64,000 bases of DNA from an uncultured bacterium. GTDB lineage: Bacteria > Bacillota > Clostridia > Lachnospirales > Lachnospiraceae. The stretch covers positions 1 to 64,000 of the forward strand of contig CANCXX010000001.1 of assembly GCA_947381965.1 (NCBI GenBank), written 5' to 3'. Positions 1 to 64,000 of the stretch are shown here, one piece after another (the first letter of the stretch is position 1; each line of letters starts with the position of its first letter). A model generated the notes under the pieces. The model saw only the letters and a list, made by a program, of their open reading frames with translations. It made no database searches and was not told where the DNA came from. The position numbers and the translations under genes were made by a program.

Positions 1-933
1 ATACGGCAATGGTTTGCCCAGTCCGCTGACGAAGAGGGTGAACTGATCAGGGTCTTTTTGACTTTCGCGGAACAATATACCTATCTGATTCACTATAATG
101 GCAATACCTTTGACCTCCCATTTATTAAACAAAAAGCAGCAAAATATGGATTTGTCTGTAACTTTGACCAGATGGAGGGATTGGATATCTACCGCCGGAT
201 TGCCCCATATAAGAATTTTCTGAAAATTTCTGACTGCAAGCTGAAAACAATAGAGGAATTTTTAGAGATAGGACGCGAAGATACATACAATGGAGGAGAG
301 CTGATCAAGGTTTATAAGGAATTTACCTTTTCCCACGACTATCGTCTATATCATACGCTGCTTCTTCACAACTCGGAAGATATGAAAGGAATGTTGGAAA
401 GTCTCCCCATTCTTGCCTACTATGATTTATTTAATAACAGTGTAAAAGCCTGCAAGGTACAGGCCAACTATTATAATGATATTCATGGTATTCCAAGAAA
501 AGAACTTGTTCTCCAGCTGGTATTCCCCTCATTTCTTCCCAAACCAGTCTCTTTTATGGGGAGGGGGTGCCACTTTAAAGGAGAAGGCCACGAGGGAACT
601 TTAATCGTCCCCATATATGAAGAAGAGCTGAAATATTTTTACGCAAATTACAAGGACTATTATTATCTTCCTACAGAGGATATGGCGCTTCATAAATCTA
701 TAGCTTCCTTTGTAGATAAAGATTACCGTCAGCAGGCAACCGCTGCCAACTGCTATACAAGAAAGTTCTCCTGCTATCTTCCCCAGTGGAATGTACTTAC
801 TGTGCCTTTTTTTAAACGGGATTATAAAAGTAAGGATTTGTTTTTTGAGCTTACTGATGACATTAAGAAAAACAGACAACTTTTTTCGGACTATGCAAGC
901 CATGTGCTTAACGCCATGGCCTTACAGGATTAA
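1..933 (+). CDS. Ribonuclease H-like (YprB-type) exonuclease domain protein, 5' end missing
   Basis: The reading frame is open from base 1, so the gene begins upstream of the window; a TTG at 58 is in frame but internal. The visible 310 residues include HYNGNTFDLPFI, the typical core of the RNase H-like / DEDD-fold exonuclease domain of YprB-type proteins, and a later EDMKGMLESLPILAYYDLF stretch that closes that domain. The rest (about 150 residues) is a less conserved C-terminal part. YprB-family proteins are predicted nucleases of unknown substrate. It ends before a strong hairpin terminator and converges on cheR. The family call is good; the biochemical role is inferred only. Confidence 0.75.
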   Translation: MRQWFAQSADEEGELIRVFLTFAEQYTYLIHYNGNTFDLPFIKQKAAKYGFVCNFDQMEGLDIYRRIAPYKNFLKISDCKLKTIEEFLEIGREDTYNGGELIKVYKEFTFSHDYRLYHTLLLHNSEDMKGMLESLPILAYYDLFNNSVKACKVQANYYNDIHGIPRKELVLQLVFPSFLPKPVSFMGRGCHFKGEGHEGTLIVPIYEEELKYFYANYKDYYYLPTEDMALHKSIASFVDKDYRQQATAANCYTRKFSCYLPQWNVLTVPFFKRDYKSKDLFFELTDDIKKNRQLFSDYASHVLNAMALQD

Positions 934-975
934 AGAGTACCTACGCAGAAGTGAATTTCAAATATACAAAATGAA

Positions 976-1015
976 GGCAGAGAAGAAACTTCTCTGCCCA
1001 ACTTTTTATTTTTCA
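976..1015 (+). terminator. Rho-independent terminator of the YprB-like gene
   Basis: Perfect 10-bp inverted repeat GGCAGAGAAG / CTTCTCTGCC with a 3-nt AAA loop at 976-998, followed by a T-rich tract. It lies between the convergent YprB-like and cheR genes and could act in both directions. Confidence 0.85.
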
Positions 1016-1788
1016 GGACGTTCATAATAAAAGGAATTTTTCCTCTCATATCCTATCTCTTTATGATTGATAATCTGCTCTGTGCTTCCAATAAACAGAA
1101 CGCCTCCTGGCGCAAGAGACTGATAAAACTTTTTAAATACCTCGTCTTTTGCTTCCTCTGTAAAATAAATCAGCACATTACGGCAAACAATCATATGATA
1201 TCCCTTGGCATAATTATTTTCAAGAAGATTGTGCTCCTTAAACTCCACCCTTGATTTAATATCGTTAGATATTTGGTATGACAATCCAATTTTTGTAAAA
1301 TATTTTTTCTTTAAATCATCCGGAACTGCTGCAATACTCTTTTCACTATATAGACCAACCTTTGCCTTTGCAATAACCTGCTTATCCAAATCTGTCGCAG
1401 TAATACGAATCAGATTAAGCGGAATATGTCTGGACAACGCCATCACAAGAGAATATGGTTCATCTCCTGTAGAACAGGCAGCGCTCCATATTTTCAGACT
1501 CTTGCCAAATTTACCAATAAGTTCCGGTATAATCTGTTTTTCCATTACCCTCCACTGGTCAGGATTTCTGTAAAATTCCGACACATTAATAGTAAGATAA
1601 TTCACAAATTCCTCAAATCTGGCCTTATCTGTTTTAAGAACATGCACGTAGTCTTCATAGCCTTTAATACCATGCTTGGTAATCAACGCGTCAATCCGCC
1701 GCTTCATCTGCCGTTCTTTATAACTGTTTAAGTCTATTTTGGTAAGTGCGAGCACAGCGCTCTTAAACTTTTCATAATCATAAGCCAT
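1006..1788 (-). CDS. cheR: CheR-type SAM-dependent methyltransferase
   Basis: Predicted protein-glutamate O-methyltransferase (260 residues) that would methylate chemoreceptor glutamates using S-adenosylmethionine in the cytoplasm. The N-terminal helical domain (about residues 1-75, basic, KERQMKRRIDALI) is typical of CheR and precedes the methyltransferase fold with SAACSTGDEPYS (SAM-binding) and CRNVLIYF. The start at 1788 is preferred over an in-frame upstream start at 1839, which would overlap the S1 gene; MAYDYEKF is preceded by a G-rich site. It is the last gene of the cmk-ispH-S1 run. No other chemotaxis gene is visible, so it may be an orphan CheR acting on a different receptor or flagellar system. 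Confidence 0.85.
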   Translation of the reverse strand: MAYDYEKFKSAVLALTKIDLNSYKERQMKRRIDALITKHGIKGYEDYVHVLKTDKARFEEFVNYLTINVSEFYRNPDQWRVMEKQIIPELIGKFGKSLKIWSAACSTGDEPYSLVMALSRHIPLNLIRITATDLDKQVIAKAKVGLYSEKSIAAVPDDLKKKYFTKIGLSYQISNDIKSRVEFKEHNLLENNYAKGYHMIVCRNVLIYFTEEAKDEVFKKFYQSLAPGGVLFIGSTEQIINHKEIGYERKNSFYYERPEK

Positions 1789-1819
1789 AACCAAATCCCC
1801 GCCCCAGGATATTTTATTT

Positions 1820-2944
1820 TTAAGCTTCTTCTGCTGCAATCACTTCATCAATATCAACAGAAACCGCGTCTCCCTGCTCTGCCGCAGACTCTGCTGACAA
1901 AAGCGCTTTGATACTTAAGCTGATCTTCTTATCATTGCTGTTAAAATCTACTACCTTAGCTGTTACTTCCTCGCCAACTTTAAGAACATCCGCCGGTTTT
2001 TCAATATGCTCTCTGGATATCTGGGATACGTGAAGCAAGGCATCCACACCTGGTTCTAATTCTATAAACGCGCCAAAGTCTGTCATTCTTGCTACTCTTC
2101 CGGTCACCTCTGTTCCCACTGAGTATTTTTCATCCGCATTCTTCCAGGGATTAGCATCCTCAAACTTAAGACTTAAGGCAATCTTGGTACCGGAAATTTC
2201 TTTAATAAATGTTTTAACCTTATCCCCAACTTTAAATACCTTTCTGGGGTTTTCCACACGTCCCCAGGACATTTCTGAAATATGAAGGAGACCATCTGCT
2301 CCGCCAATATCAATAAACGCGCCAAAATCAGTTACATTCTTCACAACGCCCTCTACTACGTCGCCAACCTGAATGCTTTCAAGCAGCTTTCTCTGCATTT
2401 CTGCCTTTTCCGCTACCAGTAACTGCTTGCGGTCCCCAATATATCTTCTTCTCTTGGGATTATATTCACTTATTACAAACTGAACCTCCTGACCAGCATA
2501 TTTGGTAAGGTCCTTTTCAAACACATCTGAAACAAGGCTGGCAGGAATAAAGATACGCACCTCATCTATAACAACGCTTAATCCGCCGTCAAGCACCTGT
2601 GCCACTTTTGCCGTAAGCACTTCCTTGTTATTATAGGCCTCCTCTATTCTCTTATTTCCACGATCAGCAGCCAGTCTCTTATAGGTCAGGATAACCTGTC
2701 CCTCCCCGTCATTAACTTTAAGGACTTTAACTTCCATGGTGTCACCCGGTTTCGCTACAGTTGTAAGGTCCACATTGGGTTCGTTGGTATATTCGTTTCT
2801 GGTTAAAATACCATCAGATTTATAGCCGATGTTAAGAATAATCTCTTCCGGCTTAACATCAATGACCGTACCCTCAACTACCTCTCCTGTATGTATTGTC
2901 TTTAATGATTCTTCCAACATTTGTTCAAAAGTTAATTCTGACAT
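1820..2944 (-). CDS. S1 RNA-binding domain protein (ribosomal protein S1-like)
   Basis: A 374-residue protein made of four S1 (OB-fold) domains at roughly residues 15-85, 100-170, 190-260 and 275-350. The last two are the most canonical, with DFGAFIDIGGADGLLHISE and DFGAFIELEPGVDALLHVSQ. It probably binds mRNA on the 30S subunit or in other RNA transactions; four domains are fewer than the six of proteobacterial RpsA. The start at 2944 has a GAGGAGG site 9 nt upstream. That start lies inside ispH: the two genes overlap by 20 nt in different frames, whereas many Clostridia have a single fused IspH-S1 protein. The C-terminus is short and acidic. Confidence 0.9.
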   Translation of the reverse strand: MSELTFEQMLEESLKTIHTGEVVEGTVIDVKPEEIILNIGYKSDGILTRNEYTNEPNVDLTTVAKPGDTMEVKVLKVNDGEGQVILTYKRLAADRGNKRIEEAYNNKEVLTAKVAQVLDGGLSVVIDEVRIFIPASLVSDVFEKDLTKYAGQEVQFVISEYNPKRRRYIGDRKQLLVAEKAEMQRKLLESIQVGDVVEGVVKNVTDFGAFIDIGGADGLLHISEMSWGRVENPRKVFKVGDKVKTFIKEISGTKIALSLKFEDANPWKNADEKYSVGTEVTGRVARMTDFGAFIELEPGVDALLHVSQISREHIEKPADVLKVGEEVTAKVVDFNSNDKKISLSIKALLSAESAAEQGDAVSVDIDEVIAAEEA

Positions 2945-3773
2945 AATTTTGAACCTCCTCAATAATATTGTTTGGGGTGGAAGCCCCCGCGGTAATACCC
3001 ACCAGAGCAGCAGTTTTAGGCAGTTCTAAATGCAAATCTTCCAGTGTCTGTATAAAATAAGTGGCGTTGCATTTTTCCCTGCATATTTCGTACAGTTTCT
3101 GTGTATTGGAACTATGCCTGCCGCCTATTACTATCATTGCATCGACCTTGGCTGCAATCTGTGCAGCTTCCGTCTGTCGTTCTTCTGTCGCATTACAGAT
3201 AGTATTTACAACATTAACATTGTAACCTCTTTTTTGAAAAATTTCAACTAATTCTTGAAATTTGTTGTAGTTAAATGTCGTCTGGGATACAATGCACAAA
3301 GGTTTTTCCCCCGATCCCTTATAATTTTCAGCTTCCGTGACAGACTCAATCACCTCTGCCGGGGTATGTGACCAGCCTTTTATCCCCTCCACCTCCGGGT
3401 GTCCGGGATTTCCAATAATAACTATCTGCTTTCCTTCCCGGCTTTCCTTCTCCACAATCTTATGTATCCTTTGGACAAAGGGACAGGTGGCGTCAATACA
3501 TTCCAATCCGTTTGCCTCTATTAAATCATAAATCTTTTCAGGCACCCCATGGGAACGTATTACCACCGTTCCCTGTGTCAAATCTTCCAGCTCCTGTGGG
3601 CTGTCTATTACAGAAACACCTTTTTCCTTAAGATCCCTCACCACTTCTTCATTATGTATGATTGGACCATAAGTGTATATTTTCCTGCCGGTACCGGTCT
3701 GTTCATAAACCTTTTCCACTGCCCGTTTCACTCCAAAACAAAAACCGGCGCTTTTTGCAAGTAAAACCTCCAT
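2925..3773 (-). CDS. ispH: 4-hydroxy-3-methylbut-2-enyl diphosphate reductase
   Basis: Last enzyme of the MEP isoprenoid pathway: reduces HMBPP to IPP and DMAPP with a [4Fe-4S] cluster. The three cluster cysteines are visible in AGFCFGVKRAV near the N-terminus, DATCPFVQRIH in the middle and NTICNATEERQ near residue 190. SHGVPEKIYD and the C-terminal GITAGASTPNN are also family landmarks. At 282 residues it is full length. The start at 3773 (ATG) is chosen over an upstream TTG at 3797. It lies 31 bp after cmk and its 3' end overlaps the S1 gene by 20 nt, so S1 may be translated by coupled re-initiation. Confidence 0.95.
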   Translation of the reverse strand: MEVLLAKSAGFCFGVKRAVEKVYEQTGTGRKIYTYGPIIHNEEVVRDLKEKGVSVIDSPQELEDLTQGTVVIRSHGVPEKIYDLIEANGLECIDATCPFVQRIHKIVEKESREGKQIVIIGNPGHPEVEGIKGWSHTPAEVIESVTEAENYKGSGEKPLCIVSQTTFNYNKFQELVEIFQKRGYNVNVVNTICNATEERQTEAAQIAAKVDAMIVIGGRHSSNTQKLYEICREKCNATYFIQTLEDLHLELPKTAALVGITAGASTPNNIIEEVQNYVRINF

Positions 3774-3804
3774 ACGTTTCCAGCCTTTTCCTTCCAAGTG
3801 TCAG

Positions 3805-4482
3805 TTAATTAATTTTCGAAGTACTCTTTTCACATAATGTCATAATCTCATTTGCCACTTCGTCTATCGACATATAAGAGGAATCTATAAATACCGCATC
3901 CTCTGCTGGCTTTAATGGTGCAATTTTCCGGTTCATGTCCTGCTCATCACGTTTTATGATATCCTCCTCAATCTTTTGGATATCACATTCTTGTCCTTTA
4001 GCAGACAGCTCATCAAATCTCCGCTTTGCCCTGACACCTGCACTTGCCGTAAGAAATATCTTCACATCCGCTTCCGGCAGGACACAGGTCCCAATATCCC
4101 TTCCATCCATAACCACATTATTTTTCTCCGCAAGAGCCTTTTGCAGAGAAGTAAGCCGCAACCTGACCTTTGGATTTTTGCTGGTTAAAGATGCCATATT
4201 TCCCACCTCTTCCGTGCGCAGCACATCATTAACATTCTTTCCATTTAAAAAGACTGCCTGTTCCCCTTCCTCATAACAAATCGTTATGTCAGCTTCCATA
4301 CAGCTTTTTTCAACTGCTTTTGTATCTTCCGGGTCTATATGATTACAGAGCAAATAATATGCCATCGCACGGTACATCGCTCCTGTATCCACATAAATAA
4401 ATTCTTTTGCTTTTGCCACCTTCCGGGCAATGGTGCTTTTCCCTGCCCCTGCAGGGCCATCTATTGCAATCTGGTAACTCAT
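3805..4482 (-). CDS. cmk: Cytidylate kinase
   Basis: Phosphorylates CMP and dCMP to the diphosphates. The P-loop IDGPAGAGKST is at residues 6-16 and DGRDIGTCVLP is the nucleotide-monophosphate-binding segment conserved in Cmk; 225 residues is the normal length. The start at 4482 is favoured because AAAAGGA lies about 9 nt upstream, while the earlier in-frame ATG at 4491 directly abuts that site. First gene of the cmk-ispH-S1-cheR run, a common Clostridia order. A good promoter and a leader hairpin lie immediately upstream. Confidence 0.95.
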   Translation of the reverse strand: MSYQIAIDGPAGAGKSTIARKVAKAKEFIYVDTGAMYRAMAYYLLCNHIDPEDTKAVEKSCMEADITICYEEGEQAVFLNGKNVNDVLRTEEVGNMASLTSKNPKVRLRLTSLQKALAEKNNVVMDGRDIGTCVLPEADVKIFLTASAGVRAKRRFDELSAKGQECDIQKIEEDIIKRDEQDMNRKIAPLKPAEDAVFIDSSYMSIDEVANEIMTLCEKSTSKIN

Positions 4483-4505
4483 TTGTTTCATTCCTTTTCT
4501 GTTCG

Positions 4506-4540
4506 ATTCAGACACCCCCCACAGACCGGGCTGTCTGAAT
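4506..4540 (-). promoter_or_regulatory. Leader hairpin ahead of cmk
   Basis: Inverted repeat ATTCAGACA / TGTCTGAAT (9 bp arms, 17-nt loop) in the predicted 5' leader of the cmk transcript. The loop contains GGTCTGTGGGG in the minus-strand orientation, a string also present in the hairpin upstream of alaS (63314-63336). No T-tract follows, so it is not an ordinary terminator. Confidence 0.45.
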
Positions 4541-4579
4541 TATATTGTTTTAAATAATTTCCTTATATTATAATGCTTC

Positions 4580-4608
4580 ATCATAACACGAATTATAAAT
4601 TTTGCCAA
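4580..4608 (-). promoter_or_regulatory. Sigma-A type promoter for the cmk-ispH-S1-cheR run
   Basis: TTGGCA (-35, 4603-4608), 17-nt spacer and TATGAT (-10, 4580-4585), each one base from consensus. It sits exactly in the gap between the flavoprotein stop (4613) and cmk, giving a leader of about 90 nt. Confidence 0.65.
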
Positions 4609-4612
4609 GTAT

Positions 4613-5896
4613 TTATTCCTTATTTTCGGTCGCTGCACTGGTTCCTGCCAGATATCCGGTTGACCATGCTATCTGAAGATTAAACCCTCCCGTAAGGGCA
4701 TCCAGGTCCAAAACCTCTCCTGCAAAATAAAGCCCTTTAACTAATTTTGACTCCATCGTGGAAGGATTAATTTCTTTTACATGAACACCACCCTGGGTTA
4801 TAATTGCTTCCTTAAAATCTCTGGTTCCTGTCACTGTCAGGGTAAGCGCCTTCAGGCACTCAATTATCCTGCCCCTTTCCGCACGTGTAATCTCATTTAC
4901 CTGCTTTTGAGGCGATATACCGGATAAACGTATAATAACAGGAACCATTTTGGAAGGAAGCAGGCCATCCAGCGCATTTTTAAACTGTCGGTTTTTAATT
5001 TCATCAAAATCCCTCAGCAAACGCTTATCCAGCTGTTCTCTTGTAAGGGCAGGCTTTAAATCAATTAAAAGTTCCACCTGCATTCCATTATACTTTTTTG
5101 CATAATAACTGCTTGCGCTTAATATTAAGGGACCGCTGACTCCAAAATGGGTAAACAGCATCTCTCCGAACCCCTCATATATTTTTTTCTTTCCGTTTTT
5201 TATCACTACCGATACATTTTTAAGGGAAAGTCCCTGCATTTCCGTGCACCAGCTTTCTTTAATGGTAAAAGGCGCCAATGCCGGTTTGAGCTCTTTTATG
5301 CTGTGCCCTGCTTTTTCTGCCAGGCGGTAGCCATCCCCAGACGCCCCGGTAGCTTCATAAGACATACCTCCGGTGGCTACGATAACCCCATCCGCATCCA
5401 CCACTGTCCCATTTTTCAGCTTTACCCCCAAAACACGACTTTTTAATGCCGCTCTTTCTTTCTCCTCATCCCCATTGTTGTTTTCCATAAGAATTTCCGA
5501 AACCGGACTGTGCAGCCAAACCTTTACCCCTCTTTTCTCCATTTGCCTGTTTAATGCAGCAATCACATCAGAAGAATGGTCTGACATGGGAAATACCCTC
5601 TCTCCACGCTCCGTTTTCAGCCTACAACCTGCCTTTTCAAAAAAATTTATTACGGACTGATTATCCATGCAGTTAAAAGCGCTATATAAAAATTTACCAT
5701 TGCTTACTATATTATTAAAAAATTCTTCCCGGCTGCAGGCATTTGTCAAATTACATCTGCCTTTTCCTGTTATGTAAATCTTCTTTCCTGTTTTTTCATT
5801 CTGCTCAAGCAGTGTAACCAAAGCGCCCTGCCCAGCTGCCCCGACTGCCGCCATCATGCCGGCTGCCCCGCCGCCTATTACCACTATACGCTTCAT
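4613..5896 (-). CDS. HI0933/YhiN-family FAD-dependent flavoprotein
   Basis: A 427-residue predicted NAD(P)/FAD-dependent oxidoreductase of the HI0933-like (YhiN, 'aminoacetone oxidase family') group; the true substrate of most members is not known. The N-terminal dinucleotide-binding motif VVIGGGAAGMMAA is at residues 4-16, followed by TGKGRCNLTNA, a signature of this family. The C-terminal GLYFAGEVLDLDALTGGFN closes the FAD-binding fold. ATG at 5896 has an AGGAAGGA site. It follows the RpiR regulator by 44 bp and is probably co-transcribed with it. Confidence 0.9.
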   Translation of the reverse strand: MKRIVVIGGGAAGMMAAVGAAGQGALVTLLEQNEKTGKKIYITGKGRCNLTNACSREEFFNNIVSNGKFLYSAFNCMDNQSVINFFEKAGCRLKTERGERVFPMSDHSSDVIAALNRQMEKRGVKVWLHSPVSEILMENNNGDEEKERAALKSRVLGVKLKNGTVVDADGVIVATGGMSYEATGASGDGYRLAEKAGHSIKELKPALAPFTIKESWCTEMQGLSLKNVSVVIKNGKKKIYEGFGEMLFTHFGVSGPLILSASSYYAKKYNGMQVELLIDLKPALTREQLDKRLLRDFDEIKNRQFKNALDGLLPSKMVPVIIRLSGISPQKQVNEITRAERGRIIECLKALTLTVTGTRDFKEAIITQGGVHVKEINPSTMESKLVKGLYFAGEVLDLDALTGGFNLQIAWSTGYLAGTSAATENKE

Positions 5897-5940
5897 AAAT
5901 CTGTCCTTCCTTTATTCCACGACAATACCCAAAACAACTG

Positions 5941-6864
5941 CTATTGTCCTCTGGTTTGAGGATAGTGCAGCATAGGTTCTTCGTCAATAAAATTAATCTC
6001 ATCATTCAGATAAACCTGATAATTATTCCACACCATTTCCAGTGTTTCCAGGTTTTTTTTCACAGATTCCGGCTGTTTCAAGCATAAAGCAACCACCAGC
6101 GCATTAATTACGCTCAAAGGAGCTACCAGAGAATCCACAATCGAAACCATATCGCTTCTTGCCAGGAGATTACAGGAAGAATATAAATTCATTGGAGAAT
6201 GGATACTGTCTGTAATCGTTATCACCTTAGCATTTCTGTCATTGGCAAATTCCATTGCCTTTAGGGTCCGCATGGAATACCTTGGAAAGCTAATGCCAAT
6301 AACTGCATCCTGTTCTCCAATACGTATCATTTGTTCAAACATCTCCGTGACACTTGTTGTTTTAACAAGAACAATATTCCCCCGTATCATATTCAGATAA
6401 AAGTGCAGGAAATCCGCAAGAGGTTCACAGCTTCTTACCCCAACCAGATAAACCGTATCCGCCTCTAAAATCGTCTCTACCGCCGCCTCAAAAGCCGCTG
6501 CGTCCAGATTGACAATAGTATCCTGTATTTTTTCTATGTCCGCTGTAAGTACCGAATGAAGAATTTCCGATTGTGTGCTTTTTCCATATTTCGCCCCAAT
6601 TTTCTGAACAGAATTTAACTTATTTCTTACCCACTTTTCCAGCGCTTTCTGAAATTCCGGGTACCCCTCATAGCCAAGGGCAGAGGCAAACCGTACCACT
6701 GTGGACTCACTAACTCCCACTGTCTCCCCCAGCTTCGCCGCCGTCATAAACACAGCCTCTTCATAGTGGTCTGATATATAAGCTGCGATTGCTTTATGCC
6801 CTTTGCTCATCTTCATATATTTATCATTCATTCTGGTAATAATATCGTACTCCTGTTGCTCCAT
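5941..6864 (-). CDS. MurR/RpiR-family transcriptional regulator
   Basis: A 307-residue regulator with an N-terminal RpiR helix-turn-helix (about residues 20-75; LGETVGVSESTVVRFASALGY is the recognition region) and a C-terminal SIS sugar-phosphate-binding domain (about residues 120-270; VYLVGVRSCEPLADF and VIGISFPRYS). Such proteins sense phosphosugars and control sugar or amino-sugar use. The start at 6864 is chosen because the longer frame runs into the TetR gene; AGGAAA precedes it. It lies between tetR and the flavoprotein, so its target could be its own operon. The ligand cannot be deduced. Confidence 0.88.
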   Translation of the reverse strand: MEQQEYDIITRMNDKYMKMSKGHKAIAAYISDHYEEAVFMTAAKLGETVGVSESTVVRFASALGYEGYPEFQKALEKWVRNKLNSVQKIGAKYGKSTQSEILHSVLTADIEKIQDTIVNLDAAAFEAAVETILEADTVYLVGVRSCEPLADFLHFYLNMIRGNIVLVKTTSVTEMFEQMIRIGEQDAVIGISFPRYSMRTLKAMEFANDRNAKVITITDSIHSPMNLYSSCNLLARSDMVSIVDSLVAPLSVINALVVALCLKQPESVKKNLETLEMVWNNYQVYLNDEINFIDEEPMLHYPQTRGQ

Positions 6865-6892
6865 CTTTCCTGCCTTCCCAATTTCAAACACT

Positions 6893-7438
6893 TCATTTAA
6901 ATGAGTAATAAGATTCCTTAAGTACCTGCAAGGTTTCTGTTTCCGATAAATCATAATCACCAGTAATTGACATACAGGCAGCGCCATGAATAAATATCCA
7001 CATTTTCATAAACAGCTTACTGGCATCTTTGCACCCCTGGGACTTGGCCGCCTGAATTTCTTTGTTCACATATCCCCTGCTGCCATTTACAATGTCATAT
7101 TTACTTTTTCCAAACTGGTCTGATGACAGAAAAATAAATTCAAACAGCCTTTGATATTCACCTGCAAACTTTATGTACACCTGTCCAAGATTTACAAAAG
7201 GTGTCACTGTCTGCCGCCGAAACTTTCCATAATAATCCTGAAAAAAATCACATGTTTTTTCAAACAATTCTTCTGTCAGTTCCTCCATATTTTTATATAA
7301 GCGAAAAATCGGCTGGGTAGAGCATCCTGCCTTTGCCGCCAGTTTCCTGGCCGTAACCTGCCCAATGCCTTCTTCCTGCAAGATCGTAAATGCCGCCTGA
7401 ATTATGGTTTCTTTGGTGATGGTTTCTTTTCTTGCCAT
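6893..7438 (-). CDS. TetR/AcrR-family transcriptional regulator
   Basis: A 181-residue regulator with an N-terminal TetR DNA-binding domain (residues 1-50; ARKLAAKAGCSTQPIFRLYKNMEEL is the helix-turn-helix) and an all-helical C-terminal ligand domain with little conservation. ATG at 7438 has AAAGGGTG upstream. First gene of a tetR-rpiR-flavoprotein run. A promoter and a perfect small palindrome immediately upstream suggest autoregulation, as is usual for the family. The inducer is unknown. Confidence 0.88.
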   Translation of the reverse strand: MARKETITKETIIQAAFTILQEEGIGQVTARKLAAKAGCSTQPIFRLYKNMEELTEELFEKTCDFFQDYYGKFRRQTVTPFVNLGQVYIKFAGEYQRLFEFIFLSSDQFGKSKYDIVNGSRGYVNKEIQAAKSQGCKDASKLFMKMWIFIHGAACMSITGDYDLSETETLQVLKESYYSFK

Positions 7439-7459
7439 TATTATCACCCTTTCTTTTGT

Positions 7460-7473
7460 ATAACACATGTTAT
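7460..7473 (-). promoter_or_regulatory. Candidate TetR operator
   Basis: Perfect inverted repeat ATAACA-N2-TGTTAT directly downstream of the -10 box of the tetR promoter, so a bound repressor would block transcription start. Size and position fit TetR-type autoregulation; the assignment is an inference. Confidence 0.5.
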
Positions 7474-7474
7474 T

Positions 7475-7503
7475 ATCCTACAATGTTTTTCTTTCTCTGT
7501 CAA
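7475..7503 (-). promoter_or_regulatory. tetR promoter
   Basis: Perfect -35 TTGACA (7498-7503), 17-nt spacer, and TAGGAT (7475-7480) as -10 (4 of 6 consensus). The leader to the tetR ATG is about 30 nt. Confidence 0.6.
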
Positions 7504-7547
7504 CATATGACATTCATTTCAAACAACTCTCTAACTACAGAAATAAT

Positions 7548-7598
7548 AAAGGAAAAGAAAATGCGGCATCCATAAGTTGCCGCATTTTCTTTTCCTTT
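7548..7598 (-). terminator. Strong terminator after the wall amidase gene
   Basis: Perfect 21-bp inverted repeat with a 9-nt loop (arms 7548-7568 and 7578-7598) with a GC core TGCGGCA and flanking A/T tracts, giving a T-rich end on both strands. The right arm overlaps the first bases of the amidase stop codon (7597-7599). Confidence 0.85.
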
Positions 7599-8778
7599 AA
7601 TTTCCTTTATTTATCCTTGCAATATACTCCCTCAGATCACTTATAAATTGTTCCCATGACTCCGGATGCTCTACAAAATACAAAGGGCACTTTTTACCTC
7701 CCTCATCAAAATGTCTTCTCATATCCTCCGGCTCCAAATTATATTTATCCAATAGCCATGCGCTTAGCTGCAGCAAAGACTGGTATGTCTCGTCTGTAAA
7801 ATGTCCGTCATCATGCTTGTAGCAGCATTCTATGGAAATAGAATCCTGGTTTCTTCTCTGCACTGCATAGGCAATCTCATTTAAAGGAATACACTGTATA
7901 ATTTCACCATCGTACCCAATAATAAAATGTGCGCTTGCTGATGTTTCACCAGTTGTACCCAGATTTTCAAAATAACTTCTGTTTTGTGCCGCACTTGTTC
8001 CTTTGTTTGCCGTATAATGAACAAAAATATTGTTGACTACATTTAGTTCCTCTCCCGGCCTTGAATATTCATTTATTGTCAGAAAATCTTCCTGTATTGA
8101 TGGCTTTAACACCCCGCCTTCTTCTTTAATATCTTCTGTTTCCTGAACATATGTAACCGGCTTTACTTTATCCTTACTTTCTGTTTTGATAAACAGCTTT
8201 GTTACCATAAATACCAATCCAAAAGCCAATAGAACAATTGGCAGCACCATACACAATATCACGGTAAATCTGGCCAATATACGTTTTTTCCGCCTTATCT
8301 GACGTCTGCGTATCTGCTCTTTTTGCACTTCCGGGTCTATCGGTCTTGCCTGGCGCCTTACTCTTCTGACTGCCTGTCCCTCTGCAGCTGACATTACGCG
8401 GCCGGCTGACGTGCTTCTGACATAAGACTCATTCCCAGACCTTGATGTTTTTTTTACTCTTGAAGCATTTCTAACATTCGATTCACTTCTGTTTCCGCCC
8501 TCCTGTACCCTTCTGGTATTTGGTCTTCTGGTATCCGGCCCTCCTGCATCTGGTCTTCTCTTTTTGGGGCCTGCCCCCCTTCCATCCTCCGATATCCTTA
8601 CACTGTCTCCTGATACCCTTCTTCTGCTGTTTGCTGTATTTCTGATATCCAATACACTTACCGAATCATCCGGCGCGTATCTGGCCCTTATTTCTCTTTC
8701 GGCATTCGATGATGTATTTTTGACACGTTTACGTCTGCTTCCGTCCTCTCTTGATACATCAATAAAATCCAGTTCCAT
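7597..8778 (-). CDS. Membrane-anchored N-acetylmuramoyl-L-alanine amidase
   Basis: A 393-residue predicted peptidoglycan amidase. Residues 1-165 are low-complexity and very basic (many R, K, S, G and short RRPxxGG-like repeats), probably cytoplasmic; one hydrophobic helix follows at about 170-195 (VILCMVLPIVLLAFGLVFMV). The outer part ends in an Amidase_2 domain (about 240-393) with zinc-ligand motifs VHYT, RRHFDEG and KKCP, and SAHFIIGYDG. It should cleave the bond between MurNAc and L-Ala at the cell surface. Start 8778 (MELDF) has a G-rich site; longer in-frame starts exist. A TATACT extended -10 lies at 8826-8831, but no clear -35 is seen. Confidence 0.88.
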   Translation of the reverse strand: MELDFIDVSREDGSRRKRVKNTSSNAEREIRARYAPDDSVSVLDIRNTANSRRRVSGDSVRISEDGRGAGPKKRRPDAGGPDTRRPNTRRVQEGGNRSESNVRNASRVKKTSRSGNESYVRSTSAGRVMSAAEGQAVRRVRRQARPIDPEVQKEQIRRRQIRRKKRILARFTVILCMVLPIVLLAFGLVFMVTKLFIKTESKDKVKPVTYVQETEDIKEEGGVLKPSIQEDFLTINEYSRPGEELNVVNNIFVHYTANKGTSAAQNRSYFENLGTTGETSASAHFIIGYDGEIIQCIPLNEIAYAVQRRNQDSISIECCYKHDDGHFTDETYQSLLQLSAWLLDKYNLEPEDMRRHFDEGGKKCPLYFVEHPESWEQFISDLREYIARINKGN

Positions 8779-8965
8779 TCCGCCCCATCCTTTGTACATA
8801 AAATTACTATGTCCCAGTAGAAAGTAGTATAGCAAACAGATATATAATTTTATTTAATATAATATAAATTTTTTATTAATCTTGGAGTATGTGGGGGAGA
8901 ATTCCTGTATAAAAGACAATTCAAAACCCACCTGAATAAATTTTATGAACACTTCGGAAATATAA

Positions 8966-8994
8966 TTGATAAATCCATTTCTATCAGGTATGAT
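8966..8994 (+). promoter_or_regulatory. Promoter of the plus-strand glycosyltransferase
   Basis: TTGATA (8966-8971), 17-nt spacer, TATGAT (8989-8994), 34 nt upstream of the start codon. Both hexamers are 5 of 6 to consensus. Confidence 0.65.
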
Positions 8995-9027
8995 ATTATT
9001 AAATAATAAGCAGGAGTTTTCAACTAT

Positions 9028-10017
9028 ATGATACCTGAAGTAACTGACAAAAGCGTTTTATTCATTACAACTAAAAACTTAGACTATATCCGCAATGCCC
9101 AGGAAATTAATCTTATTAAAAAGAATGCCTCTTCCTGTAAAATAATTGGCTCCTTAAGCAAACATTATTTTTTTCGGCTGATAACCGTTTTTTTCTCACT
9201 TTTAAAAACTTCTTCCACACCGTATGATACTGTATTTATTGGCTTTGCACCACAGCTGATCCTCCCTCTTTTCCGCTGGAAATTCAGAAAAAAATATATT
9301 ATCATAGACTTTTTTATTTCATTATATGACACTTTCTGCCTGGATCGAAAAGTCATCCCTCCAGATAGCATGGCAGGCCGTTTTCTCCACTTTCTGGATC
9401 AGTCCACTCTTTCTTCTGCCAGACTTATTATCTGTGACACTGTAGCCCATGGTGAATATTTTGTCAAAGAGTTTCAGGCCTCTCCGGATGTACTTTTCCC
9501 TCTGTATCTGCAGGCTGATCAGTCTGTTTATCATCCGATTCCCCAGCGCAAGCCTCCTCATCTTCAGGATAAGTATATAATTCTTTATTTTGGCAGCGTC
9601 CTTCCCTTGCAGGGAATTGATGTAATTTTAAATGCAATGTCTCTTTTAAAAGAAAATAAGAAACTGCTTTTTTATTTTATTGGTCCTATCCAAGGGAAAG
9701 GGCTAAACGCAATCTGCCCCCATTCAAATAACATTATATATATTGATTATCTTCCACAGACCCAGCTGGCGGAATACATTGGATGGGCAGATTTATGTCT
9801 TGCAGGCCATTTTAATAAAAATATTGAAAAAGCCAGACGCACAATTCCTGGTAAGGCATTTATTTATAAAGCAATGAATAAGCCCATGATTTTAGGTGAC
9901 AGCCCTGCAAATCATGAGCTTTTCCAAGCAGATGAAAATACCACTTTTGTAGAAATGGGAAACCCAAAAGCACTTGCATCTGCAATCCTGGACTTATTTG
10001 AAAAACATTTAAAGTAA
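9028..10017 (+). CDS. GT4-like glycosyltransferase
   Basis: A 329-residue GT-B fold glycosyltransferase. The C-terminal half carries YIILYFGSVLPLQGIDVILNAM, the start of the GT4 nucleotide-sugar domain (about residue 178 onward), and GKAFIYKAMNKPMILGDSPAN, which corresponds to the donor-phosphate-binding loop. The N-terminal half is less conserved, with hydrophobic, basic patches suiting a peripheral membrane enzyme. AGGAG lies 11 nt before the ATG. It is the only plus-strand gene of the polysaccharide locus and has its own promoter, so it may be regulated separately. Donor and acceptor are unknown. Confidence 0.82.
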   Translation: MIPEVTDKSVLFITTKNLDYIRNAQEINLIKKNASSCKIIGSLSKHYFFRLITVFFSLLKTSSTPYDTVFIGFAPQLILPLFRWKFRKKYIIIDFFISLYDTFCLDRKVIPPDSMAGRFLHFLDQSTLSSARLIICDTVAHGEYFVKEFQASPDVLFPLYLQADQSVYHPIPQRKPPHLQDKYIILYFGSVLPLQGIDVILNAMSLLKENKKLLFYFIGPIQGKGLNAICPHSNNIIYIDYLPQTQLAEYIGWADLCLAGHFNKNIEKARRTIPGKAFIYKAMNKPMILGDSPANHELFQADENTTFVEMGNPKALASAILDLFEKHLK

Positions 10018-10064
10018 TACCTGCTATATTTATATGGCATCATGTAACATTGCATCCGCCAACA

Positions 10065-11156
10065 TTAACACATAATATTATGTAAAGCCTTACTAAAAAT
10101 ACTCTGTACCAAATGCAAAAAATATACACCTCTGCCCCATCTGCACCTTCCAACACATGTCATTATCTTTAATCTCCACTCCGCCCCCCTTAATGCTCCC
10201 TTCCAAAAAGCGGTCCGGTATGGTTCTCTTCCAAGAACTTCTTTTACAAATTCTATCTTGTCTCTAACCGTGTTTTCGTTTTTAGAATTAAAAAATGATA
10301 ACCTGCAGCATATGCTGAAAGATTTTATTATTCTGTGATAGTATGCCTGGATAAACTGATATTTGTCCTTTGGCTCCCAGACATCCTTCTTAAAAGATTC
10401 TGTCATATAATTTTGCAGATATTTCCATACTTTTCTGTCCTGCGTCATACGATCCGGGCTAAAGCTGTTAGTAATGGAATCGCTCACATAACAGTAATGA
10501 TATACTTTATCTTTACTGTAAACTACCTTTTGTGCACTTCCAAAAGCTGCTACATTAAAAACCATATCATCCAAAACCTTCAGATTAGGCTGGAAGCATA
10601 TACTTTCTTTCTGTAGAAATGCTCTGCGGTATAACTTATCCCAGGGCGCGGCAAGAGAGATTTTTGTTGCATTACCTGTACTCGGAAAGTACAGGGCTCC
10701 TCTCTGTAAAGCTCTGATTTTCTTTTTATCTTCCCAAATAAATCCCCTGCGAAAGTGCTCCCAGGGGTATTCTCTGCTTCCAACATTTTTCCACGCATCC
10801 ATCAGAATCATGTCCGCATCCGGATTCTCGTTTATTCTTTTTAGGAATATTTGGATTGCAGATTTTGCAAGATAGTCGTCAGGATCTGCAAAATACAGCC
10901 ACTTTCCCTGGGCATGTTCAATTCCAGTATTTCTTGCCGCTGCCACCCCTTCATTTTTTTTATGGATTACTCTTATATATGGATATTTACTGGCATAAAA
11001 ATCTGCTATTTCACCTGATTGATCAGGTGAACCATCATCAATCACTATTACTTCAATGTCTTCCTCCTTCACTTCTGTTGTGATACTGTCAAGACATCTG
11101 GAAAGATATTGTTCTACCTTATAAACGGGAATAATAATTGAAAGTAAGGGAGACAT
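10065..11156 (-). CDS. GT2-family glycosyltransferase
   Basis: A 363-residue inverting GT-A enzyme. The N-terminal MSPLLSIIIPVYKVEQYL opens the GT2 domain, VIVIDDGSPDQSGEIADFYA binds the nucleotide, and YFADPDDYL contains the metal-binding DxD. The C-terminal 130 residues are basic and variable, as in many capsule and teichoic-type transferases. The start at 11156 has AAAGGAA 9 nt upstream; the longer in-frame start would intrude on the preceding gene. It is the last gene of the minus-strand locus, 44 bp after the polytopic GT2, and converges with the 9.0-kb transferase. Sugar specificity unknown. Confidence 0.88.
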   Translation of the reverse strand: MSPLLSIIIPVYKVEQYLSRCLDSITTEVKEEDIEVIVIDDGSPDQSGEIADFYASKYPYIRVIHKKNEGVAAARNTGIEHAQGKWLYFADPDDYLAKSAIQIFLKRINENPDADMILMDAWKNVGSREYPWEHFRRGFIWEDKKKIRALQRGALYFPSTGNATKISLAAPWDKLYRRAFLQKESICFQPNLKVLDDMVFNVAAFGSAQKVVYSKDKVYHYCYVSDSITNSFSPDRMTQDRKVWKYLQNYMTESFKKDVWEPKDKYQFIQAYYHRIIKSFSICCRLSFFNSKNENTVRDKIEFVKEVLGREPYRTAFWKGALRGAEWRLKIMTCVGRCRWGRGVYFLHLVQSIFSKALHNIMC

Positions 11157-11200
11157 TGCCGCTGTTCCTTTCTGTTTTTGTAGGGCCGGACACAAAAACT

Positions 11201-12262
11201 TTAACACATATTAAAGGTTTTTTGCCTTTTTTTCCTTTCTCCTGAAATTTTATCATTTTCCTGACCCATACAGCTTTTCCATTGAATCCTTTGTTCTTCC
11301 TCTTCATTCTGCTTCTGTATGAGAAATTCATATTCCATTCTTCTGATATGATACTGTGTGTCCGAGAGTATCCGTCGGTTTGCCGCCATCAGATCTGACA
11401 CAAGACCAATCATAAAGGTCAAAAATCCAACAATAACCAAGGTACATGCCAATATCAGGGATTGTACATGCCCATATCCTTCTCCTATCATAATTAAATA
11501 TAAAAATCGCAGTCCAATCATCATTCCGCATAATAAAGGAATGCAAGACAAATAAGTAAAACATTTAAGAGGCTGGTACATCATATAGGCTCTTAAAATT
11601 ATCACCACCGATTTCTTCACATAAGACCAGATTCCCCGAAACAGCCTTGATGGACGCAAATAGGAATTGGTATGAATTGGTACACTTGTAATTGCAATTT
11701 TATCCCTTCCTGCCTGTACGATTGTTTCCAGTGTATATGTATAATCGTTAATCACATTTATGTGCATTGCCGCTTCCCGTGTCATGGCGCGAAAACCGCT
11801 TGGAGCATCAGGAATATCTGTATTTGATGCCTTTCGCACCGCCCAGCTTCCAAAATGCTGCAGCTTTTTCTTCATGTATGAAAAATGCTCTGTTTCATCT
11901 ATGGGTCTTGCACCAATGACCATATCGGCTTCCCCATCCAAAATTGGCTGGATAAGACGCTGGATATCCTCCGCACAATATTGATTGTCCGCGTCAGTAT
12001 TTACTATAATGTCTGCACCATTTCTAAGACATCCATCCAGCCCCGCCATAAATCCTCTTGCCAGTCCTTTGTTTTGATTAAAGTTTACAATATAATGAAC
12101 TCCCCATCTCTCCGCAACCTTCACAGTAGCATCCTTACTGCCATCGTTAACAATCAGATATTCAATTTCATCTATTCCCTCCAGCTTATCAGGCAGGTCA
12201 TTTAATGCTACTTCCAAAGTATCCGCTTCATTGTAGCAGGGAATTTGGATAATCAGCTTCAT
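11201..12262 (-). CDS. Membrane-associated GT2 glycosyltransferase (DPM/GtrB-like)
   Basis: A 353-residue GT2 enzyme of the dolichyl/undecaprenyl-phosphate sugar synthase type. Motifs: QIPCYNEADTLEVAL at the N-terminus, EYLIVNDGSKD, NTDADNQY (DxD) and APSGFRAMTREAA. Two hydrophobic helices near residues 225-305 (YLSCIPLLCGMMIGLRFLYL and LACTLVIVGFLTFMIGLV) anchor it in the membrane, as in GtrB. It probably makes an undecaprenyl-phosphate-linked sugar for the GT-C protein at 42.3-44.0 kb. Start ambiguous: AGAGGA suits ATG 12262 better than ATG 12268. It has its own promoter and operator just upstream, unlike its neighbours. Confidence 0.88.
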   Translation of the reverse strand: MKLIIQIPCYNEADTLEVALNDLPDKLEGIDEIEYLIVNDGSKDATVKVAERWGVHYIVNFNQNKGLARGFMAGLDGCLRNGADIIVNTDADNQYCAEDIQRLIQPILDGEADMVIGARPIDETEHFSYMKKKLQHFGSWAVRKASNTDIPDAPSGFRAMTREAAMHINVINDYTYTLETIVQAGRDKIAITSVPIHTNSYLRPSRLFRGIWSYVKKSVVIILRAYMMYQPLKCFTYLSCIPLLCGMMIGLRFLYLIMIGEGYGHVQSLILACTLVIVGFLTFMIGLVSDLMAANRRILSDTQYHIRRMEYEFLIQKQNEEEEQRIQWKSCMGQENDKISGERKKRQKTFNMC

Positions 12263-12304
12263 GGACATTGTTCCTCTTCTGAATCTTATATTAACAACCA
12301 TTTG

Positions 12305-12333
12305 CTATAATGCTATTATAAATAGCATTATAG
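12305..12333 (-). promoter_or_regulatory. Operator: 13-bp perfect inverted repeat upstream of the GT2 gene
   Basis: CTATAATGCTATT and its complement separated by ATA. It starts just downstream of the -10 box and spans the expected transcription start. The core GCTATT-N3-AATAGC recurs in the same place upstream of the secreted-protein gene at 44961-44975, next to the XRE regulator. Confidence 0.7.
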
Positions 12334-12336
12334 TCA

Positions 12337-12365
12337 AGTATATGCTACCAAATATATTTTATCAA
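12337..12365 (-). promoter_or_regulatory. Promoter of the GT2 gene, twin of the 44.99-kb promoter
   Basis: TTGATA (12360-12365), 17-nt spacer, TATACT (12337-12342). The spacer ends in GGTAGCA where the twin promoter has TAATAGCA, and both spacers begin with an AATATAT-like stretch. It drives an internal transcript within the locus. Confidence 0.7.
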
Positions 12366-12389
12366 GTACCTTTTAATGGATATAAAGTT

Positions 12390-14255
12390 TCATAATCTTA
12401 TTATTTTGCCTATCTCTCTTTTACATTCCCTTATTGTCTGCCCAAGACCATATAATTTTAAACACCGGATCGTTTTATAAACAGGGGAATTACTTTTCTT
12501 TTCAAACATCCTGTCCTGTGTTGGTTTTTTCTTTTTTTCATCTGACAGCATTTTATATAATATATATTCATAAAAAGGTGACTTCCGGGCATATTTCCAA
12601 AACACATCACTGAAATCACAATCAGGATAATGCCATGGCTTTTCAGGGCCGGCAAAGTGAATAAGCTTTGGATGTTTTCTAGCTTCCATATACATCCTGT
12701 ACTGCCATTGGGGAGCTAAACGGAATATCTTGTCAATTCGGATGTTCCCATAATCAAAAACCACATTCCATGACATATCCAGATATTTGACTTTACCTTC
12801 ACACAACTTATTCAGAATATCCTGATCCAAAAGCTGCCAGTCTCTTTCTACGGCCATTTCCAATATTTTCTCCATAGAAAATGTTTCTCTGAACTTAAAA
12901 AGATTCATCAACAACACACCTGCCTGAAAATAATCAAATGGATGACGTAGTCCTATTTCCTTATCCATATACTTCTTCTTTCCCGGCATAAATCCATTAT
13001 ACAGCCCTGCCGTGTCAATATCGTATACTGCTCCAAGCAAATATTCTTCCAGTTTTGTATGATATAATTCAGCTACATCCGCCTCCGCCACCATATCTGC
13101 ATCCAGGTATAAAACTTTATCATACGCAGATAAAAACCAGGGTAAAACCAGCCTGTAATATGTTTCCACACTAAAATGCGCTTTAACAGGCAGCCGATAT
13201 TTTCCCAGCAGATACTCCGGATCAGCCACCCGCAGACTGACATTGTCTAAACCTGCTGTCATGTTTTTTAACTTTTGTTTCTCCAACTCTTTCATATCGT
13301 GAGAAAGAATTATTATGTCATAAAAGTTATCAGAGCGCATGTGCTCCAGAACTGAAGACAATAAAACGCTTCCAAAAGGCACATACTTTTCATTTACCGC
13401 CATCACTATTGGAATATTATTTTGAACATTTGCCGGCAAAATTTTTTTCACTTCTGTATCCTCAAAAAATATTCTTTGCAGTTCACAAGTCCTGTATTTT
13501 TCCTGTCCTTTCAAATATAGAAAATAAATACCAAATAAACGCTCCCCTAAATAACCGCTTACCCGATATCCATCAATACTGTAATTCCTGCAATCTCTTC
13601 TCTTTTCATGTTCTTCCAAAATATCAAACAGCCATGCACAGTACTCTCCAAATAATTCCTGTTTCATAATAAACATATTACAAAAATATCCATAATCAGT
13701 CTCATACATATATTTATACGCATAAGGATAATGGGAAGGATATTTTTCCTTAATTATTTCCATTACAAGGTCAATATCCTCTTTATATTCATATGCTTTA
13801 GCTGTATATTGCTGATAATTATTACGAAATTTTCTGTTTAAGTCCCTTAACTGTACCGGAGAAGTTGCAATCACATCATAGCTGCTAATTAATTTCCGCA
13901 TATGTTCCCCATCATAATTAAATTTTCGCAGCATATTCCCCGATAATCTTTTTTCCTGTATATCCTGAAAATCATTATGGGGAAATTGCTTATCAGAAAA
14001 AGACATATATCTCCGGTAATGGAAAAAACCATAAAATTCCGCCTGCACATTCTTCCATACCCAATACTGGACGGTAAGCTCACAGTACATGGGATTTTTC
14101 TGTGAAATGTTATTTTCACCTGCATCATCGTGAAGCATATTGGGAAAATGTATGCCAGCATCTGCAGCCCCTGCCTGTATTGGGAATAAAAGCTCATGCC
14201 TGGGAATATAACACTGCTTATGGCATGATATAAATATATTGATGTCTTTGTTCAC
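12390..14255 (-). CDS. DUF4422 - GT8 two-domain glycosyltransferase
   Basis: A 621-residue protein with two GT-like halves. Residues 1-250 form a DUF4422 domain (IFISCHKQCYIP near the start, LTVQYWVWKNV, GFFHYRRYMSF), a family found in capsule loci and thought to be glycosyltransferase-related. Residues 275-540 are a GT8 domain: IPIVMAVNEKYVPFGSVLLSS, VLYLDADMV (DxD), FQAGVLLMNL and LIHFAGPEKPW. The GTG start at 14255 is chosen because GGAGGG lies 10 nt upstream; the longer frame begins with TTG. It may add two sugars in succession. It follows the ABC exporter by 39 bp. Confidence 0.85.
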   Translation of the reverse strand: MNKDINIFISCHKQCYIPRHELLFPIQAGAADAGIHFPNMLHDDAGENNISQKNPMYCELTVQYWVWKNVQAEFYGFFHYRRYMSFSDKQFPHNDFQDIQEKRLSGNMLRKFNYDGEHMRKLISSYDVIATSPVQLRDLNRKFRNNYQQYTAKAYEYKEDIDLVMEIIKEKYPSHYPYAYKYMYETDYGYFCNMFIMKQELFGEYCAWLFDILEEHEKRRDCRNYSIDGYRVSGYLGERLFGIYFLYLKGQEKYRTCELQRIFFEDTEVKKILPANVQNNIPIVMAVNEKYVPFGSVLLSSVLEHMRSDNFYDIIILSHDMKELEKQKLKNMTAGLDNVSLRVADPEYLLGKYRLPVKAHFSVETYYRLVLPWFLSAYDKVLYLDADMVAEADVAELYHTKLEEYLLGAVYDIDTAGLYNGFMPGKKKYMDKEIGLRHPFDYFQAGVLLMNLFKFRETFSMEKILEMAVERDWQLLDQDILNKLCEGKVKYLDMSWNVVFDYGNIRIDKIFRLAPQWQYRMYMEARKHPKLIHFAGPEKPWHYPDCDFSDVFWKYARKSPFYEYILYKMLSDEKKKKPTQDRMFEKKSNSPVYKTIRCLKLYGLGQTIRECKREIGKIIRL

Positions 14256-14294
14256 AGTGCAAATCCCTCCATTCAACTTTCACCAGATTTATCA

Positions 14295-15032
14295 TCATGC
14301 CATAAATTTTATATAATCAGCTATGACTTTTTCTGGTTTGCCAATCTCTTTTACTTCTCCATTATGTATCCATAAAACCTCATGACATAGCTCTCTTAAC
14401 GTTTTCATATCATGGGATACAATAATTACTGTTCTGTCTTTATCCGTAATCAGTTCCTTCATTTTCGCCAGACTTTTCTTCCGGAAACGTTCATCCCCTA
14501 CACTTAACACCTCATCTACCAGCATAATATCTGTTTCCAGCATTGCAGTAATGGCAAAAGCAAGTTTTGAGTGCATGCCGCTTGAATAGGTGCGGACTGG
14601 CCTGTCTATAAATTCTCCAATCTCTGCAAATTCAATAATTTCCTGCATTTTATTCTCAATTTCATTTTCAGAAAATCCAAGCAACATTCCGCTTAAAATG
14701 ATATTTTCCCTGCCAGTTAGCGCATCCTTAAATCCAACTCCCAGAGCCATCAGCGAAACCGTATGTCCCTTTAAATCAATCGTTCCTTCATTTGGCGAAA
14801 ATACTCCAGCAATCGAACGGAGCAGAGTGGATTTCCCACTGCCATTTCTTCCGATAATGCCAAGAATTCCTCCCTTTTCTACAGAAAAAGAAACATTCTT
14901 TACAGCTTCAAACATTATATTTCTTTCTTTTTTCTTGAAAAAACTCTTTCTTATGGAAATATTATTTAAAATTTGATAGTAAATAGATACATTTCTTACT
15001 TCTATTGCATTTTCTACCTTTTCCTTGTCCAT
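14295..15032 (-). CDS. wzt: Polysaccharide ABC exporter, ATP-binding subunit (Wzt/TagH type)
   Basis: A 245-residue ATPase. Walker A GIIGRNGSGKST near residue 57-68, the YSSGMHSKLAFAITAM signature and IMLVDEVLSVGDERF (Walker B) are those of O-antigen and teichoic-acid exporters. It stops right after the nucleotide-binding domain, so it lacks the C-terminal carbohydrate-binding domain that recognises a modified chain end in some Wzt proteins. Start and stop overlap with the permease (TAATG), implying translational coupling. It should power export of the finished lipid-linked glycan. Confidence 0.92.
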   Translation of the reverse strand: MDKEKVENAIEVRNVSIYYQILNNISIRKSFFKKKERNIMFEAVKNVSFSVEKGGILGIIGRNGSGKSTLLRSIAGVFSPNEGTIDLKGHTVSLMALGVGFKDALTGRENIILSGMLLGFSENEIENKMQEIIEFAEIGEFIDRPVRTYSSGMHSKLAFAITAMLETDIMLVDEVLSVGDERFRKKSLAKMKELITDKDRTVIIVSHDMKTLRELCHEVLWIHNGEVKEIGKPEKVIADYIKFMA

Positions 15033-16126
15033 TAAATCACCTTCACATATGAATTCTCATTGTGGTATATTGTAAATATACCAAGTGCACTTAACACTAA
15101 AGAGATAAGCGCCCATATTCCAAGCATCCGCCAGTCAGGAGTTTCTCCATACAAAACTGCATTTCGCATGGATGCAATTAAAAAAGAAACCGGATTAAAC
15201 TTTTCAAGTAGTTCTCCAAAAGGGTCTGGAACTTTTTTACTAATTGAATAAAAAATGCCAGACAGATACATCAACATATTGGTAGATATTCCAACAATAT
15301 ATGATAAGTCAGATACATAAACCCCATAGTGCATCAATATGGTTCCCACACCAAAAGTAAAAATAAATAAAACAAACACTATCGGGAAAAAGCAAAGAAT
15401 ATTTCTTGTTATTGGAACTTTGAAGAAAAAAAGCATTACAGCCGCAACCCCAAATGATATCATCATTTTAAAACCATTCACAAACATTCGCGCCAACAGC
15501 AAAATATATTTTGGAAGGTATACTTTTGTAACAATTCCTTTATTCCCCCTGACAATGTCAACACTACCATTTATCCCTCTTGAAAAGAAACTAAACATTA
15601 TCAGCCCAAAAAAAATAAAGACAGGAAAATATTTTTCAGCCGCTCTCATGATTGTACCAAATACAAAAGTGTAAATTAACACCATACAAAATGGCTCTAT
15701 CAGCCACCAAAGCCAGTCTAAAAAAGAATTTGCAACTTCTGCGCGCAAGTCTGCCTTCGCCGATCTTATTGCATAATAAAAATATTTTTTTATATCTTTA
15801 AAAAAACGATGTACATATTTTTGTACACCTTTAATAGTAATCTGTTCCTCTGTCAAAAAACACACCAAAAATGGAATAATACATGCAAAAACACAACTCA
15901 TCCCACAGTATTTGATTTTGTAGGACATTGTCATATTGCCAAAATCTATCCTTTTAACGTCTCTCAAATAGGATACAACATATGTACACCCATTAATCAG
16001 AAGAACATATAATATACCCAAAAACAATTTTCTTTTTCCACTTATATCTCCATGTTTTAAATAAATATGAATTCCCCACGCCAAAGCTGCTGGCACCAAA
16101 ATCATTGCAATATTTATCATTACCAT
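15032..16126 (-). CDS. wzm: Polysaccharide ABC exporter, permease (Wzm/TagG type)
   Basis: A 364-residue membrane protein. The C-terminal 260 residues are a typical ABC-2 permease with about six helices: KADLRAEVANSFLDWLWWLIEPF at its start, VRGNKGIVTKVYLPKYIL in the middle and LEKFNPVSFLIASMR near the end. The first 100 residues are unusual, with three extra predicted helices (around 4-22, 33-51 and 72-92). AGG precedes the ATG at 16126. It overlaps wzt and lies 19 bp after cysQ, which ties the sulfate genes to glycan export. Confidence 0.9.
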   Translation of the reverse strand: MVMINIAMILVPAALAWGIHIYLKHGDISGKRKLFLGILYVLLINGCTYVVSYLRDVKRIDFGNMTMSYKIKYCGMSCVFACIIPFLVCFLTEEQITIKGVQKYVHRFFKDIKKYFYYAIRSAKADLRAEVANSFLDWLWWLIEPFCMVLIYTFVFGTIMRAAEKYFPVFIFFGLIMFSFFSRGINGSVDIVRGNKGIVTKVYLPKYILLLARMFVNGFKMMISFGVAAVMLFFFKVPITRNILCFFPIVFVLFIFTFGVGTILMHYGVYVSDLSYIVGISTNMLMYLSGIFYSISKKVPDPFGELLEKFNPVSFLIASMRNAVLYGETPDWRMLGIWALISLVLSALGIFTIYHNENSYVKVI

Positions 16127-16145
16127 AACAACCTGCCTTTTATCC

Positions 16146-16934
16146 TTATTCTAATGTTAAAAAATTTGCCTTGTGATTAAGAATGTAAAAACCTTTTCTG
16201 TTAATACTATCTTTTCTATTATAATACATTGGGGTATTGTCCATCTGGTAAAATACTGCCCCTGCCTCTTCAGTAATACACTGCATAGCTGCCGTATCCC
16301 ATTCCATAGTGGGATTATATCTGTAGTAAACGTCTGCTACCCCGCTTGCAATCATACATCCCTTTAAGGAACTTCCCACCTTAACAAAATTTTTTATTTT
16401 ATACTTATCAATCAATTTCTTTATTTCCTCACATTCATGGGAAGCGCTGATTACCATCTTCAGGGAGGAAATGTCTCTGTTTTCAGAAACTCTAAGCCTT
16501 CTTTCTGCTCCATCTGCACTTCTCACATATGCTCCATAATTCTTTTGCGCATAATATAAATCTCCGGTCACAGGCACATATATCACCCCCATCACCGGAC
16601 AATGCTTATAGGATAATGCAATATTTACCGTGAACTGATCATTACGTTTGATAAACTCTTTGGTGCCATCCAGTGGATCAACAATAAAGCAATAGTCATT
16701 CTCAAGCCGGCACGGATTGTCCTTCTCTTCTTCTGACAGAACTGAATGATTCGGAAACTCCTTTTTTAATCCCATTACAATTATTTGATTTGCTTCCTTA
16801 TCTGCCACGGTCAAAGGCATATCCCCATCTTTATACTCCACCTGCATATCAGAGGCAGTATTATAAATCTCCATAATTGCTTTTCCGGCTTTAAGTGCAT
16901 ATTTTTTTGCTGCTGTTAATTCCCTTGTATACAT
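16146..16934 (-). CDS. cysQ: 3'(2'),5'-bisphosphate nucleotidase (PAP phosphatase)
   Basis: A 262-residue magnesium-dependent phosphatase of the inositol monophosphatase family. Metal-site motifs are LSEEEKD (about residue 70), IVDPLDGTKEF (about 87-97) and EWDTAAMQCITEEAG near the C-terminus. CysQ hydrolyses PAP, the inhibitory by-product of every PAPS-dependent sulfotransfer or PAPS reduction. Placed between cysA and wzm, and with no PAPS reductase in the window, it most likely clears PAP made by the sulfotransferases at 23-26 kb. A general inositol-phosphate phosphatase is the main alternative; context favours CysQ. Confidence 0.88.
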   Translation of the reverse strand: MYTRELTAAKKYALKAGKAIMEIYNTASDMQVEYKDGDMPLTVADKEANQIIVMGLKKEFPNHSVLSEEEKDNPCRLENDYCFIVDPLDGTKEFIKRNDQFTVNIALSYKHCPVMGVIYVPVTGDLYYAQKNYGAYVRSADGAERRLRVSENRDISSLKMVISASHECEEIKKLIDKYKIKNFVKVGSSLKGCMIASGVADVYYRYNPTMEWDTAAMQCITEEAGAVFYQMDNTPMYYNRKDSINRKGFYILNHKANFLTLE

Positions 16935-16946
16935 TTTTCATTTTCC

Positions 16947-17663
16947 TCATTTTATATTATAGTCAATAAAACTTCTTACAAAATCCGTCCGGGGATTCTG
17001 ACAGACTTCCTCCGGCGTACCAATCTGTTCTATTTTTCCCTGATTTGTAATAATGATCCTGTCAGCTACTTCCATAGCTTCTTCCTGATCATGTGTCACA
17101 AAAATACTTGTGATCCCGACTTGTTTAATCATCTCCCGAAGCCATGCACGGAGTTCACGGCGCACTTTTGCATCAATTGCCGCAAAGGGTTCATCCAATA
17201 AAAGTAGCTGTGGATTTGGCGCAAGCGCCCGTGCAAATGCTACCCGCTGACGCTGTCCGCCAGATAACTGATGGGGAAATCTCTTTCCTAAGTCCGCCAT
17301 AGAAACCAGTTCCAATAGTTCCGATACACGCGCCTTTATCTCTGTTTTACTTTTTTTCTGCACTTCCAGCCCAAAGGCAATATTATCAGCTACTGTCATA
17401 TACCGGAACAAAGCGTAGTTTTGAAAAACAAACCCTATCCCCCTCTTACTGCCTGGTATCTCATTTACGATTCTGCCATTTATAATTATCTCCCCGGAAT
17501 CAGGCATATCCAGTCCCGCAATCATTCGGAGAATTGTGGTTTTTCCACTTCCACTGGGTCCAAGGAGCGCCGCTAAATGTCCCTTTTCTACCTGAAAATT
17601 CACATCATCCGAGGCATGAAATCCATCAAATGTTTTATAAATATTTCTCATTTCCACATACAT
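16947..17663 (-). CDS. cysA: Sulfate ABC importer, ATP-binding subunit
   Basis: A 238-residue ABC ATPase with GPSGSGKTTIL (Walker A, about 35-45), LSGGQRQRVAFARAL (signature) and LLLLDEPFAAID (Walker B), plus IFVTHDQEEAMEVAD (switch His), all as in CysA and PotA types. It lacks the roughly 100-residue C-terminal TOBE regulatory region of canonical CysA (about 350 residues). AAGGA precedes ATG 17663. It forms a compact cysT-cysW-cysA-cysQ run with 12-23 bp gaps. It energises sulfate or thiosulfate uptake with the neighbouring permeases. Confidence 0.9.
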   Translation of the reverse strand: MYVEMRNIYKTFDGFHASDDVNFQVEKGHLAALLGPSGSGKTTILRMIAGLDMPDSGEIIINGRIVNEIPGSKRGIGFVFQNYALFRYMTVADNIAFGLEVQKKSKTEIKARVSELLELVSMADLGKRFPHQLSGGQRQRVAFARALAPNPQLLLLDEPFAAIDAKVRRELRAWLREMIKQVGITSIFVTHDQEEAMEVADRIIITNQGKIEQIGTPEEVCQNPRTDFVRSFIDYNIK

Positions 17664-17675
17664 GGCAATCCTTAC

Positions 17676-18563
17676 TCACTTTCTTTTCCATTCCATAATA
17701 TTTCTTGCAATCAATATTAATATGGCAAGTATAACCAGTATAGACGATACTGCAAAAGCCTCTGTGGTATTAAACTCATTGTATAGAATTTCCACATGAA
17801 GGGGAAGTGTGTTAGTTTTCCCTCTCAAATGCCCTGAAATGACGGACACCGCTCCAAATTCTCCCATGGCCCTTGCCGTACACAAGATAACTCCATAAAA
17901 TAATGCCCATTTAATATGCGGAAAGGTAATCTTTCTGAAAATTGTAATACCTTTTGCCCCAAACAAAGCCGCCGCTTCTTCCTCCTGCTTTCCCTGTGCA
18001 TTCATTACCGGAAATAATTCCCGAAACACAAAAGGAAGTGTAACAAATGTAGTTGCCAGAATAACTCCGGGCACTGCAAAAACAATTTTAATATTATGCT
18101 GGTCTAAAAAATCTCCCATCCATCCAATATTTCCAAAGGTTAATATGAAAATCAATCCGGCAATAACAGGAGAAATTGAAAATGGGATATCTATTAATGC
18201 TGCCAGTATCTGACGACCCCTAAAATAAAATTTTGATAACAGAAACGAAGCAAATAATCCAAATATGGTGTTAACTGCCACTGAAATAACTGTAGCCAAT
18301 AACGTTAATTGTAATGCTTTAATCGTGTATTCATCCATCACTGCTTCCGTATAAGCTTTCCATCCATCCTTCAATGCGTTTGCCACAATTACCGCTAGCG
18401 GCATAATCAGCATTACAAATAAAAATAATATGCTTATTCCTATCAAAATATATTTCACAAAAAAATTAGAACTATCTCTTGGTGGTTCAATTACCTTTTG
18501 CAGGGAGTTTATCCCATCTCCCACCATATCCTTTTCATAAGATCTCAGGTTGTCTTTCTGCAT
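17676..18563 (-). CDS. cysW: Sulfate ABC importer, permease CysW
   Basis: A 295-residue inner-membrane permease with about six helices. The cytoplasmic EAA loop is visible as EEEAAALFGAKGITIFRKITFPHIKWAL, and ARAMGEFGAVSVISGHLRGKT is a strong CysW signature. The N-terminus is hydrophilic for 30 residues. ATG 18563 is preferred because GGAG lies 7 nt upstream; ATG 18569 is too close to it. It should pair with CysT to form the sulfate channel. Confidence 0.92.
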   Translation of the reverse strand: MQKDNLRSYEKDMVGDGINSLQKVIEPPRDSSNFFVKYILIGISILFLFVMLIMPLAVIVANALKDGWKAYTEAVMDEYTIKALQLTLLATVISVAVNTIFGLFASFLLSKFYFRGRQILAALIDIPFSISPVIAGLIFILTFGNIGWMGDFLDQHNIKIVFAVPGVILATTFVTLPFVFRELFPVMNAQGKQEEEAAALFGAKGITIFRKITFPHIKWALFYGVILCTARAMGEFGAVSVISGHLRGKTNTLPLHVEILYNEFNTTEAFAVSSILVILAILILIARNIMEWKRK

Positions 18564-18586
18564 ATCCATTCTCCATTAGTATCAGG

Positions 18587-19438
18587 TTATTCTTTTACAA
18601 ATTTCTGCATATAAATTTGAAGAGAATTAATTACAAACATCAGCACAAAAGACAATATGAGCAAAACCAGCGCTATGGCTGTGGCATCTGCATATTTATA
18701 TTGTTCAAGCTTTGACATTATCAGCACAGGAGCAATTTGTGTTTTGTATGGAATATTCCCGGCAATAAATACCACACTCCCATATTCTCCAATCCCTCTT
18801 GCAAACGCCAAACCAAATCCTGCTAAAAGCGCCGGAAATACTTCCGGAAGAACCACACGAAAAAAAATGCAGACTTTTCCTGCTCCAAGCATTTCGGCCG
18901 CCTCTTCATACTGCCTGTCCAACTTTTCAAGCACTGGCTGTACCGCTCTTACAACAAAAGGAATTCCCACAAATATCATGGCTATCACAATGCCTACACG
19001 CGTGTATGCAATTTTAATTCCTGCTTTATTAAAAAGGAAGCCTATCCATCCACGGTCTGAATACAGGAAGGTTAGGGATATACCTGCCACCGCTGTCGGA
19101 AGCGCAAAGGGCAATTCTACCATTCCATCCATAAGCCATTTCCCCGGAAATTCATACCTGACTAATACCCATGCCAGTATCATACCAAACACAGCATTAA
19201 TAACGGCCGCTATAAAGGCACTGGATAAACTCACCATATAACCGGAAACAATCTGCCTGGAGGTGATAACAGCAAGGAATTCCTGTATGCTTAACTTACT
19301 TACATTCATAAACAGGGATGCCAAAGGAATTAAAACCAGCATTCCCAGCATTGTAAGGGTCACTCCCAGGGATATTCCAAAACCTGGTATCACCTTAACA
19401 GCCCGCTTATTTACTACTTTAACAATCTGTTGTTCCAT
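18587..19438 (-). CDS. cysT: Sulfate ABC importer, permease CysT
   Basis: A 283-residue permease, first of the CysT/CysW pair. Features: a hydrophobic N-terminal helix (FGISLGVTLTMLGMLVLIP), WVLVRYEFPGKWLMDGMVELP, the EAA loop (EEAAEMLGAGKVCIFFRVVLPE) and ARGIGEYGSVVFIAGNIP, characteristic of CysT. ATG 19438 is used although a longer open frame exists upstream, because the extra residues are not family-like and would overlap the intergenic hairpin. AGAGGA lies 12 nt before the start. Separated from the binding-protein gene by 67 bp containing a stable hairpin. Confidence 0.9.
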   Translation of the reverse strand: MEQQIVKVVNKRAVKVIPGFGISLGVTLTMLGMLVLIPLASLFMNVSKLSIQEFLAVITSRQIVSGYMVSLSSAFIAAVINAVFGMILAWVLVRYEFPGKWLMDGMVELPFALPTAVAGISLTFLYSDRGWIGFLFNKAGIKIAYTRVGIVIAMIFVGIPFVVRAVQPVLEKLDRQYEEAAEMLGAGKVCIFFRVVLPEVFPALLAGFGLAFARGIGEYGSVVFIAGNIPYKTQIAPVLIMSKLEQYKYADATAIALVLLILSFVLMFVINSLQIYMQKFVKE

Positions 19439-19473
19439 TCTGCGAATATTCCTCTCATTTATATACCCCCGCA

Positions 19474-19496
19474 TATCGCAGGCATCGCCTGCGATA
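19474..19496 (-). promoter_or_regulatory. Intergenic hairpin between sbp and cysT
   Basis: Perfect 10-bp stem TATCGCAGGC / GCCTGCGATA with a 3-nt loop, 10 bp after the binding-protein stop codon. No T-run follows on the minus strand. Such hairpins often protect the upstream message and allow more binding protein than permease to be made; that role is inferred. Confidence 0.6.
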
Positions 19497-19505
19497 CTGC
19501 ATCTT

Positions 19506-20534
19506 TTACTCTCCATATATCTGGTCAAAAACCGCACCATCATCAAAATAATCCTTATATGCTTTCTGCCATCCTCCAAAATCATCAATCGTCACCAGAT
19601 TCATCTGTAAATCAAACTGACTGGAAAATTCATTTAGAATGTTCTGATTTGAGGGCCGGTAAAAATGTTCTCCCGCCAGACGCTGGGCTTTGTCGCTGTA
19701 CAAATATTCCAGATACGCCTTTGCAATTTCTTCTGTTCCATGTTTTTTTGCATTTTGGTCCACCACCGCCACTGACGGCTGCGCCAAAATACTAATGCTT
19801 GGCGTTACAATCTCAAACTGCTCCGGGTATTCTTCCATTGCCAAATATGCTTCATTCTCCCAGGCAATTAAAACATCCCCCTGCTTGTTTTCAACAAATG
19901 TATTGGTGGCTCCTCTTGCACCTGAATCCAGCACAAGTACATTGTGATACAGTTTCTTCATAAACTCTTTTGTTGCATTTTCATCATTTCCATTTTGGTT
20001 CTGTTGGTATGCCCATACTGCCAGAAAGTTCCAACATGCTCCGCCGGAAGTTTTGGGATTTGGTGTAATTACTTCCACCCCATCCTTTATTAAATCGTCC
20101 CAATCTGTTATATTTTTTTCATTACCCTTCCGCACAAGAAATACAATCGTTGATGTGTAAGGTGAACTACTTTCATCCAGTTCCTCCATCCATCCGCTTT
20201 CAATCATACCTGCATCCTCAATTGCCATCACATCACGGGCAAGGGCAAGGGTTACCACATCTGCATCATTCCCTTCAATTACGGAACGGGCCTGTGAACC
20301 TGAACCACCATGAGACTGCGTTATTGTTACCTCTTCCCCACTTTTTTCTTTCCAATATTCACTGAATATTTTGTTATATTCCACATAAAACTCCCGCGTA
20401 GGATCATAAGATACATTTAGCAGCTCTGCAGGGGACTCACCTTCGCCCTCAGAAGCATGATTTCCACATCCCACAAATACCCCTGCCGCCACTATGCACA
20501 ACAACAGCAAAAATAATACTTTTCTTTTTTTCAA
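19506..20534 (-). CDS. sbp: Sulfate-binding lipoprotein of the ABC importer
   Basis: A 342-residue solute-binding protein. A lipoprotein signal (basic MKKRK, hydrophobic LFLLLLCIVAAGV, lipobox FVGC) anchors it outside the membrane at Cys-23. DPTREFYVEYNKIF, QSHGGSGSQARSVIEGNDADVV, PNPKTSGGACWNFLA and LDSGARGATNTFVENKQGDVL are the classic sulfate/thiosulfate-binding protein motifs. The start is TTG at 20534 with GGAG 10 nt upstream. It lies 41 bp after cysNC, joining sulfate activation and uptake in one unit. Thiosulfate binding cannot be excluded. Confidence 0.93.
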   Translation of the reverse strand: MKKRKVLFLLLLCIVAAGVFVGCGNHASEGEGESPAELLNVSYDPTREFYVEYNKIFSEYWKEKSGEEVTITQSHGGSGSQARSVIEGNDADVVTLALARDVMAIEDAGMIESGWMEELDESSSPYTSTIVFLVRKGNEKNITDWDDLIKDGVEVITPNPKTSGGACWNFLAVWAYQQNQNGNDENATKEFMKKLYHNVLVLDSGARGATNTFVENKQGDVLIAWENEAYLAMEEYPEQFEIVTPSISILAQPSVAVVDQNAKKHGTEEIAKAYLEYLYSDKAQRLAGEHFYRPSNQNILNEFSSQFDLQMNLVTIDDFGGWQKAYKDYFDDGAVFDQIYGE

Positions 20535-20575
20535 ATTAGTTCATCTCCATTTCCTGCCTGCATCCAAACAAAGCG

Positions 20576-22402
20576 CTATAAATATTCATTAAGTTTTTTC
20601 ACTATCATCGAAACAGCATCTTCCAGAGAACATTTACTGGTGTCTATTGTTATATCCGGATTTTCAGGCTTTTCATAGGGACTGGATATTCCTGTAAAAT
20701 TAGGTATTTCTCCCTCCCGTGCCTTTTTATATAATCCTTTGACATCCCGTTTTTCACATTCCTCCAAAGGTGTGCTTACATATATTTCAATAAAGTTCTT
20801 TTCTCCGATAATGTCTCTGGCGCTTTGTCTGTCGCTTCGGTATGGTGATATAAAGGCAGTCAGCACAATCAGCCCTGCCTCATTCATCAGTCTTGATACT
20901 TCCGCTATCCGTCGGATATTTTCTATTCTGTCTCTCTCTTCAAATCCTAAATCTTTATTAAGTCCCATGCGGATATTGTCTCCATCCAGCAGCATCGTAT
21001 GTCTGCCGCCAGTACACAATACCTTTTCCACCTCATTTGCCAATGCAGATTTACCTGAACCTGAAAGTCCTGTAAACCACACTGTCAGAGGATTTTGTCC
21101 CAGACTGTTCGACCGCAGTTCACGAGATATATCACTCTTTTGCCATACCAGATTTTCTGATCGGCGCAGAGAATGATTAATAACGCCGCAAGCTGAAGTC
21201 ATATTGGTAACTCTATCAGTCAGGATGAAACTTCCCACTGACTTATGTTTGTCAAACTGAGCAAAAACAATTACATCAGACATTGCAATATCACAAACAG
21301 CTATTTCATTTTTATATATCTGTTTTGCCAAAGCATCTGTTCCCATATTAATGTCTATCTTTTTCTTAATATCCATGACAGTTGCAGGAATCAGTCTGGT
21401 TCCCACCTTTATCATGTAATTTTTCCCACGAACCAGTTCCGCATCATCCATCCACAATAATGTGGCTGTAAACATATTCGTTACCTTTAATTTTGTACCA
21501 TGGCTTAGCACACATCCTCTGGATATATCAACTTCCCGGTCCAGTGAAACAGTAACCGGCTGTCCTTTTACAGCTGTCTGTACTTCCTTATCTGCCACAA
21601 GCAAAGATTTTATTTCCGCCTCTTCTCCGCTTGGAAGTACAGTTACCTTTTCACCTGCACAAATCTGACCGCAGGCAATTTCCCCCTGAAAACCACGGAA
21701 TGTATGGTTCGGTCTGCATACCCTTTGTATGGGCATCACAAAACCTTCTTCTTCTGTCCCGTCATCCGTATCAACAGTTTCCAAAAATGCTAACAATGTT
21801 TTTCCTTTATACCATGGCATATGGCCTGAGCCTTTGGTTACATTGTCCCCTTCCGTTGCAGACACCGGAATTGTAACAATATTAGTTAAATCAAGTTCTA
21901 CCGCAAGCTTTTTAATCTCTTTTGTCAGGTTTTCATATTTTTGTCTGTCATAATGCACTAAATCCATTTTATTAATGGCAAATACAAAATGCCTGATTCC
22001 CATCAAAGCGCAAATCCTGGCATGGCGTCTGGTCTGGATAAGTATCCCTTTCGTTGCATCTACTAAAATTACAGCCAGCTCAGCAAAAGACGCTCCCACT
22101 GCCATATTTCTTGTATATTCCTCATGTCCTGGTGTATCAGCTACTATAAAGCTTCTATGCTCGGTAGTAAAATAACGGTAAGCTACGTCTATTGTAATTC
22201 CCTGTTCCCGCTCTGCCATCAGCCCGTCTAAAAGCAAAGAATAATCAATTTTCCCTTCCCTGCTCCCAACTTTACTATCAAGTTCCAATGCCTGCTCCTG
22301 ATCTGCATATAAAAGTTTCGCATCATAAAGCATATGACCAATCAATGTTGATTTGCCATCATCCACACTTCCACAGGTAATAAACTTTAATAATCCATTC
22401 AT
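20576..22402 (-). CDS. cysN: Bifunctional sulfate adenylyltransferase GTPase subunit / APS kinase
   Basis: A 608-residue CysN-CysC fusion. Residues 1-420 are an elongation-factor-like GTPase (GSVDDGKSTLIG, ADTPGHEEYTRNMA, NKMD) that drives CysD; residues 435-608 are APS kinase (WFTGLSGSGKSALANEVE, DGDNIRMGLNKDLGF). With CysD it converts sulfate and ATP to APS, then to PAPS. The start at 22402 is 1 bp after the cysD stop with AAGGA 10 nt upstream; an earlier ATG at 22459 would overlap cysD. With no PAPS reductase in sight, PAPS is probably the end product here, used for sulfation. Confidence 0.93.
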   Translation of the reverse strand: MNGLLKFITCGSVDDGKSTLIGHMLYDAKLLYADQEQALELDSKVGSREGKIDYSLLLDGLMAEREQGITIDVAYRYFTTEHRSFIVADTPGHEEYTRNMAVGASFAELAVILVDATKGILIQTRRHARICALMGIRHFVFAINKMDLVHYDRQKYENLTKEIKKLAVELDLTNIVTIPVSATEGDNVTKGSGHMPWYKGKTLLAFLETVDTDDGTEEEGFVMPIQRVCRPNHTFRGFQGEIACGQICAGEKVTVLPSGEEAEIKSLLVADKEVQTAVKGQPVTVSLDREVDISRGCVLSHGTKLKVTNMFTATLLWMDDAELVRGKNYMIKVGTRLIPATVMDIKKKIDINMGTDALAKQIYKNEIAVCDIAMSDVIVFAQFDKHKSVGSFILTDRVTNMTSACGVINHSLRRSENLVWQKSDISRELRSNSLGQNPLTVWFTGLSGSGKSALANEVEKVLCTGGRHTMLLDGDNIRMGLNKDLGFEERDRIENIRRIAEVSRLMNEAGLIVLTAFISPYRSDRQSARDIIGEKNFIEIYVSTPLEECEKRDVKGLYKKAREGEIPNFTGISSPYEKPENPDITIDTSKCSLEDAVSMIVKKLNEYL

Positions 22403-22403
22403 A

Positions 22404-23303
22404 TTAAAAATATCCTTCTCTCTTTCGTCTTTCCATACTTCCTGCTGCTTCATGGTCAATTACACGGCTTGTCCTCTCTGAATTAACAGCGCTTAACGTT
22501 TCTTCAACTATTTTCTCCAATGAATCAGCCACAGACTCTACTCCGCCCGTTAATGGATAACAACCAAGAGTCCTGAATCGTACACTTTTATATTCTATTT
22601 TTTCATCCGGGAACAGTTTCATTCTGTCATCATCTACCATAATGATATTGCCGTCTCTGTAAACAACGGGCCGTACTTTCGCAAAATACAATGGAACTAT
22701 CTCAATTTTTTCACGTGCAATATACTGCCAGATATCCTTTTCCGTCCAGTTCGAAATTGGAAACACTCTTATACTCTCTCCTTTATGTATCTGAGTATTA
22801 TATAAATTCCACATTTCCGGTCGCTGGTTTTTGGGATCCCATGCCTGTTCGCTGTTGCGGAATGAAAATATCCTTTCTTTCGCACGGGATTTTTCTTCAT
22901 CCCTGCGCCCGCCCCCAAAAGCTGCCGTAAATCCATATTTGGATAGAGCCTGTTTCAATGCCTGTGTTTTCATAATATCTGTATAAGCCGCGCCATGGTC
23001 AAAAGGATTAATTCCCTGTCTTACACCTTCTTCATTGGTATAGACCAGCATTTCTATTCCCTTTTCTAAAGCTATTCTGTCACGAAATTCTATCATTTCC
23101 CGAAACTTCCATGTTGTGTCAATGTGCATAAAAGGGAAAGGTGGCTTTTCAGGATAAAACGCCTTTAATGCAAGATGAAGCATTACTGAACTGTCTTTGC
23201 CAATTGAATAGAGCATAACAGGCTTTTCACATTCCGCTGCCACTTCCCTAATAATGTATATTGCTTCCGCTTCAAGCTTGTCTAAATGTGAGAGTTCACT
23301 CAT
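22404..23303 (-). CDS. cysD: Sulfate adenylyltransferase subunit 2
   Basis: A 299-residue ATP sulfurylase catalytic subunit of the PP-loop superfamily. The PP-loop is [18 protein letters not shown] (about 30-47); [31 protein letters not shown] and [15 protein letters not shown] are CysD landmarks. It adenylylates sulfate to APS using GTP hydrolysis by CysN. ATG 23303 has GAGGAA upstream. It is 18 bp after the first sulfotransferase, so PAPS synthesis and use are encoded side by side. Confidence 0.94.
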
Positions 23304-23321
23304 AAAAATTCCTCGTTTCTA

Positions 23322-24617
23322 TCAGTTTCGTATAAAAAATCTTCTTATCATTCTAAGTGGCGCTGTAATTCTCCAACAGTAACCATTTTTGATGTTGTTA
23401 ATCTCCTGTTGTTTTTCCAGTAGTTGTAATGAAAGATTTTCCTCTTTTGTCTTTATTTCTTCTATTGCTCCAGCTAACTTTGTTATCTCATCCTGAAGCT
23501 GTTGTTGGCTTAATTGCAACTCTTCATCTCTTTTATTATTTTCCTGATTGGTTCTTTCATTATTCCGCTTTATTTCTTCTGTTTCTTTTTGCAAGGAAAT
23601 AATTTCTTTATTTTTTATCAGTATTACTGATGTAAAAAACCTGATTGTCTGCTTAAGTAAATCATGTGTTGGAACAGATGCACCTGCTAAATTTTCATTA
23701 TCCTTTTTATAAAACAATATTCCATTTTCTCTATTTAAATAATCTACTGCAATTTTTCTGTTTATATCTTCATAATTTTTCATAAATTCCTGACGCTGAG
23801 AAAAACTAAGTAAACTTTTAAAATGAGCACACTCCTTTTCACTACCCTCTTCTACTCCGTCTTCCATCAAAACATCATAAAAACAATCATTCATATTCTT
23901 TTGAGTAGCAATACTTGATAAGTTCATATAACGCTTCATTTCTAATGCAGCATTGCTCATTGAAGGATTATAATTTCTTTCAGATAGAATAAACTCATCG
24001 TTTAAAGACAAACCTATTAATTCCAGAAAATCTTCTATAATATTTCCATTTTTAAATTGACCTTTCTCATAAGGCCTGACAAGTATGTTTTTCCTGCCAA
24101 TTACATCTGCCATTTCTTCCAAAACTGAATAATAATTCAAGCTTTTCTTTACATTTTCCATTTCCAAATTATCAGTACCACAGATATCTACAAAAGACCC
24201 TCTAGTTAAAATTAATCTGACATATTCTCTATACTGAGATTCGAAATAATCAACCTGTTTTCTCAAATATATGATAACCTTAACTTCAATATCATCCGCT
24301 ATCATTTTTATATTACTTATAAATGATTTTTTATCCACAACCTCCAACCAAATATTTTCTGTTGATAATAAAATATCATTATGATCTTGAAATAATTTAC
24401 TGATCTCTTCTCTTTTTTGCCAATCTTCCAAATTACTTCTCTCTATCCAACCAAAATTTCCATCTGTGGAATCTTTCCCTCCCCAAGCTAAATGTTTAGA
24501 CCAAATGGGATAAAATAATCCTTTTTTTTCTAAAATATTTCTATTTAGTAAGAAAAAATGTTGTAATGATGATGTCCCAGTTTTTGGAGTACCAATATGT
24601 ATATATAATTTTTTCAT
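23322..24617 (-). CDS. PAPS-dependent sulfotransferase with coiled-coil and WRITAPLR tail
   Basis: A 431-residue protein. The N-terminus IGTPKTGTSSLQHFF (residues 8-22) is the 5'-phosphosulfate-binding loop of sulfotransferases, with Lys-12 as the likely catalytic residue. VIIYLRKQVDYFESQYREY (about 114-132) fits the 3'-phosphate-binding strand and helix with its Arg and Ser. Residues 335-410 are a Glu/Gln-rich coiled coil, and the last 20 residues contain GYCWRITAPLRMIRRFF, a basic, aromatic tail shared with two neighbours. It probably transfers sulfate from PAPS to a sugar of the local glycan. It lies 18 bp before cysD. The exact acceptor is unknown. Confidence 0.8.
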   Translation of the reverse strand: MKKLYIHIGTPKTGTSSLQHFFLLNRNILEKKGLFYPIWSKHLAWGGKDSTDGNFGWIERSNLEDWQKREEISKLFQDHNDILLSTENIWLEVVDKKSFISNIKMIADDIEVKVIIYLRKQVDYFESQYREYVRLILTRGSFVDICGTDNLEMENVKKSLNYYSVLEEMADVIGRKNILVRPYEKGQFKNGNIIEDFLELIGLSLNDEFILSERNYNPSMSNAALEMKRYMNLSSIATQKNMNDCFYDVLMEDGVEEGSEKECAHFKSLLSFSQRQEFMKNYEDINRKIAVDYLNRENGILFYKKDNENLAGASVPTHDLLKQTIRFFTSVILIKNKEIISLQKETEEIKRNNERTNQENNKRDEELQLSQQQLQDEITKLAGAIEEIKTKEENLSLQLLEKQQEINNIKNGYCWRITAPLRMIRRFFIRN

Positions 24618-24645
24618 ATTAATTCCTTTTTACTTCATCTACTCT

Positions 24646-25853
24646 TCAGAGATTCCCCCTGACACTACACTTTTTTACTTTTCTAAATAACCTTTTAATT
24701 TTTCTTAATGGTGCTGTAAGCCTCCATGAATATCCACTTTTCATCGCATCAATCTCTTGTTGTTTATCCAAAATTTGCTCTGAAAGTTTTTCCAATTTCT
24801 TATCCATTTCTAATAATGAACCTGCCATAACAATGATTGAGTTTTCAAGCAACTCACTTTTATAGCCAGCACTACATTTATCTAATTTTGGACTGAAAAA
24901 TAATTCTTCTTTAGTATTAAAAAACTCTAATGCTATTTTATTATTCATTTCTTGATACATTTCCCATATTTTCAACTCTTGTTCATAGCTTAAATATTTA
25001 TCAATTTTTTTCACTGAGCCAATAGATTTTCTTTTTCCCCCAACAAACATTCCCTCCATAATAGATAAAAGAAAAACCTCATCCACTTTTTTCTCTCCAT
25101 ATTTTTCTGCCCAATAATTTACTAATCTCTTTATTTCCAGCATATCAATATTAAGTGACGGATTAATCAATTTATCATGTGAAATTTCAAAGTTATTACT
25201 TATGTCAATTCCTATACATTCTAAAAAATCTTCACAAATATCCTTATTTAAATTAATAATTTGATCATAATTTCTAATAATGATATTTTTTTTACCTATT
25301 ATTTTTTCTATTTGTTTAATATTTGTGTAATAATCTAAAGACATTTTTAAGTGCCATATTTGGTCTTTGCTTATTTCTGGACAATTAATCAGGTTTACTC
25401 CATTAACAATATAGTTATATGCTTCTCCCACCTTTAATGTCATATTAGAACATTTAACTAACTGTCGAAAAGTTGATTCAAAATAATCACATTGATTCCG
25501 TAAATAAACTATAACTATAATCTGAAGATCTGGGTCAAAATTTTTTAAATGTTGAAAAAAGTTTGTTTATCTTTTATTTCAAACCAAATCCTTTCTGATG
25601 ATATAAGCGTTTTTTCATTATTACTTATTAAGCTATAAATTTTCTTTGCTTTTTCTTCTAAAGATGTACATGCTGATAAATTATCTCCTAAATTTCCATC
25701 TGTGAATTCAAAAGATTCACTTGGTATACCTCCCATAGAAATGGGGTAAATTATACCTTTATTTTTTAATATATCCCTATTCTTATAACAGAACGACTGT
25801 ATAGCTGTTGTTCCAGTCTTCGAAGTACCAATATGAAAATACAATGTTTTCAT
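24646..25853 (-). pseudogene. Second sulfotransferase, interrupted by one -1 frameshift
   Basis: Two frames together encode a 402-residue homologue of the adjacent sulfotransferase: 25853 to about 25557 gives IGTSKTGTTAIQSFCYKN (PAPS loop) and ends at a stop at 25545, and the frame resumes through VIVYLRNQCDYFES to 24646. Joining them by slipping back one base at the six-T run (25555-25560) restores a collinear alignment without gaps to the intact neighbour. The run reads T TTT TTC in the first frame, a slippery heptamer, so programmed frameshifting, a recent mutation or a sequencing error are all possible. The tail again contains GYSWRLTAPLRKIKRLF. Confidence 0.75.
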
Positions 25854-26180
25854 TATCTATCTCCTAACTATTTAATCTATAAATTCTTAAGGATAAAAGT
25901 ATATATGTCCCAGTTTCTTCTAGAGCGTGTTTGAAAAATCATTTCCAACATGGGAAGCATTTTTCAAACACGCTCTAGAGCAAACATTTCAAAATTAGCC
26001 TATGTGAAACTGCGACATTCGGCTATAATTACTGTTAATTTCACGAGAATTTCTTTGCAAAAGTGAGTAATCTATCAAATGTACGCTGTAGTACTAGAAC
26101 ATTGAATAATTAATAACTATCCTATTATGTTTGGATAAAAATGAATAAGAATAAATATTTAGTTAGATATTTTATTTATG
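25854..26180. other. Non-coding, AT-rich gap holding a palindromic repeat
   Basis: No coding frame is supported. The stretch holds a 61-bp palindrome (25919-25979) and a second, weakly similar inverted end at 26070-26099, which together could delimit a 182-bp element. It lies between the truncated radical SAM copy and the frameshifted sulfotransferase. Confidence 0.6.
25918..26099. repeat. Candidate MITE-like element with a 21-bp palindromic end
   Basis: Arms 25919-25939 and 25959-25979 are perfect 21-bp complements (TAGAGCGTGTTTGAAAA core) around a 19-nt loop. The far end, read on the minus strand from 26099, begins TTCTAG and then AGCGT...TTTGA, like the left end TTCTAG-AGCGTG-TTTGA, so the ends are imperfect inverted repeats. 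No transposase is present. Insertion-sequence remnant or passive mobile element is an inference; a transcription terminator is an alternative for the palindrome alone. Confidence 0.4.
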
Positions 26181-27359
26181 CTATACAAGTGACCGTCTTT
26201 GTAATTCTTCATTTTCTTTCACTTGAACTTCTAATTTCTTTTGCATCTCACACTTTTCACTAAACAGATAATTAATTTGTTCTTTCAGTTCAGTTATTAC
26301 ATATCCCTCTTCATATTTAATATTCATCAATTCTTCATATTTCCTTTTTATCTCCAATGTTGTAAATTGAATTGCTTCCTGTTTTACATCAAATTCCCAA
26401 TTAAATACTCGCGAATCCTGACATATGGGCTCTTTAATAACATCTAAATATTCATTATTATAAGGATGACAAGGGTTAAGCATATTTTTAAATAATAACT
26501 TATCTTCTTGCGTTCCAAACCACTTAAATATAGGCCTTAATACAATATCATCTGCATCATATTCTATACACTTTTGTATAAATTGTGGAATTTGTCTAAA
26601 ATTACTATCTTGTATAACCATGATAATTCGAATTTTTCCCACTGCACCTTCATGCTTAAGTTTCGTAATATAGGCCATACTTTCCTCAAATTTATATAAA
26701 TCATCTCTACCCGCAAGATACCTATATGTTTCTCTATCAAAGCTATTTGGTGTTACGGATATTATATTACGGTTATTTGCAAGATGCTTTATTTTGTTCC
26801 AGTTTTCTTTCAAATAAGACACCATTCGTCTCAATAAACATATAGAATTCAGGGTCCTGTGGGTGAAATCTAGATAACATATCCAAAATTTCATGGGAAA
26901 CAAATAAATCTCCCATTCCATTTGTTGCAATATATTTTACCTTTCCAATATATGGCTCTATATTTTTTGTTATGATTTTTAGATCTTTTTTATATTCTTT
27001 ACTAGCATCAAAAAATTCATGCCTGCGTGACGGACACGCATGGTTACATCTTTCATCATAAGTCAAACTTATACGTAAAGGAATTGAAGGCAAATCTTCA
27101 TTTAGTTGTATTAACTCTTCTTCTTTAATTTCCAAAACGGGGCTTTTATTTATACAGTCTGGACAATATTGTTCATTACATCCAGCCAACTTCCCTTGAT
27201 AAATGCCTTTCTGATATAGTTAGCTTTATCGCTCTGCCATATTTCTTCTAAAGTATTCTTTTTCAAATTTCCGATTACTATGCCATTCCATGTACAAAAT
27301 TTAATATCCCCTCCAACAAACACATATGCAAATTCAAAGCACCTCCTGCAAGACCTCAT
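26181..27359 (-). pseudogene. Decayed radical SAM/SPASM paralogue (two frameshifts, lost cysteine, missing tail)
   Basis: Three overlapping frames (27359-27150, 27189-26773, 26930-26181) align end to end with the intact gene at 27423-28688. One base is lost near 27185 and one gained near 26820, so the final frame is restored. The radical SAM motif reads CNHACPSR where the intact copy has CNHACPSC, so the third iron-sulfur ligand is gone. The C-terminus stops before the WKLTAPLR tail. ATG 27359 retains a good GGAG site. Substitutions are spread throughout, indicating an old tandem duplication now decaying rather than a sequencing error. Confidence 0.85.
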
Positions 27360-27422
27360 TTTTTTCTCCTGTCATACATAATTAAAAAATAATATAATTT
27401 TTTAAATTCATATTTTTTCATC

Positions 27423-28688
27423 TTACTTCTTAAATATCCTTCTAATCTTTCTTAATGGAGCCGTCAATTTCCAACTATATCCATTCTTCATAGCTTCTTT
27501 TATTTGTATTTCATTAAACAACTGTTTTTGTAATTCAGCATTTACTTCCATTTGATAGATTAATTGTTTCTGAATATTATAATTTTCACTAGTTTGGCAG
27601 TTTATCTTGTCTTTTAATTCATTTATTCCACTTTTTTCACTAATATCAGAATTTTTCAATTCTTCATATTTTCTTTTCATTTCCAAAGTCGGAAATGGTA
27701 TAGCCTCCTGCTCTACATCAAATCCCCAATTATACACCCTTGGATCCTGACATATAGGATCTTGTATAACTTCTAAATATTCTTGATAATAAGGATGGCA
27801 AGGATTCAATACATTCTTATATAATAATTCATCTTCCTGCATTCCAAACCACTTAAAAATGGGTCTGAGTACAATATCATCAGCATCATATTCTATACAT
27901 TTTTTAATAAATTGCGGTATCTGTCTAAAATTACTATCCTGAATAACCATAATAATCCGTATTCTACCAATTGCTCCTTCATGCTTAAGTTTTGTGATAA
28001 ATGCCATACTTTCTTCAAATTTTTCCAGATCATCTCTTCCTGCTAAATATTTATAAGTTTCACGATCAAAGCTATTTGGAGTTATGGACACTATATTGCG
28101 TTTATTCGCAAGGTGTTTTATTTTTTCCCAATTATTTTTAAATAAAACTCCATTAGTTTCAATAAACATATAAAACTCTGGATCACTTGGACGAAATCTG
28201 GACAACATATTTAATATTTCATGAGAAACAAATAAATCTCCGATTCCATTTGTTGCTATATGTTTCACCCGTCCTATATACGGTTCTATATTTTGTGTTA
28301 TAATTTCTAGATCCTCCAAATATTCCTTACTTGCACAAAAAAATTCGTGCCTGCATGATGGACATGCATGGTTACATCTTTCATCATAAGCTAAACTGAT
28401 TTGTGAAGGAATCTCAGGCAAGTCTGTATACAAACGTCTTAAATCTTCTTCATCTATGTCTAATGTGGTACTTTCATTAATACAGTCCGGACAATATTGT
28501 TCATTACATCCAAGCAGTTCTCCTCTGACAAAAGCCTTCCTAACCTTTTCCGCTTCTGCGCTATGCCAGATTTCCTCTAATGTATTTCTTTTCAAATTCC
28601 CAATAACAATACCATTCCAAGGGCAAAATCTAACATCACCACCCACAAATACATATGCATACTCAAAACATTTTTTACAAGATTTCAT
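27423..28688 (-). CDS. Radical SAM protein with N-terminal SPASM-like cysteines and WKLTAPLR tail
   Basis: A 421-residue predicted radical SAM enzyme. Residues 1-65 carry CKKC, FCPW and CNEQYCPDC, a SPASM-like auxiliary-cluster pattern. SPASM domains normally follow the radical SAM core, but here it comes first. The CX3CX2C motif CNHACPSC lies near residue 97, followed by NGIGDLF and IETNGVLF, typical barrel strands. Residues 340-400 form a coiled coil and the end is GYSWKLTAPLRKIRRIF, the tail shared with the sulfotransferases. Such enzymes modify sugars or peptides, or carry out radical dehydration or epimerisation; the substrate is unknown. AAAGGAG precedes ATG 28688. Confidence 0.82.
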   Translation of the reverse strand: MKSCKKCFEYAYVFVGGDVRFCPWNGIVIGNLKRNTLEEIWHSAEAEKVRKAFVRGELLGCNEQYCPDCINESTTLDIDEEDLRRLYTDLPEIPSQISLAYDERCNHACPSCRHEFFCASKEYLEDLEIITQNIEPYIGRVKHIATNGIGDLFVSHEILNMLSRFRPSDPEFYMFIETNGVLFKNNWEKIKHLANKRNIVSITPNSFDRETYKYLAGRDDLEKFEESMAFITKLKHEGAIGRIRIIMVIQDSNFRQIPQFIKKCIEYDADDIVLRPIFKWFGMQEDELLYKNVLNPCHPYYQEYLEVIQDPICQDPRVYNWGFDVEQEAIPFPTLEMKRKYEELKNSDISEKSGINELKDKINCQTSENYNIQKQLIYQMEVNAELQKQLFNEIQIKEAMKNGYSWKLTAPLRKIRRIFKK

Positions 28689-28713
28689 TTTTTCTCCTTT
28701 ATACATTCAATAT

Positions 28714-31700
28714 TTATTTTCTACTAATCTTTGCTCTGACCAAAGCTTTCACTGTTGCAATACTTTTTTCCATTTTATAAAATGAATTGACTAAACCAAA
28801 TTTTCCAAACATAATCATGTTACGTATGGGCTGTTTTTGATACTCATAAAACATTTGTATCCTTTCATCCCTCCAATAAGCTCCTCCTAAAATTTTATCA
28901 ACTGTAAAAAAATGTTGCTGCCGAAATATAAATCCTATAAATCTATAAAAAAAATTTTTGCGATAATAGAACTCCCTAATATCATAATAATTTTTTTCAA
29001 CCTTATAGGCATTATCATCCGAAGCAGAAATATTTCTTTTTCCAACTCTGTAATGTCCCATTACTTCATCTGTTCGATAAACTGCATATTTTTTCATTAA
29101 CCGTAAAGGAAGTACCATATCTGCGCATATACCCAAATCATCATTAAACCCTCCCATTTCTAATATAGCCGCTCTATTCATAACAGTTCCATTGGACGGT
29201 AATGAAACCCCCACTGCTCCTGTTATCATAAATTCAATTCTCCTAACTCTTATCAACACTGGAATCCTTTTTTCCTGCTTTTCATATATCTCTTCATCTC
29301 TAATCTTTAACTCATTTTTCCAATAGTTATCTTCTTTTATATTTTCTGAATAAAAAGATAAATATGATGAAGAAATATACCCAATATTTTTTCCAATTCT
29401 TTTTGTATAGAGTTCAAGAATTCTTTCTATTCTGCTTAGATAGCCCTTAACCAATAGATCATCACTATGTACCATAGAAACCCATTTGCCGCGCGCTAGC
29501 TCAATCCCTCTATTATAGTTTCCCGCAACTCCTATATTTTTTTCGTTACGATAATACAAAATTCTTGGATTATTTATTTTACGAATAAGCCTTTCTATTT
29601 CATTAACAACTCCATATTCCAATTCCTCATTGTCAACAACTACTATTTCCCATGGATGTTTTATATCTTCTTGCTGTAAAATACTGTTAATAGTATCTTC
29701 TAACAAGTCTGCACGCTTATATACTGGTATCACTATTGTAATCCATGGTTCTTGTATATGGTTTAAATTCCCGAATACCAATCTTGATGGAACTTCATCT
29801 TTTGGAACAATACAATTCACATTTGCTTCAAAATTAATTCCGTTATATTTCCCAAAAGATTTTTTTATATTCTTACTTATGTTTTTTACTTTTCTCACAG
29901 AAAACTTGGCAAATTTACCAATTGCCTTATCTTTATAAAACAACAAAAATCTTCCAAATTTTTTAGGACTTTTTGCAATTAAAAGATTATTTTGGGCTAT
30001 ATTCTTTTTCTTATCAGCAATCAAAAAGGCATTTTGCATTTTAAGATTTATAATACGTTGTTTGGTAAATGGATCCCAAAAGCTGCCTTTTAAATCAACT
30101 ACTTTTGCCTTTTCTTCTTCACATATACCTGGCATATTTTGAACAATTTTTTCTAACTTATTTGTCCACTTATCTATATAATATTCAATTCCAAATATAT
30201 GATTAAAATTACTAATATCATAAATTATATCAATACATCCAATACAATTTATTTTTTTTTTGTCTATATATCTAAAAATCTTTTCTACTAAATCTTCTTC
30301 ATACATCATGTTATGTAAATCATGGTCATAATATAGATTTTTAATAAATTGGATAGAATAGATTACCGTACCTACTGCATATATATTTATAAAATACCTT
30401 AACAAAATATCTATATTATTATCATATATGTATGTACCTTCCTTTTCTTCTCCTCTCCAATTGTTCTCAATTACAATAATATCAGCTTCCTTTTTTAAAA
30501 ATGGTAATAAACCTCCAATTTTTTGAAATTGTATTATAAATTCCGGTTGATTTATCCATACATATTCATAGTTCTCACATATAAAATAAATAGTGTTTAT
30601 TACATCTTTTGGAGTATTTGCAAAATGTAAATTTAATATCTCTAATTTAAAAAATTTTTCATCTATTACAATCTTATCTACTTTAGATTTATTACAAATG
30701 TATACATTTATCCTACTTTGTGCAATATTTGAAATTTGCATGCGTAAATATATATTTAGCAATTCAACAGAAGCCTTATCTACCCAAATAATAACTGCTA
30801 ATTTGTTCTTAAAAAAATTTTCTCTACACTTTTCTAATTTTTGAAGGCTCCTATTTAAATTAAAATATTCACGTTCTTTATTTGGTATTTCCCTTGTGAT
30901 GTGTGCTAATTCTTCACTTGTAATATAGGTTGTATTAACTATATCTCTGTATGAATAATTAACAGCATTATCGCAAATTATAGTTGAAAGTCTATCAACT
31001 TTCCATTGCACATTATTATTTACACTTTTTAGAATAACATCCATTACTTTCTCTATTCTTGTAAGCTCAAATTTTCCATTATTCCTATCATTTAACCATG
31101 TAGCTTCTACTTCCAATTCTATTAAGCTAACATTCCTACTTATTCCTAATATGGATGCTTCAATTATAAAATCTCTTTCTTCTATAAATTTTATTAAATA
31201 TTCTATAATTCCTTGTGACTGATACCTTGAGTTTCTACCACGAAATCCCAGCGCAACGCTAGTAGCTAAAACTTTATTTGCCCTTTCAAAACAATCTATC
31301 AACTTTTTTTCTTCATATGTTCCAAAAATATCATCAAATACTAATACATCGTCAAAACAAATTTTTTCTATAAATCTAGAGATTTCATCTATATTATCCT
31401 CAGGCTTTATTTCAATACATATAATCAATCTATATCCATTTTCATTTGCTTTCTTACAAAATAAATTCAATATTTCTATTTGGTCATTAATTGTAACTGT
31501 CAAACGAAGAAAATTAACTTTTGGAATCTTAATTAAATTTTCAATTTTAAAACTTCTATAATCAATAATTGAAACAGAATATTCCCTTTCAGAGCTGAGA
31601 TATTTAACCGGAATTTGGTTTAACGTTTCGTACGAACTACCACCATTTACATACTTTCCACCACCAATCACTCCAATATCTATAACATCAGCCCCAATAA

Positions 31701-31812
31701 GTGACAATTCACCTATCCATCCTTGTAACTGTTTTTCATTTCCACAAAATTTCCACTGATTTCTATAACCTCCCTCATGAATTGTACAATCAAATAACTT
31801 TACTTTTTTCAT
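28714..31812 (-). CDS. Aldolase-like domain fused to a GT2 glycosyltransferase
   Basis: A 1032-residue, very AT-rich gene. Residues 1-290 resemble the HMGL/DRE-TIM aldolase encoded at 35906-36919: FDCTIHEGGYRN lines up with LDCTLRDGGYIN, but catalytic Arg-12 and metal ligand Asp-13 are His and Glu, and the HxH metal pair (GYHGHNN) is GFRGRNS. The domain is probably not an active aldolase. Residues 310-600 are a poorly conserved middle part that may be a degenerate GT-A fold. Residues 690-960 are a clear GT2: TIVIPVYKRADLL, VVVDNEEL, SMVHSDDLL (DxD), close to the GT2 at 40665-41756. AGGGGA precedes the ATG. Confidence 0.8.
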   Translation of the reverse strand: MKKVKLFDCTIHEGGYRNQWKFCGNEKQLQGWIGELSLIGADVIDIGVIGGGKYVNGGSSYETLNQIPVKYLSSEREYSVSIIDYRSFKIENLIKIPKVNFLRLTVTINDQIEILNLFCKKANENGYRLIICIEIKPEDNIDEISRFIEKICFDDVLVFDDIFGTYEEKKLIDCFERANKVLATSVALGFRGRNSRYQSQGIIEYLIKFIEERDFIIEASILGISRNVSLIELEVEATWLNDRNNGKFELTRIEKVMDVILKSVNNNVQWKVDRLSTIICDNAVNYSYRDIVNTTYITSEELAHITREIPNKEREYFNLNRSLQKLEKCRENFFKNKLAVIIWVDKASVELLNIYLRMQISNIAQSRINVYICNKSKVDKIVIDEKFFKLEILNLHFANTPKDVINTIYFICENYEYVWINQPEFIIQFQKIGGLLPFLKKEADIIVIENNWRGEEKEGTYIYDNNIDILLRYFINIYAVGTVIYSIQFIKNLYYDHDLHNMMYEEDLVEKIFRYIDKKKINCIGCIDIIYDISNFNHIFGIEYYIDKWTNKLEKIVQNMPGICEEEKAKVVDLKGSFWDPFTKQRIINLKMQNAFLIADKKKNIAQNNLLIAKSPKKFGRFLLFYKDKAIGKFAKFSVRKVKNISKNIKKSFGKYNGINFEANVNCIVPKDEVPSRLVFGNLNHIQEPWITIVIPVYKRADLLEDTINSILQQEDIKHPWEIVVVDNEELEYGVVNEIERLIRKINNPRILYYRNEKNIGVAGNYNRGIELARGKWVSMVHSDDLLVKGYLSRIERILELYTKRIGKNIGYISSSYLSFYSENIKEDNYWKNELKIRDEEIYEKQEKRIPVLIRVRRIEFMITGAVGVSLPSNGTVMNRAAILEMGGFNDDLGICADMVLPLRLMKKYAVYRTDEVMGHYRVGKRNISASDDNAYKVEKNYYDIREFYYRKNFFYRFIGFIFRQQHFFTVDKILGGAYWRDERIQMFYEYQKQPIRNMIMFGKFGLVNSFYKMEKSIATVKALVRAKISRK

Positions 31813-31901
31813 AATATCCCCTGTACCAATTTTATTTTATCTATATTATTTATACCAATAAACATCCCTATATTTAATTTGCTTACAAGTCTTATCTCAC
31901 A

Positions 31902-32678
31902 CTACCACAATTTCCACGGAGCCTCTCCTCTCCCCCAAAGCTCTTCCAAATACGCCCTGTCATGAACAGTATCCATTGGTGACCAAAACCCTTCATGACA
32001 ATATGCCATCATTTGTCCGTCACCTGCAAGCCTCTCAAATGGCATTGCTTCCAGCATTTCACTTCCATCCCCCAGATAATCAAAGACCCTATGGTTAAAT
32101 ACCATATACCCAATATTCACCCATGACTGATCTTTCCTTGCCTTTTCCTTAAAATTTAATATCTCTCCGGTTCCTTCATTGATTTTAATTGCTCCAAAAC
32201 GACCATCCGGTTTTACAACGGAAATAGTTGCCAATTTCCCATGAGATCTGTGGAATTTAAGTAGTTCATCTATATTTATATTTCCTACCCCATCTCCATA
32301 GGTAAGCATAAATTCCTCGTCGTCTCCAATATAATCTTTAATTTTTAAAATTCTCCCTGCAGTCAGCGTTTTCAATCCTGTATTTGCCAATGTAATCTTC
32401 CATGGCTCTATATCTTCTAAATAACTTTCTGTCTCCCGTTCACCCAGCCTGTAACTTGTTGTTCTGCGATATCTGTTATAATAAACAAAATAGTCTTTAA
32501 TCATCTGCCCTTTATATCCACAACAGATAACAAATTCATGAAACCCAAAAGAAGAATAAATTTTCATAATATGCCATAGAATTGGATAACCGCCTATTTC
32601 AACCATTGGCTTGGGCTTGCTCTGTGTTTCTTCACTAAGCCTTGTTCCCATCCCTCCTGCTAATAACACAACCTTCAT
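31902..32678 (-). CDS. rfbF: Glucose-1-phosphate cytidylyltransferase
   Basis: A 258-residue nucleotidyltransferase. LLAGGMGTRLSEETQSKPKPMVEIGG (signature), GYPILWHIMKIYSSFGFHEFVICCGYKGQMIKDYF and TYGDGVGNINIDELL match RfbF, which makes CDP-glucose from CTP and glucose 1-phosphate, the first step to CDP-3,6-dideoxyhexoses. The length is normal. It lies 3 bp after a diverged paralogue and 89 bp before the fusion gene. A CDP-glucose 4,6-dehydratase (RfbG), the usual next enzyme, is not in the window. Confidence 0.9.
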   Translation of the reverse strand: MKVVLLAGGMGTRLSEETQSKPKPMVEIGGYPILWHIMKIYSSFGFHEFVICCGYKGQMIKDYFVYYNRYRRTTSYRLGERETESYLEDIEPWKITLANTGLKTLTAGRILKIKDYIGDDEEFMLTYGDGVGNINIDELLKFHRSHGKLATISVVKPDGRFGAIKINEGTGEILNFKEKARKDQSWVNIGYMVFNHRVFDYLGDGSEMLEAMPFERLAGDGQMMAYCHEGFWSPMDTVHDRAYLEELWGRGEAPWKLW

Positions 32679-32681
32679 AAT

Positions 32682-33452
32682 TTACCACACTTTCCATGGC
32701 GCCCTGTTTTCTTTCCACAATGTCTCAGCTTCTACCTTCTTTTTAAAAGTATCTATCGCCATATAAAAATCATGATGCTTATAAGCCTTTACCTGTCTTG
32801 CCTGTTCCATTCGCTCCATACAGATACCTTCCAGGTCATCTCCACTTTGTATATAGTCAAACACTTTTCTGTTAAAAATAAATGTACCTGCGCTTGTCCA
32901 TATATTATTCCCCATCTCGTTTGGGCTTTGCTTTCCTAACAAATCCATATTTGAATCAATTGACAAAAGATGACTTCTGCCTGTTGGTTTAGCCACCACC
33001 GCCATACCCTCTACATTTTGTTTATAATACTCATTTATAAAATGCTGTACATCTATATTTGAAAGGACATCTCCATATGTAACTAGAAATTCATCTTCGT
33101 CAATATAATTTTTTACTAATGAAAGTCTGTCTCCTGTAGATGTATGTAAACCAGTGTCTTTAATTGTTACATTCCAGTTTTCTGTTTTCTTTTTATGAAT
33201 CTCTATCTGATTCGTTTGAAGATTGACAGTGATGTCGGATTGGTATAAATAAAAATCGGCAAAGTAATCCTTAATCATATTTACCTTATATCCGCCGCAA
33301 ATAATAAAATCAGTAATCCCATATACACTGTAATTTTTCATGATATGCCATAAAATCGGCTTTTCCCCTATCGTTGCCATAGGCTTAGGCACACCTGTAG
33401 TCCCATCTTCAATTGTACTTGCCTTTCCACCTGCCAAAATTATAACCTTCAT
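32682..33452 (-). CDS. Diverged RfbF-like nucleotidyltransferase
   Basis: A 256-residue paralogue of the adjacent rfbF: the same fold, length and ending (APWKVW versus APWKLW), with KPMATIGEKPILWHIMK and TYGDVLSNIDVQHF. The nucleotide-binding signature reads LAGGKASTIEDG in place of LAGGxGTRLxEE, losing the G-T-R triad. It may accept a different sugar phosphate, or act as a regulatory subunit. GGGGAG lies upstream of ATG 33452. The pairing of an intact and a diverged copy is seen elsewhere in this locus (aldolase, transketolase). Confidence 0.8.
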   Translation of the reverse strand: MKVIILAGGKASTIEDGTTGVPKPMATIGEKPILWHIMKNYSVYGITDFIICGGYKVNMIKDYFADFYLYQSDITVNLQTNQIEIHKKKTENWNVTIKDTGLHTSTGDRLSLVKNYIDEDEFLVTYGDVLSNIDVQHFINEYYKQNVEGMAVVAKPTGRSHLLSIDSNMDLLGKQSPNEMGNNIWTSAGTFIFNRKVFDYIQSGDDLEGICMERMEQARQVKAYKHHDFYMAIDTFKKKVEAETLWKENRAPWKVW

Positions 33453-33472
33453 TGATTTCTCCCCTTTTCAAC

Positions 33473-34213
33473 TTATAATGATGCTCCTCCATCAACTGGC
33501 AACACAACTCCTGTAAGATATGCCGCATCATCCGATACAAGAAACAGAGCAACTTTGGCAACATCTTCTGGCGTTCCAACCCTTCCTAATGGTATTCTTT
33601 CTTCATATATTTTGGGATCTCTTCCATGCAGTATAGGTGTAAGAATTACACCAGGACAAATACAATTTACCCTGACCCCTTCTTCTCCGTAGTTTTTTGC
33701 CATCATATGGGAAAACTGAATAATTGCAGCTTTCGAAGCGCTGTAAGGGTATGAACGCCCTGTTGCATATGACTGCATACCTGCAATAGACGCATTATTC
33801 AAAATAACTCCTTTTGTCTCTAATAAATGTGTCTTGACGTACTTACTTACCAGAAAATATCCATTTACATTTACATCAAATGTCTCTTTCCACAACTCGT
33901 ACTCCTGTCTTTCAATCTCTATAGATGGGAGCATCGTTCCTGCATTATTGAACAGAATATCAATTTTGCCATATGTATCAATCGTTTGTTGAACCATGGC
34001 TTTTACAGCCTCTTCTGATGTTACATCACATGTAATAAACATTGCTGTTCCGCCTGCCTGATTAATCCCCTCTGCAACCGCCATTCCTTTATCTGTACTT
34101 CTTCCACACAAGACTACTTTTGCGCCATTTTGTGCAAAAAGCCTTGCTGTTGCAGCGCCTATTCCCGATGTTGCGCCAGTTACAATTGCCACCTTATTCT
34201 CTAATTTGTTCAT
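33473..34213 (-). CDS. SDR-family oxidoreductase
   Basis: A 246-residue classical short-chain dehydrogenase. VTGATSGIGAATARLF (NAD(P)-binding, residues 10-25), NNAGTM, a catalytic tyrosine and lysine in YPYSASKAA (about 155-163) and VNCICPGVILTP are visible. It lies 1 bp after the first transketolase C-subunit and 20 bp before the cytidylyltransferase. A reasonable role is reduction of a ketone made by the transketolase on a nucleotide sugar or small keto-sugar. It is not an extended SDR and so is unlikely to be the missing CDP-glucose dehydratase. A fatty-acid ketoreductase is the default alternative. Confidence 0.85.
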   Translation of the reverse strand: MNKLENKVAIVTGATSGIGAATARLFAQNGAKVVLCGRSTDKGMAVAEGINQAGGTAMFITCDVTSEEAVKAMVQQTIDTYGKIDILFNNAGTMLPSIEIERQEYELWKETFDVNVNGYFLVSKYVKTHLLETKGVILNNASIAGMQSYATGRSYPYSASKAAIIQFSHMMAKNYGEEGVRVNCICPGVILTPILHGRDPKIYEERIPLGRVGTPEDVAKVALFLVSDDAAYLTGVVLPVDGGASL

Positions 34214-34214
34214 A

Positions 34215-35108
34215 TCATTTTTCTTCCTGTCCTATCAATTCATGCAGCTTATCTGCAATATTCTCTGCCGTCAGGCCATAATAAGCCATCTTTTCATCGT
34301 ATGTTCCATAGTTTCTAAAAATTTCTTTAGGAAATGCTACTTGTCCAATTTGTAATGCTTTTCCCAAAAAAGTATCTATAACATCTGTCAGCAAAGTGCC
34401 CATATACTCCGGTTCGCAAATTAATATTTTTCCATTATTATAATTTGAAGCCAGCGTTTCCCTGTCAAAAGGTTCCAATGTTGTGTAGTATAAAACCGTC
34501 ACATCCTCATCCTTACAAGCTTTCATCACTTCATCCAGCATAATTGAAACAGCAATCACAGTAGCTTTACTTCCTCTTTGAATTACTTGGGCTCTGCCAA
34601 ATTCAACATCAATATCATATGTTTTATTGGGATGGTCGCTAATTCTAAAGAAGGTTGGATTTCCATTATGGTATGTCTGATCAAAAAGCTGCATAAACTC
34701 TTTTGCGGTTCCCGGTGCAATAAATTCACATCCTGGTATCTGCTTAATGATTGCCGCATCCTCTGCACAGTAATGGGAATATCCATACTTTGGATAATCA
34801 ATTGCAGCTCCTGTACCCACCACATTTATCCCTAATTTCTGATAAGCCAAATCCATTTTTATCTGTTCCAGCGCCCGTTCAACCAAGTATGGCTGTATCC
34901 CAAACACGGTGGGAATCAATCCTCTTCTTGCCATTCCCGCCGCAATGGAAAACATGGCATCTTCATAAATACCTACATTGGTACATCTGTCCGGGTACTC
35001 CGCAAGAACATCTCTGATTGCCCACATACCAATATCTACTGTGAAAAAGGTAGTGTCGGGTTCCTGCCGAATCATTTCACCCACACGTTTCAAAAATGCA
35101 CGTCTCAA
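34215..35108 (-). CDS. Transketolase-like C-terminal subunit (pair 1)
   Basis: A 297-residue subunit equivalent to the pyrimidine-binding and C-terminal domains of transketolase. MWAIRDVLAEYPDRCTNVGIYEDAMFSIAAGMARRG contains the catalytic Glu region that activates thiamine diphosphate. The start is TTG at 35108 (GGAGG 10 nt upstream), overlapping the stop of the N-subunit by 4 nt, so the two are coupled. Split transketolases of this kind transfer two-carbon ketol units. The neighbouring aldolase, SDR and RfbF suggest carbon-branch addition to a sugar; this is an inference. Confidence 0.85.
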   Translation of the reverse strand: MRRAFLKRVGEMIRQEPDTTFFTVDIGMWAIRDVLAEYPDRCTNVGIYEDAMFSIAAGMARRGLIPTVFGIQPYLVERALEQIKMDLAYQKLGINVVGTGAAIDYPKYGYSHYCAEDAAIIKQIPGCEFIAPGTAKEFMQLFDQTYHNGNPTFFRISDHPNKTYDIDVEFGRAQVIQRGSKATVIAVSIMLDEVMKACKDEDVTVLYYTTLEPFDRETLASNYNNGKILICEPEYMGTLLTDVIDTFLGKALQIGQVAFPKEIFRNYGTYDEKMAYYGLTAENIADKLHELIGQEEK

Positions 35109-35893
35109 AACTCATCTACCTCCTTCATCAGCATTACGAGCTCTTCATCATCTGGCGCCTTATGAAACCAGATATCATTTTGTGTCATGGTTTTACTTCC
35201 ATAACCTCTCACCGTTTTAGCTAATACCGCCTTTGGACGTCCGTTGCCTCTGTCCATCTTCCGCAATGCTTTCTCTATTTCTATCATGTCATGCCCATTT
35301 ATTTCATATACATCAAAGCCAAAACCAGCCAGCTTTACATGAAAGTCTCCCATATTGACCATGGTCCCTACAGAATCATTGTCATCTATAATTACACATA
35401 AGTTATCTAATTTTTTTGAACTTGCAAACAAACAGGTTTCCCACATAGTTCCTTCACAAAACTCTCCATCGCCTGTTAATACAAATATCTGAGAAGGAGA
35501 TTTTTGTATTTTGGCGGCCATCGCAATTCCGGCCGCAAAGGGAAATCCATGACCCAGGGAACCAGCATTATTCTCAATTCCTCCATTAAATTTTGTAATA
35601 TCTGTCTGAATGCAGAACCTGCTGTCAAAGTCCCCTATTTTCTCCATTTCCTCCATGGTAAAAAAACCTTTTTTTATTAAAACCGGAAATAACGCCAATG
35701 TTGCCTGTCCCTTACTGATAATGAAGTAATCTCTGTCCGGATCCTGGGCTTTTTCCGGATTCCAGTTCATTATCTTATCGTATATGGTCCAAATTAAATC
35801 CATACAGGAAAAAACACTCTGCAAATTACCATCCTGACATTTATGGGAAAGCTGCAAACTCATTTTTCTTAATTCCTTTGAAATTGTTTCCAT
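35105..35893 (-). CDS. Transketolase-like N-terminal subunit (pair 1)
   Basis: A 262-residue thiamine-diphosphate-binding subunit. The magnesium/TPP motif is LTGDGEFCEGTMWE ... VIIDDNDS (about 115-150); ISKGQATLALFPVLIKKG and NNAGSLGHGFPFAAGIA are typical transketolase segments. The usual terminal Asn of the TPP motif is in DDND. Overlaps the C-subunit by 4 nt and follows the aldolase by 12 bp. Compared with pair 2, pair 1 is more diverged from housekeeping transketolase. Confidence 0.87.
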   Translation of the reverse strand: METISKELRKMSLQLSHKCQDGNLQSVFSCMDLIWTIYDKIMNWNPEKAQDPDRDYFIISKGQATLALFPVLIKKGFFTMEEMEKIGDFDSRFCIQTDITKFNGGIENNAGSLGHGFPFAAGIAMAAKIQKSPSQIFVLTGDGEFCEGTMWETCLFASSKKLDNLCVIIDDNDSVGTMVNMGDFHVKLAGFGFDVYEINGHDMIEIEKALRKMDRGNGRPKAVLAKTVRGYGSKTMTQNDIWFHKAPDDEELVMLMKEVDEF

Positions 35894-35905
35894 TCTACAA
35901 CCCCG

Positions 35906-36919
35906 CTATTTATGTTCAAAATATTCTCTCTCATATAAATCCGCTTTTTCTTTTGTGTAAATAATTCTTTCTCTGGGTGGAATCTTTTTGATAATTCCAT
36001 CAACATCCACTGGAGGAAGATTTCTTTCTCTGCCGTAATAAGCTCCAAAATTGGGATTACAGTTATGTATCGCAGTAATATAATGCGGCATGGAAAATCC
36101 CCATGGACATGACTGATAAATATCCTGAAGATATTTGCTGTAAATCTCTATCATTGGTTCTGTCCGATAGCTTTTTCCCAATTCTTCATTCATATAGCGT
36201 GCTATAAGTTCCAGATTTAAATTTCCGGCTCCCCGCCCTATACCGTACACACTGGCATCTACTATAATATCTCTCTCATATCCTGTATTGATAAAATCTA
36301 CCGCTACCTGATATGCCTGCATCAGGTTATTATGTCCATGGTATCCCAATGCAATTCCATCTGGCATAGCATTATCAGCAAGAGACATATAATGAAGCAG
36401 GCTTTTGCTTGTTTGGGTTCCCCAACTGTCTACTACATAAATGGCAAGAGGATCAAGCTTACTGAAAGTTCTGACCATTTCTACAAATTCTTCATCTGAA
36501 TATTGATCCACACGGGCAGGCTGTACACAAAGACGATATCCTTTTTCTACAACACCTTTACAATACTCATACCCTTCCTTCATCATCCTTTTCCAGATAA
36601 TGACTCTGATGATATCAAGCTCTGTGTTTGAAGCCTCTTCCAGCATCTCAAGGGGCAGCGGATTAACCACTTCAATCATCGCTGCATATTGCAAATTATC
36701 TTTTTTATCCTGCAGAAGCGCTGATATTTGCTTTGCATCATTAAACACTGTTCTGTCCCGCTGATATGGTTCATTTTTCAGAAAACCTAATTCCAGAATA
36801 TCTACATTGGTATTCTCCAGTTTACTTATCATATCATCAATTGCTTTAGCTCCAAATCGCCAGTCATTGATATATCCGCCATCTCTTAGTGTACAGTCCA
36901 GCAAATGCACCTTTCCCAT
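35906..36919 (-). CDS. DRE-TIM (HMGL-like) aldolase, 4-hydroxy-2-oxovalerate aldolase type
   Basis: A 337-residue TIM-barrel aldolase. Near the N-terminus LDCTLRDGGYINDW holds Arg-12 and Asp-13 (catalytic Arg and metal ligand). LGYHGHNNLMQAYQVAV holds the HxH metal pair, and GIGRGAGNLNLE is another family segment. The reaction is likely aldol cleavage or condensation with pyruvate or a related enolate. ATG 36919 (AGAGGA upstream) is used; the longer frame overlaps the preceding gene. It lies between the two transketolase pairs, hinting that all three act on one small-carbon intermediate. Confidence 0.85.
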   Translation of the reverse strand: MGKVHLLDCTLRDGGYINDWRFGAKAIDDMISKLENTNVDILELGFLKNEPYQRDRTVFNDAKQISALLQDKKDNLQYAAMIEVVNPLPLEMLEEASNTELDIIRVIIWKRMMKEGYEYCKGVVEKGYRLCVQPARVDQYSDEEFVEMVRTFSKLDPLAIYVVDSWGTQTSKSLLHYMSLADNAMPDGIALGYHGHNNLMQAYQVAVDFINTGYERDIIVDASVYGIGRGAGNLNLELIARYMNEELGKSYRTEPMIEIYSKYLQDIYQSCPWGFSMPHYITAIHNCNPNFGAYYGRERNLPPVDVDGIIKKIPPRERIIYTKEKADLYEREYFEHK

Positions 36920-36938
36920 TTTTTTCCTCTCTGTTCGT

Positions 36939-37901
36939 TTATTTTCTTTCCAGTCCTTTTCTGACCAAATCTGCAATATCTCTACTTCTTAAGCAATATT
37001 GTTCTCGCAGATAGTTTTCATTCCCAACCTGCCCAAATATGTCTTTAACGCCATTTTTCCATACAGTTACCGGATAATGCTCCGCCGTTACTGATGAAAC
37101 CGCATCTCCCAATCCTCCGCAGACATTGTGATTTTCACTTGTAACAATCAACCCTGTCTTTTTTGCAGAATCAATAATCAGCTCTTCGTCCAAAGGTTTA
37201 ACCGTAACCGGATCCGCTACCCGGACACTGATTCCTTCCTCTTTCAATAATTTTGCTGCTTCAAGCGCTTGTACCACCTGAATACCGGAAGCAATAATTG
37301 TCGCATCTGTTCCCTCTGTCAGTATTTTTCCTTTTCCTACCTCAAACTTTTCATTATACTGATAAATATCTTTGACTCCCCGACGGGCAGTTCTGAAGTA
37401 GACAACCCCCTCATAATCCTTAAGGCCTTTTAAAAAATAGGAAAACATTGTTCCATCACTCACATCCACAATACAGGCCCCTGGTATTGAGCGGTATAAG
37501 GCAATATCTTCAAAACACATATGCGTTCCTCCATTGTATGTGGCGCAAATCCCTGCATCACTGCCTATTACCTTTATACCTTTTTTGGCGTAAGCTGCCG
37601 AAATAAAAATCTGGTCAAAAACCCTTCTGCTTGCAAATGGTGCAAATGTATGAATATAAGGTTTAAAGCCTGCAAGATACAGACCACACGCCACTCCCAC
37701 CATATTTGCTTCCTGAATTCCGGTGTTAAAAACCTTCCCAGGATACTTCTTCCATAATTCCTGTGTTTTTAGAGAACCCATTAAGTCTGCATCCAGATAC
37801 ACAACCTTTTCATCTTCCATAAATAATTCTTCCATTGTCTCGTTATATATCTGCATAATTTCTTTTTCAGGTAATTCTCCATTATATTTTAGTCCAGCCA
37901 T
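36939..37901 (-). CDS. Transketolase-like C-terminal subunit (pair 2)
   Basis: A 320-residue subunit with the pyrimidine and C-terminal domains of transketolase. Conserved elements: VFNTGIQEANMVGVACGLYLAGFKPYIHTFAPF (catalytic Glu in GIQEANM), GGTHMCFEDIALYRSIPG, and VTSENHNVCGGLGDAVS in the C-terminal domain. GGGAG precedes ATG 37901, and the start overlaps the N-subunit by 13 nt. Forms a complete two-subunit enzyme with the next gene. Housekeeping pentose-phosphate use cannot be excluded, but position argues for a role in the glycan locus. Confidence 0.9.
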   Translation of the reverse strand: MAGLKYNGELPEKEIMQIYNETMEELFMEDEKVVYLDADLMGSLKTQELWKKYPGKVFNTGIQEANMVGVACGLYLAGFKPYIHTFAPFASRRVFDQIFISAAYAKKGIKVIGSDAGICATYNGGTHMCFEDIALYRSIPGACIVDVSDGTMFSYFLKGLKDYEGVVYFRTARRGVKDIYQYNEKFEVGKGKILTEGTDATIIASGIQVVQALEAAKLLKEEGISVRVADPVTVKPLDEELIIDSAKKTGLIVTSENHNVCGGLGDAVSSVTAEHYPVTVWKNGVKDIFGQVGNENYLREQYCLRSRDIADLVRKGLERK

Positions 37902-38746
37902 TTTAAATTCACTCCCAGTTGTTCTGCCTGTGTCTCCAGCTCTCCTTTAGCCTGTAGATAAAGATTTTGACTAAATCCAATACAATGGTTATTTTTTATA
38001 GAAGAAACACAGGATACTCCATATCCCTTAATCGTATCAAGAATAATCATAGTCGGCTTTCCGTTTTTATATTCAATGGCATTTCCAACCGTTTCATTTA
38101 TCTGAGTTACGCTTGAACCGTCAATTAGACAGGAGTTCCATCCAAACGCTTTATATTTCTCTTTCACATCCCCTAATGACATTACCTCATCATTACTTCC
38201 ATCAATCTGCATTTTATTCCAATCAAGAAACACGATTAAGTTATCCAGTTTATAATGCGCCGAAAACTGCACCGCTTCCCAGATTTGTCCCTCTGCAGAC
38301 TCTCCGTCACCTGTAATACAGAACACTCTTTGATCTGTTTTTGATAATTTGGCCGCCAGTGCAAGCCCAGCCGCAATTGACAGGCCCTGTCCCAGACTTC
38401 CTGTGGTGGCATCAACACCAGGCACTTTTATTCTGTCACAGTGTCCGGGCAACATACTCCCCTCCTGATTTAAGGTACGAAGCATCTCATATGGAAAAAA
38501 ACCTTTAAGTGCAAGAGCTGCATATAAAGCTGGTCCTGCATGTCCTTTAGAACATACAAGATAATCCCTTTCATGCCACTGGGGATTTAATGGGTCAACT
38601 CTCATATATTCATCATATAAAACAGCAAACAGTTCTGCCAAATCAAGACTTCCTCCAATATGTCCGCCTCCTTTGGCAGCAATTGCCGCCACAATCGCTC
38701 CCCGGATTTTCAATGCACTTTTTTTCAATTCCAGCTCTAAATTCAT
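37889..38746 (-). CDS. Transketolase-like N-terminal subunit (pair 2)
   Basis: A 285-residue TPP-binding subunit with GGGHIGGSLDLAELFAVLY, CSKGHAGPALYAALALKG, TGSLGQGLSIAAG and the motif ITGDGESAEGQIWEA ... FLDWNKMQIDG. It is a good match to the N-terminal half of split clostridial transketolases. ATG 38746 lies 4 bp after rfbH with AAGG upstream. It binds thiamine diphosphate and magnesium jointly with the downstream subunit. Confidence 0.9.
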   Translation of the reverse strand: MNLELELKKSALKIRGAIVAAIAAKGGGHIGGSLDLAELFAVLYDEYMRVDPLNPQWHERDYLVCSKGHAGPALYAALALKGFFPYEMLRTLNQEGSMLPGHCDRIKVPGVDATTGSLGQGLSIAAGLALAAKLSKTDQRVFCITGDGESAEGQIWEAVQFSAHYKLDNLIVFLDWNKMQIDGSNDEVMSLGDVKEKYKAFGWNSCLIDGSSVTQINETVGNAIEYKNGKPTMIILDTIKGYGVSCVSSIKNNHCIGFSQNLYLQAKGELETQAEQLGVNLKWLD

Positions 38747-38750
38747 AATC

Positions 38751-40097
38751 TTATGCCTTCCCTACTGCCTCTAAAATCACCTGCGCCATATAATCAATCA
38801 TGGCATTTGTCATACCCGGATATACTCCAACCCAGAAACTATTGTTCATAATATAATCTGTTGCAGTAAGTTCTCCCACAACTCTATACTTATCTGTTCC
38901 CCTCATATCATCAAAACATGGATGTTTAATAATATTTCCGCTAAAAAGAAGTCTGGTCTGTACATTATGGTTCTCAATGAACATTACCACATCTCTTCTG
39001 TCTAAACCGCTGTTTTCTTTTAATGTTACAATAAATCCAAACCAGGAAGGTTCACTGTTTTTTTCCGGTTCCGGCAAAATAAGAACATCTTCTGCCTTTT
39101 TTAGTCCCAGATATAAACGCTGCCAGTTTTCTCTCCGCTTAATAATAAAAGCTGGAAATTTTTTTAACTGTTCACACCCTATAGCTGCCTGCATATCTGT
39201 AACCTTTAAGTTATAACCTAAATGACTATACACATATTTATGATCATATCCTGACGGCAACTCGCCATATTTTCCATCATATCTGTGCCCACAAAAGTTA
39301 TCCTGCCCGGATGCGCATACACAATCACGTCCCCAATCTCTGTAGCTTCGAATAATACGGTGAAGCATGGGATTATTTGTATACACGCATCCACCCTCTC
39401 CCATCGTCATATGATGAGGCGGATAAAAACTACTTGTGCCTATATCTCCCCATGTCCCAGTATAACGACATTCGCCTTCCAGAGTATACTTCGTCCCCAG
39501 CGCGTCACAATTATCTTCTACAAGCCACAGACCATATTTCTCACAAAATTTCTTTACTGCCCGGATATTAAATGGATTTCCCAGCGTATGGGCGATCATA
39601 ACCGCCTTTGTTTTTTCGCTTACTGCCTCTTCCAGTTTTGAAATATCTATATTGTACTCAGGAATTGTAACATCCACAAATACTGGTATAGCTCCATACT
39701 GAAGTGCGGGTGATACAGTTGTCGGGAAGCCGCAGGCGACCGTAATAATTTCATCCCCGGCTTTTATCCTTCTTTCCCCCAGCTCTGGTGCTGTTAGTGC
39801 CATAAAAGCAATTAAATTGGCAGAAGAACCACTATTTACAAGGCTTGCATATTTTACTCCAATCCATTTGGCAAATTCTTCTTCAAACTGATCTGCAAAT
39901 CTTCCTGATGTCAGCCAGAAATCCAGACACGCATCCGTAAGCGCACACATTTCTTTTTCATCAAATACCCTTGAGGCATAGCTGATTCTGTCCCCCGGCT
40001 GAAATGATTCCTTTGATTTTTTAAAATCCTGATAATATTCTGTTACAAGCTCTTTAATTTTTGTTCTTGCCTCTTCTTCACTATTCCAGCTTTTCAT
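38751..40097 (-). CDS. rfbH: CDP-4-dehydro-6-deoxyglucose 3-dehydrase (E1)
   Basis: A 448-residue PMP-dependent dehydrase of the aminotransferase fold. The usual Lys is replaced by His in FYPPHHMTMGEGG (His-228/229), the hallmark of E1. Cys-197 (VEDNC) and CVCASGQDNFC (Cys-259, 261, 269) give the C...CxCx7C pattern of its [2Fe-2S] cluster. It removes the C3 hydroxyl of CDP-4-keto-6-deoxyglucose, the key step to 3,6-dideoxyhexoses. Its start overlaps the Nudix gene by 17 nt. The E3 reductase partner and RfbG are not visible here. Confidence 0.92.
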   Translation of the reverse strand: MKSWNSEEEARTKIKELVTEYYQDFKKSKESFQPGDRISYASRVFDEKEMCALTDACLDFWLTSGRFADQFEEEFAKWIGVKYASLVNSGSSANLIAFMALTAPELGERRIKAGDEIITVACGFPTTVSPALQYGAIPVFVDVTIPEYNIDISKLEEAVSEKTKAVMIAHTLGNPFNIRAVKKFCEKYGLWLVEDNCDALGTKYTLEGECRYTGTWGDIGTSSFYPPHHMTMGEGGCVYTNNPMLHRIIRSYRDWGRDCVCASGQDNFCGHRYDGKYGELPSGYDHKYVYSHLGYNLKVTDMQAAIGCEQLKKFPAFIIKRRENWQRLYLGLKKAEDVLILPEPEKNSEPSWFGFIVTLKENSGLDRRDVVMFIENHNVQTRLLFSGNIIKHPCFDDMRGTDKYRVVGELTATDYIMNNSFWVGVYPGMTNAMIDYMAQVILEAVGKA

Positions 40098-40647
40098 TTT
40101 CTTCTCTTGTTCTCTCCCAATGATTTAATATCTCTTTATAGACTTCATGAACCGATAGTATGTCTTCCGGTATCCTGTCAAACCACTTTAAGTATCCCGG
40201 ATCATTTTCTTTTTTATCTCCATTGCATATTTTATAATTTCCTTGCACATTACAATCATAAAGAATTGCCAGTTGATGTCCTCTTTCATTTGGATTCTTT
40301 AATCCAGTTCTTCCTTTGCAAATAACATCTTTTACTGCTATAGGCCCGCCATTTACAATAACCTCCGCCCCAATCTCCTCCAGCGCTGTCTTTTGAATTC
40401 GCTCATACATTGTTTCTCCAAAACGTATGCACCCACCTGGTATATGCCACCCTTTTCCAAAATATGGGTCGTCACGCCAAGAAAGTAAAAGTTGTTTTTT
40501 TTCATTTGTAATCAATAGATCCACATTTGGAATAGGGGTAACAGATGAAACATACAAAAATAATTCTTCTGGCAGTCCCTGGCTGTAATCAATCCCAGCT
40601 TCCCTCAATGTATTTATATACTCTGTCAGTTTTTCTGTATGATTCAT
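40081..40647 (-). CDS. Nudix hydrolase, GDP-mannose mannosyl hydrolase-like
   Basis: A 188-residue Nudix protein. The box region reads PGGCIRFGETMYERIQKTALEEIGAE: the first Gly, Glu and the terminal EExG are kept but the central R-E is K-T. Loss of that Glu is typical of GDP-mannose mannosyl hydrolases, which use a different base. WRDDPYFGKGWHIPGG also fits Gmm proteins. It could hydrolyse a nucleotide sugar to tune the pool for glycan synthesis. ATG 40647 follows GAGAGGA. The substrate, including whether it is CDP- or GDP-linked, is not determined. Confidence 0.85.
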   Translation of the reverse strand: MNHTEKLTEYINTLREAGIDYSQGLPEELFLYVSSVTPIPNVDLLITNEKKQLLLSWRDDPYFGKGWHIPGGCIRFGETMYERIQKTALEEIGAEVIVNGGPIAVKDVICKGRTGLKNPNERGHQLAILYDCNVQGNYKICNGDKKENDPGYLKWFDRIPEDILSVHEVYKEILNHWERTREENEKLE

Positions 40648-40664
40648 ACTGTTTCCTCTCTACT

Positions 40665-41756
40665 TCATACTTCTCTCCATACAAGATGGCTTTGCCTGTA
40701 TATTAAAACCCAACATCTTCTTACTATTCGTAAAATCTCCCTTACAGCTTTACTTTTTTTGTAAGGATGTATATTATTTATCTCTTCAATCGTAAATACC
40801 TGCTTCCAGTCGTTAGTTTGACATTTCTCTATATAACTGATTTTCCTGTCCACCGCTTCTGCAAACTGCGCCTCCCGGAATATTTTTCCGAATACTTTCG
40901 TCAATATATTTTTTGAATACAAATACTCCCGTAAACAATAGTCAGCCTCAATCAGACTCAATAATGTTTTTTTCTGGGTACTTAAATTTTCTCCCTGTCG
41001 GTAGAATCCCATTACCTGTTCCGTTGCATACAAACTATACCCAAATTTCATAAATATCAGTCCCAACGTTGCGTCTCCAATAGGATTTAGCTTTTCGTTA
41101 TAACCGCCAATTTTCAAAAAAGCATTACGGTTTACAAGGGATCCACATGAATTTACATAGGTAGGTCCATATCCGCGAAGCAGACTTTCAATCAGTAATT
41201 CAGGCTTAATAAACATCTTTCCTTCAACTTTTCTATTAGCTTTAAAATCCGGAAGATTACATATTTCAGAAAACAATACATGCTTTGTTCTGATATACGC
41301 TAAGGGATGTTTCCATCCACTACATGCTTCTATATATTTTTCTATCAAAATTAAGTAATCAGGAACCAGCAAATCATCATCATGTAACAGAGCCACCCAT
41401 TTTCCTCTTGACAGTTCAACTCCTCTGTTTATATTCCCTTCATGTCCAATATTTTCCCTGTTACGATAATATCTGATTTTTTTATCCTGCAAACTGTCTA
41501 TATATCCGTATAAATCATCATCTTCCGGATCGTTATCCATGATAATAATTTCCCACTTATAATTAACCTTTTCCTGTTCAAGTACACTTTTAACTGCCTG
41601 CCTTACCATTTTTGTTCTTTTATATGTGATGATCAGAACCGACAGGTAAACGGGTTCCGTTTCATCTCCTCCCCATAAAAGATCTGATTGGACATGTGCA
41701 TATTTCAAGAAATTATTTTCAGGCTTTTCAATTGCAGTAAATTTTTTGTCTGTCAT
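40665..41756 (-). CDS. GT2-family glycosyltransferase
   Basis: A 363-residue GT2 enzyme: LSVLIITYKRTKMVRQAVKSVL, IIIMDNDPEDDDLY and ALLHDDDLLVPDYL (DxD). It resembles the C-terminal domain of the 1032-residue fusion (MVHSDDLLVKGYL) in sequence and layout. A 35-residue N-terminal lead precedes the fold. Its start overlaps the stop of the SH3b gene by 4 nt (ATGA). It should add a sugar to the growing lipid-linked chain. Donor unknown. Confidence 0.88.
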   Translation of the reverse strand: MTDKKFTAIEKPENNFLKYAHVQSDLLWGGDETEPVYLSVLIITYKRTKMVRQAVKSVLEQEKVNYKWEIIIMDNDPEDDDLYGYIDSLQDKKIRYYRNRENIGHEGNINRGVELSRGKWVALLHDDDLLVPDYLILIEKYIEACSGWKHPLAYIRTKHVLFSEICNLPDFKANRKVEGKMFIKPELLIESLLRGYGPTYVNSCGSLVNRNAFLKIGGYNEKLNPIGDATLGLIFMKFGYSLYATEQVMGFYRQGENLSTQKKTLLSLIEADYCLREYLYSKNILTKVFGKIFREAQFAEAVDRKISYIEKCQTNDWKQVFTIEEINNIHPYKKSKAVREILRIVRRCWVLIYRQSHLVWREV

Positions 41757-42289
41757 TTTTTCTTTTTCTTATTTTTACCCGAATTAACAGTGGAGATAAT
41801 TCCAGTTACAAAAATCCCAATTACCAGCGCCACTATAACTATTGTCCATACTCGTGAACGCTTCGCTTCGCCTCGTTGTCTTTCAACTTCCTCGACTACC
41901 ATTTTCCCTTCTGCTTCCACGGCCTCTATCTCCGCATCCAGCCCTGCTTCATTGAGCTCTACCATTTTCTTATCCTCCGTCTCAACCTGAAGGCCCCCTA
42001 CAAATTCTTTACGTATATATCCTTCCTTGCCCTGATAAGAAACCTTATACCAGCCGTCATCAGTTTCCCCAACTACCCAAACTGATGCACCGGCGGAATA
42101 ACTGGTAATCCCGGCAGAATCACTGTCAGGAAACTCTGTTGCTTCGCAATCGGCAACTACGGTCATAACCTGATTCATTTCTGTAACTGAAATGTTATCT
42201 TCCTCTTCCGCCTTTGCCTGTAACGTAAGTATTCCTAAAATACAGCACACACATAGTAATAAAGCTACTATTTTCCCTGCCTTTTTCAT
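41753..42289 (-). CDS. Exported SH3b-domain protein with C-terminal membrane anchor
   Basis: A 178-residue protein. A signal peptide (KKAGKIVALLLCVCCILGILTLQAKA) is followed by a bacterial SH3 domain at about residues 35-100, with DGWYKVSYQGKEGYIRKEFV as the clearest part. A charged helical segment (100-145), a hydrophobic helix (WTIVIVALVIGIFVTGIIS, about 147-165) and a KKKKK tail follow. SH3b domains bind peptidoglycan. It could scaffold glycan assembly or attachment at the wall. It overlaps the following GT2 by 4 nt. The function is unassigned. Confidence 0.8.
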   Translation of the reverse strand: MKKAGKIVALLLCVCCILGILTLQAKAEEEDNISVTEMNQVMTVVADCEATEFPDSDSAGITSYSAGASVWVVGETDDGWYKVSYQGKEGYIRKEFVGGLQVETEDKKMVELNEAGLDAEIEAVEAEGKMVVEEVERQRGEAKRSRVWTIVIVALVIGIFVTGIISTVNSGKNKKKKK

Positions 42290-42316
42290 CTCTTCTGTTT
42301 CCTCTCCATAACCTTA

Positions 42317-44050
42317 TCAATCATTTTTGTTAAAATACAAAATACAATTATTAACTGCAATATATCTGTTATATATGCGCTCTAATGATTCTTTCTGTGG
42401 TGAATTAGGAGAAACAATCAAAAAATCCCCTAAATCTTCCTGCAACTCTCTCACATCTCCTCTTACAACCTGAATTGGATTATCCGGCATCTGCATCTGT
42501 TGGAAATCTACAAATTCTGCTGCCCCCTCATCCAGGTAAACTATGCGCATATTTTCATTCCAATTTTCCATAATTTTTTCTGCAACTATCAAGTCCTGAA
42601 AACCTGCCTCATTCATTTTATATGTATAATGAGTACTCGCCTGAATTCCCAATAAAACTTCCATTATTATCAGAAATGCAAGTATCCACGCCATATTTTC
42701 CCATCTTTTTGCAATCCAGATTATTACAGACGCTAAAAGCATCATCAAAAGCCCCATTATCCATACGGTTCCAAAAAAATAATACGGATTAAACTCTTCT
42801 TCTTTTAGCCAATAGCTTATTCCAACAATAAAACACCCACGTATTCCTTCTAAATTTTTTTCTTCAATAACGGAAAAGACAGGAAGCAGCATCAACCCTG
42901 ACACAGCTCCAAATATTAAAGTTCCGCTCCAAATCCAATTGCTTTGAAGCATTGCAACGATACCAATTGCCAAAAGTACAGGTACAAAAAATTCATTGTA
43001 TCTCCCATACACAAGGCAATCAATTTTTCCTGATCCGTGCATAAAAATTGTACATATAAGCACTTCCCCTGCTACTGTCAGTACTAAAAACAAGGCAAGC
43101 CATTGCTGCACTTTAATTGTACGACTTGTCTTTCTTACAATTCGTTTAATCAGCACTGTTATTTCTTTAATACACCATCCAATTGCCCAATAAAATATTC
43201 CAAAACTCGCCATTCCCAGGTAAAAAATTTTACCCACTATTTCCTTTAATAAAATATAAATTTCTCTGAAAGTAAGAATTTCTCCGATTTTTTCTATTTG
43301 TCTTGAATAGTCATTAATTGCTATCACATCTGTATCTGCTTTTGAAAATACCGACATTAAAATATTTCTCTTAATAAATATTACTATCAGACCTGCCGCT
43401 GCAATGGTTCCAAGCAGAATAAACATTTGTTTTCTCATGGAAGGATTTGATAATCCCCATAACACTAAAGTTATCAGACAGGCTATCACCACGCTCACTG
43501 TACGCATATGCACACTGTAAGTATACATAAGCGCAATCGCAAGTCCACATGCTTTTCCTATTCCTGGTTTCTGTACCAGACTGACAAATAAAAAAACAAT
43601 ACTGACAAACAAAAACATTAAAAGCGCTTCTGTTAATGTCATCTGCATATAAAATATCCAGACCGGATAAAGAACTGCAATCCCACAAATAAATGCCTGT
43701 TTTACTCTGTCAAGTTTAGGAAATAATTTATTTATGGTATTCCATAAAAGGAATATACTTATACATGCAAGTATCACATTCAGCGCAACCGCCGCCCGAT
43801 AAGCCATTACTCCATTGGTAAACAACTTAAGCACTGGAATAAGCAAAATACTGTAGCCAAAGGAATAATAAGAGCCTAAAGAAGCCAGTTCACTCCAGTC
43901 ATATCCAACTATTTTCGCTGCGCTTGCCCAATAACCAAACTCATCCGGGTACATAACAAATCCGCAGATTTTCCGAATTCCATACTGATAAATACCTGCA
44001 ATAATCAATACTATAAAAACAAGATAAACATATTCTCTCTTCTTATACAT
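42317..44050 (-). CDS. GT-C type membrane glycosyltransferase
   Basis: A 577-residue polytopic protein with about 11-13 helices. Near the N-terminus, YPDEFGYWASAAKIVGYDW places an acidic Asp-Glu pair after the first helix, as in the PMT/ArnT-like GT-C superfamily, which use polyprenyl-phosphate sugars outside the membrane. A hydrophilic C-terminal part (about 480-577) is extracellular. The polytopic GT2 at 11.2 kb could supply its lipid-linked donor. Start 44050 (MYKKREY) is uncertain: no strong ribosome site is seen, and the longer frame from GTG 44119 spans a stable hairpin. An O-antigen-type polymerase is the alternative. Confidence 0.75.
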   Translation of the reverse strand: MYKKREYVYLVFIVLIIAGIYQYGIRKICGFVMYPDEFGYWASAAKIVGYDWSELASLGSYYSFGYSILLIPVLKLFTNGVMAYRAAVALNVILACISIFLLWNTINKLFPKLDRVKQAFICGIAVLYPVWIFYMQMTLTEALLMFLFVSIVFLFVSLVQKPGIGKACGLAIALMYTYSVHMRTVSVVIACLITLVLWGLSNPSMRKQMFILLGTIAAAGLIVIFIKRNILMSVFSKADTDVIAINDYSRQIEKIGEILTFREIYILLKEIVGKIFYLGMASFGIFYWAIGWCIKEITVLIKRIVRKTSRTIKVQQWLALFLVLTVAGEVLICTIFMHGSGKIDCLVYGRYNEFFVPVLLAIGIVAMLQSNWIWSGTLIFGAVSGLMLLPVFSVIEEKNLEGIRGCFIVGISYWLKEEEFNPYYFFGTVWIMGLLMMLLASVIIWIAKRWENMAWILAFLIIMEVLLGIQASTHYTYKMNEAGFQDLIVAEKIMENWNENMRIVYLDEGAAEFVDFQQMQMPDNPIQVVRGDVRELQEDLGDFLIVSPNSPQKESLERIYNRYIAVNNCILYFNKND

Positions 44051-44079
44051 ATGATTTTCATATCCCGCTTTTTCTGTAA

Positions 44080-44108
44080 GGGAGGCAGCCCATTTAAAGC
44101 TGCCTCCC
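44080..44108 (-). terminator. Hairpin between the secreted-protein gene and the GT-C gene (attenuator?)
   Basis: Perfect 10-bp GC-rich stem GGGAGGCAGC / GCTGCCTCCC with a 9-nt loop. No clear T-run follows on the minus strand, so termination may be partial. It would let the first gene be expressed more than the rest of the locus. Confidence 0.5.
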
Positions 44109-44172
44109 CTATTAATCACCAGATAAAAGTCTGATATTCCATTTCCTTTCGTCCGACCACACTGTCAAACTA

Positions 44173-44850
44173 TTAATATCTGATAATTGCGTAAGTACCT
44201 GCACCACCTGTGGTAGCAAAAGTAATGGTATCCGGATTGTCATCAACATCCTCTAAAATAGACACTACACCACCTGCACGTACACATACCATAGCAAATG
44301 TAGCGCCATCCTTTGCAAAATTCTTAGGAATGCCTAATGCAATTTTAATTTCTGCCCCATCACTGGGAAGCAGGCTATACTTACCTCCAGCCATTTTCCC
44401 AAGTTCAATGTTAACCATAGGGCCAACTGTTGCTCCCTGTGAAGATGCTGCAAAGTCAATTGCCTGTTTTGCCAAAGGGCTCTTCTTTACATCAAGATTA
44501 GTGAATTTCGCATAAGGCTTTTCCCCTTTGCCTAATCCATAACCTTCTGCAATAGATGCAACGCTGGTAGATACAGCGCTACCTTTTACGCTGGTTGCCA
44601 GATAGACACCTACTGTAGAAGTCTTTGCACCTGCAACTGAGCTGGTAGTAGGAACTTCTACAACTGGTGAACTTGATGCATCTTCATTTGATGTGCTGGG
44701 TGCGCTGGATACAACAACTTCTTCCACTACTGATGGTGATGTACTGCTAGGTGTGGTGCTGGCAGCGCTTACACTCATCATAGGTGCCATCACAAGGGAT
44801 GCAGCCAATGCTCCAGTCAGCATCTTTTTGATGATACTTGCTTTCATCAT
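44173..44850 (-). CDS. Secreted Ser/Thr-rich protein at the head of the locus
   Basis: A 225-residue exported protein of unknown function. A signal peptide (KASIIKKMLTGALAASLVMAPMMSVSAAS) is followed by a Ser/Thr/Pro/Val-rich stretch (about 33-85) like a glycosylated linker. A compact C-terminal domain follows (about 95-225), with GVYLATSVKGSAVSTS, KSPLAKQAIDFA and TFATTGGAGTYAIIRY. GGAGGAG precedes ATG 44850. Its promoter carries operators next to the divergent XRE gene and is a near copy of that at 12.3 kb. No family is recognised; a surface protein carrying or organising the local glycan is one possibility. Confidence 0.75.
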   Translation of the reverse strand: MMKASIIKKMLTGALAASLVMAPMMSVSAASTTPSSTSPSVVEEVVVSSAPSTSNEDASSSPVVEVPTTSSVAGAKTSTVGVYLATSVKGSAVSTSVASIAEGYGLGKGEKPYAKFTNLDVKKSPLAKQAIDFAASSQGATVGPMVNIELGKMAGGKYSLLPSDGAEIKIALGIPKNFAKDGATFAMVCVRAGGVVSILEDVDDNPDTITFATTGGAGTYAIIRY

Positions 44851-44930
44851 TCTCTCCTCCATTTCAAATGTGTATTTGCGGTCCGGAAATTCCCACGATA
44901 GGTCATTTTCGGAATAACCGCCATATGTAA

Positions 44931-45001
44931 GCTATTAATCGCTACCTTATATGGTAATATGCTATTATTAATAGCTCTTATACGAGTATATGCTATTAGC
45001 A
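44931..45001. promoter_or_regulatory. Operator array of three GCTATTA sites between the secreted-protein and XRE genes
   Basis: GCTATTA begins at 44931, 44961 and 44992, spaced 30 and 31 bp, about three helical turns. The middle site is a perfect inverted repeat GCTATTA-T-TAATAGC (44961-44975) downstream of the -10 box; the right site (TGCTATTAGCA) lies between -10 and -35. The same two positions are occupied at the 12.3-kb promoter. Probable binding sites for the adjacent XRE protein. Confidence 0.65.
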
Positions 45002-45013
45002 ATATATTTTCAA
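44985..45013 (-). promoter_or_regulatory. Promoter of the secreted-protein gene
   Basis: TTGAAA (45008-45013), 17-nt spacer ATATATTGCTAATAGCA, TATACT (44985-44990). The leader to ATG 44850 is about 130 nt. Probably also serves the glycan genes beyond the 44.1-kb hairpin. Confidence 0.75.
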
Positions 45014-45088
45014 GCATTTTTTTTATATAAACTACAAAATTATACAATATTGTTAATTCCAAATTTTTCAATAATATGGAGTGTACAT

Positions 45089-45562
45089 ATGGCCAATAAA
45101 ACGTTAGAACAATACTTAAAGGAACTTCGAAAGTCCTGCAATTATTCTCAAGAATTTGTTGCTTCTCACCTAAATATTACCAGACAGACTTACTCCCATT
45201 ATGAAACCGGAAGAATTACTCCTCCCATAAATTCTTTGTATAATCTTGCTAAATTATACGGCATTCATGTGGAAAACTTCCTGGAATTGGTAGTAACCTA
45301 CAATATCAATATGGACTTTGCTCCCCACCAGCATACTGGCGGCACAGATGTAAATGATGATCTTACACAATTTATTGATTTTGTAAACGCACCAGAAAAT
45401 AATAAAAAATTTAAGAATTTAAGCCGGAAGGAACGGCAGCTTCTCTTTTATTTTTTGTTGTTGGACAGCAGGGACCAGGATGATCTTTTAACTTTCATGA
45501 AGGTAAAGTATCAAAACAGAAAAGACGAAAAAGAAATTCTCCATGAAAAAACCGTCAAATAA
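45089..45562 (+). CDS. XRE-family regulator, likely controller of the polysaccharide locus
   Basis: A 157-residue DNA-binding protein. Residues 5-60 are a Cro/CI-type helix-turn-helix (LRKSCNYSQEFVASHLNITRQTYSHYETGRITPP). The C-terminal 80 residues are charged and helical (FKNLSRKERQLLFYFLLLDSRDQDDLL), possibly for dimerisation or signal input. ATG 45089 has GGAG 8 nt upstream; the longer frame is AT-rich and unlikely. It is divergent from the secreted-protein gene with three operator-like repeats between. Repressor action is inferred from operator position. Confidence 0.85.
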   Translation: MANKTLEQYLKELRKSCNYSQEFVASHLNITRQTYSHYETGRITPPINSLYNLAKLYGIHVENFLELVVTYNINMDFAPHQHTGGTDVNDDLTQFIDFVNAPENNKKFKNLSRKERQLLFYFLLLDSRDQDDLLTFMKVKYQNRKDEKEILHEKTVK

Positions 45563-45569
45563 TTATATA

Positions 45570-45609
45570 AAAAAGACAGATGACATCCAATCATTGTCAT
45601 CTGCCTTTA
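45570..45609 (+). terminator. Bidirectional terminator between XRE and NYN genes
   Basis: Stem CAGATGACA / TGTCATCTG (9 bp, loop TCCAATCAT) extended with one mismatch to A- and T-tracts on either side. It lies between convergent stop codons at 45562 and 45635. Confidence 0.8.
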
Positions 45610-45634
45610 CTATAATTTATAAAACTGCTTCTGG

Positions 45635-46561
45635 TTATTTCTCTTTCGCCCTTTTCCTGTCATTTTTATCCTGATACAGTTCCACATTTCCAATTCCCTG
45701 TACAAACTTGGAAAACTGACTGTATCCAAAATCTTTCAAGTTAAAATTTGTAAATTTATTGTATACCCGATTGCTAAGCTCACTAATCCCAATTCCTTTT
45801 TTACCAGCTTTACGGATTGTTTCTCTTACATAATCTCTTATCTCTTCCTGCGACTGTTCATTGTCCTTTAAGGAGATTGTTATTACATTCTGCCTCTTCT
45901 CTAATAGAAACAGTCCCGCATCTTCCACAAACCGTGACAAAAGGCTATAGCCATAGTTTCGCACGTCAAAATCAGGATACATATTAACCAGCCGGTTGCC
46001 AATCGCTGCCAGCTCCACACTCTTGCCCTTGCTTTCATTTTCATTAATTATATTGGTAATTGCATTATATATAATTTCCCTGCCAATCGTGTTGTCTGTA
46101 TCATCCTTACTTTTGGCGTCTTCATCCTGGTTCCCCAGATTTTCAAGATTAACAAACCGAGAGCAGGCCACACGAAAAGAACGAGGTGTTTTTTCTTCTC
46201 CCATTCCAATTACTTCCATGCCTGACTCCCGCAGGCGACTTGCCAGCCGGGTAAAATCACTGTCACTGGATACAATACAAAACCCGTCCACATTTCCGGT
46301 ATACAGGATGTCCATGGCATCAATAATTAAAGTAGAATCTGTTGCGTTCTTTCCCACTGTATTAGAAAACTGTTGTACAGGTATCACAGAATTTTCCAAA
46401 AGCTCTCCCTTCCATTTGGTAGCCTGCGTACTGGTCCAGTCTCCATATATTCTTTTATAGGTAGTTATGCCATAGGTGGAAAGTTCTTCTAAAATATCGC
46501 CTATGTACTTCGCTGAAATATTATCTGCATCAATAAGCAGGGCAAAACGCTTATTCTCCAT
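45635..46561 (-). CDS. NYN-domain (LabA/DUF88) protein with two OST-HTH/LOTUS domains
   Basis: A 308-residue predicted RNA-binding nuclease. The NYN domain occupies residues 5-145: ALLIDADNIS (first Asp pair), KNATDSTLIIDAMDILY and DGFCIVSSDSDFTRLA (later acidic residues) fit the PIN-like active site. Two LOTUS-like repeats follow, about 165-235 and 240-305, recognisable by the repeated FDVRNYGYSLLSRFVED / FNLKDFGYSQFSKFVQG. GGAGG precedes ATG 46561. LOTUS domains bind RNA (G-rich or quadruplex) in other systems. Role in this organism unknown; apparently a single-gene unit. Confidence 0.88.
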   Translation of the reverse strand: MENKRFALLIDADNISAKYIGDILEELSTYGITTYKRIYGDWTSTQATKWKGELLENSVIPVQQFSNTVGKNATDSTLIIDAMDILYTGNVDGFCIVSSDSDFTRLASRLRESGMEVIGMGEEKTPRSFRVACSRFVNLENLGNQDEDAKSKDDTDNTIGREIIYNAITNIINENESKGKSVELAAIGNRLVNMYPDFDVRNYGYSLLSRFVEDAGLFLLEKRQNVITISLKDNEQSQEEIRDYVRETIRKAGKKGIGISELSNRVYNKFTNFNLKDFGYSQFSKFVQGIGNVELYQDKNDRKRAKEK

Positions 46562-46721
46562 GCGTTCCTCCTATCCTTCAAACCTGAATGTATCATCTGA
46601 AGACATAAAAATTTAATTTGGATCGCTTATAAATTAATTTATTACTTTTATATTTTGTCAAGTTCTGTTAAATTAATACCAAAAGAATTTAAGATTACTT
46701 TTTTTTACCAGTTACATCTTT

Positions 46722-46750
46722 ATTATAATAGAATGTATAAAGAGTGTAAA
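46722..46750 (-). promoter_or_regulatory. Promoter of the NYN/LOTUS gene
   Basis: TTTACA (46745-46750), 17-nt spacer, perfect TATAAT (46722-46727). The transcript would have a leader of about 150 nt. Confidence 0.6.
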
Positions 46751-46812
46751 GTCTTTATTCAATTATCAATGCTGGTTGTTATTATAGGATACTGCTAAAG
46801 CAAAAACCAACT

Positions 46813-46856
46813 AAAAAGAGTGTGTATTAACCTGAAAATTAGCACACACTCTTTTT
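46813..46856 (-). terminator. Terminator of the decarboxylase operon
   Basis: 13-bp perfect stem AAAAAGAGTGTGT / ACACACTCTTTTT with an 18-nt loop, 79 bp beyond the oadA stop. The A/T ends give a T-run on either strand. Confidence 0.85.
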
Positions 46857-46934
46857 CATTAATCGTTTTTCACTGTTATGTTATCAGTTAAATCCAAGTA
46901 GATATTTCCGACTGCAAACTCTGCTCTCTTAACT

Positions 46935-48362
46935 TTATACAGGATATGCTCCATTCTTCGTATCAGCCTGTGTCATATCCACCTTTTCCTGCTGTGCCTG
47001 ACGGTATTTAAAGAAGTCAGTAGCAACCTGTGGGAACAGGGCGTAAGATAAAACGTCTTCATCCTGCTGTTTCCATTCTTTCATTTCTGCTTCCAGCTTA
47101 TCCATCTCGTTTTCAATCAAATCAGCCGGACGGCAGGTAATTCTCTTTTCACCAGGAATAACTTTGTCAATAACTTCCTGGCTCATAGGTTTAACTGTCT
47201 GTCCATATTCTCCACGGAGAACTGCCTTTGTCTCCTTGGTAGCCATCTTATATCTTTCACCCATAAGCACATTGAACACTGCCTGTGTACCAACAATCTG
47301 TGAAGAAGGGGTAACCAGAGGCGGCTCACCAAGATCTTTTCTAACTTCAGGGATCTCTTTAAGCACATCGTAGTACTTATCTTCTGCATTCTGTTCTTTC
47401 AGCTGGCTAACCATATTGGAAAGCATTCCGCCCGGAACCTGATACAGCAGAGTCTTAATATCAACGCCCATAACCTTCGGATTAAGAAGACCGTCCGCTA
47501 AGCACTTATCTCTGTAAGGCCGGAAGTAATCTGCAATTTCGGATAAAATATTCTGGTCGTATCCAGTATCATAAGGAGTGCCCTTAAATGTTTCCACCAT
47601 AACTTCTGTTGCCGGCTGTGAAGTTCCCATTGCAAAAGGAGAAATAGCACAGTCAATAACATCAACACCTGCTTCCACCGCCTTAAGATATGTCATGCCT
47701 GCAACACCGGATGTATAATGTGTATGAAGCTGGATAGGCAGTTTGGTTACTGATTTCATGGCAGCAATCATTTCTGATGCCTTATAGGGAACAAGAAGGC
47801 CCGCCATATCTTTGATACAAATAGAATCTGCCCCCATTTCCTCAATCTTTTTCGCCATATCCATCCAGTATTCCATTGTATATGCGTCACCCAAAGTGTA
47901 AGAAAGCGCTACCTGTGCATGGCCTCTGCCTTCCTGTTTTTTTACCTTGTTTGTGGCATTTACCGCTGCCTGTAAATTTCTAAGGTCATTTAAGCAGTCA
48001 AAAATACGGATAATATCAATACCATTTGAAATGGATTTCTCTACAAAACTGTCTACAACGTCATCTGCATAAGGTCTGTATCCAAGGATATTCTGGCCTC
48101 TGAAGAGCATCTGAAGCTTGGTGTTCTTAAATCCATCTCTTAATTTTCTAAGTCTGTCCCAAGGGTCCTCTTTCAGGAAACGAAGGGAAGCATCAAATGT
48201 TGCACCACCCCAGCATTCTACTGCATGGTAGCCAACTTTATCCATTTTGTCAACGATTGGAAGCATCATTTCGGTAGGCATTCTTGTTGCAATCAGAGAC
48301 TGATGTGCATCACGAAGAACGGTTTCCATAATTCCAACCGGTTTTTTAGCCTGTTCTGCCAT
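46935..48362 (-). CDS. oadA: Oxaloacetate decarboxylase alpha-type carboxyltransferase (5S type)
   Basis: A 475-residue carboxyltransferase of the OadA / pyruvate carboxylase-B / transcarboxylase 5S family. VLRDAHQSLIATRM near the N-terminus, CWGGATFDASLRFL, FRGQNILGYR, IKDMAGLL (carbamylated Lys region) and LHTHYTSGVAGM (metal His pair) are diagnostic. It lacks a biotinyl domain; a free carrier is encoded at 49677. It moves carboxyl between oxaloacetate/pyruvate and biotin. Last gene of a five-gene operon. Confidence 0.92.
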   Translation of the reverse strand: MAEQAKKPVGIMETVLRDAHQSLIATRMPTEMMLPIVDKMDKVGYHAVECWGGATFDASLRFLKEDPWDRLRKLRDGFKNTKLQMLFRGQNILGYRPYADDVVDSFVEKSISNGIDIIRIFDCLNDLRNLQAAVNATNKVKKQEGRGHAQVALSYTLGDAYTMEYWMDMAKKIEEMGADSICIKDMAGLLVPYKASEMIAAMKSVTKLPIQLHTHYTSGVAGMTYLKAVEAGVDVIDCAISPFAMGTSQPATEVMVETFKGTPYDTGYDQNILSEIADYFRPYRDKCLADGLLNPKVMGVDIKTLLYQVPGGMLSNMVSQLKEQNAEDKYYDVLKEIPEVRKDLGEPPLVTPSSQIVGTQAVFNVLMGERYKMATKETKAVLRGEYGQTVKPMSQEVIDKVIPGEKRITCRPADLIENEMDKLEAEMKEWKQQDEDVLSYALFPQVATDFFKYRQAQQEKVDMTQADTKNGAYPV

Positions 48363-48423
48363 TTCTATTTCCTCCTGATTTTATATATAACTAATTATGA
48401 ATCCGCCATTAAAAATACGATTC

Positions 48424-49575
48424 TTAAAAGACTCCAAACACTGCCATAAAGGTACCAGCTGCAACCGCTGTACCAATAACGCCTGCCACGTTAGGTCCCA
48501 TTGCGTGCATAAGCAGGAAATTGGTAGGGTCTGCCTCTGCACCCACTTTTTGTGAAACTCTGGCAGCCATAGGCACCGCTGATACGCCTGCGGAACCGAT
48601 AAGAGGGTTAACCTTTCCTTTGGTAGCTACACACATAAGTTTACCAAACAGAACGCCTGCCGCTGTACCGAATGCAAAAGCTACAAGGCCAAGGATAACG
48701 ATTTTGATTGTATCCCAGTTAAGAAATGCCTCTGCACTGGTTGTTGCTCCTACAGAAGTTCCCAGCAGAATAACTACTATATACATAAGTGCATTGGATG
48801 CGGTATCTGTTAACTGTCTAACTACGCCGGATTCCCTAAACAGATTTCCAAGCATCAGCATACCAACAAGGGGAGCTGTAGTGGGGAGAATCAGGCATAC
48901 AATAATTGTTACGATAACAGGAAAGAGAATTTTTTCAAGTTTGGATACCGGACGAAGCTGACCCATTTTAATCTTTCTCTCTTCTTCTGTTGTCAGTAAT
49001 TTCATAATAGGCGGCTGGATAATAGGCACCAGTGACATATAAGAATATGCTGCCACTGCAATCGGTCCAAGCAAAGCCGTCTGTCCCAGTTTTCCTGCAA
49101 GGAAAATGGAAGTAGGGCCATCTGCACCACCAATAATGGAGATTGCTGCCGCTGCCTTATCATTAAATCCTAAGGCAATGGCTCCAAAGTATGCTGCAAA
49201 AATACCAAACTGCGCCGCGGCGCCAAGTAAGAAGCTCTTAGGGTTGGCAATCAGGGGACCAAAGTCCGTCATAGCTCCTACTCCCATAAAAATCAGGGAT
49301 GGGAGAATTGCCCATTCATCTAAGAGATAAAAATAATACAGCAGGCCGCCGGTTCCATTTGCGGAATCTTCAATACTAACCATAATATCCGGATAGATAT
49401 TAACCAGCAGCATGCCAAATGCGATAGGCGTCAAAAGCAACGGTTCAAAGCCCTTGGCAATCGCAAGATAAAGAAATACACATGCCACACCGATCATCGC
49501 ATAATTTCCAATCGTCAGATTGAAAAATGCTGTCTGATGAATAAGATTTGACAGTGTAGTTACGATATAATCCAT
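48424..49575 (-). CDS. oadB: Sodium-pumping decarboxylase, beta subunit
   Basis: A 383-residue integral membrane subunit that couples decarboxylation of carboxybiotin to sodium export. Signatures are [51 protein letters not shown] and [29 protein letters not shown]. About nine to ten helices. ATG 49575 with AGGAGG upstream; an earlier start is unnecessary. Between the biotin carrier and oadA. Confidence 0.94.
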
Positions 49576-49676
49576 TTCTTTTACCTCCTGTTGTTTTCTA
49601 GACAAAGGCTGATCTGGTAAACACACCACCCTCTGTCACTGAATACGCATCAGAAATACTGCGTATTCTGCGCCTG

Positions 49677-50051
49677 TTAGTTGAGTGTTGCCAGCAATGC
49701 GCCTGCTTCCACTGCATCGCCAACTGCTACATCAATACTTGCCACAGTACCATCCTGAGGTGCCACAACAGGAATTTCCATCTTCATCGCTTCCACAATA
49801 ACTACTGCATCGCCAGCCTTCACTGCCTGACCTACGCTTGCTTCAATCTTAAATACTTTACCTGCCGCGCCTGCTTCCACTCTGATGCTTCCTGCGCCTC
49901 CTGCTGCCTTGGGCGCTGCTGCAGGTGCCGCTTTGGGCGCTGCTTTCGGAGCAGCCTTAGGCGCTGCAGGTGCAGATGCGCCTGTTGATGTGCCTTCTTC
50001 CACTACTACATCATATACGTTGCCATTTACGGTAATTGTATAATTTTTCAT
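49677..50051 (-). CDS. Biotin carboxyl carrier protein (gamma)
   Basis: A 124-residue carrier. An N-terminal beta strand region (MKNYTITVNGNVYDVVVEE) is followed by an Ala/Pro/Lys hinge (about 27-50, repeated PKAA units) and a biotinyl domain with the biotin-accepting Lys in VEAMKMEIPV. It shuttles carboxyl groups between MmdA, OadA and OadB. AGGAGG precedes the ATG. Confidence 0.95.
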   Translation of the reverse strand: MKNYTITVNGNVYDVVVEEGTSTGASAPAAPKAAPKAAPKAAPAAAPKAAGGAGSIRVEAGAAGKVFKIEASVGQAVKAGDAVVIVEAMKMEIPVVAPQDGTVASIDVAVGDAVEAGALLATLN

Positions 50052-50112
50052 TACTAAAATCCTCCTGTAATTTAATCTGATACTTGATTAACATGAATAT
50101 ACCGGCCCAGGC

Positions 50113-50835
50113 TTACACTCTCTGCCATTTGTTTCCGGCACGTTTAATGCTTCTTACCACAAATCCGTCTGTTGAAGAAGCGCCTTCGCTTGCTGCAATT
50201 GCTGCCGCAATAACTGCAACCAGTTCCAAGTCATCTGTAAGCTCTTCCTCTTCCACCACAGGTGCGGATACTTTAACTGCTGGCACAGCCTTAACTTCCG
50301 CTGCCGCAGGTTTCTTTGAAAACTTTTTCTGTAATTTGGGAATAACTCCAAAACAGTTAATAATAAGGCTGATCAGAATAAGTACTGCAAACACGGTTCC
50401 CATACCAAGAAGCGTATTTAAAGCCGCCTTTTCCATTTTTTCGCCAAACGTATACTCCACATTGGTGGAAATTCCGGTAATTATCTTGTTGTCAATTACG
50501 ATTTCCACAATTGCTTCCCGATTGGAGCCTTTAACCCTGACATCAATCACGCCATCCTTTTCATCAAAGGTGGATTCGGTGCTGATAATCTCTTCATAAC
50601 TACCCATATCCTCCGCAGCAGCTTCCCAGCCTTCCACGGCATTTAACACCACAGGATCGGATACCTGACTCTGCATCTGCTGGACCACGCACATATTAAT
50701 GCTTTCCACTATCTGCGCTCCCAGTTCTTCCGCTTCTGCAGAAGACATCAGCTGCTCTGTCTTTTCCTCGCTTCCACATGCTGTTAAACCAAGCATACAG
50801 GTAATCATACCTAATACTAACAACCATTTTTTCAT
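50113..50835 (-). CDS. OadG-like small membrane subunit with a lipoprotein N-terminal domain
   Basis: A 240-residue protein. A lipoprotein signal with lipobox LTAC (Cys-20) is followed by an extracellular domain (about 25-125, DUF3887-like). A transmembrane helix (TVFAVLILISLIINCFGVIP, about 145-165) and an Ala/Pro/Val/Glu-rich cytoplasmic tail are those of the OadG family. OadG holds the decarboxylase complex together and is usually only 80-120 residues, so this is an extended form. AAAGGA lies upstream. Confidence 0.82.
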   Translation of the reverse strand: MKKWLLVLGMITCMLGLTACGSEEKTEQLMSSAEAEELGAQIVESINMCVVQQMQSQVSDPVVLNAVEGWEAAAEDMGSYEEIISTESTFDEKDGVIDVRVKGSNREAIVEIVIDNKIITGISTNVEYTFGEKMEKAALNTLLGMGTVFAVLILISLIINCFGVIPKLQKKFSKKPAAAEVKAVPAVKVSAPVVEEEELTDDLELVAVIAAAIAASEGASSTDGFVVRSIKRAGNKWQRV

Positions 50836-50853
50836 ATTAAGTAATCATCCTTT

Positions 50854-52284
50854 CTAGACTGTACCATGTTTCTTTGCGGGACGTTCTTCCTTTTTGGAAA
50901 GCAGCATCTCAAAAGCTCCGATTACATACTTTCTCGTATCTTCCGGTGCAACAATCTGGTCAACATATCCTCTTCTTGCTGCTCCCTGTGCGCTTGTCTG
51001 CGTTTCGGCATATTCAGCCGCACATTTTTCAATGGCCTCTGCTCCCTGTCCGTCACAGATAATCTTTGCTGCCAGTTTCGCATCCATTGTTCCAATCTGA
51101 GCGTCAGGCCATGCCATCGTAATGTCTGCCCCGATTGCTTTTGAATTCATGGTAACATATGCACTTCCAAATGCCTGCCCAATAATCACATTCACCTTGG
51201 GAACTGTGGCATTTGCAAACGCATATGTAAGCCTTGCGGCTGCCTTTGCAATCTTCTTTTCCGAACATTTATCCGCTTTAAAGCCTTTCACATTGGTAAG
51301 CGAAAGCACCGGAATTTCAAAAGCGTCACAGAAATTAATAAAATCTGCTGCCTTATCGCACCCTGCAGGCGTTAAAACTGCTTCAAATTTATCTGTAACT
51401 GTTCCGTCTTCTCCGTAAACCTCGCTGCGGTTTGCAACCGCGCCAACAGTAATCCCATTTAACTTGATAAATGCTGTGACCATTTCCTTTGCATATCTGC
51501 TCTTTACTTCAAACACAGCTCCCTCATCCGCAAGCTGTGACAAAGCAATAGAAGTATCTCCCACGCATCCTGCAATTTCTGCACATGCACGGTTCAAGTC
51601 GTCAGCACACTCTTCCAGTGTCATACAGCCTTCATTATTTCCAGGAAGCATACATACCAGTTCCCTGATTTTCGAAAGAACAGAAAGCTCATCCTCTGCC
51701 ACATCAACAATGCCTGCCTCTTCCCCCTGGAACGCTGCAGAGGAAGTATCGCATCTGCTAATTTCATTTCCATCCAGCGCATTAGGCGCATTTACAAATA
51801 ATTTCGCTTTCTTTTCTTCCATAAAAGCAAAGTCTGTTAATGTGGGAATCAGGGCAAGTCCGCCGCCACAGGAGCCAAAAACAGCCGTAATCTGAGGAAT
51901 TACGCCTGAGCATAAAACCTGTTTCTTATAAATTTCTCCAAATCCATTCAGTGCATCTGCCCCCTCCTGTAATCTAAGTCCGGCAGATTCAATCAACCCA
52001 ATTACGGGTGCTCCCATCTTCAGTGCCAGATCATAGAGGTTGGCAATTTTTTTCGCATGCATTTCACCAATACTGCCGCCCAAAACGGATGCATCCTGGC
52101 TGTATACATACACAAGGCTGCCGCCTATCACTCCATATCCGGTAATTACACCATCAGAAGGAGTTTCTGTCTGTTTCAGATTAAAATCAGTGCTTCTAGC
52201 CGTTACCTGCGCACCAATTTCAACGAAACTGTTTTCATCGAGTAAAGCTGTTATTCTTTGACTCGCCTGTGAAGTAGTACTCAT
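50854..52284 (-). CDS. mmdA: Biotin-dependent carboxyltransferase, MmdA (12S) type
   Basis: A 476-residue acyl-CoA carboxyltransferase. The crotonase-like two-domain fold shows SQDASVLGGSIGEMHAKKI and SCGGGLALIPTLTDFAFM in the N-half, and NVKGFKADKCSE, FGSAYVTMNSKAIGADI and WPDAQIGTM in the C-half. Family members carboxylate or decarboxylate acetyl-, propionyl- or methylmalonyl-CoA. First gene of mmdA-oadG-bccp-oadB-oadA; GGAGGG precedes the ATG. Acyl-CoA specificity cannot be read with certainty. Confidence 0.88.
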   Translation of the reverse strand: MSTTSQASQRITALLDENSFVEIGAQVTARSTDFNLKQTETPSDGVITGYGVIGGSLVYVYSQDASVLGGSIGEMHAKKIANLYDLALKMGAPVIGLIESAGLRLQEGADALNGFGEIYKKQVLCSGVIPQITAVFGSCGGGLALIPTLTDFAFMEEKKAKLFVNAPNALDGNEISRCDTSSAAFQGEEAGIVDVAEDELSVLSKIRELVCMLPGNNEGCMTLEECADDLNRACAEIAGCVGDTSIALSQLADEGAVFEVKSRYAKEMVTAFIKLNGITVGAVANRSEVYGEDGTVTDKFEAVLTPAGCDKAADFINFCDAFEIPVLSLTNVKGFKADKCSEKKIAKAAARLTYAFANATVPKVNVIIGQAFGSAYVTMNSKAIGADITMAWPDAQIGTMDAKLAAKIICDGQGAEAIEKCAAEYAETQTSAQGAARRGYVDQIVAPEDTRKYVIGAFEMLLSKKEERPAKKHGTV

Positions 52285-52356
52285 TATTCAGCCCTCCATT
52301 TTATATTAAAAAAAAATTAACTTTATTCATAGGGACACAAGTATCCCCATAATTTG

Positions 52357-52385
52357 TCTATAGCAGTATACCACAAATGTGACAA
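52357..52385 (-). promoter_or_regulatory. Promoter of the mmdA-oadA operon
   Basis: TTGTCA (52380-52385), 17-nt spacer, TATAGA (52357-52362). An overlapping extended -10 (TGGTATACT) is a second candidate. Leader about 65 nt. Confidence 0.5.
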
Positions 52386-52467
52386 ATCGCATAGGGTAAA
52401 GTTTGCAATTTTACATTTTTTTTACACCATTTTCCCCAAAGCCTGCCTATAACATGCGCCTAAACCT

Positions 52468-53517
52468 TTATATAGCAGATTCCAGTTCGGGAATTACAGG
52501 AATGGTTTCAAAAAAAATGGATTGGTCAATCTTCTTTTTTATATCCCCATTAGTGTTGTATAAAAGGATCAGCTTTGCATAAGCCGCCTCCGGAGAAATG
52601 TTCTGCATGGGAACCGCTCCTTTTTCCAGCACCGCTCCTGCTGTTACATAGTTTTTGCCCTGTACATTTTTGTAGGAAGCGGTATAAACAGGAATCTGTT
52701 CTTCGCAGCACCGTTCGATAAAAGCGGGAAGCGATTCCCCCTTCCCCACCGTGCAGGCGGTGGCAGAATGGTAAAGATAGTGAAGCACCGCGGCAGGCTT
52801 AATATTTAAATTGATAAACCGATAGTCGAGTCCCGGATAAGGACGTATCAGAAGGACCTGTCTGCTAAATTCAGGGCAACTCCTGGCAATAGGATTACGA
52901 TTTTCGTTCACCTGAGCAATGGAGGGATTTACCGGACTGTCAAAATATACAAACGCTCCTTCTTTCATTTTTCCAAACGGAACGCCGCCAAAGCTGCCAA
53001 ACGCATCTCTATAAGGGTCTGCTTCCATGATTCTTGTTGCCAGATAAACATTATTTTCCCCACATTCATTCCGGTACACTGTAAATACTCCTTTTAAAAT
53101 CCGGGTGCGGATCAGTTCCACTGCACTTCTGAAATTAATAAGCCCGTTGCTGCCTTTTTCTCCAAGAGGATAGTTTGATGCAGTAAGTACCACTGGCACT
53201 GGTACATGGGACAACAGCATTCCTAAAAGGGCTGAGGTGTAGGACAGTGTATCAGAGCCATGAGTTACTATAACTCCTGCATAATCTTCATAAGAAATAT
53301 TCCACATCACCTGACAAAGGGAAGTCCATGTGGTTAAATTCATGTTTTCACTTAATACAGATAAAGGATTTATCACTTCAAACGCTTCAATCCCTCCATA
53401 AACTTCTCCATATAAATTCATCAGATAATAGACAGATGCCCCTGTCACATCAATGTTTTTTCCTTCTACCCTGCTTCCTATGGTTCCCCCTGTTAAAACA
53501 ACCAGTATTTTTTTCAT
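52468..53517 (-). CDS. ansA: L-asparaginase
   Basis: A 349-residue asparaginase/glutaminase-family enzyme. VVLTGGTIGSRVEG (first Thr nucleophile, about residue 9) and VTHGSDTLSYTSALLG (second Thr-Asp motif, here HGSDT in place of HGTDT) are conserved. No signal peptide, so a cytoplasmic AnsA type. GGGAGG precedes ATG 53517. It converts asparagine to aspartate and ammonia, and is divergent from a carboxypeptidase gene. Confidence 0.9.
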   Translation of the reverse strand: MKKILVVLTGGTIGSRVEGKNIDVTGASVYYLMNLYGEVYGGIEAFEVINPLSVLSENMNLTTWTSLCQVMWNISYEDYAGVIVTHGSDTLSYTSALLGMLLSHVPVPVVLTASNYPLGEKGSNGLINFRSAVELIRTRILKGVFTVYRNECGENNVYLATRIMEADPYRDAFGSFGGVPFGKMKEGAFVYFDSPVNPSIAQVNENRNPIARSCPEFSRQVLLIRPYPGLDYRFINLNIKPAAVLHYLYHSATACTVGKGESLPAFIERCCEEQIPVYTASYKNVQGKNYVTAGAVLEKGAVPMQNISPEAAYAKLILLYNTNGDIKKKIDQSIFFETIPVIPELESAI

Positions 53518-53561
53518 ATAACCTCCCAAATTTTGATTTTCACAGACAACAAATACCTATC

Positions 53562-53589
53562 ATTATACTAAAAAATCCCCTTTTTTCAA
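53562..53589 (-). promoter_or_regulatory. Promoter of ansA
   Basis: TTGAAA (53584-53589), 16-nt spacer, perfect TATAAT (53562-53567). Leader about 40 nt. Confidence 0.65.
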
Positions 53590-53657
53590 TAGTGTCCGTA
53601 TATTTTCCCCTCCCATACACATATAAATAATTGAAACTACCTATCCGGACGAACATT

Positions 53658-55001
53658 ATGAAGCATATAAAAATTTCATTTTTTCTGCCGCTTAAGCTCT
53701 TACTTTACCTTATACTTATTTTCTTTCCGGCCTTCCTGTTTCTTACAAAGGTTTATGCAGAAGAAGACAGCAATGCCGACATAAAGCTGTACGCCCAGTC
53801 AGCCGTATTAATGGATGCTGCATCCGGCCGTATTTTATATGAAAAAAATGGTCAGGAAATCCTTCCCATGGCCAGCACCACCAAAATTATGACTTGTATT
53901 CTTGCTCTGGAATGCGGCAATATGGAAGATTACGCCTCCGCTTCTTCCTACGCGGCAAGCATGCCTAAAGTAAAGCTTTATGTAAACAATGGCGAATATT
54001 ATAAACTGAAAGATCTTCTCTATTCCCTTATGCTGGAATCCCATAACGATTCCGCTGTGGTTATAGCGGAACATATTGCGGGAAGCACGGAACGATTTGC
54101 AGATATGATGAATCAGAAAGCAAGGGATATTGGCTGCTTTGATACTTTTTTTATCACACCCAACGGCCTTGATGCCACTGCTTCCAGCGAAGATGGCACT
54201 GTAAGAGCCCATTCCACCACTGCCGCCGACCTTGCAAAAATTATGTCCTACTGCATTATGGATTCTCCCAAAAAAGAGGAATTTCTCGAAATCACCCGTA
54301 CTTCTTCTTATTCCTTTGGCAGTTATAAGGAAAAAGACGGAAGTTTCATACCAAGCGGCCGTACGTTCAACTGCAACAACCACAATGCTTTTCTTTCCAT
54401 GATGGAAGGCGCTCTTTCCGGGAAAACCGGCTTTACAGGAACCGCCGGTTATTGTTATGTAGGTTCCCTCCGACAGGATAACAGAACCTTTGTGGTGGCT
54501 CTCTTAGCCTGCGGCTGGCCTAACAATAAAACGTACAAATGGAGCGATACTAAAGCGCTTATGAACTACGGATTGGAAAATTTTGAATACCATACTCTGG
54601 CCGAAGCCGCTTATGATGAAAGCCGTTTAAAGCCTGTGAGAGTCATAAACGGACAGGTAGATGAACTAAACACAGACGCTTATACAGATATTAAAATTGT
54701 GCGTGAATGGGAAAATACTTCAGGCAGCCACAATTCCCCTGCCAAAAATAATACTACAGATGATTCCCTTTCCCTAAAAGGGTATGGACTGCTTTTGAAA
54801 AAAGGGGAAGAAATACAGGTTGACTGTCAGATAGCTGAGCATCTCACTGCTCCTGTCAGTGCCGGAACCCAGGTGGGATCTGTAAAATATCTGGTGGATG
54901 GGGAGGTGTACAAAGTAGAACACATCGTCACCTCTGATGATGTGTATGCCATTGACTTTACCTGGTGCCTGACCCAGATTCTTCAAAGGTACAGTCTGTA
55001 A
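53658..55001 (+). CDS. D-alanyl-D-alanine carboxypeptidase (DacF type)
   Basis: A 447-residue secreted or membrane-bound penicillin-binding protein that trims the terminal D-Ala of peptidoglycan stems. A hydrophobic signal (residues 7-32) precedes the S11 domain with SxxK in MASTTKIMT, SxN in ESHNDSA and KTG in SGKTGFTGTAGY. The C-terminal domain (about 340-447) is the accessory beta domain. ATG 53658 is chosen, although the ribosome site is weak; TTG 53631 is the alternative. A second such gene is at 58360. Confidence 0.9.
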   Translation: MKHIKISFFLPLKLLLYLILIFFPAFLFLTKVYAEEDSNADIKLYAQSAVLMDAASGRILYEKNGQEILPMASTTKIMTCILALECGNMEDYASASSYAASMPKVKLYVNNGEYYKLKDLLYSLMLESHNDSAVVIAEHIAGSTERFADMMNQKARDIGCFDTFFITPNGLDATASSEDGTVRAHSTTAADLAKIMSYCIMDSPKKEEFLEITRTSSYSFGSYKEKDGSFIPSGRTFNCNNHNAFLSMMEGALSGKTGFTGTAGYCYVGSLRQDNRTFVVALLACGWPNNKTYKWSDTKALMNYGLENFEYHTLAEAAYDESRLKPVRVINGQVDELNTDAYTDIKIVREWENTSGSHNSPAKNNTTDDSLSLKGYGLLLKKGEEIQVDCQIAEHLTAPVSAGTQVGSVKYLVDGEVYKVEHIVTSDDVYAIDFTWCLTQILQRYSL

Positions 55002-55023
55002 AAAGTATTATCTGCCCTTTACA

Positions 55024-55056
55024 GGAACCTGTTTACGGGCAGGTTCCCGTTTTCTT
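55024..55056 (+). terminator. Terminator between dacF-like and scpB
   Basis: 8-bp stem GGAACCTG / CAGGTTCC with an 8-nt loop (55024-55047), followed by CCGTTTTCTTT. Convergent genes on either side. Confidence 0.75.
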
Positions 55057-55058
55057 TA

Positions 55059-55628
55059 CTATATATCCAGCTGGACACTGGCCTCCTGCTCAGCCTGGAT
55101 TTTAAATTCCTCTATCTGTACCGCTGACAGCTCTGGCAGCTCTTCCAAGGATTTGACGCCAAAGCTCCGCAAAAACTCTTCCGTGGTTCCAAACAAAAGG
55201 GGACGCCCTGGCGCATCCATCCGTCCCACTTCCATTACAAGTCCAAATTCCACCAGCCTGTTGACTGCATGGTCACAGCTTACCCCTCTGATTTTTTCTA
55301 TTTCTGCTCTGGTGATCGGCTGCTTATAGGCAATTATGGAAAGTGTCTCCAACACAGTGTCCGTAAGCACATACTTGCGGGGAGTTTTTGCAATTTTTAT
55401 CAGATATTCATACATCTCTGCCTTGGTGCACATTTGAAAGGAACCGTCAAATTCCATCAGCGTCACGCCACATTCCTTTCCTTCATAGTCTGCCTGCATT
55501 TCCATAAGCAGCTCTCTTGTATGCTTTTTGTCCGCCTCAATCACCGCCGCAAGCCGTTCCACTTCCACCGATTCTCCCATAGTAAAAAGAACGGCCTCCA
55601 ATATCGCTTTTTCCTTCTGCCTGTCCAA
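55059..55628 (-). CDS. scpB: Segregation and condensation protein B
   Basis: A 189-residue ScpB, a winged-helix kleisin partner of SMC condensin. AILEAVLFTMGESVE at the N-terminus, YVLTDTVLETLSIIAYKQPITRAEIEKIRGV, and PGRPLLFGTTEEFLRSFG are characteristic. The start is TTG 55628 with AGGAGG 8 nt upstream. It follows scpA by about 136 bp, unusually far for this pair. Confidence 0.93.
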   Translation of the reverse strand: MDRQKEKAILEAVLFTMGESVEVERLAAVIEADKKHTRELLMEMQADYEGKECGVTLMEFDGSFQMCTKAEMYEYLIKIAKTPRKYVLTDTVLETLSIIAYKQPITRAEIEKIRGVSCDHAVNRLVEFGLVMEVGRMDAPGRPLLFGTTEEFLRSFGVKSLEELPELSAVQIEEFKIQAEQEASVQLDI

Positions 55629-55764
55629 GAGCGTTACCTCCTATTCCAGTTCCGCGCCCGTCCCTGCAGTGCCTTCAGCATCAGATGCAATCCATAATGC
55701 TGCGCATCTCGTATTTCCTCCGGGCACCTCCCAGGACGTCCGCTGTTTTCCTGTTTTGCTTCTT

Positions 55765-56511
55765 TTATATTTCGTTTGAAGTAATGATGATATCATCAAA
55801 GGTGTCTTCCTGTACAATAGAAATTTTCCCCATCTTCATCATTTCCAGTATCACAAGGAAAGTAACTATTGTTTCCATTTTGCTTTTCTGCTTTTCCAAA
55901 AGCGCTTTAAAACTAAAAGTCTTGTGGAAACGGATATACTCCTCCACATAAAGCGTTTTCTGGTCCATGTCCACTTCATCTTTTTCAATTTGTCCGAAAG
56001 TGCTTCTTACAGGGTCAATCTTATCCTCCTGTCTGCGCATTACCATTCGGAACAATTCCTGAAGCCTGCTAAGGTCTGCGCCTCCCAGCAAAACTTCCAT
56101 ATCCACAGGCGGTTTATAGTTTTCAATTTCTTTTGGAAGTGTCCGGCCCTTAAACAGGGTTCTTGCAGCATCCACCTGCCTGTCCTTTAATTCGTAAGAC
56201 ATGTATTTATACATTTTATACTCCAGCAGTTTTTGCACCAACTCCGCTCTTGGGTCTTCCTCTTCCCCTTCTTCATTTATTTCCTTGGGAAGAAGCATTT
56301 TGCATTTAATATCTAAAAGAGTAGCCGCCATCACCAAAAACTCACTCATTACATTCATATCTTCCGTTTCCATGGCCTGTATGTACTCCAGATATTGGGC
56401 AGTAATTTCCACAATTGGAATGTCGTAAATATCCACTTTGTTCTTTTCTATTAAATGCAGAAGCAGATCAAGAGGACCTTCAAAAGCCTGCAGCTTTACT
56501 GATATAGCCAT
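55765..56511 (-). CDS. scpA: Segregation and condensation protein A
   Basis: A 248-residue kleisin bridging SMC heads in chromosome compaction. FEGPLDLLLHLIEKNKVDIYDIPI and EFLVMAATLLDIKCKMLLP at the N-terminus, and a C-terminal winged helix (FLVILEMMKMGKISIVQ) are diagnostic. GGGAG precedes ATG 56511. The 136-bp gap to scpB carries no recognised gene. Confidence 0.94.
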   Translation of the reverse strand: MAISVKLQAFEGPLDLLLHLIEKNKVDIYDIPIVEITAQYLEYIQAMETEDMNVMSEFLVMAATLLDIKCKMLLPKEINEEGEEEDPRAELVQKLLEYKMYKYMSYELKDRQVDAARTLFKGRTLPKEIENYKPPVDMEVLLGGADLSRLQELFRMVMRRQEDKIDPVRSTFGQIEKDEVDMDQKTLYVEEYIRFHKTFSFKALLEKQKSKMETIVTFLVILEMMKMGKISIVQEDTFDDIIITSNEI

Positions 56512-56574
56512 TTTATACTCCCTGCCTGTTATTCCAGATTATATAAAGAATGCTTTGCCTGCAAAAGGACTCAT

Positions 56575-57210
56575 TTACCTGCAGATTTCCACCGTTGCAC
56601 TTGTGCCCAGCCTGTTTGCTCCGGCTTTTATCATGGCAAGCGCCGTTTCCTTATCCCTGATACCGCCAGAAGCTTTGACCCCCATGTCATTCCCCACCGC
56701 TTTACGCATCAGGGCAACATCTTCCGCTTTTGCTCCTCCGGTGGAAAATCCAGTGGAAGTCTTTACAAAGTCCGCCCCAGCTTCCTTTGCCAGCCTGCAG
56801 GCTGTTATTTTTTCCTCATCTGTCAAAAGACATGTCTCAATAATCACCTTTAGAAGTGTACTGCCACAGGCTCCTTTTACTTCGCTAATGTCAGCTTTTA
56901 CCACATCATACAGTCCATCCTTCAAAGCGCCTACGTTAATTACCATATCAATTTCGTGCGCACCATCCTCCACTGCTGCGGATGCCTCCGCTGCCTTTAT
57001 GCGGGAAGCCATCTGGCCCAAAGGAAAGCCCACTACTGTACAGACATGTACATCCGATCCTTTTAAAAGTTTTGCTGCATATGCCGTATAATAACCATTG
57101 ACGCATACCGACATAAAACCATTTTCCCTGGCTTCCTCACAAACCCGCCTTACCTGAGCCCTAACAGCGTCCGCCTTCAAAATCGTATGATCAAACAACT
57201 TAGTATCCAT
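56575..57210 (-). CDS. deoC: Deoxyribose-phosphate aldolase
   Basis: A 211-residue class I aldolase: 2-deoxyribose 5-phosphate to glyceraldehyde 3-phosphate and acetaldehyde. [39 protein letters not shown] and [14 protein letters not shown] (Schiff-base Lys) are conserved. AGGAG precedes ATG 57210. It is not obviously in an operon with other nucleoside genes. Confidence 0.95.
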
Positions 57211-57229
57211 ATTTTTCTCCTATTCTATT

Positions 57230-57353
57230 CCAGTTCCGCAACTGCACTCTCCAGCGCCTTAACCCACAGAGCAAATCCAGTCTGTTTCACATCCTGTTTT
57301 TCCTCTGGGCGCTTCCTTGTGCCGTTGCTATTTTCCCAGTTCCGCAACTGCAC
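57230..57353. repeat. Two 18-bp direct repeats upstream of deoC
   Basis: CCAGTTCCGCAACTGCAC occurs at 57230-57247 and 57336-57353. Each contains CAGTT-CCGC-AACTG, a 5-bp inverted repeat. A partial copy, ATTCCAGTTCCGC, begins at 55643 upstream of scpB. Role unknown; protein-binding sites or a dispersed short repeat are possible. Confidence 0.6.
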
Positions 57354-57382
57354 CTTGTTGCTGTTTTTATATTCTGTATTAC

Positions 57383-58240
57383 CTAAACGCCTGCCCTTGT
57401 AATATCTATCACAACCACTTCTCCCGGATTAAATATTCTTATGGGAAGCGTATGTGTCCCCAACCCCCGTCCAAGGATCATAGAAGTCTTGCCTTTATGG
57501 AACATCCCGCCGTCATATTTGGGAAACAGACGGAGGGATGGTGAAATTACCCCTCCCAAAATGGGCAGCCTCATCAAACCTCCATGCACATGGCCTGAAA
57601 CCACAAGATCTGCTCCCCATCCGGCATAGGCTTCAAAGTAATCAGGATTATGGGCAATTAGCAAAGAAGCCCTTGACCCATCCGGCCTTCCTAAAAGTTC
57701 CTCCAGATATTCTGACTCCATCCGTGCAAAATTAAATTTTCCATAATACTTCCAGTCAATTTCTGCTCCATAAATCTCCATATTAAAGTCTGGAAGATAT
57801 ATCTTTTCATTGACCAGATGCTTCACTCCCGCCTTTTTAATCCCATCTGTAAAGTCCTCATACATTGTTCCAAACTGACCCGGATAGGTTTTTGTCTTAT
57901 ACTCATGGTTTCCATTACCATAATAAACCGGATAATTGGCAGCAAGCGCACAGACAAAGGCTTTAGCTGTGCTGGTGTCTCCCTCTTTTGAAGAAGTATA
58001 CATATCTCCCGCAATTACTATCATATCAGGATTCAGTCTGCGGATCGCTCCAAGAAGCTTTTCATTTTCTTTTCCAAATGATTTATTATGCAGGTCCGAA
58101 AGAAGGATGATTCTGCCATCCTTCTTAAGGTTCTTCATACTGCATCTGTATCTTCTTATCACAAAACGGCTGCAGTCTATTGCCATAACTGTCAGAAAAA
58201 AAACTGCCAGTACTGCCATAATTCCAATTAATATTGCCAA
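57383..58240 (-). CDS. Membrane-anchored metallophosphoesterase (YkuE-like)
   Basis: A 285-residue calcineurin-like phosphoesterase. A hydrophobic N-terminal helix (ILIGIMAVLAVFFLTVMAI) anchors it. LLSDLHNKSFG, VIAGDMYTS, YGNGNHEY and VSGHVHGGLMRLP are the five-block metal site. It may hydrolyse phosphodiesters at the membrane, as YkuE-type enzymes do. TTG 58240 has AAGGA 8 nt upstream; ATG 58219 is an alternative. Confidence 0.88.
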   Translation of the reverse strand: MAILIGIMAVLAVFFLTVMAIDCSRFVIRRYRCSMKNLKKDGRIILLSDLHNKSFGKENEKLLGAIRRLNPDMIVIAGDMYTSSKEGDTSTAKAFVCALAANYPVYYGNGNHEYKTKTYPGQFGTMYEDFTDGIKKAGVKHLVNEKIYLPDFNMEIYGAEIDWKYYGKFNFARMESEYLEELLGRPDGSRASLLIAHNPDYFEAYAGWGADLVVSGHVHGGLMRLPILGGVISPSLRLFPKYDGGMFHKGKTSMILGRGLGTHTLPIRIFNPGEVVVIDITRAGV

Positions 58241-58359
58241 AGCTTTATTCCTTCCCGTTTTATCTCCGCCGCCTGACGGCCCATTCCCTCAATATATGCC
58301 CCAAAAATAATTCCAACTATACACATCTGTGTTTAATAGTTTTCCAACATGCCATCTTT

Positions 58360-59526
58360 TTATAAGCTGCAGAATAATTTCCATACTTTAATAAGGTAAT
58401 CCTTATATCCGGCTTTCTCTATTGTCACATCGGAAAGAATGGAAACGCTGCCTATTCTCTGTCCGTTTAGCTTATACACTGCTTCCCCAACTGCGTCCCC
58501 TCTTTTTACAGGAGCAATAAGCTCCGGCGGCAATGAGATAACCTTCTCAATGCTGCTAAGGTCGCTTCCTGCCACATCCAGATAGCGGAAAGGCCCCTGA
58601 TAGGTAAGCGCCGCTTCCTCCCTGACACCTCCCTTTACAGGAAGCGAGGGAAGCTGCTCTTTGTTGGCATCCTCATATAAAGTGCTGATGCTGTATCCAT
58701 AGTCCAAAAGCGCCATAGCATCCTGAAAACGGGTTTTGTTGCTGGGCGACCCCATCACTACCGCAATCAGATCTATGCCGTCTTTACTGGCTGTTGCAGA
58801 AAGGCAATACAATGCCTTGCTGGTTGAGCCTGTTTTAAGGCCTGTAGTCCATTGGTACATTTTCAGCAGCTTATTGGTACTGGACAATGTAAAATTACTG
58901 GTTCCCTGTCTTGTCACATGGGTGATATCCTCCATCCAAATCTTTGTATAGTCCAAGATCTGTGGATATTTTGTTACCAGTTCCCGGGACATAGCCGCTA
59001 CATCTTTTGCAGAAGTGTAATGGTTGTCAGATTCGCTAAGCCCACAGCAGTCTTCAAAATGCGTGTTCGTCAGCCCCATCTCCTGGGCACGCTGATTCAT
59101 TAGCTTTACAAACTCTTCCTCACTGCCTGCAATAAATTCTGCGGCCGCTACACTGGCATCATTGCCGGACGCAACTGCAATACACTTGATAATGGTTTCC
59201 AGTGTCTGTACTTCCCCCTCCTCCAGAAAGACCTGGGAGCCTCCCATGGATTTGGCATATGCGCTGGTTATTACCTCACTGTCAAGGCGCACTCTCCCTG
59301 TGCCCAAATGATCAAAAATCACCAGCAGCGTCATAATTTTTGTGATGCTTGCAGGACTGCGCCTTTCATCGGCATTTTGTTCGCATATTACCTGTCCGGT
59401 GGATGCTTCCAGCACAATGTAAGAAGGCGCTTCCACCGAAGGCGCAGCAGATGCCTCCAGCGGCATCACCAGCAAAAAAATAAAACACATCACATAGCAT
59501 AGGGTTACTTTAAAATATTGTTTCAC
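58360..59526 (-). CDS. D-alanyl-D-alanine carboxypeptidase (DacF type), second copy
   Basis: A 388-residue S11-family carboxypeptidase. Signal peptide (about 1-27, CYVMCFIFLLVMPLEASA), SxxK in PASITKIMT, SxN in VASGNDAS, KTG in GLKTGSTSKA, and a C-terminal accessory domain (about 290-370). The GTG start has GGGGAG 10 nt upstream. It probably works on the same wall as the copy at 53.7 kb; the two differ in length and in the SxN neighbourhood. Confidence 0.92.
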   Translation of the reverse strand: MKQYFKVTLCYVMCFIFLLVMPLEASAAPSVEAPSYIVLEASTGQVICEQNADERRSPASITKIMTLLVIFDHLGTGRVRLDSEVITSAYAKSMGGSQVFLEEGEVQTLETIIKCIAVASGNDASVAAAEFIAGSEEEFVKLMNQRAQEMGLTNTHFEDCCGLSESDNHYTSAKDVAAMSRELVTKYPQILDYTKIWMEDITHVTRQGTSNFTLSSTNKLLKMYQWTTGLKTGSTSKALYCLSATASKDGIDLIAVVMGSPSNKTRFQDAMALLDYGYSISTLYEDANKEQLPSLPVKGGVREEAALTYQGPFRYLDVAGSDLSSIEKVISLPPELIAPVKRGDAVGEAVYKLNGQRIGSVSILSDVTIEKAGYKDYLIKVWKLFCSL

Positions 59527-59598
59527 GTAATTGTTCTCCCCTTATGTATTCTATTACTATGGATATGTTTTATTTAAATTTAAAATGCAAGTACAATT

Positions 59599-60192
59599 TT
59601 AATACCATCTCGCCCTAAAAGAATGGTAAGCGTCGGTAAGCTTTTCCTTTTGTTCCTTTAAGCTGATATGAAATACCTTCATAAGCTTTGTTATGTAATC
59701 AATTGTCGCCAAAGCCAATGCAAGCTTACATAATCTGATGCCCCAGGCAAAATCCCACCGATCCACGAGTCCTAAAATCTGTCCGTGCAGAAATGTAATA
59801 ATAATGATCGCATAAAATCCCCATGCAATGGTACTTTCCAGGCAGATAATCCCCTGATAATTGCAGGGCTTTTCATTGTAATCCCAGTACACCTCACCAA
59901 ACAGCTTCAGCATCAGCTTTCCCACCAGATACTCAAAAGTCGTGGCAAGCAATGCACCCGCCAGATACAGTCCTATCAGATTTTCTCTAAGAGGATGCAG
60001 AATAATATATCCTAAAACTCCTCCAAACCCATAAATAGGACAAAAAGGGCCTCTCCCAAAACCGCGGTTTGTCAGCTTTCTGTTACAAAATGACATATAA
60101 ATGGATTCGACCAGCCATCCAATTACACTGTAAATGATGAATGCCGCTGTCAGATGATACACATCTGTGCCAAATAATTCTTTCGTCCACAT
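59599..60192 (-). CDS. Putative ABC-transporter permease, CmpB family
   Basis: A 197-residue membrane protein of the ABC_trans_CmpB family, common in Clostridia and mostly uncharacterised. FIIYSVIGWLVESIYMSFCNRKLTNRGFGRGPFCPIYGFGG is the family signature. About five helices. A basic C-terminus (KEQKEKLTDAYHSFRARW). ATG 60192 follows AAGGGA. No ATPase is adjacent, so transport is doubtful. Confidence 0.82.
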   Translation of the reverse strand: MWTKELFGTDVYHLTAAFIIYSVIGWLVESIYMSFCNRKLTNRGFGRGPFCPIYGFGGVLGYIILHPLRENLIGLYLAGALLATTFEYLVGKLMLKLFGEVYWDYNEKPCNYQGIICLESTIAWGFYAIIIITFLHGQILGLVDRWDFAWGIRLCKLALALATIDYITKLMKVFHISLKEQKEKLTDAYHSFRARWY

Positions 60193-60269
60193 AGTCGTCC
60201 ATCCCTTCCCCCAACCTTTGCGGAGCCAGCCTTGTTTCACAAAATCTCTGTTACAGCCCTCCGTACAAG

Positions 60270-60300
60270 AAAGCCCTTGGATTTCTCAATCAAGGGCTTT
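60270..60300 (-). terminator. Terminator of rpsU
   Basis: Perfect 10-bp stem AAAGCCCTTG / CAAGGGCTTT with an 11-nt loop, 14 bp after the rpsU stop; a short T-rich stretch follows. Confidence 0.75.
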
Positions 60301-60314
60301 ACATTGTACGCTAA

Positions 60315-60491
60315 TTAGCTGTATTTACGTTTTCTTGCTGCTTCAGATTTCTTTTTGCGTCTTACGCTAGGCTTTTCGTAATGCTCTCTCTTACGAATCT
60401 CCTGCTGAATACCAGCCTTTGCGCAACTTCTTTTGAAACGACGTAAAGCGCTATCTAAAGTCTCGTTCTCTTTAACGATTACGTTTGACAT
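60315..60491 (-). CDS. rpsU: Ribosomal protein S21
   Basis: A 58-residue, strongly basic ribosomal protein. [28 protein letters not shown] and [17 protein letters not shown] are typical of Firmicute S21. It starts at ATG 60491 with GGGAGG upstream. It has a strong own promoter and terminator. Confidence 0.96.
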
Positions 60492-60589
60492 CCTACACCC
60501 TAACCTCCCTTCAGTCCCTTCTAGCAGCACCGACTGATTGGGTTTTTATTTTTGCAGAGCACACATACGTGCACTTACATGCACTTAAT

Positions 60590-60617
60590 ATTATACCACA
60601 TTTTGGACTTACGTCAA
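60590..60617 (-). promoter_or_regulatory. Promoter of rpsU
   Basis: TTGACG (60612-60617), 16-nt spacer ending in an extended -10 TG, and perfect TATAAT (60590-60595). The leader of about 90 nt contains repeated AAGTGCA units. Confidence 0.75.
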
Positions 60618-60635
60618 TTACTATTTTAAATTTTT

Positions 60636-63275
60636 TTATCCAAGCTGAGCTGCTAAAACTTTTGCTGTTTCCAACAGGGCCTCGTCAATACCTGCCGGAT
60701 TTTTCCCGCCTGCCTGTGCCATATTCGGACGGCCGCCTCCGCCGCCTCCCACAAGCCCTGCAATTCCCTTAATCAAATTGCCCGCATGTGCGCCCTTTTC
60801 CTGGGCTTGCTGTGTTGCCATGGCAACCATATTTACTTTTCCGTCTTTGTTGGAGATAAGTACAATAACTCCCTCTCCTATTTTGGCTTTCAGCTGATCC
60901 CCCAAATCCCGCAGACCATTCATATCAACACCGGGTGCTTTGACCGCAAGAAGCTTTACGCCTCCTACTTCTTTTATCTGGTCCATAACATTTCCCAGTG
61001 CATCTTTCGCCGCCTTGCTCTTTAGCGATTCATTTTCACTTTGAAGAACTTTTAATTCTCCCATCAAATGGGTAAGCTTTCCTATAAGCTCCGCCGGAGA
61101 TGATTTGACAATTGCTGCCGCCTTGCGCATCGTCTCTTCCATTTCTGCGTAATACTTCAAAACTCCGCCGCCTGTAAGCGCTTCAATTCTGCGGACCCCT
61201 GCTGCAACGCCGCTTTCAGAAATTATTTTAAAAAGCATAATGGATGCGGTATTTTCTACATGGGTACCTCCGCAGAGCTCTGTGGAAAAGTCTCCCATTC
61301 GGACCACCCTGACAGATTCCCCATACTTTTCTCCAAAAAGCGCCATCGCCCCTGTTTTCTTGGCCTCCTCTAAAGTCATCACCTTTGTCTCTACAGGAAG
61401 GGCCTGAGCAATTTTTTGATTTACCATCTGTTCGGTTTTACTTAGTTCTTCTGCTGTCATTGCCGAGAAATGACTAAAGTCAAATCTCAACCTGTCTCCG
61501 TTTACAAAGGAGCCCGCCTGCTCTACATGGTTTCCAAGCACTTCCCTTAAAGCCTTTTGTAAAAGATGGGTAGCGCTGTGGTTTTTACATGTATTGCTTC
61601 TCCCTTCCTCATTTACCTTAAGGGTAACTGTGTCCCCTGTTTTAAACATTCCTTTAACTACTTTTCCAATGTGACCTATCTTGCCGCCAAGAAGCTTTAC
61701 GGTATCTTCCACCTGAAACTCCCCGTCTCCACAGGTAATAATGCCTGTATCCGCACACTGTCCGCCCATAGTGGCGTAAAAAGGCGTTTCTTCTACAATG
61801 ATCGTTCCCACATCTCCATCAGCAAGCGCCTGAACCTGCTCTGTTTCTGTGGTAAGAACTGTAATCCTTGACTTGTGCACCAGTCGATCATATCCCACAA
61901 ATGCCGTGGTAATAGACGGATCGATTGATTCATAAACCGTTATATCGGCTCCCATATAATTGGTGGTCTTCCGCGCTGCCCTTGCCTTTTCCTTTTGTTC
62001 TTTCATGGCCGCCCGGAACCCTTCTTCCTCTATGGAAAAACCCTTTTCTTCCAGTATTTCTTTTGTAAGGTCAAGCGGAAATCCATAAGTATCATACAGT
62101 TTAAAGGCATCCGCCCCGCTTAAAGAAGTTTTCCCAGCCCTTACCATTGCCTCTTCCATATCGCTTAAAATACTTAACCCCTGGTCAATGGTCTTATTAA
62201 ACTTATTTTCTTCCTGGGTCAGTACATTGCATATAAAAGCCTTTTTTTCCTCCAGCTCCGGGTATCCATCCTTACTTCCTGCAATCACTGTGCTGCTTAA
62301 ATCTGCAAGAAAAGTCCCTTCTATCCCAAGAAGCCTTCCATGTCGTGCCGCACGGCGGATAATTCTCCGAAGCACATATCCTCTTCCTTCATTGGATGGC
62401 ATAATACCATCAGATATCATAAATGTGGCCGAACGGATATGATCCGTCACAATACGAATAGAAACATCCCAGTCGTATTCTTTCCGGTATTCTTTGCCTG
62501 AAATTTCGCATACTCTGTTCCGCAGAGCACAAATCGTGTCAATGTCAAAAATAGAGTCCACATCCTGCACAGCCGCCGCCAGCCGCTCAAGCCCCATTCC
62601 CGTGTCTATATTCTTCTGCTCCAGCTCTGTATAATTACCTTTTCCATCATTGTCAAACTGGGTAAAAACATTGTTCCAAATCTCAATATATCTGTCACAG
62701 TCACACCCTACCTGACAGTCCGGTTTCCCGCACCCATACTTTTCCCCTCTGTCATAATAAACCTCTGAACAGGGACCGCAGGGACCAGAGCCATGCTCCC
62801 AGAAGTTGTCCTCTTTTCCAAAACGGTAAATCCGTTCTTCGGGAATGCCAATCTCTTTATTCCAGATATCAAAAGCCTCATCATCTTCCAGATAAACGGA
62901 TGGGTAAAGCCTTTCAGGATCAAGTCCCACTACTTCTGTCAAAAACTCCCAGGTCCAGGCAATCGCCTCATGTTTAAAGTAATCACCAAAGGAAAAATTC
63001 CCAAGCATCTCAAAAAAAGTCCCGTGACGGGCAGTTTTCCCGGTATTTTCAATATCCCCGGTACGAATACACTTCTGGCAGGTGGTGACTCTTCTTCTGG
63101 GCGGGATCTCCAATCCTGTAAAGTAAGGCTTTAAAGGAGCCATCCCTGAATTGATTAATAATAAACTGTTATCATTATGGGGCACAAGGGAGAAACTTTT
63201 CATGGCAAGATGTCCCTTACTCTCAAAAAACTCCAAAAACATTTTACGCAGTTCATTTACACCATATGATTTCAT
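60636..63275 (-). CDS. alaS: Alanyl-tRNA synthetase
   Basis: An 879-residue class II synthetase that charges tRNA-Ala. FFESKGHLAMKSFSLVP near the start, TCQKCIRTGDIENTGKTARHGTFFEMLGNFSFG, the editing-domain HSATHLLQKAL and ELCGGTHVENT zinc motif, and a C-terminal DHHA1 Gly-rich end (GGGGGGRPNMAQAGG) are all present. ATG 63275 has GAGGAG upstream. It follows glyS by 122 bp with two hairpins. No T-box leader is seen. Confidence 0.97.
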   Translation of the reverse strand: MKSYGVNELRKMFLEFFESKGHLAMKSFSLVPHNDNSLLLINSGMAPLKPYFTGLEIPPRRRVTTCQKCIRTGDIENTGKTARHGTFFEMLGNFSFGDYFKHEAIAWTWEFLTEVVGLDPERLYPSVYLEDDEAFDIWNKEIGIPEERIYRFGKEDNFWEHGSGPCGPCSEVYYDRGEKYGCGKPDCQVGCDCDRYIEIWNNVFTQFDNDGKGNYTELEQKNIDTGMGLERLAAAVQDVDSIFDIDTICALRNRVCEISGKEYRKEYDWDVSIRIVTDHIRSATFMISDGIMPSNEGRGYVLRRIIRRAARHGRLLGIEGTFLADLSSTVIAGSKDGYPELEEKKAFICNVLTQEENKFNKTIDQGLSILSDMEEAMVRAGKTSLSGADAFKLYDTYGFPLDLTKEILEEKGFSIEEEGFRAAMKEQKEKARAARKTTNYMGADITVYESIDPSITTAFVGYDRLVHKSRITVLTTETEQVQALADGDVGTIIVEETPFYATMGGQCADTGIITCGDGEFQVEDTVKLLGGKIGHIGKVVKGMFKTGDTVTLKVNEEGRSNTCKNHSATHLLQKALREVLGNHVEQAGSFVNGDRLRFDFSHFSAMTAEELSKTEQMVNQKIAQALPVETKVMTLEEAKKTGAMALFGEKYGESVRVVRMGDFSTELCGGTHVENTASIMLFKIISESGVAAGVRRIEALTGGGVLKYYAEMEETMRKAAAIVKSSPAELIGKLTHLMGELKVLQSENESLKSKAAKDALGNVMDQIKEVGGVKLLAVKAPGVDMNGLRDLGDQLKAKIGEGVIVLISNKDGKVNMVAMATQQAQEKGAHAGNLIKGIAGLVGGGGGGRPNMAQAGGKNPAGIDEALLETAKVLAAQLG

Positions 63276-63313
63276 TTGTCTCCTCAACTTTCATGCTGCT
63301 TTTCTATTTTTCC

Positions 63314-63375
63314 GGTCTGTGACAGCCCCACAGACCAGCGCCTGACTCCCTGCGTGTTTAAAATCATTTAAACAC
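63314..63375 (-). promoter_or_regulatory. Two hairpins between glyS and alaS
   Basis: An AT-rich 9-bp stem GTGTTTAAA / TTTAAACAC (63354-63375, loop ATCA) and a GC-rich 8-bp stem GGTCTGTG / CACAGACC (63314-63336). Neither is followed by a T-run on the minus strand. GGTCTGTGGGG in the second is shared with the cmk leader. They may be processing or stabilising elements. Confidence 0.45.
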
Positions 63376-63397
63376 ACGGAAGAGTTTAATGTTTAAA

Positions 63398-64000
63398 CTA
63401 AAATGTCATTTTATCAGCAAAATAAGCATCCAAATCTGCAATTGAAACCCGTTCCTGTTCCATGGAATCCCGGAATCTTACAGTCACGCACCCATCTGTT
63501 TCTGATTCAAAATCATAGGTAACACAAAACGGGGTTCCGATTTCATCCTGGCGACGGTACCTTTTTCCAATATTGCCTCTGTCGTCAAATTCACAGTTAT
63601 ACTTCTTTGACAGCTGTGTATAAATCTTTTCAGCGCCTTCATTCAACTTTTTGGATAAGGGCAGCACTCCGATTTTTACCGGTGCTAAAGCCGGGTGGAA
63701 ATGAAGCACTGTACGCACATCTCCCTCACCGATTTCTTCTTCATCATAGGCGCCGCACAATACAGCAAGGAACAGCCTCTCTACCCCCAGGGAAGGTTCA
63801 ATTACATAAGGAATATACTTTTCCCGTTTTTCGTCGTCAAAATAACTCATGTCCTGTCCGGACACATTCTGGTGCTGGGTCAGGTCATAGTTTGTCCGGT
63901 CTGCAATCCCCCAAAGCTCTCCCCAGCCGAAGGGGAACAGAAATTCAATATCTGTTGTTGCTTTTGAATAGAAAGAAAGCTCCTCAGGATCATGGTCCCT
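63398..64000 (-). CDS. glyS: Glycyl-tRNA synthetase (single-chain), C-terminal part
   Basis: The frame is open to the window end, so the gene's start lies outside. The visible 200 residues include [19 protein letters not shown] and [16 protein letters not shown] (class II motif 3), and the anticodon-binding C-terminal domain ([15 protein letters not shown]). This is the single-chain GlyQS form found in Clostridia and archaea, not the alpha2beta2 form. An internal GTG at 63865 is not a start. Confidence 0.95.

Follow-up and report, generated by a model that had tools for sequence, protein, structure and literature searches.

What becomes of the sulfate that a bacterium imports through a transporter encoded within a polysaccharide export locus? 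The question is raised by a stretch of 64,000 nucleotides (the window) from an uncultured member of the Lachnospiraceae, for which the initial annotation proposed that sulfate is taken up, activated to PAPS and used to sulfate a surface polysaccharide. The analysis described below makes a self-supplied glycan-sulfation operon the likely answer. The source bacterium is probably coated with a sulfated surface glycan, and the sulfate imported by the operon is probably not used for growth. This reading starts from the identity and order of the genes, the fold class of the sulfotransferase, the recurrence of the gene set, the distribution of a C-terminal tail and an assembly lacking the customary reductive enzymes, all of which were observed directly.

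Organization of the locus

The features of the locus are collected in Table 1. Each of the seven cys products scored above at least one curated NCBIfam cut-off, and the names first given to CysD, CysNC, Sbp, CysT, CysW, CysA and CysQ were thereby upheld. All four subunits of the sulfate ABC importer (CysTWA-Sbp) exceeded the NCBIfam family cut-off, CysA and Sbp at the subfamily level; CysT, CysW, CysA and CysQ scored below narrower NCBIfam models, which derive from enterobacterial proteins. CysD lies within the PAPS reductase superfamily, and its best-scoring models are all CysD. The description of the genes from ST1 to Wzt as lying on one strand with gaps of 1–67 bp holds for a CysNC start at 22402 and a CysT start at 19438, both of which have a ribosome-binding site by eye. 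That cysQ runs into wzm-wzt is likewise borne out, with 19 bp between CysQ and Wzm and a Wzm/Wzt overlap of one base.

Table 1. Features of the locus. The order from 25853 to 10065 is ST1 (broken), ST2, cysD, cysNC, sbp, cysT, cysW, cysA, cysQ, wzm, wzt, DUF4422/GT8 and two GT2; scores are in bits against the cut-off of the model.
Feature	Position	Strand	Remarks
ST1 N-terminal piece, PAPS-binding loop	25545..25853	(-)	frame differs from remainder
ST1 remainder	24646..25566	(-)	other frame; C-terminal WRLTAPLR tail
ST2, intact sulfotransferase, 431 aa	23322..24617	(-)	heparan-sulfate-sulfotransferase-like fold over residues 1-306; long helix at the C terminus; tail WRITAPLR
CysD, ATP sulfurylase small subunit	22404..23303	(-)	TIGR02039, 486 vs 397
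CysNC, ATP sulfurylase GTPase + APS kinase fusion	20576..22402	(-)	NF004035, 842 vs 715
Sbp, sulfate-binding protein	19506..20534	(-)	NF008022, 447 vs 288
CysT, sulfate importer permease	18587..19438	(-)	TIGR02139, 375 vs 246
CysW, sulfate importer permease	17676..18569	(-)	TIGR02140, 352 vs 329
CysA, importer ATPase, 238 aa	16947..17663	(-)	TIGR00968, 350.9 vs 342.75
CysQ, 3'(2'),5'-bisphosphate nucleotidase (PAP phosphatase)	16146..16934	(-)	TIGR01331 equivalog, 241.7 vs 228.8
Wzm-like permease, polysaccharide ABC exporter	15032..16126	(-)	weak family score
Wzt-like ATPase, 245 aa	14295..15032	(-)	too short for C-terminal carbohydrate-binding domain
DUF4422 + family 8 glycosyltransferase	12390..14276	(-)	18 bp past Wzt
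Two family 2 glycosyltransferases	10065..12301	(-)	
Radical SAM/SPASM protein	27423..28706	(-)	open frame; WKLTAPLR tail

Wzm and Wzt exceed the Pfam cut-offs for ABC2_membrane and ABC_tran. The best NCBIfam scores of Wzt were 234 bits for a teichoic-acid model (cut-off 538), 202 for TagH (320) and 180 for a galactan model (400), and Wzm reached 26 bits with the exporter model (cut-off 380). PAPS-synthesis genes and a sulfotransferase gene sit together within a polysaccharide locus. Two sulfotransferase genes had been reported; one is intact (24617-23322), and the other is broken, with its motif piece and its remainder in different frames. The G+C content is 27–29% in the sulfotransferase genes vs 37–43% in the cys genes, which suggests that the two groups are of separate origin. 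Scans for promoters and terminators stayed at chance level. An Rfam search of the window revealed no riboswitch or T-box that could place the operon under sulfur-starvation control, and a search of eight reductive loci (see below) gave one tRNA only.

In a congeneric genome (G264), neither an ST2 match nor a CysN above the cut-off was detected. Homologues of the left and right flanks of the window are found there on two contigs at 72–84% DNA identity, and in the two 20-kb stretches beside them no genes of the 9–46 kb part of the window were matched, bar a general ABC ATPase resemblance. The locus therefore appears to be accessory within the genus.

ST2 has a sulfotransferase fold and a glycosyltransferase-type tail

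ST2 matches no Pfam or NCBIfam family, including Pfam Sulfotransfer_1 (PF00685). It is named a sulfotransferase because seven of the 49 relatives in its alignment match PF00685 weakly (E ≤ 0.01) and because of its fold. Across the 49 aligned sequences G9, K12, T13 and R119 are invariant, and T15 and S127 are present in at least 90%; the family has both the conserved 5'-phosphosulfate loop and the Arg/Ser 3'-phosphate site of the superfamily. We take the arginine and serine eight residues apart to be the 3'-phosphate site of PAPS-dependent sulfotransferases. Fold comparison identified a sulfotransferase fold closest to the heparan sulfate sulfotransferases, which ranked above the cytosolic and tyrosylprotein enzymes. 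These N- and 3-O-sulfotransferases (PDB 1nst, 8cd0, 1vkj and others) are mostly human enzymes and share just 10–13% identity with ST2, which differs from them by an additional C-terminal helix of ∼114 residues. Against the PDB, the ST2 sequence alone gave just one chance coiled-coil match, and its profile reached the 3rnl sulfotransferase at E 0.022. A single-sequence search of the named genomes gave no match to ST2, and a search with the family alignment gave at least 79 loci, the best matches being listed.

In both sulfotransferases of the window, and in the radical-SAM protein encoded at 27423-28706, a coiled coil is followed by a terminal W-[RK]-[IL]-T-A-P-L-R. Among sulfotransferases, the tail is confined to the two in the window, with none of 119 other sulfotransferase-family ORFs ending so. 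A query with the last 45 residues of ST2 against 299 genomes of the same family (Lachnospiraceae) gave 26 places, spread over 22 genomes, at a per-genome limit of E 0.01. Besides the window's three, the motif is present in 22 of 23 rows, and 18 of the 23 places are ORFs with a GT2 domain. The background of 17 glycan-type ORFs among 868 ORFs of at least 350 aa in the fetched loci comes from another set of sequences, the window among them, and allows a rough comparison with 18/23 only. A test of the tail for amphipathicity was negative (497 of 2000 shuffles were equally high). Elsewhere, the ST2 tail mostly belongs to family 2 glycosyltransferases.

No overlap between PAPS-type and reductive loci

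CysN was detected over the cut-off at 59 places in 55 of the 299 genomes. All 59 neighbourhoods were examined, the window included, several of them ending at contig ends, and the CysN of L125–L127, being too divergent for the script's cut, was counted from their own rows. An APS kinase, fused or elsewhere in the stretch, is encoded without AprA in 34 loci (PAPS-type), AprA without APS kinase in 24 (reductive) and neither in one; the two enzymes share none of the 59. A complete reductive locus has the order Sbp-CysTW-CysA-AprA-AprB-like-CysD-CysN, with AprA at 951 bits (cut-off 557) and the AprB-like protein under its cut-off. In a quick tree, 23 of the 24 reductive CysN proteins fell into one clade, alongside one PAPS-type sequence and the row with neither enzyme. 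CysQ is present in 9/34 PAPS-type loci vs 0/24 reductive ones.

ST2-like matches occur in 21 of the 299 genomes, 16 in the sulfotransferase domain (weak in G109) and five in the tail only. All 16 genomes with a domain match are among the 55 with CysN (p 2e-13, genomes taken as independent). Within the 34 PAPS-type loci, an ST2-family gene was found in 10, another Sulfotransfer_1/3-type gene in five and an ASST-type gene in six, cluster members being named from one representative; in the other 13 no sulfotransferase was recognised. A ChrA-like permease was considered as a further PAPS-type marker and dropped, as it was found in six PAPS-type and three reductive loci. Among the best-listed matches of the at least 79 sulfotransferase loci in named genomes, CysNC accompanies the gene in 36/79, CysD in 35/79 and the importer in 4/79.

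The family-wide comparison that had been proposed as a check showed that the set of importer, CysD, CysNC and CysQ recurs in three other genomes (L102, L104 and L105, the last two also with sulfotransferase genes), so the gene order of the window is not due to chance. Sbp is found in 5/34 PAPS-type loci (the window, L085, L102, L104 and L105) vs 14/24 reductive loci, and the importer is absent from the other 29 PAPS-type loci within the stretch seen. At L144, one of the sulfotransferase loci from named genomes, a sulfotransferase and Sbp are joined in one 718-aa ORF. In the Sbp tree the window groups with L197, L105 and L102 (98/95), and two other PAPS-type pairs and L085 are placed elsewhere. 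The hypothesis that the importers of PAPS-type loci share one origin was rejected (p-AU 1.8e-12), and the idea of one inherited super-operon was therefore dropped. The importer appears instead to have joined PAPS loci repeatedly and separately, which is good evidence that import would serve sulfotransfer in the PAPS-type loci that have it. CysA is short (238–249 aa) in the window, L102, L105 and L197, ending after the ATPase domain; in reductive operons it mostly has ∼353 aa.

The reductive route in the source genome

The source assembly comprises 4.3 Mb in 92 contigs (96.66% complete, 7.31% contamination). As first noted, the window contains no PAPS reductase or sulfite reductase: no PF01507 place besides CysD, no PF01077 place, and no APS or PAPS reductase at the locus. 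Genome-wide, PF01507 has three places, namely CysD, a DUF3440 protein and a 380-aa protein on contig C36, and neither of the latter two matched a CysH family model at E ≤ 1e-15. AprA was not found in the assembly at E ≤ 1e-60, nor was Sat. NIR_SIR proteins are encoded on C6 (NirA-like, under the NCBIfam cut-offs shown) and on C11 (fused to a CoA-disulfide-reductase-like part), and the organism may thus be capable of sulfite reduction. A complete reductive route is not visible in the assembly. The expectation that CysD and CysNC yield PAPS as their product, with the usual sulfate-reduction enzymes missing, therefore agrees with the genome-wide check. One element of the initial annotation was not sustained: although the window holds the sole sulfate-binding protein and the sole CysN over the cut-off in the genome, a SulP permease on C26 may provide a second sulfate entrance, and an exclusive supply is unsupported for this reason.

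Proposed pathway and alternatives

In the favored model, Sbp-CysTWA would import sulfate, CysD-CysNC would convert it to PAPS, and ST2 would transfer the sulfuryl group to a sugar. That sugar would belong to the polymer assembled by the adjacent glycosyltransferases or to its lipid-linked precursor. CysQ would clear the PAP by-product and Wzm-Wzt would export the chain. The C-terminal helix and the W-R-x-T-A-P-L-R tail of ST2 may keep the enzyme at the assembly machinery, in which case sulfation would take place in the cytoplasm, prior to export. We infer from these assignments that the operon is active, that its acceptor is a sugar, when sulfation occurs and that the sulfated product is exported.

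Evidence on the acceptor falls on both sides. ST2 relatives lie mostly outside glycan loci: glycan genes are present in just 8/79 of the best-listed named loci and in 0/9 of the other PAPS-type loci with the ST2 family, and their enrichment around PAPS-type loci is not significant. Frequent neighbours are CysD-CysNC, ABC ATPases, a ChrA-like permease and what was judged by eye to be a two-component pair. The PAPS module might accordingly serve a peptide, a lipid or a small molecule, in the manner of RaxST or BT_0416, its position in a glycan locus being an accident of insertion, and a Bacteroides cluster does join a proposed sulfate importer and PAPS genes to a sterol sulfotransferase (PMC9417993). 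Nevertheless, we consider this unlikely given the heparan sulfate-like fold, the restriction of the glycosyltransferase-type tail, among sulfotransferases, to the window's pair, and the co-linearity with wzm-wzt. Fold and tail support a carbohydrate acceptor, and together with an operon that includes wzm-wzt and three glycosyltransferase genes they argue for a glycan. Because the relatives are mostly found elsewhere, a glycan role is argued for the window locus and not for the sulfotransferase family at large. The proposal of a sulfated surface polysaccharide is thus supported as to the type of acceptor at this locus and unsupported as a family-wide rule, and the polymer itself would be what carries the sulfate.

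Two further explanations carry less weight. The operon could feed cysteine synthesis, with the reductive enzymes encoded elsewhere or missing from the assembly; the sulfite-reductase-like proteins on C6 and C11, the further PF01507 protein on C36 and the related importers of reductive loci point that way. It is nonetheless a very improbable reading in view of the missing AprA, the lack of CysH matches for the two other PF01507 proteins, the lack of any locus among the 59 with both APS kinase and AprA, and the presence of CysQ and a sulfotransferase within the operon. We give even less credence to a decaying or poorly assembled locus in which sulfation is being lost. ST1 and a radical-SAM remnant (26181-27371) do contain frame breaks in an AT-rich stretch, but ST2 and the seven cys genes keep uninterrupted frames and their conserved motifs, and the second radical-SAM gene is also open.

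A broader version of the glycan-sulfation model is offered tentatively, and it may well prove wrong: activated sulfate would have two mutually exclusive fates in the Lachnospiraceae, reduction through AprA or sulfotransfer through APS kinase, and the lineage of the window would import sulfate solely for a surface glycan, its heparan-sulfate-type sulfotransferases having adopted a glycosyltransferase docking tail so that assembly and sulfation occur in one complex. If the glycan-sulfation model is right, part of a large Clostridia family decorates molecules with sulfate rather than using it for growth, which would have a bearing on the mimicry of host mucin or glycosaminoglycans and on the fate of gut sulfate. 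The split between APS kinase and AprA loci provides a simple genomic rule for predicting sulfate fate, and related loci, with CysD, CysNC and a sulfotransferase in Lachnospiraceae bacterium 3-2 (L139) and Parablautia sp. Marseille-Q6255 (L175), exist in isolate genomes, where they are open to tests.

Comparison with known systems

Several elements of the proposed system are already known: a capsule cluster that pairs sulfotransferases with dedicated PAPS genes, nodPQ-dependent sulfated polysaccharides, and a cluster of importer, PAPS and sulfotransferase genes in Bacteroides. No comparable report from Clostridia was found in the openly licensed papers searched. Related literature includes a paper on synechan (PMC13125312) and one on Cobetia (PMC11766843).

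The capsule cluster of Vibrio sp. KMM 8419 resembles the window in combining PAPS genes (cysC, cysN, cysD), sulfotransferases, glycosyltransferases and an ABC exporter, and its authors regard the joint presence of PAPS and sulfotransferase genes as a hallmark of clusters for sulfated polysaccharides (PMC11641403). It differs in being from a Gram-negative bacterium and in carrying its PAPS genes as second copies; the paper mentions neither cysQ nor sulfate transport. Its polymer is chemically proven (PMC11641403), unlike the one predicted here. Pontiella produces sulfated exopolymers and encodes a putative sulfotransferase cluster (PMC7356697).

In rhizobia, CysD and CysNC-type PAPS synthesis by nodPQ, with nodH, likewise serves a sulfated cell-surface polysaccharide: a nodPQ mutant of M. 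loti showed that nodPQ is needed for it, and the PAPS is also needed for a signal glycan (PMC6192434). Unlike in the window, no importer or CysQ is linked to nodPQ in the part of the source available, which also describes NodPQ and CysDN as suppliers of cysteine synthesis via CysH (PMC6192434). Xanthomonas RaxP and RaxQ similarly supply PAPS, through ATP sulfurylase and APS kinase, to the secretion-linked sulfotransferase RaxST, but there the proposed acceptor is a leader-peptide molecule, and raxST lies with the type I secretion genes raxA and raxB (PMC4216712). Finally, Bacteroides BT_0411-BT_0416 clusters a proposed sulfate importer, PAPS synthesis and a sulfotransferase as the window does, but, in the sections available, acts on cholesterol and includes no glycan exporter or glycosyltransferases (PMC9417993).

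Genes neighboring the sulfotransferases in the window

The stretch at 31902–40097 carries a set of genes that probably encodes a CDP-3,6-dideoxyhexose pathway, perhaps one with a two-carbon branch. Between this set and the broken sulfotransferase gene ST1 lie two copies of a radical SAM gene and a gene for a large protein with a GT2 domain. The N-terminal part of the latter protein looked aldolase-like when judged by eye only; this part matched no protein family.

Features of the window and joined frames in other loci
Feature	Location	Remarks
Radical SAM protein, broken copy	window 26181–27371	frame-split; upstream of ST1
Radical SAM protein, intact copy	window 27423–28706	
1032-aa protein	window 28714–31812	GT2 domain at C-terminal end
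RfbF, glucose-1-phosphate cytidylyltransferase	within window 31902–40097	score 341.5, cut-off 300
Glucose-1-phosphate cytidylyltransferase, copy 2	within window 31902–40097	score below cut-off
RfbH	within window 31902–40097	score 717, cut-off 423
Transketolase	within window 31902–40097	two split pairs
HMGL-type aldolase	within window 31902–40097	
Sulfotransferase/sulfate-binding protein	L144 495–2651	single 718-aa open frame
CysT/CysW	L144 2648–4336	562-aa frame, next after the 718-aa frame
CoA-disulfide-reductase-like part/sulfite-reductase domain	L028 7828–10410	fused, 860 aa; window's own genome
PEP mutase/nucleotidyltransferase	L109 10212–12221	fused; directly after CysD-CysNC

Joined frames and further genes in other loci

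The joined sulfotransferase and importer frames of L144 may reflect either gene fusion in nature or an artefact of the assembly. At locus L109, sulfate chemistry adjoins phosphonate chemistry. A tandem array of five genes of the family of ST2, the intact sulfotransferase, occupies a single 14.5-kb contig (L031/L128). Among the matches listed in the named-genome search, ST2-like genes were also found in Candidatus Thiomargarita nelsonii (L192), despite its distance from the Clostridia.

A permease labeled ChrA-like, with scores under the NCBIfam cut-offs, is a candidate alternative sulfate carrier. It was detected in nine CysN loci (six PAPS-type and three reductive) and in 13 of the best 79 sulfotransferase loci listed from named genomes; the loci that have it include L032, L079, L088, L106, and L119.

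Six PAPS-type loci (L079, L093, L106, L110, L121, and L125) contain ASST-type arylsulfotransferases, with the PF05935 assignment checked on L106 as their representative. We take the published enzymes considered next to belong to this same Pfam family. Bacterial aryl sulfotransferases of the ASST kind are described in one publication as PAPS-independent (PMC13426309), and the genes identified here sit in PAPS-type loci despite the independence described there for such enzymes.
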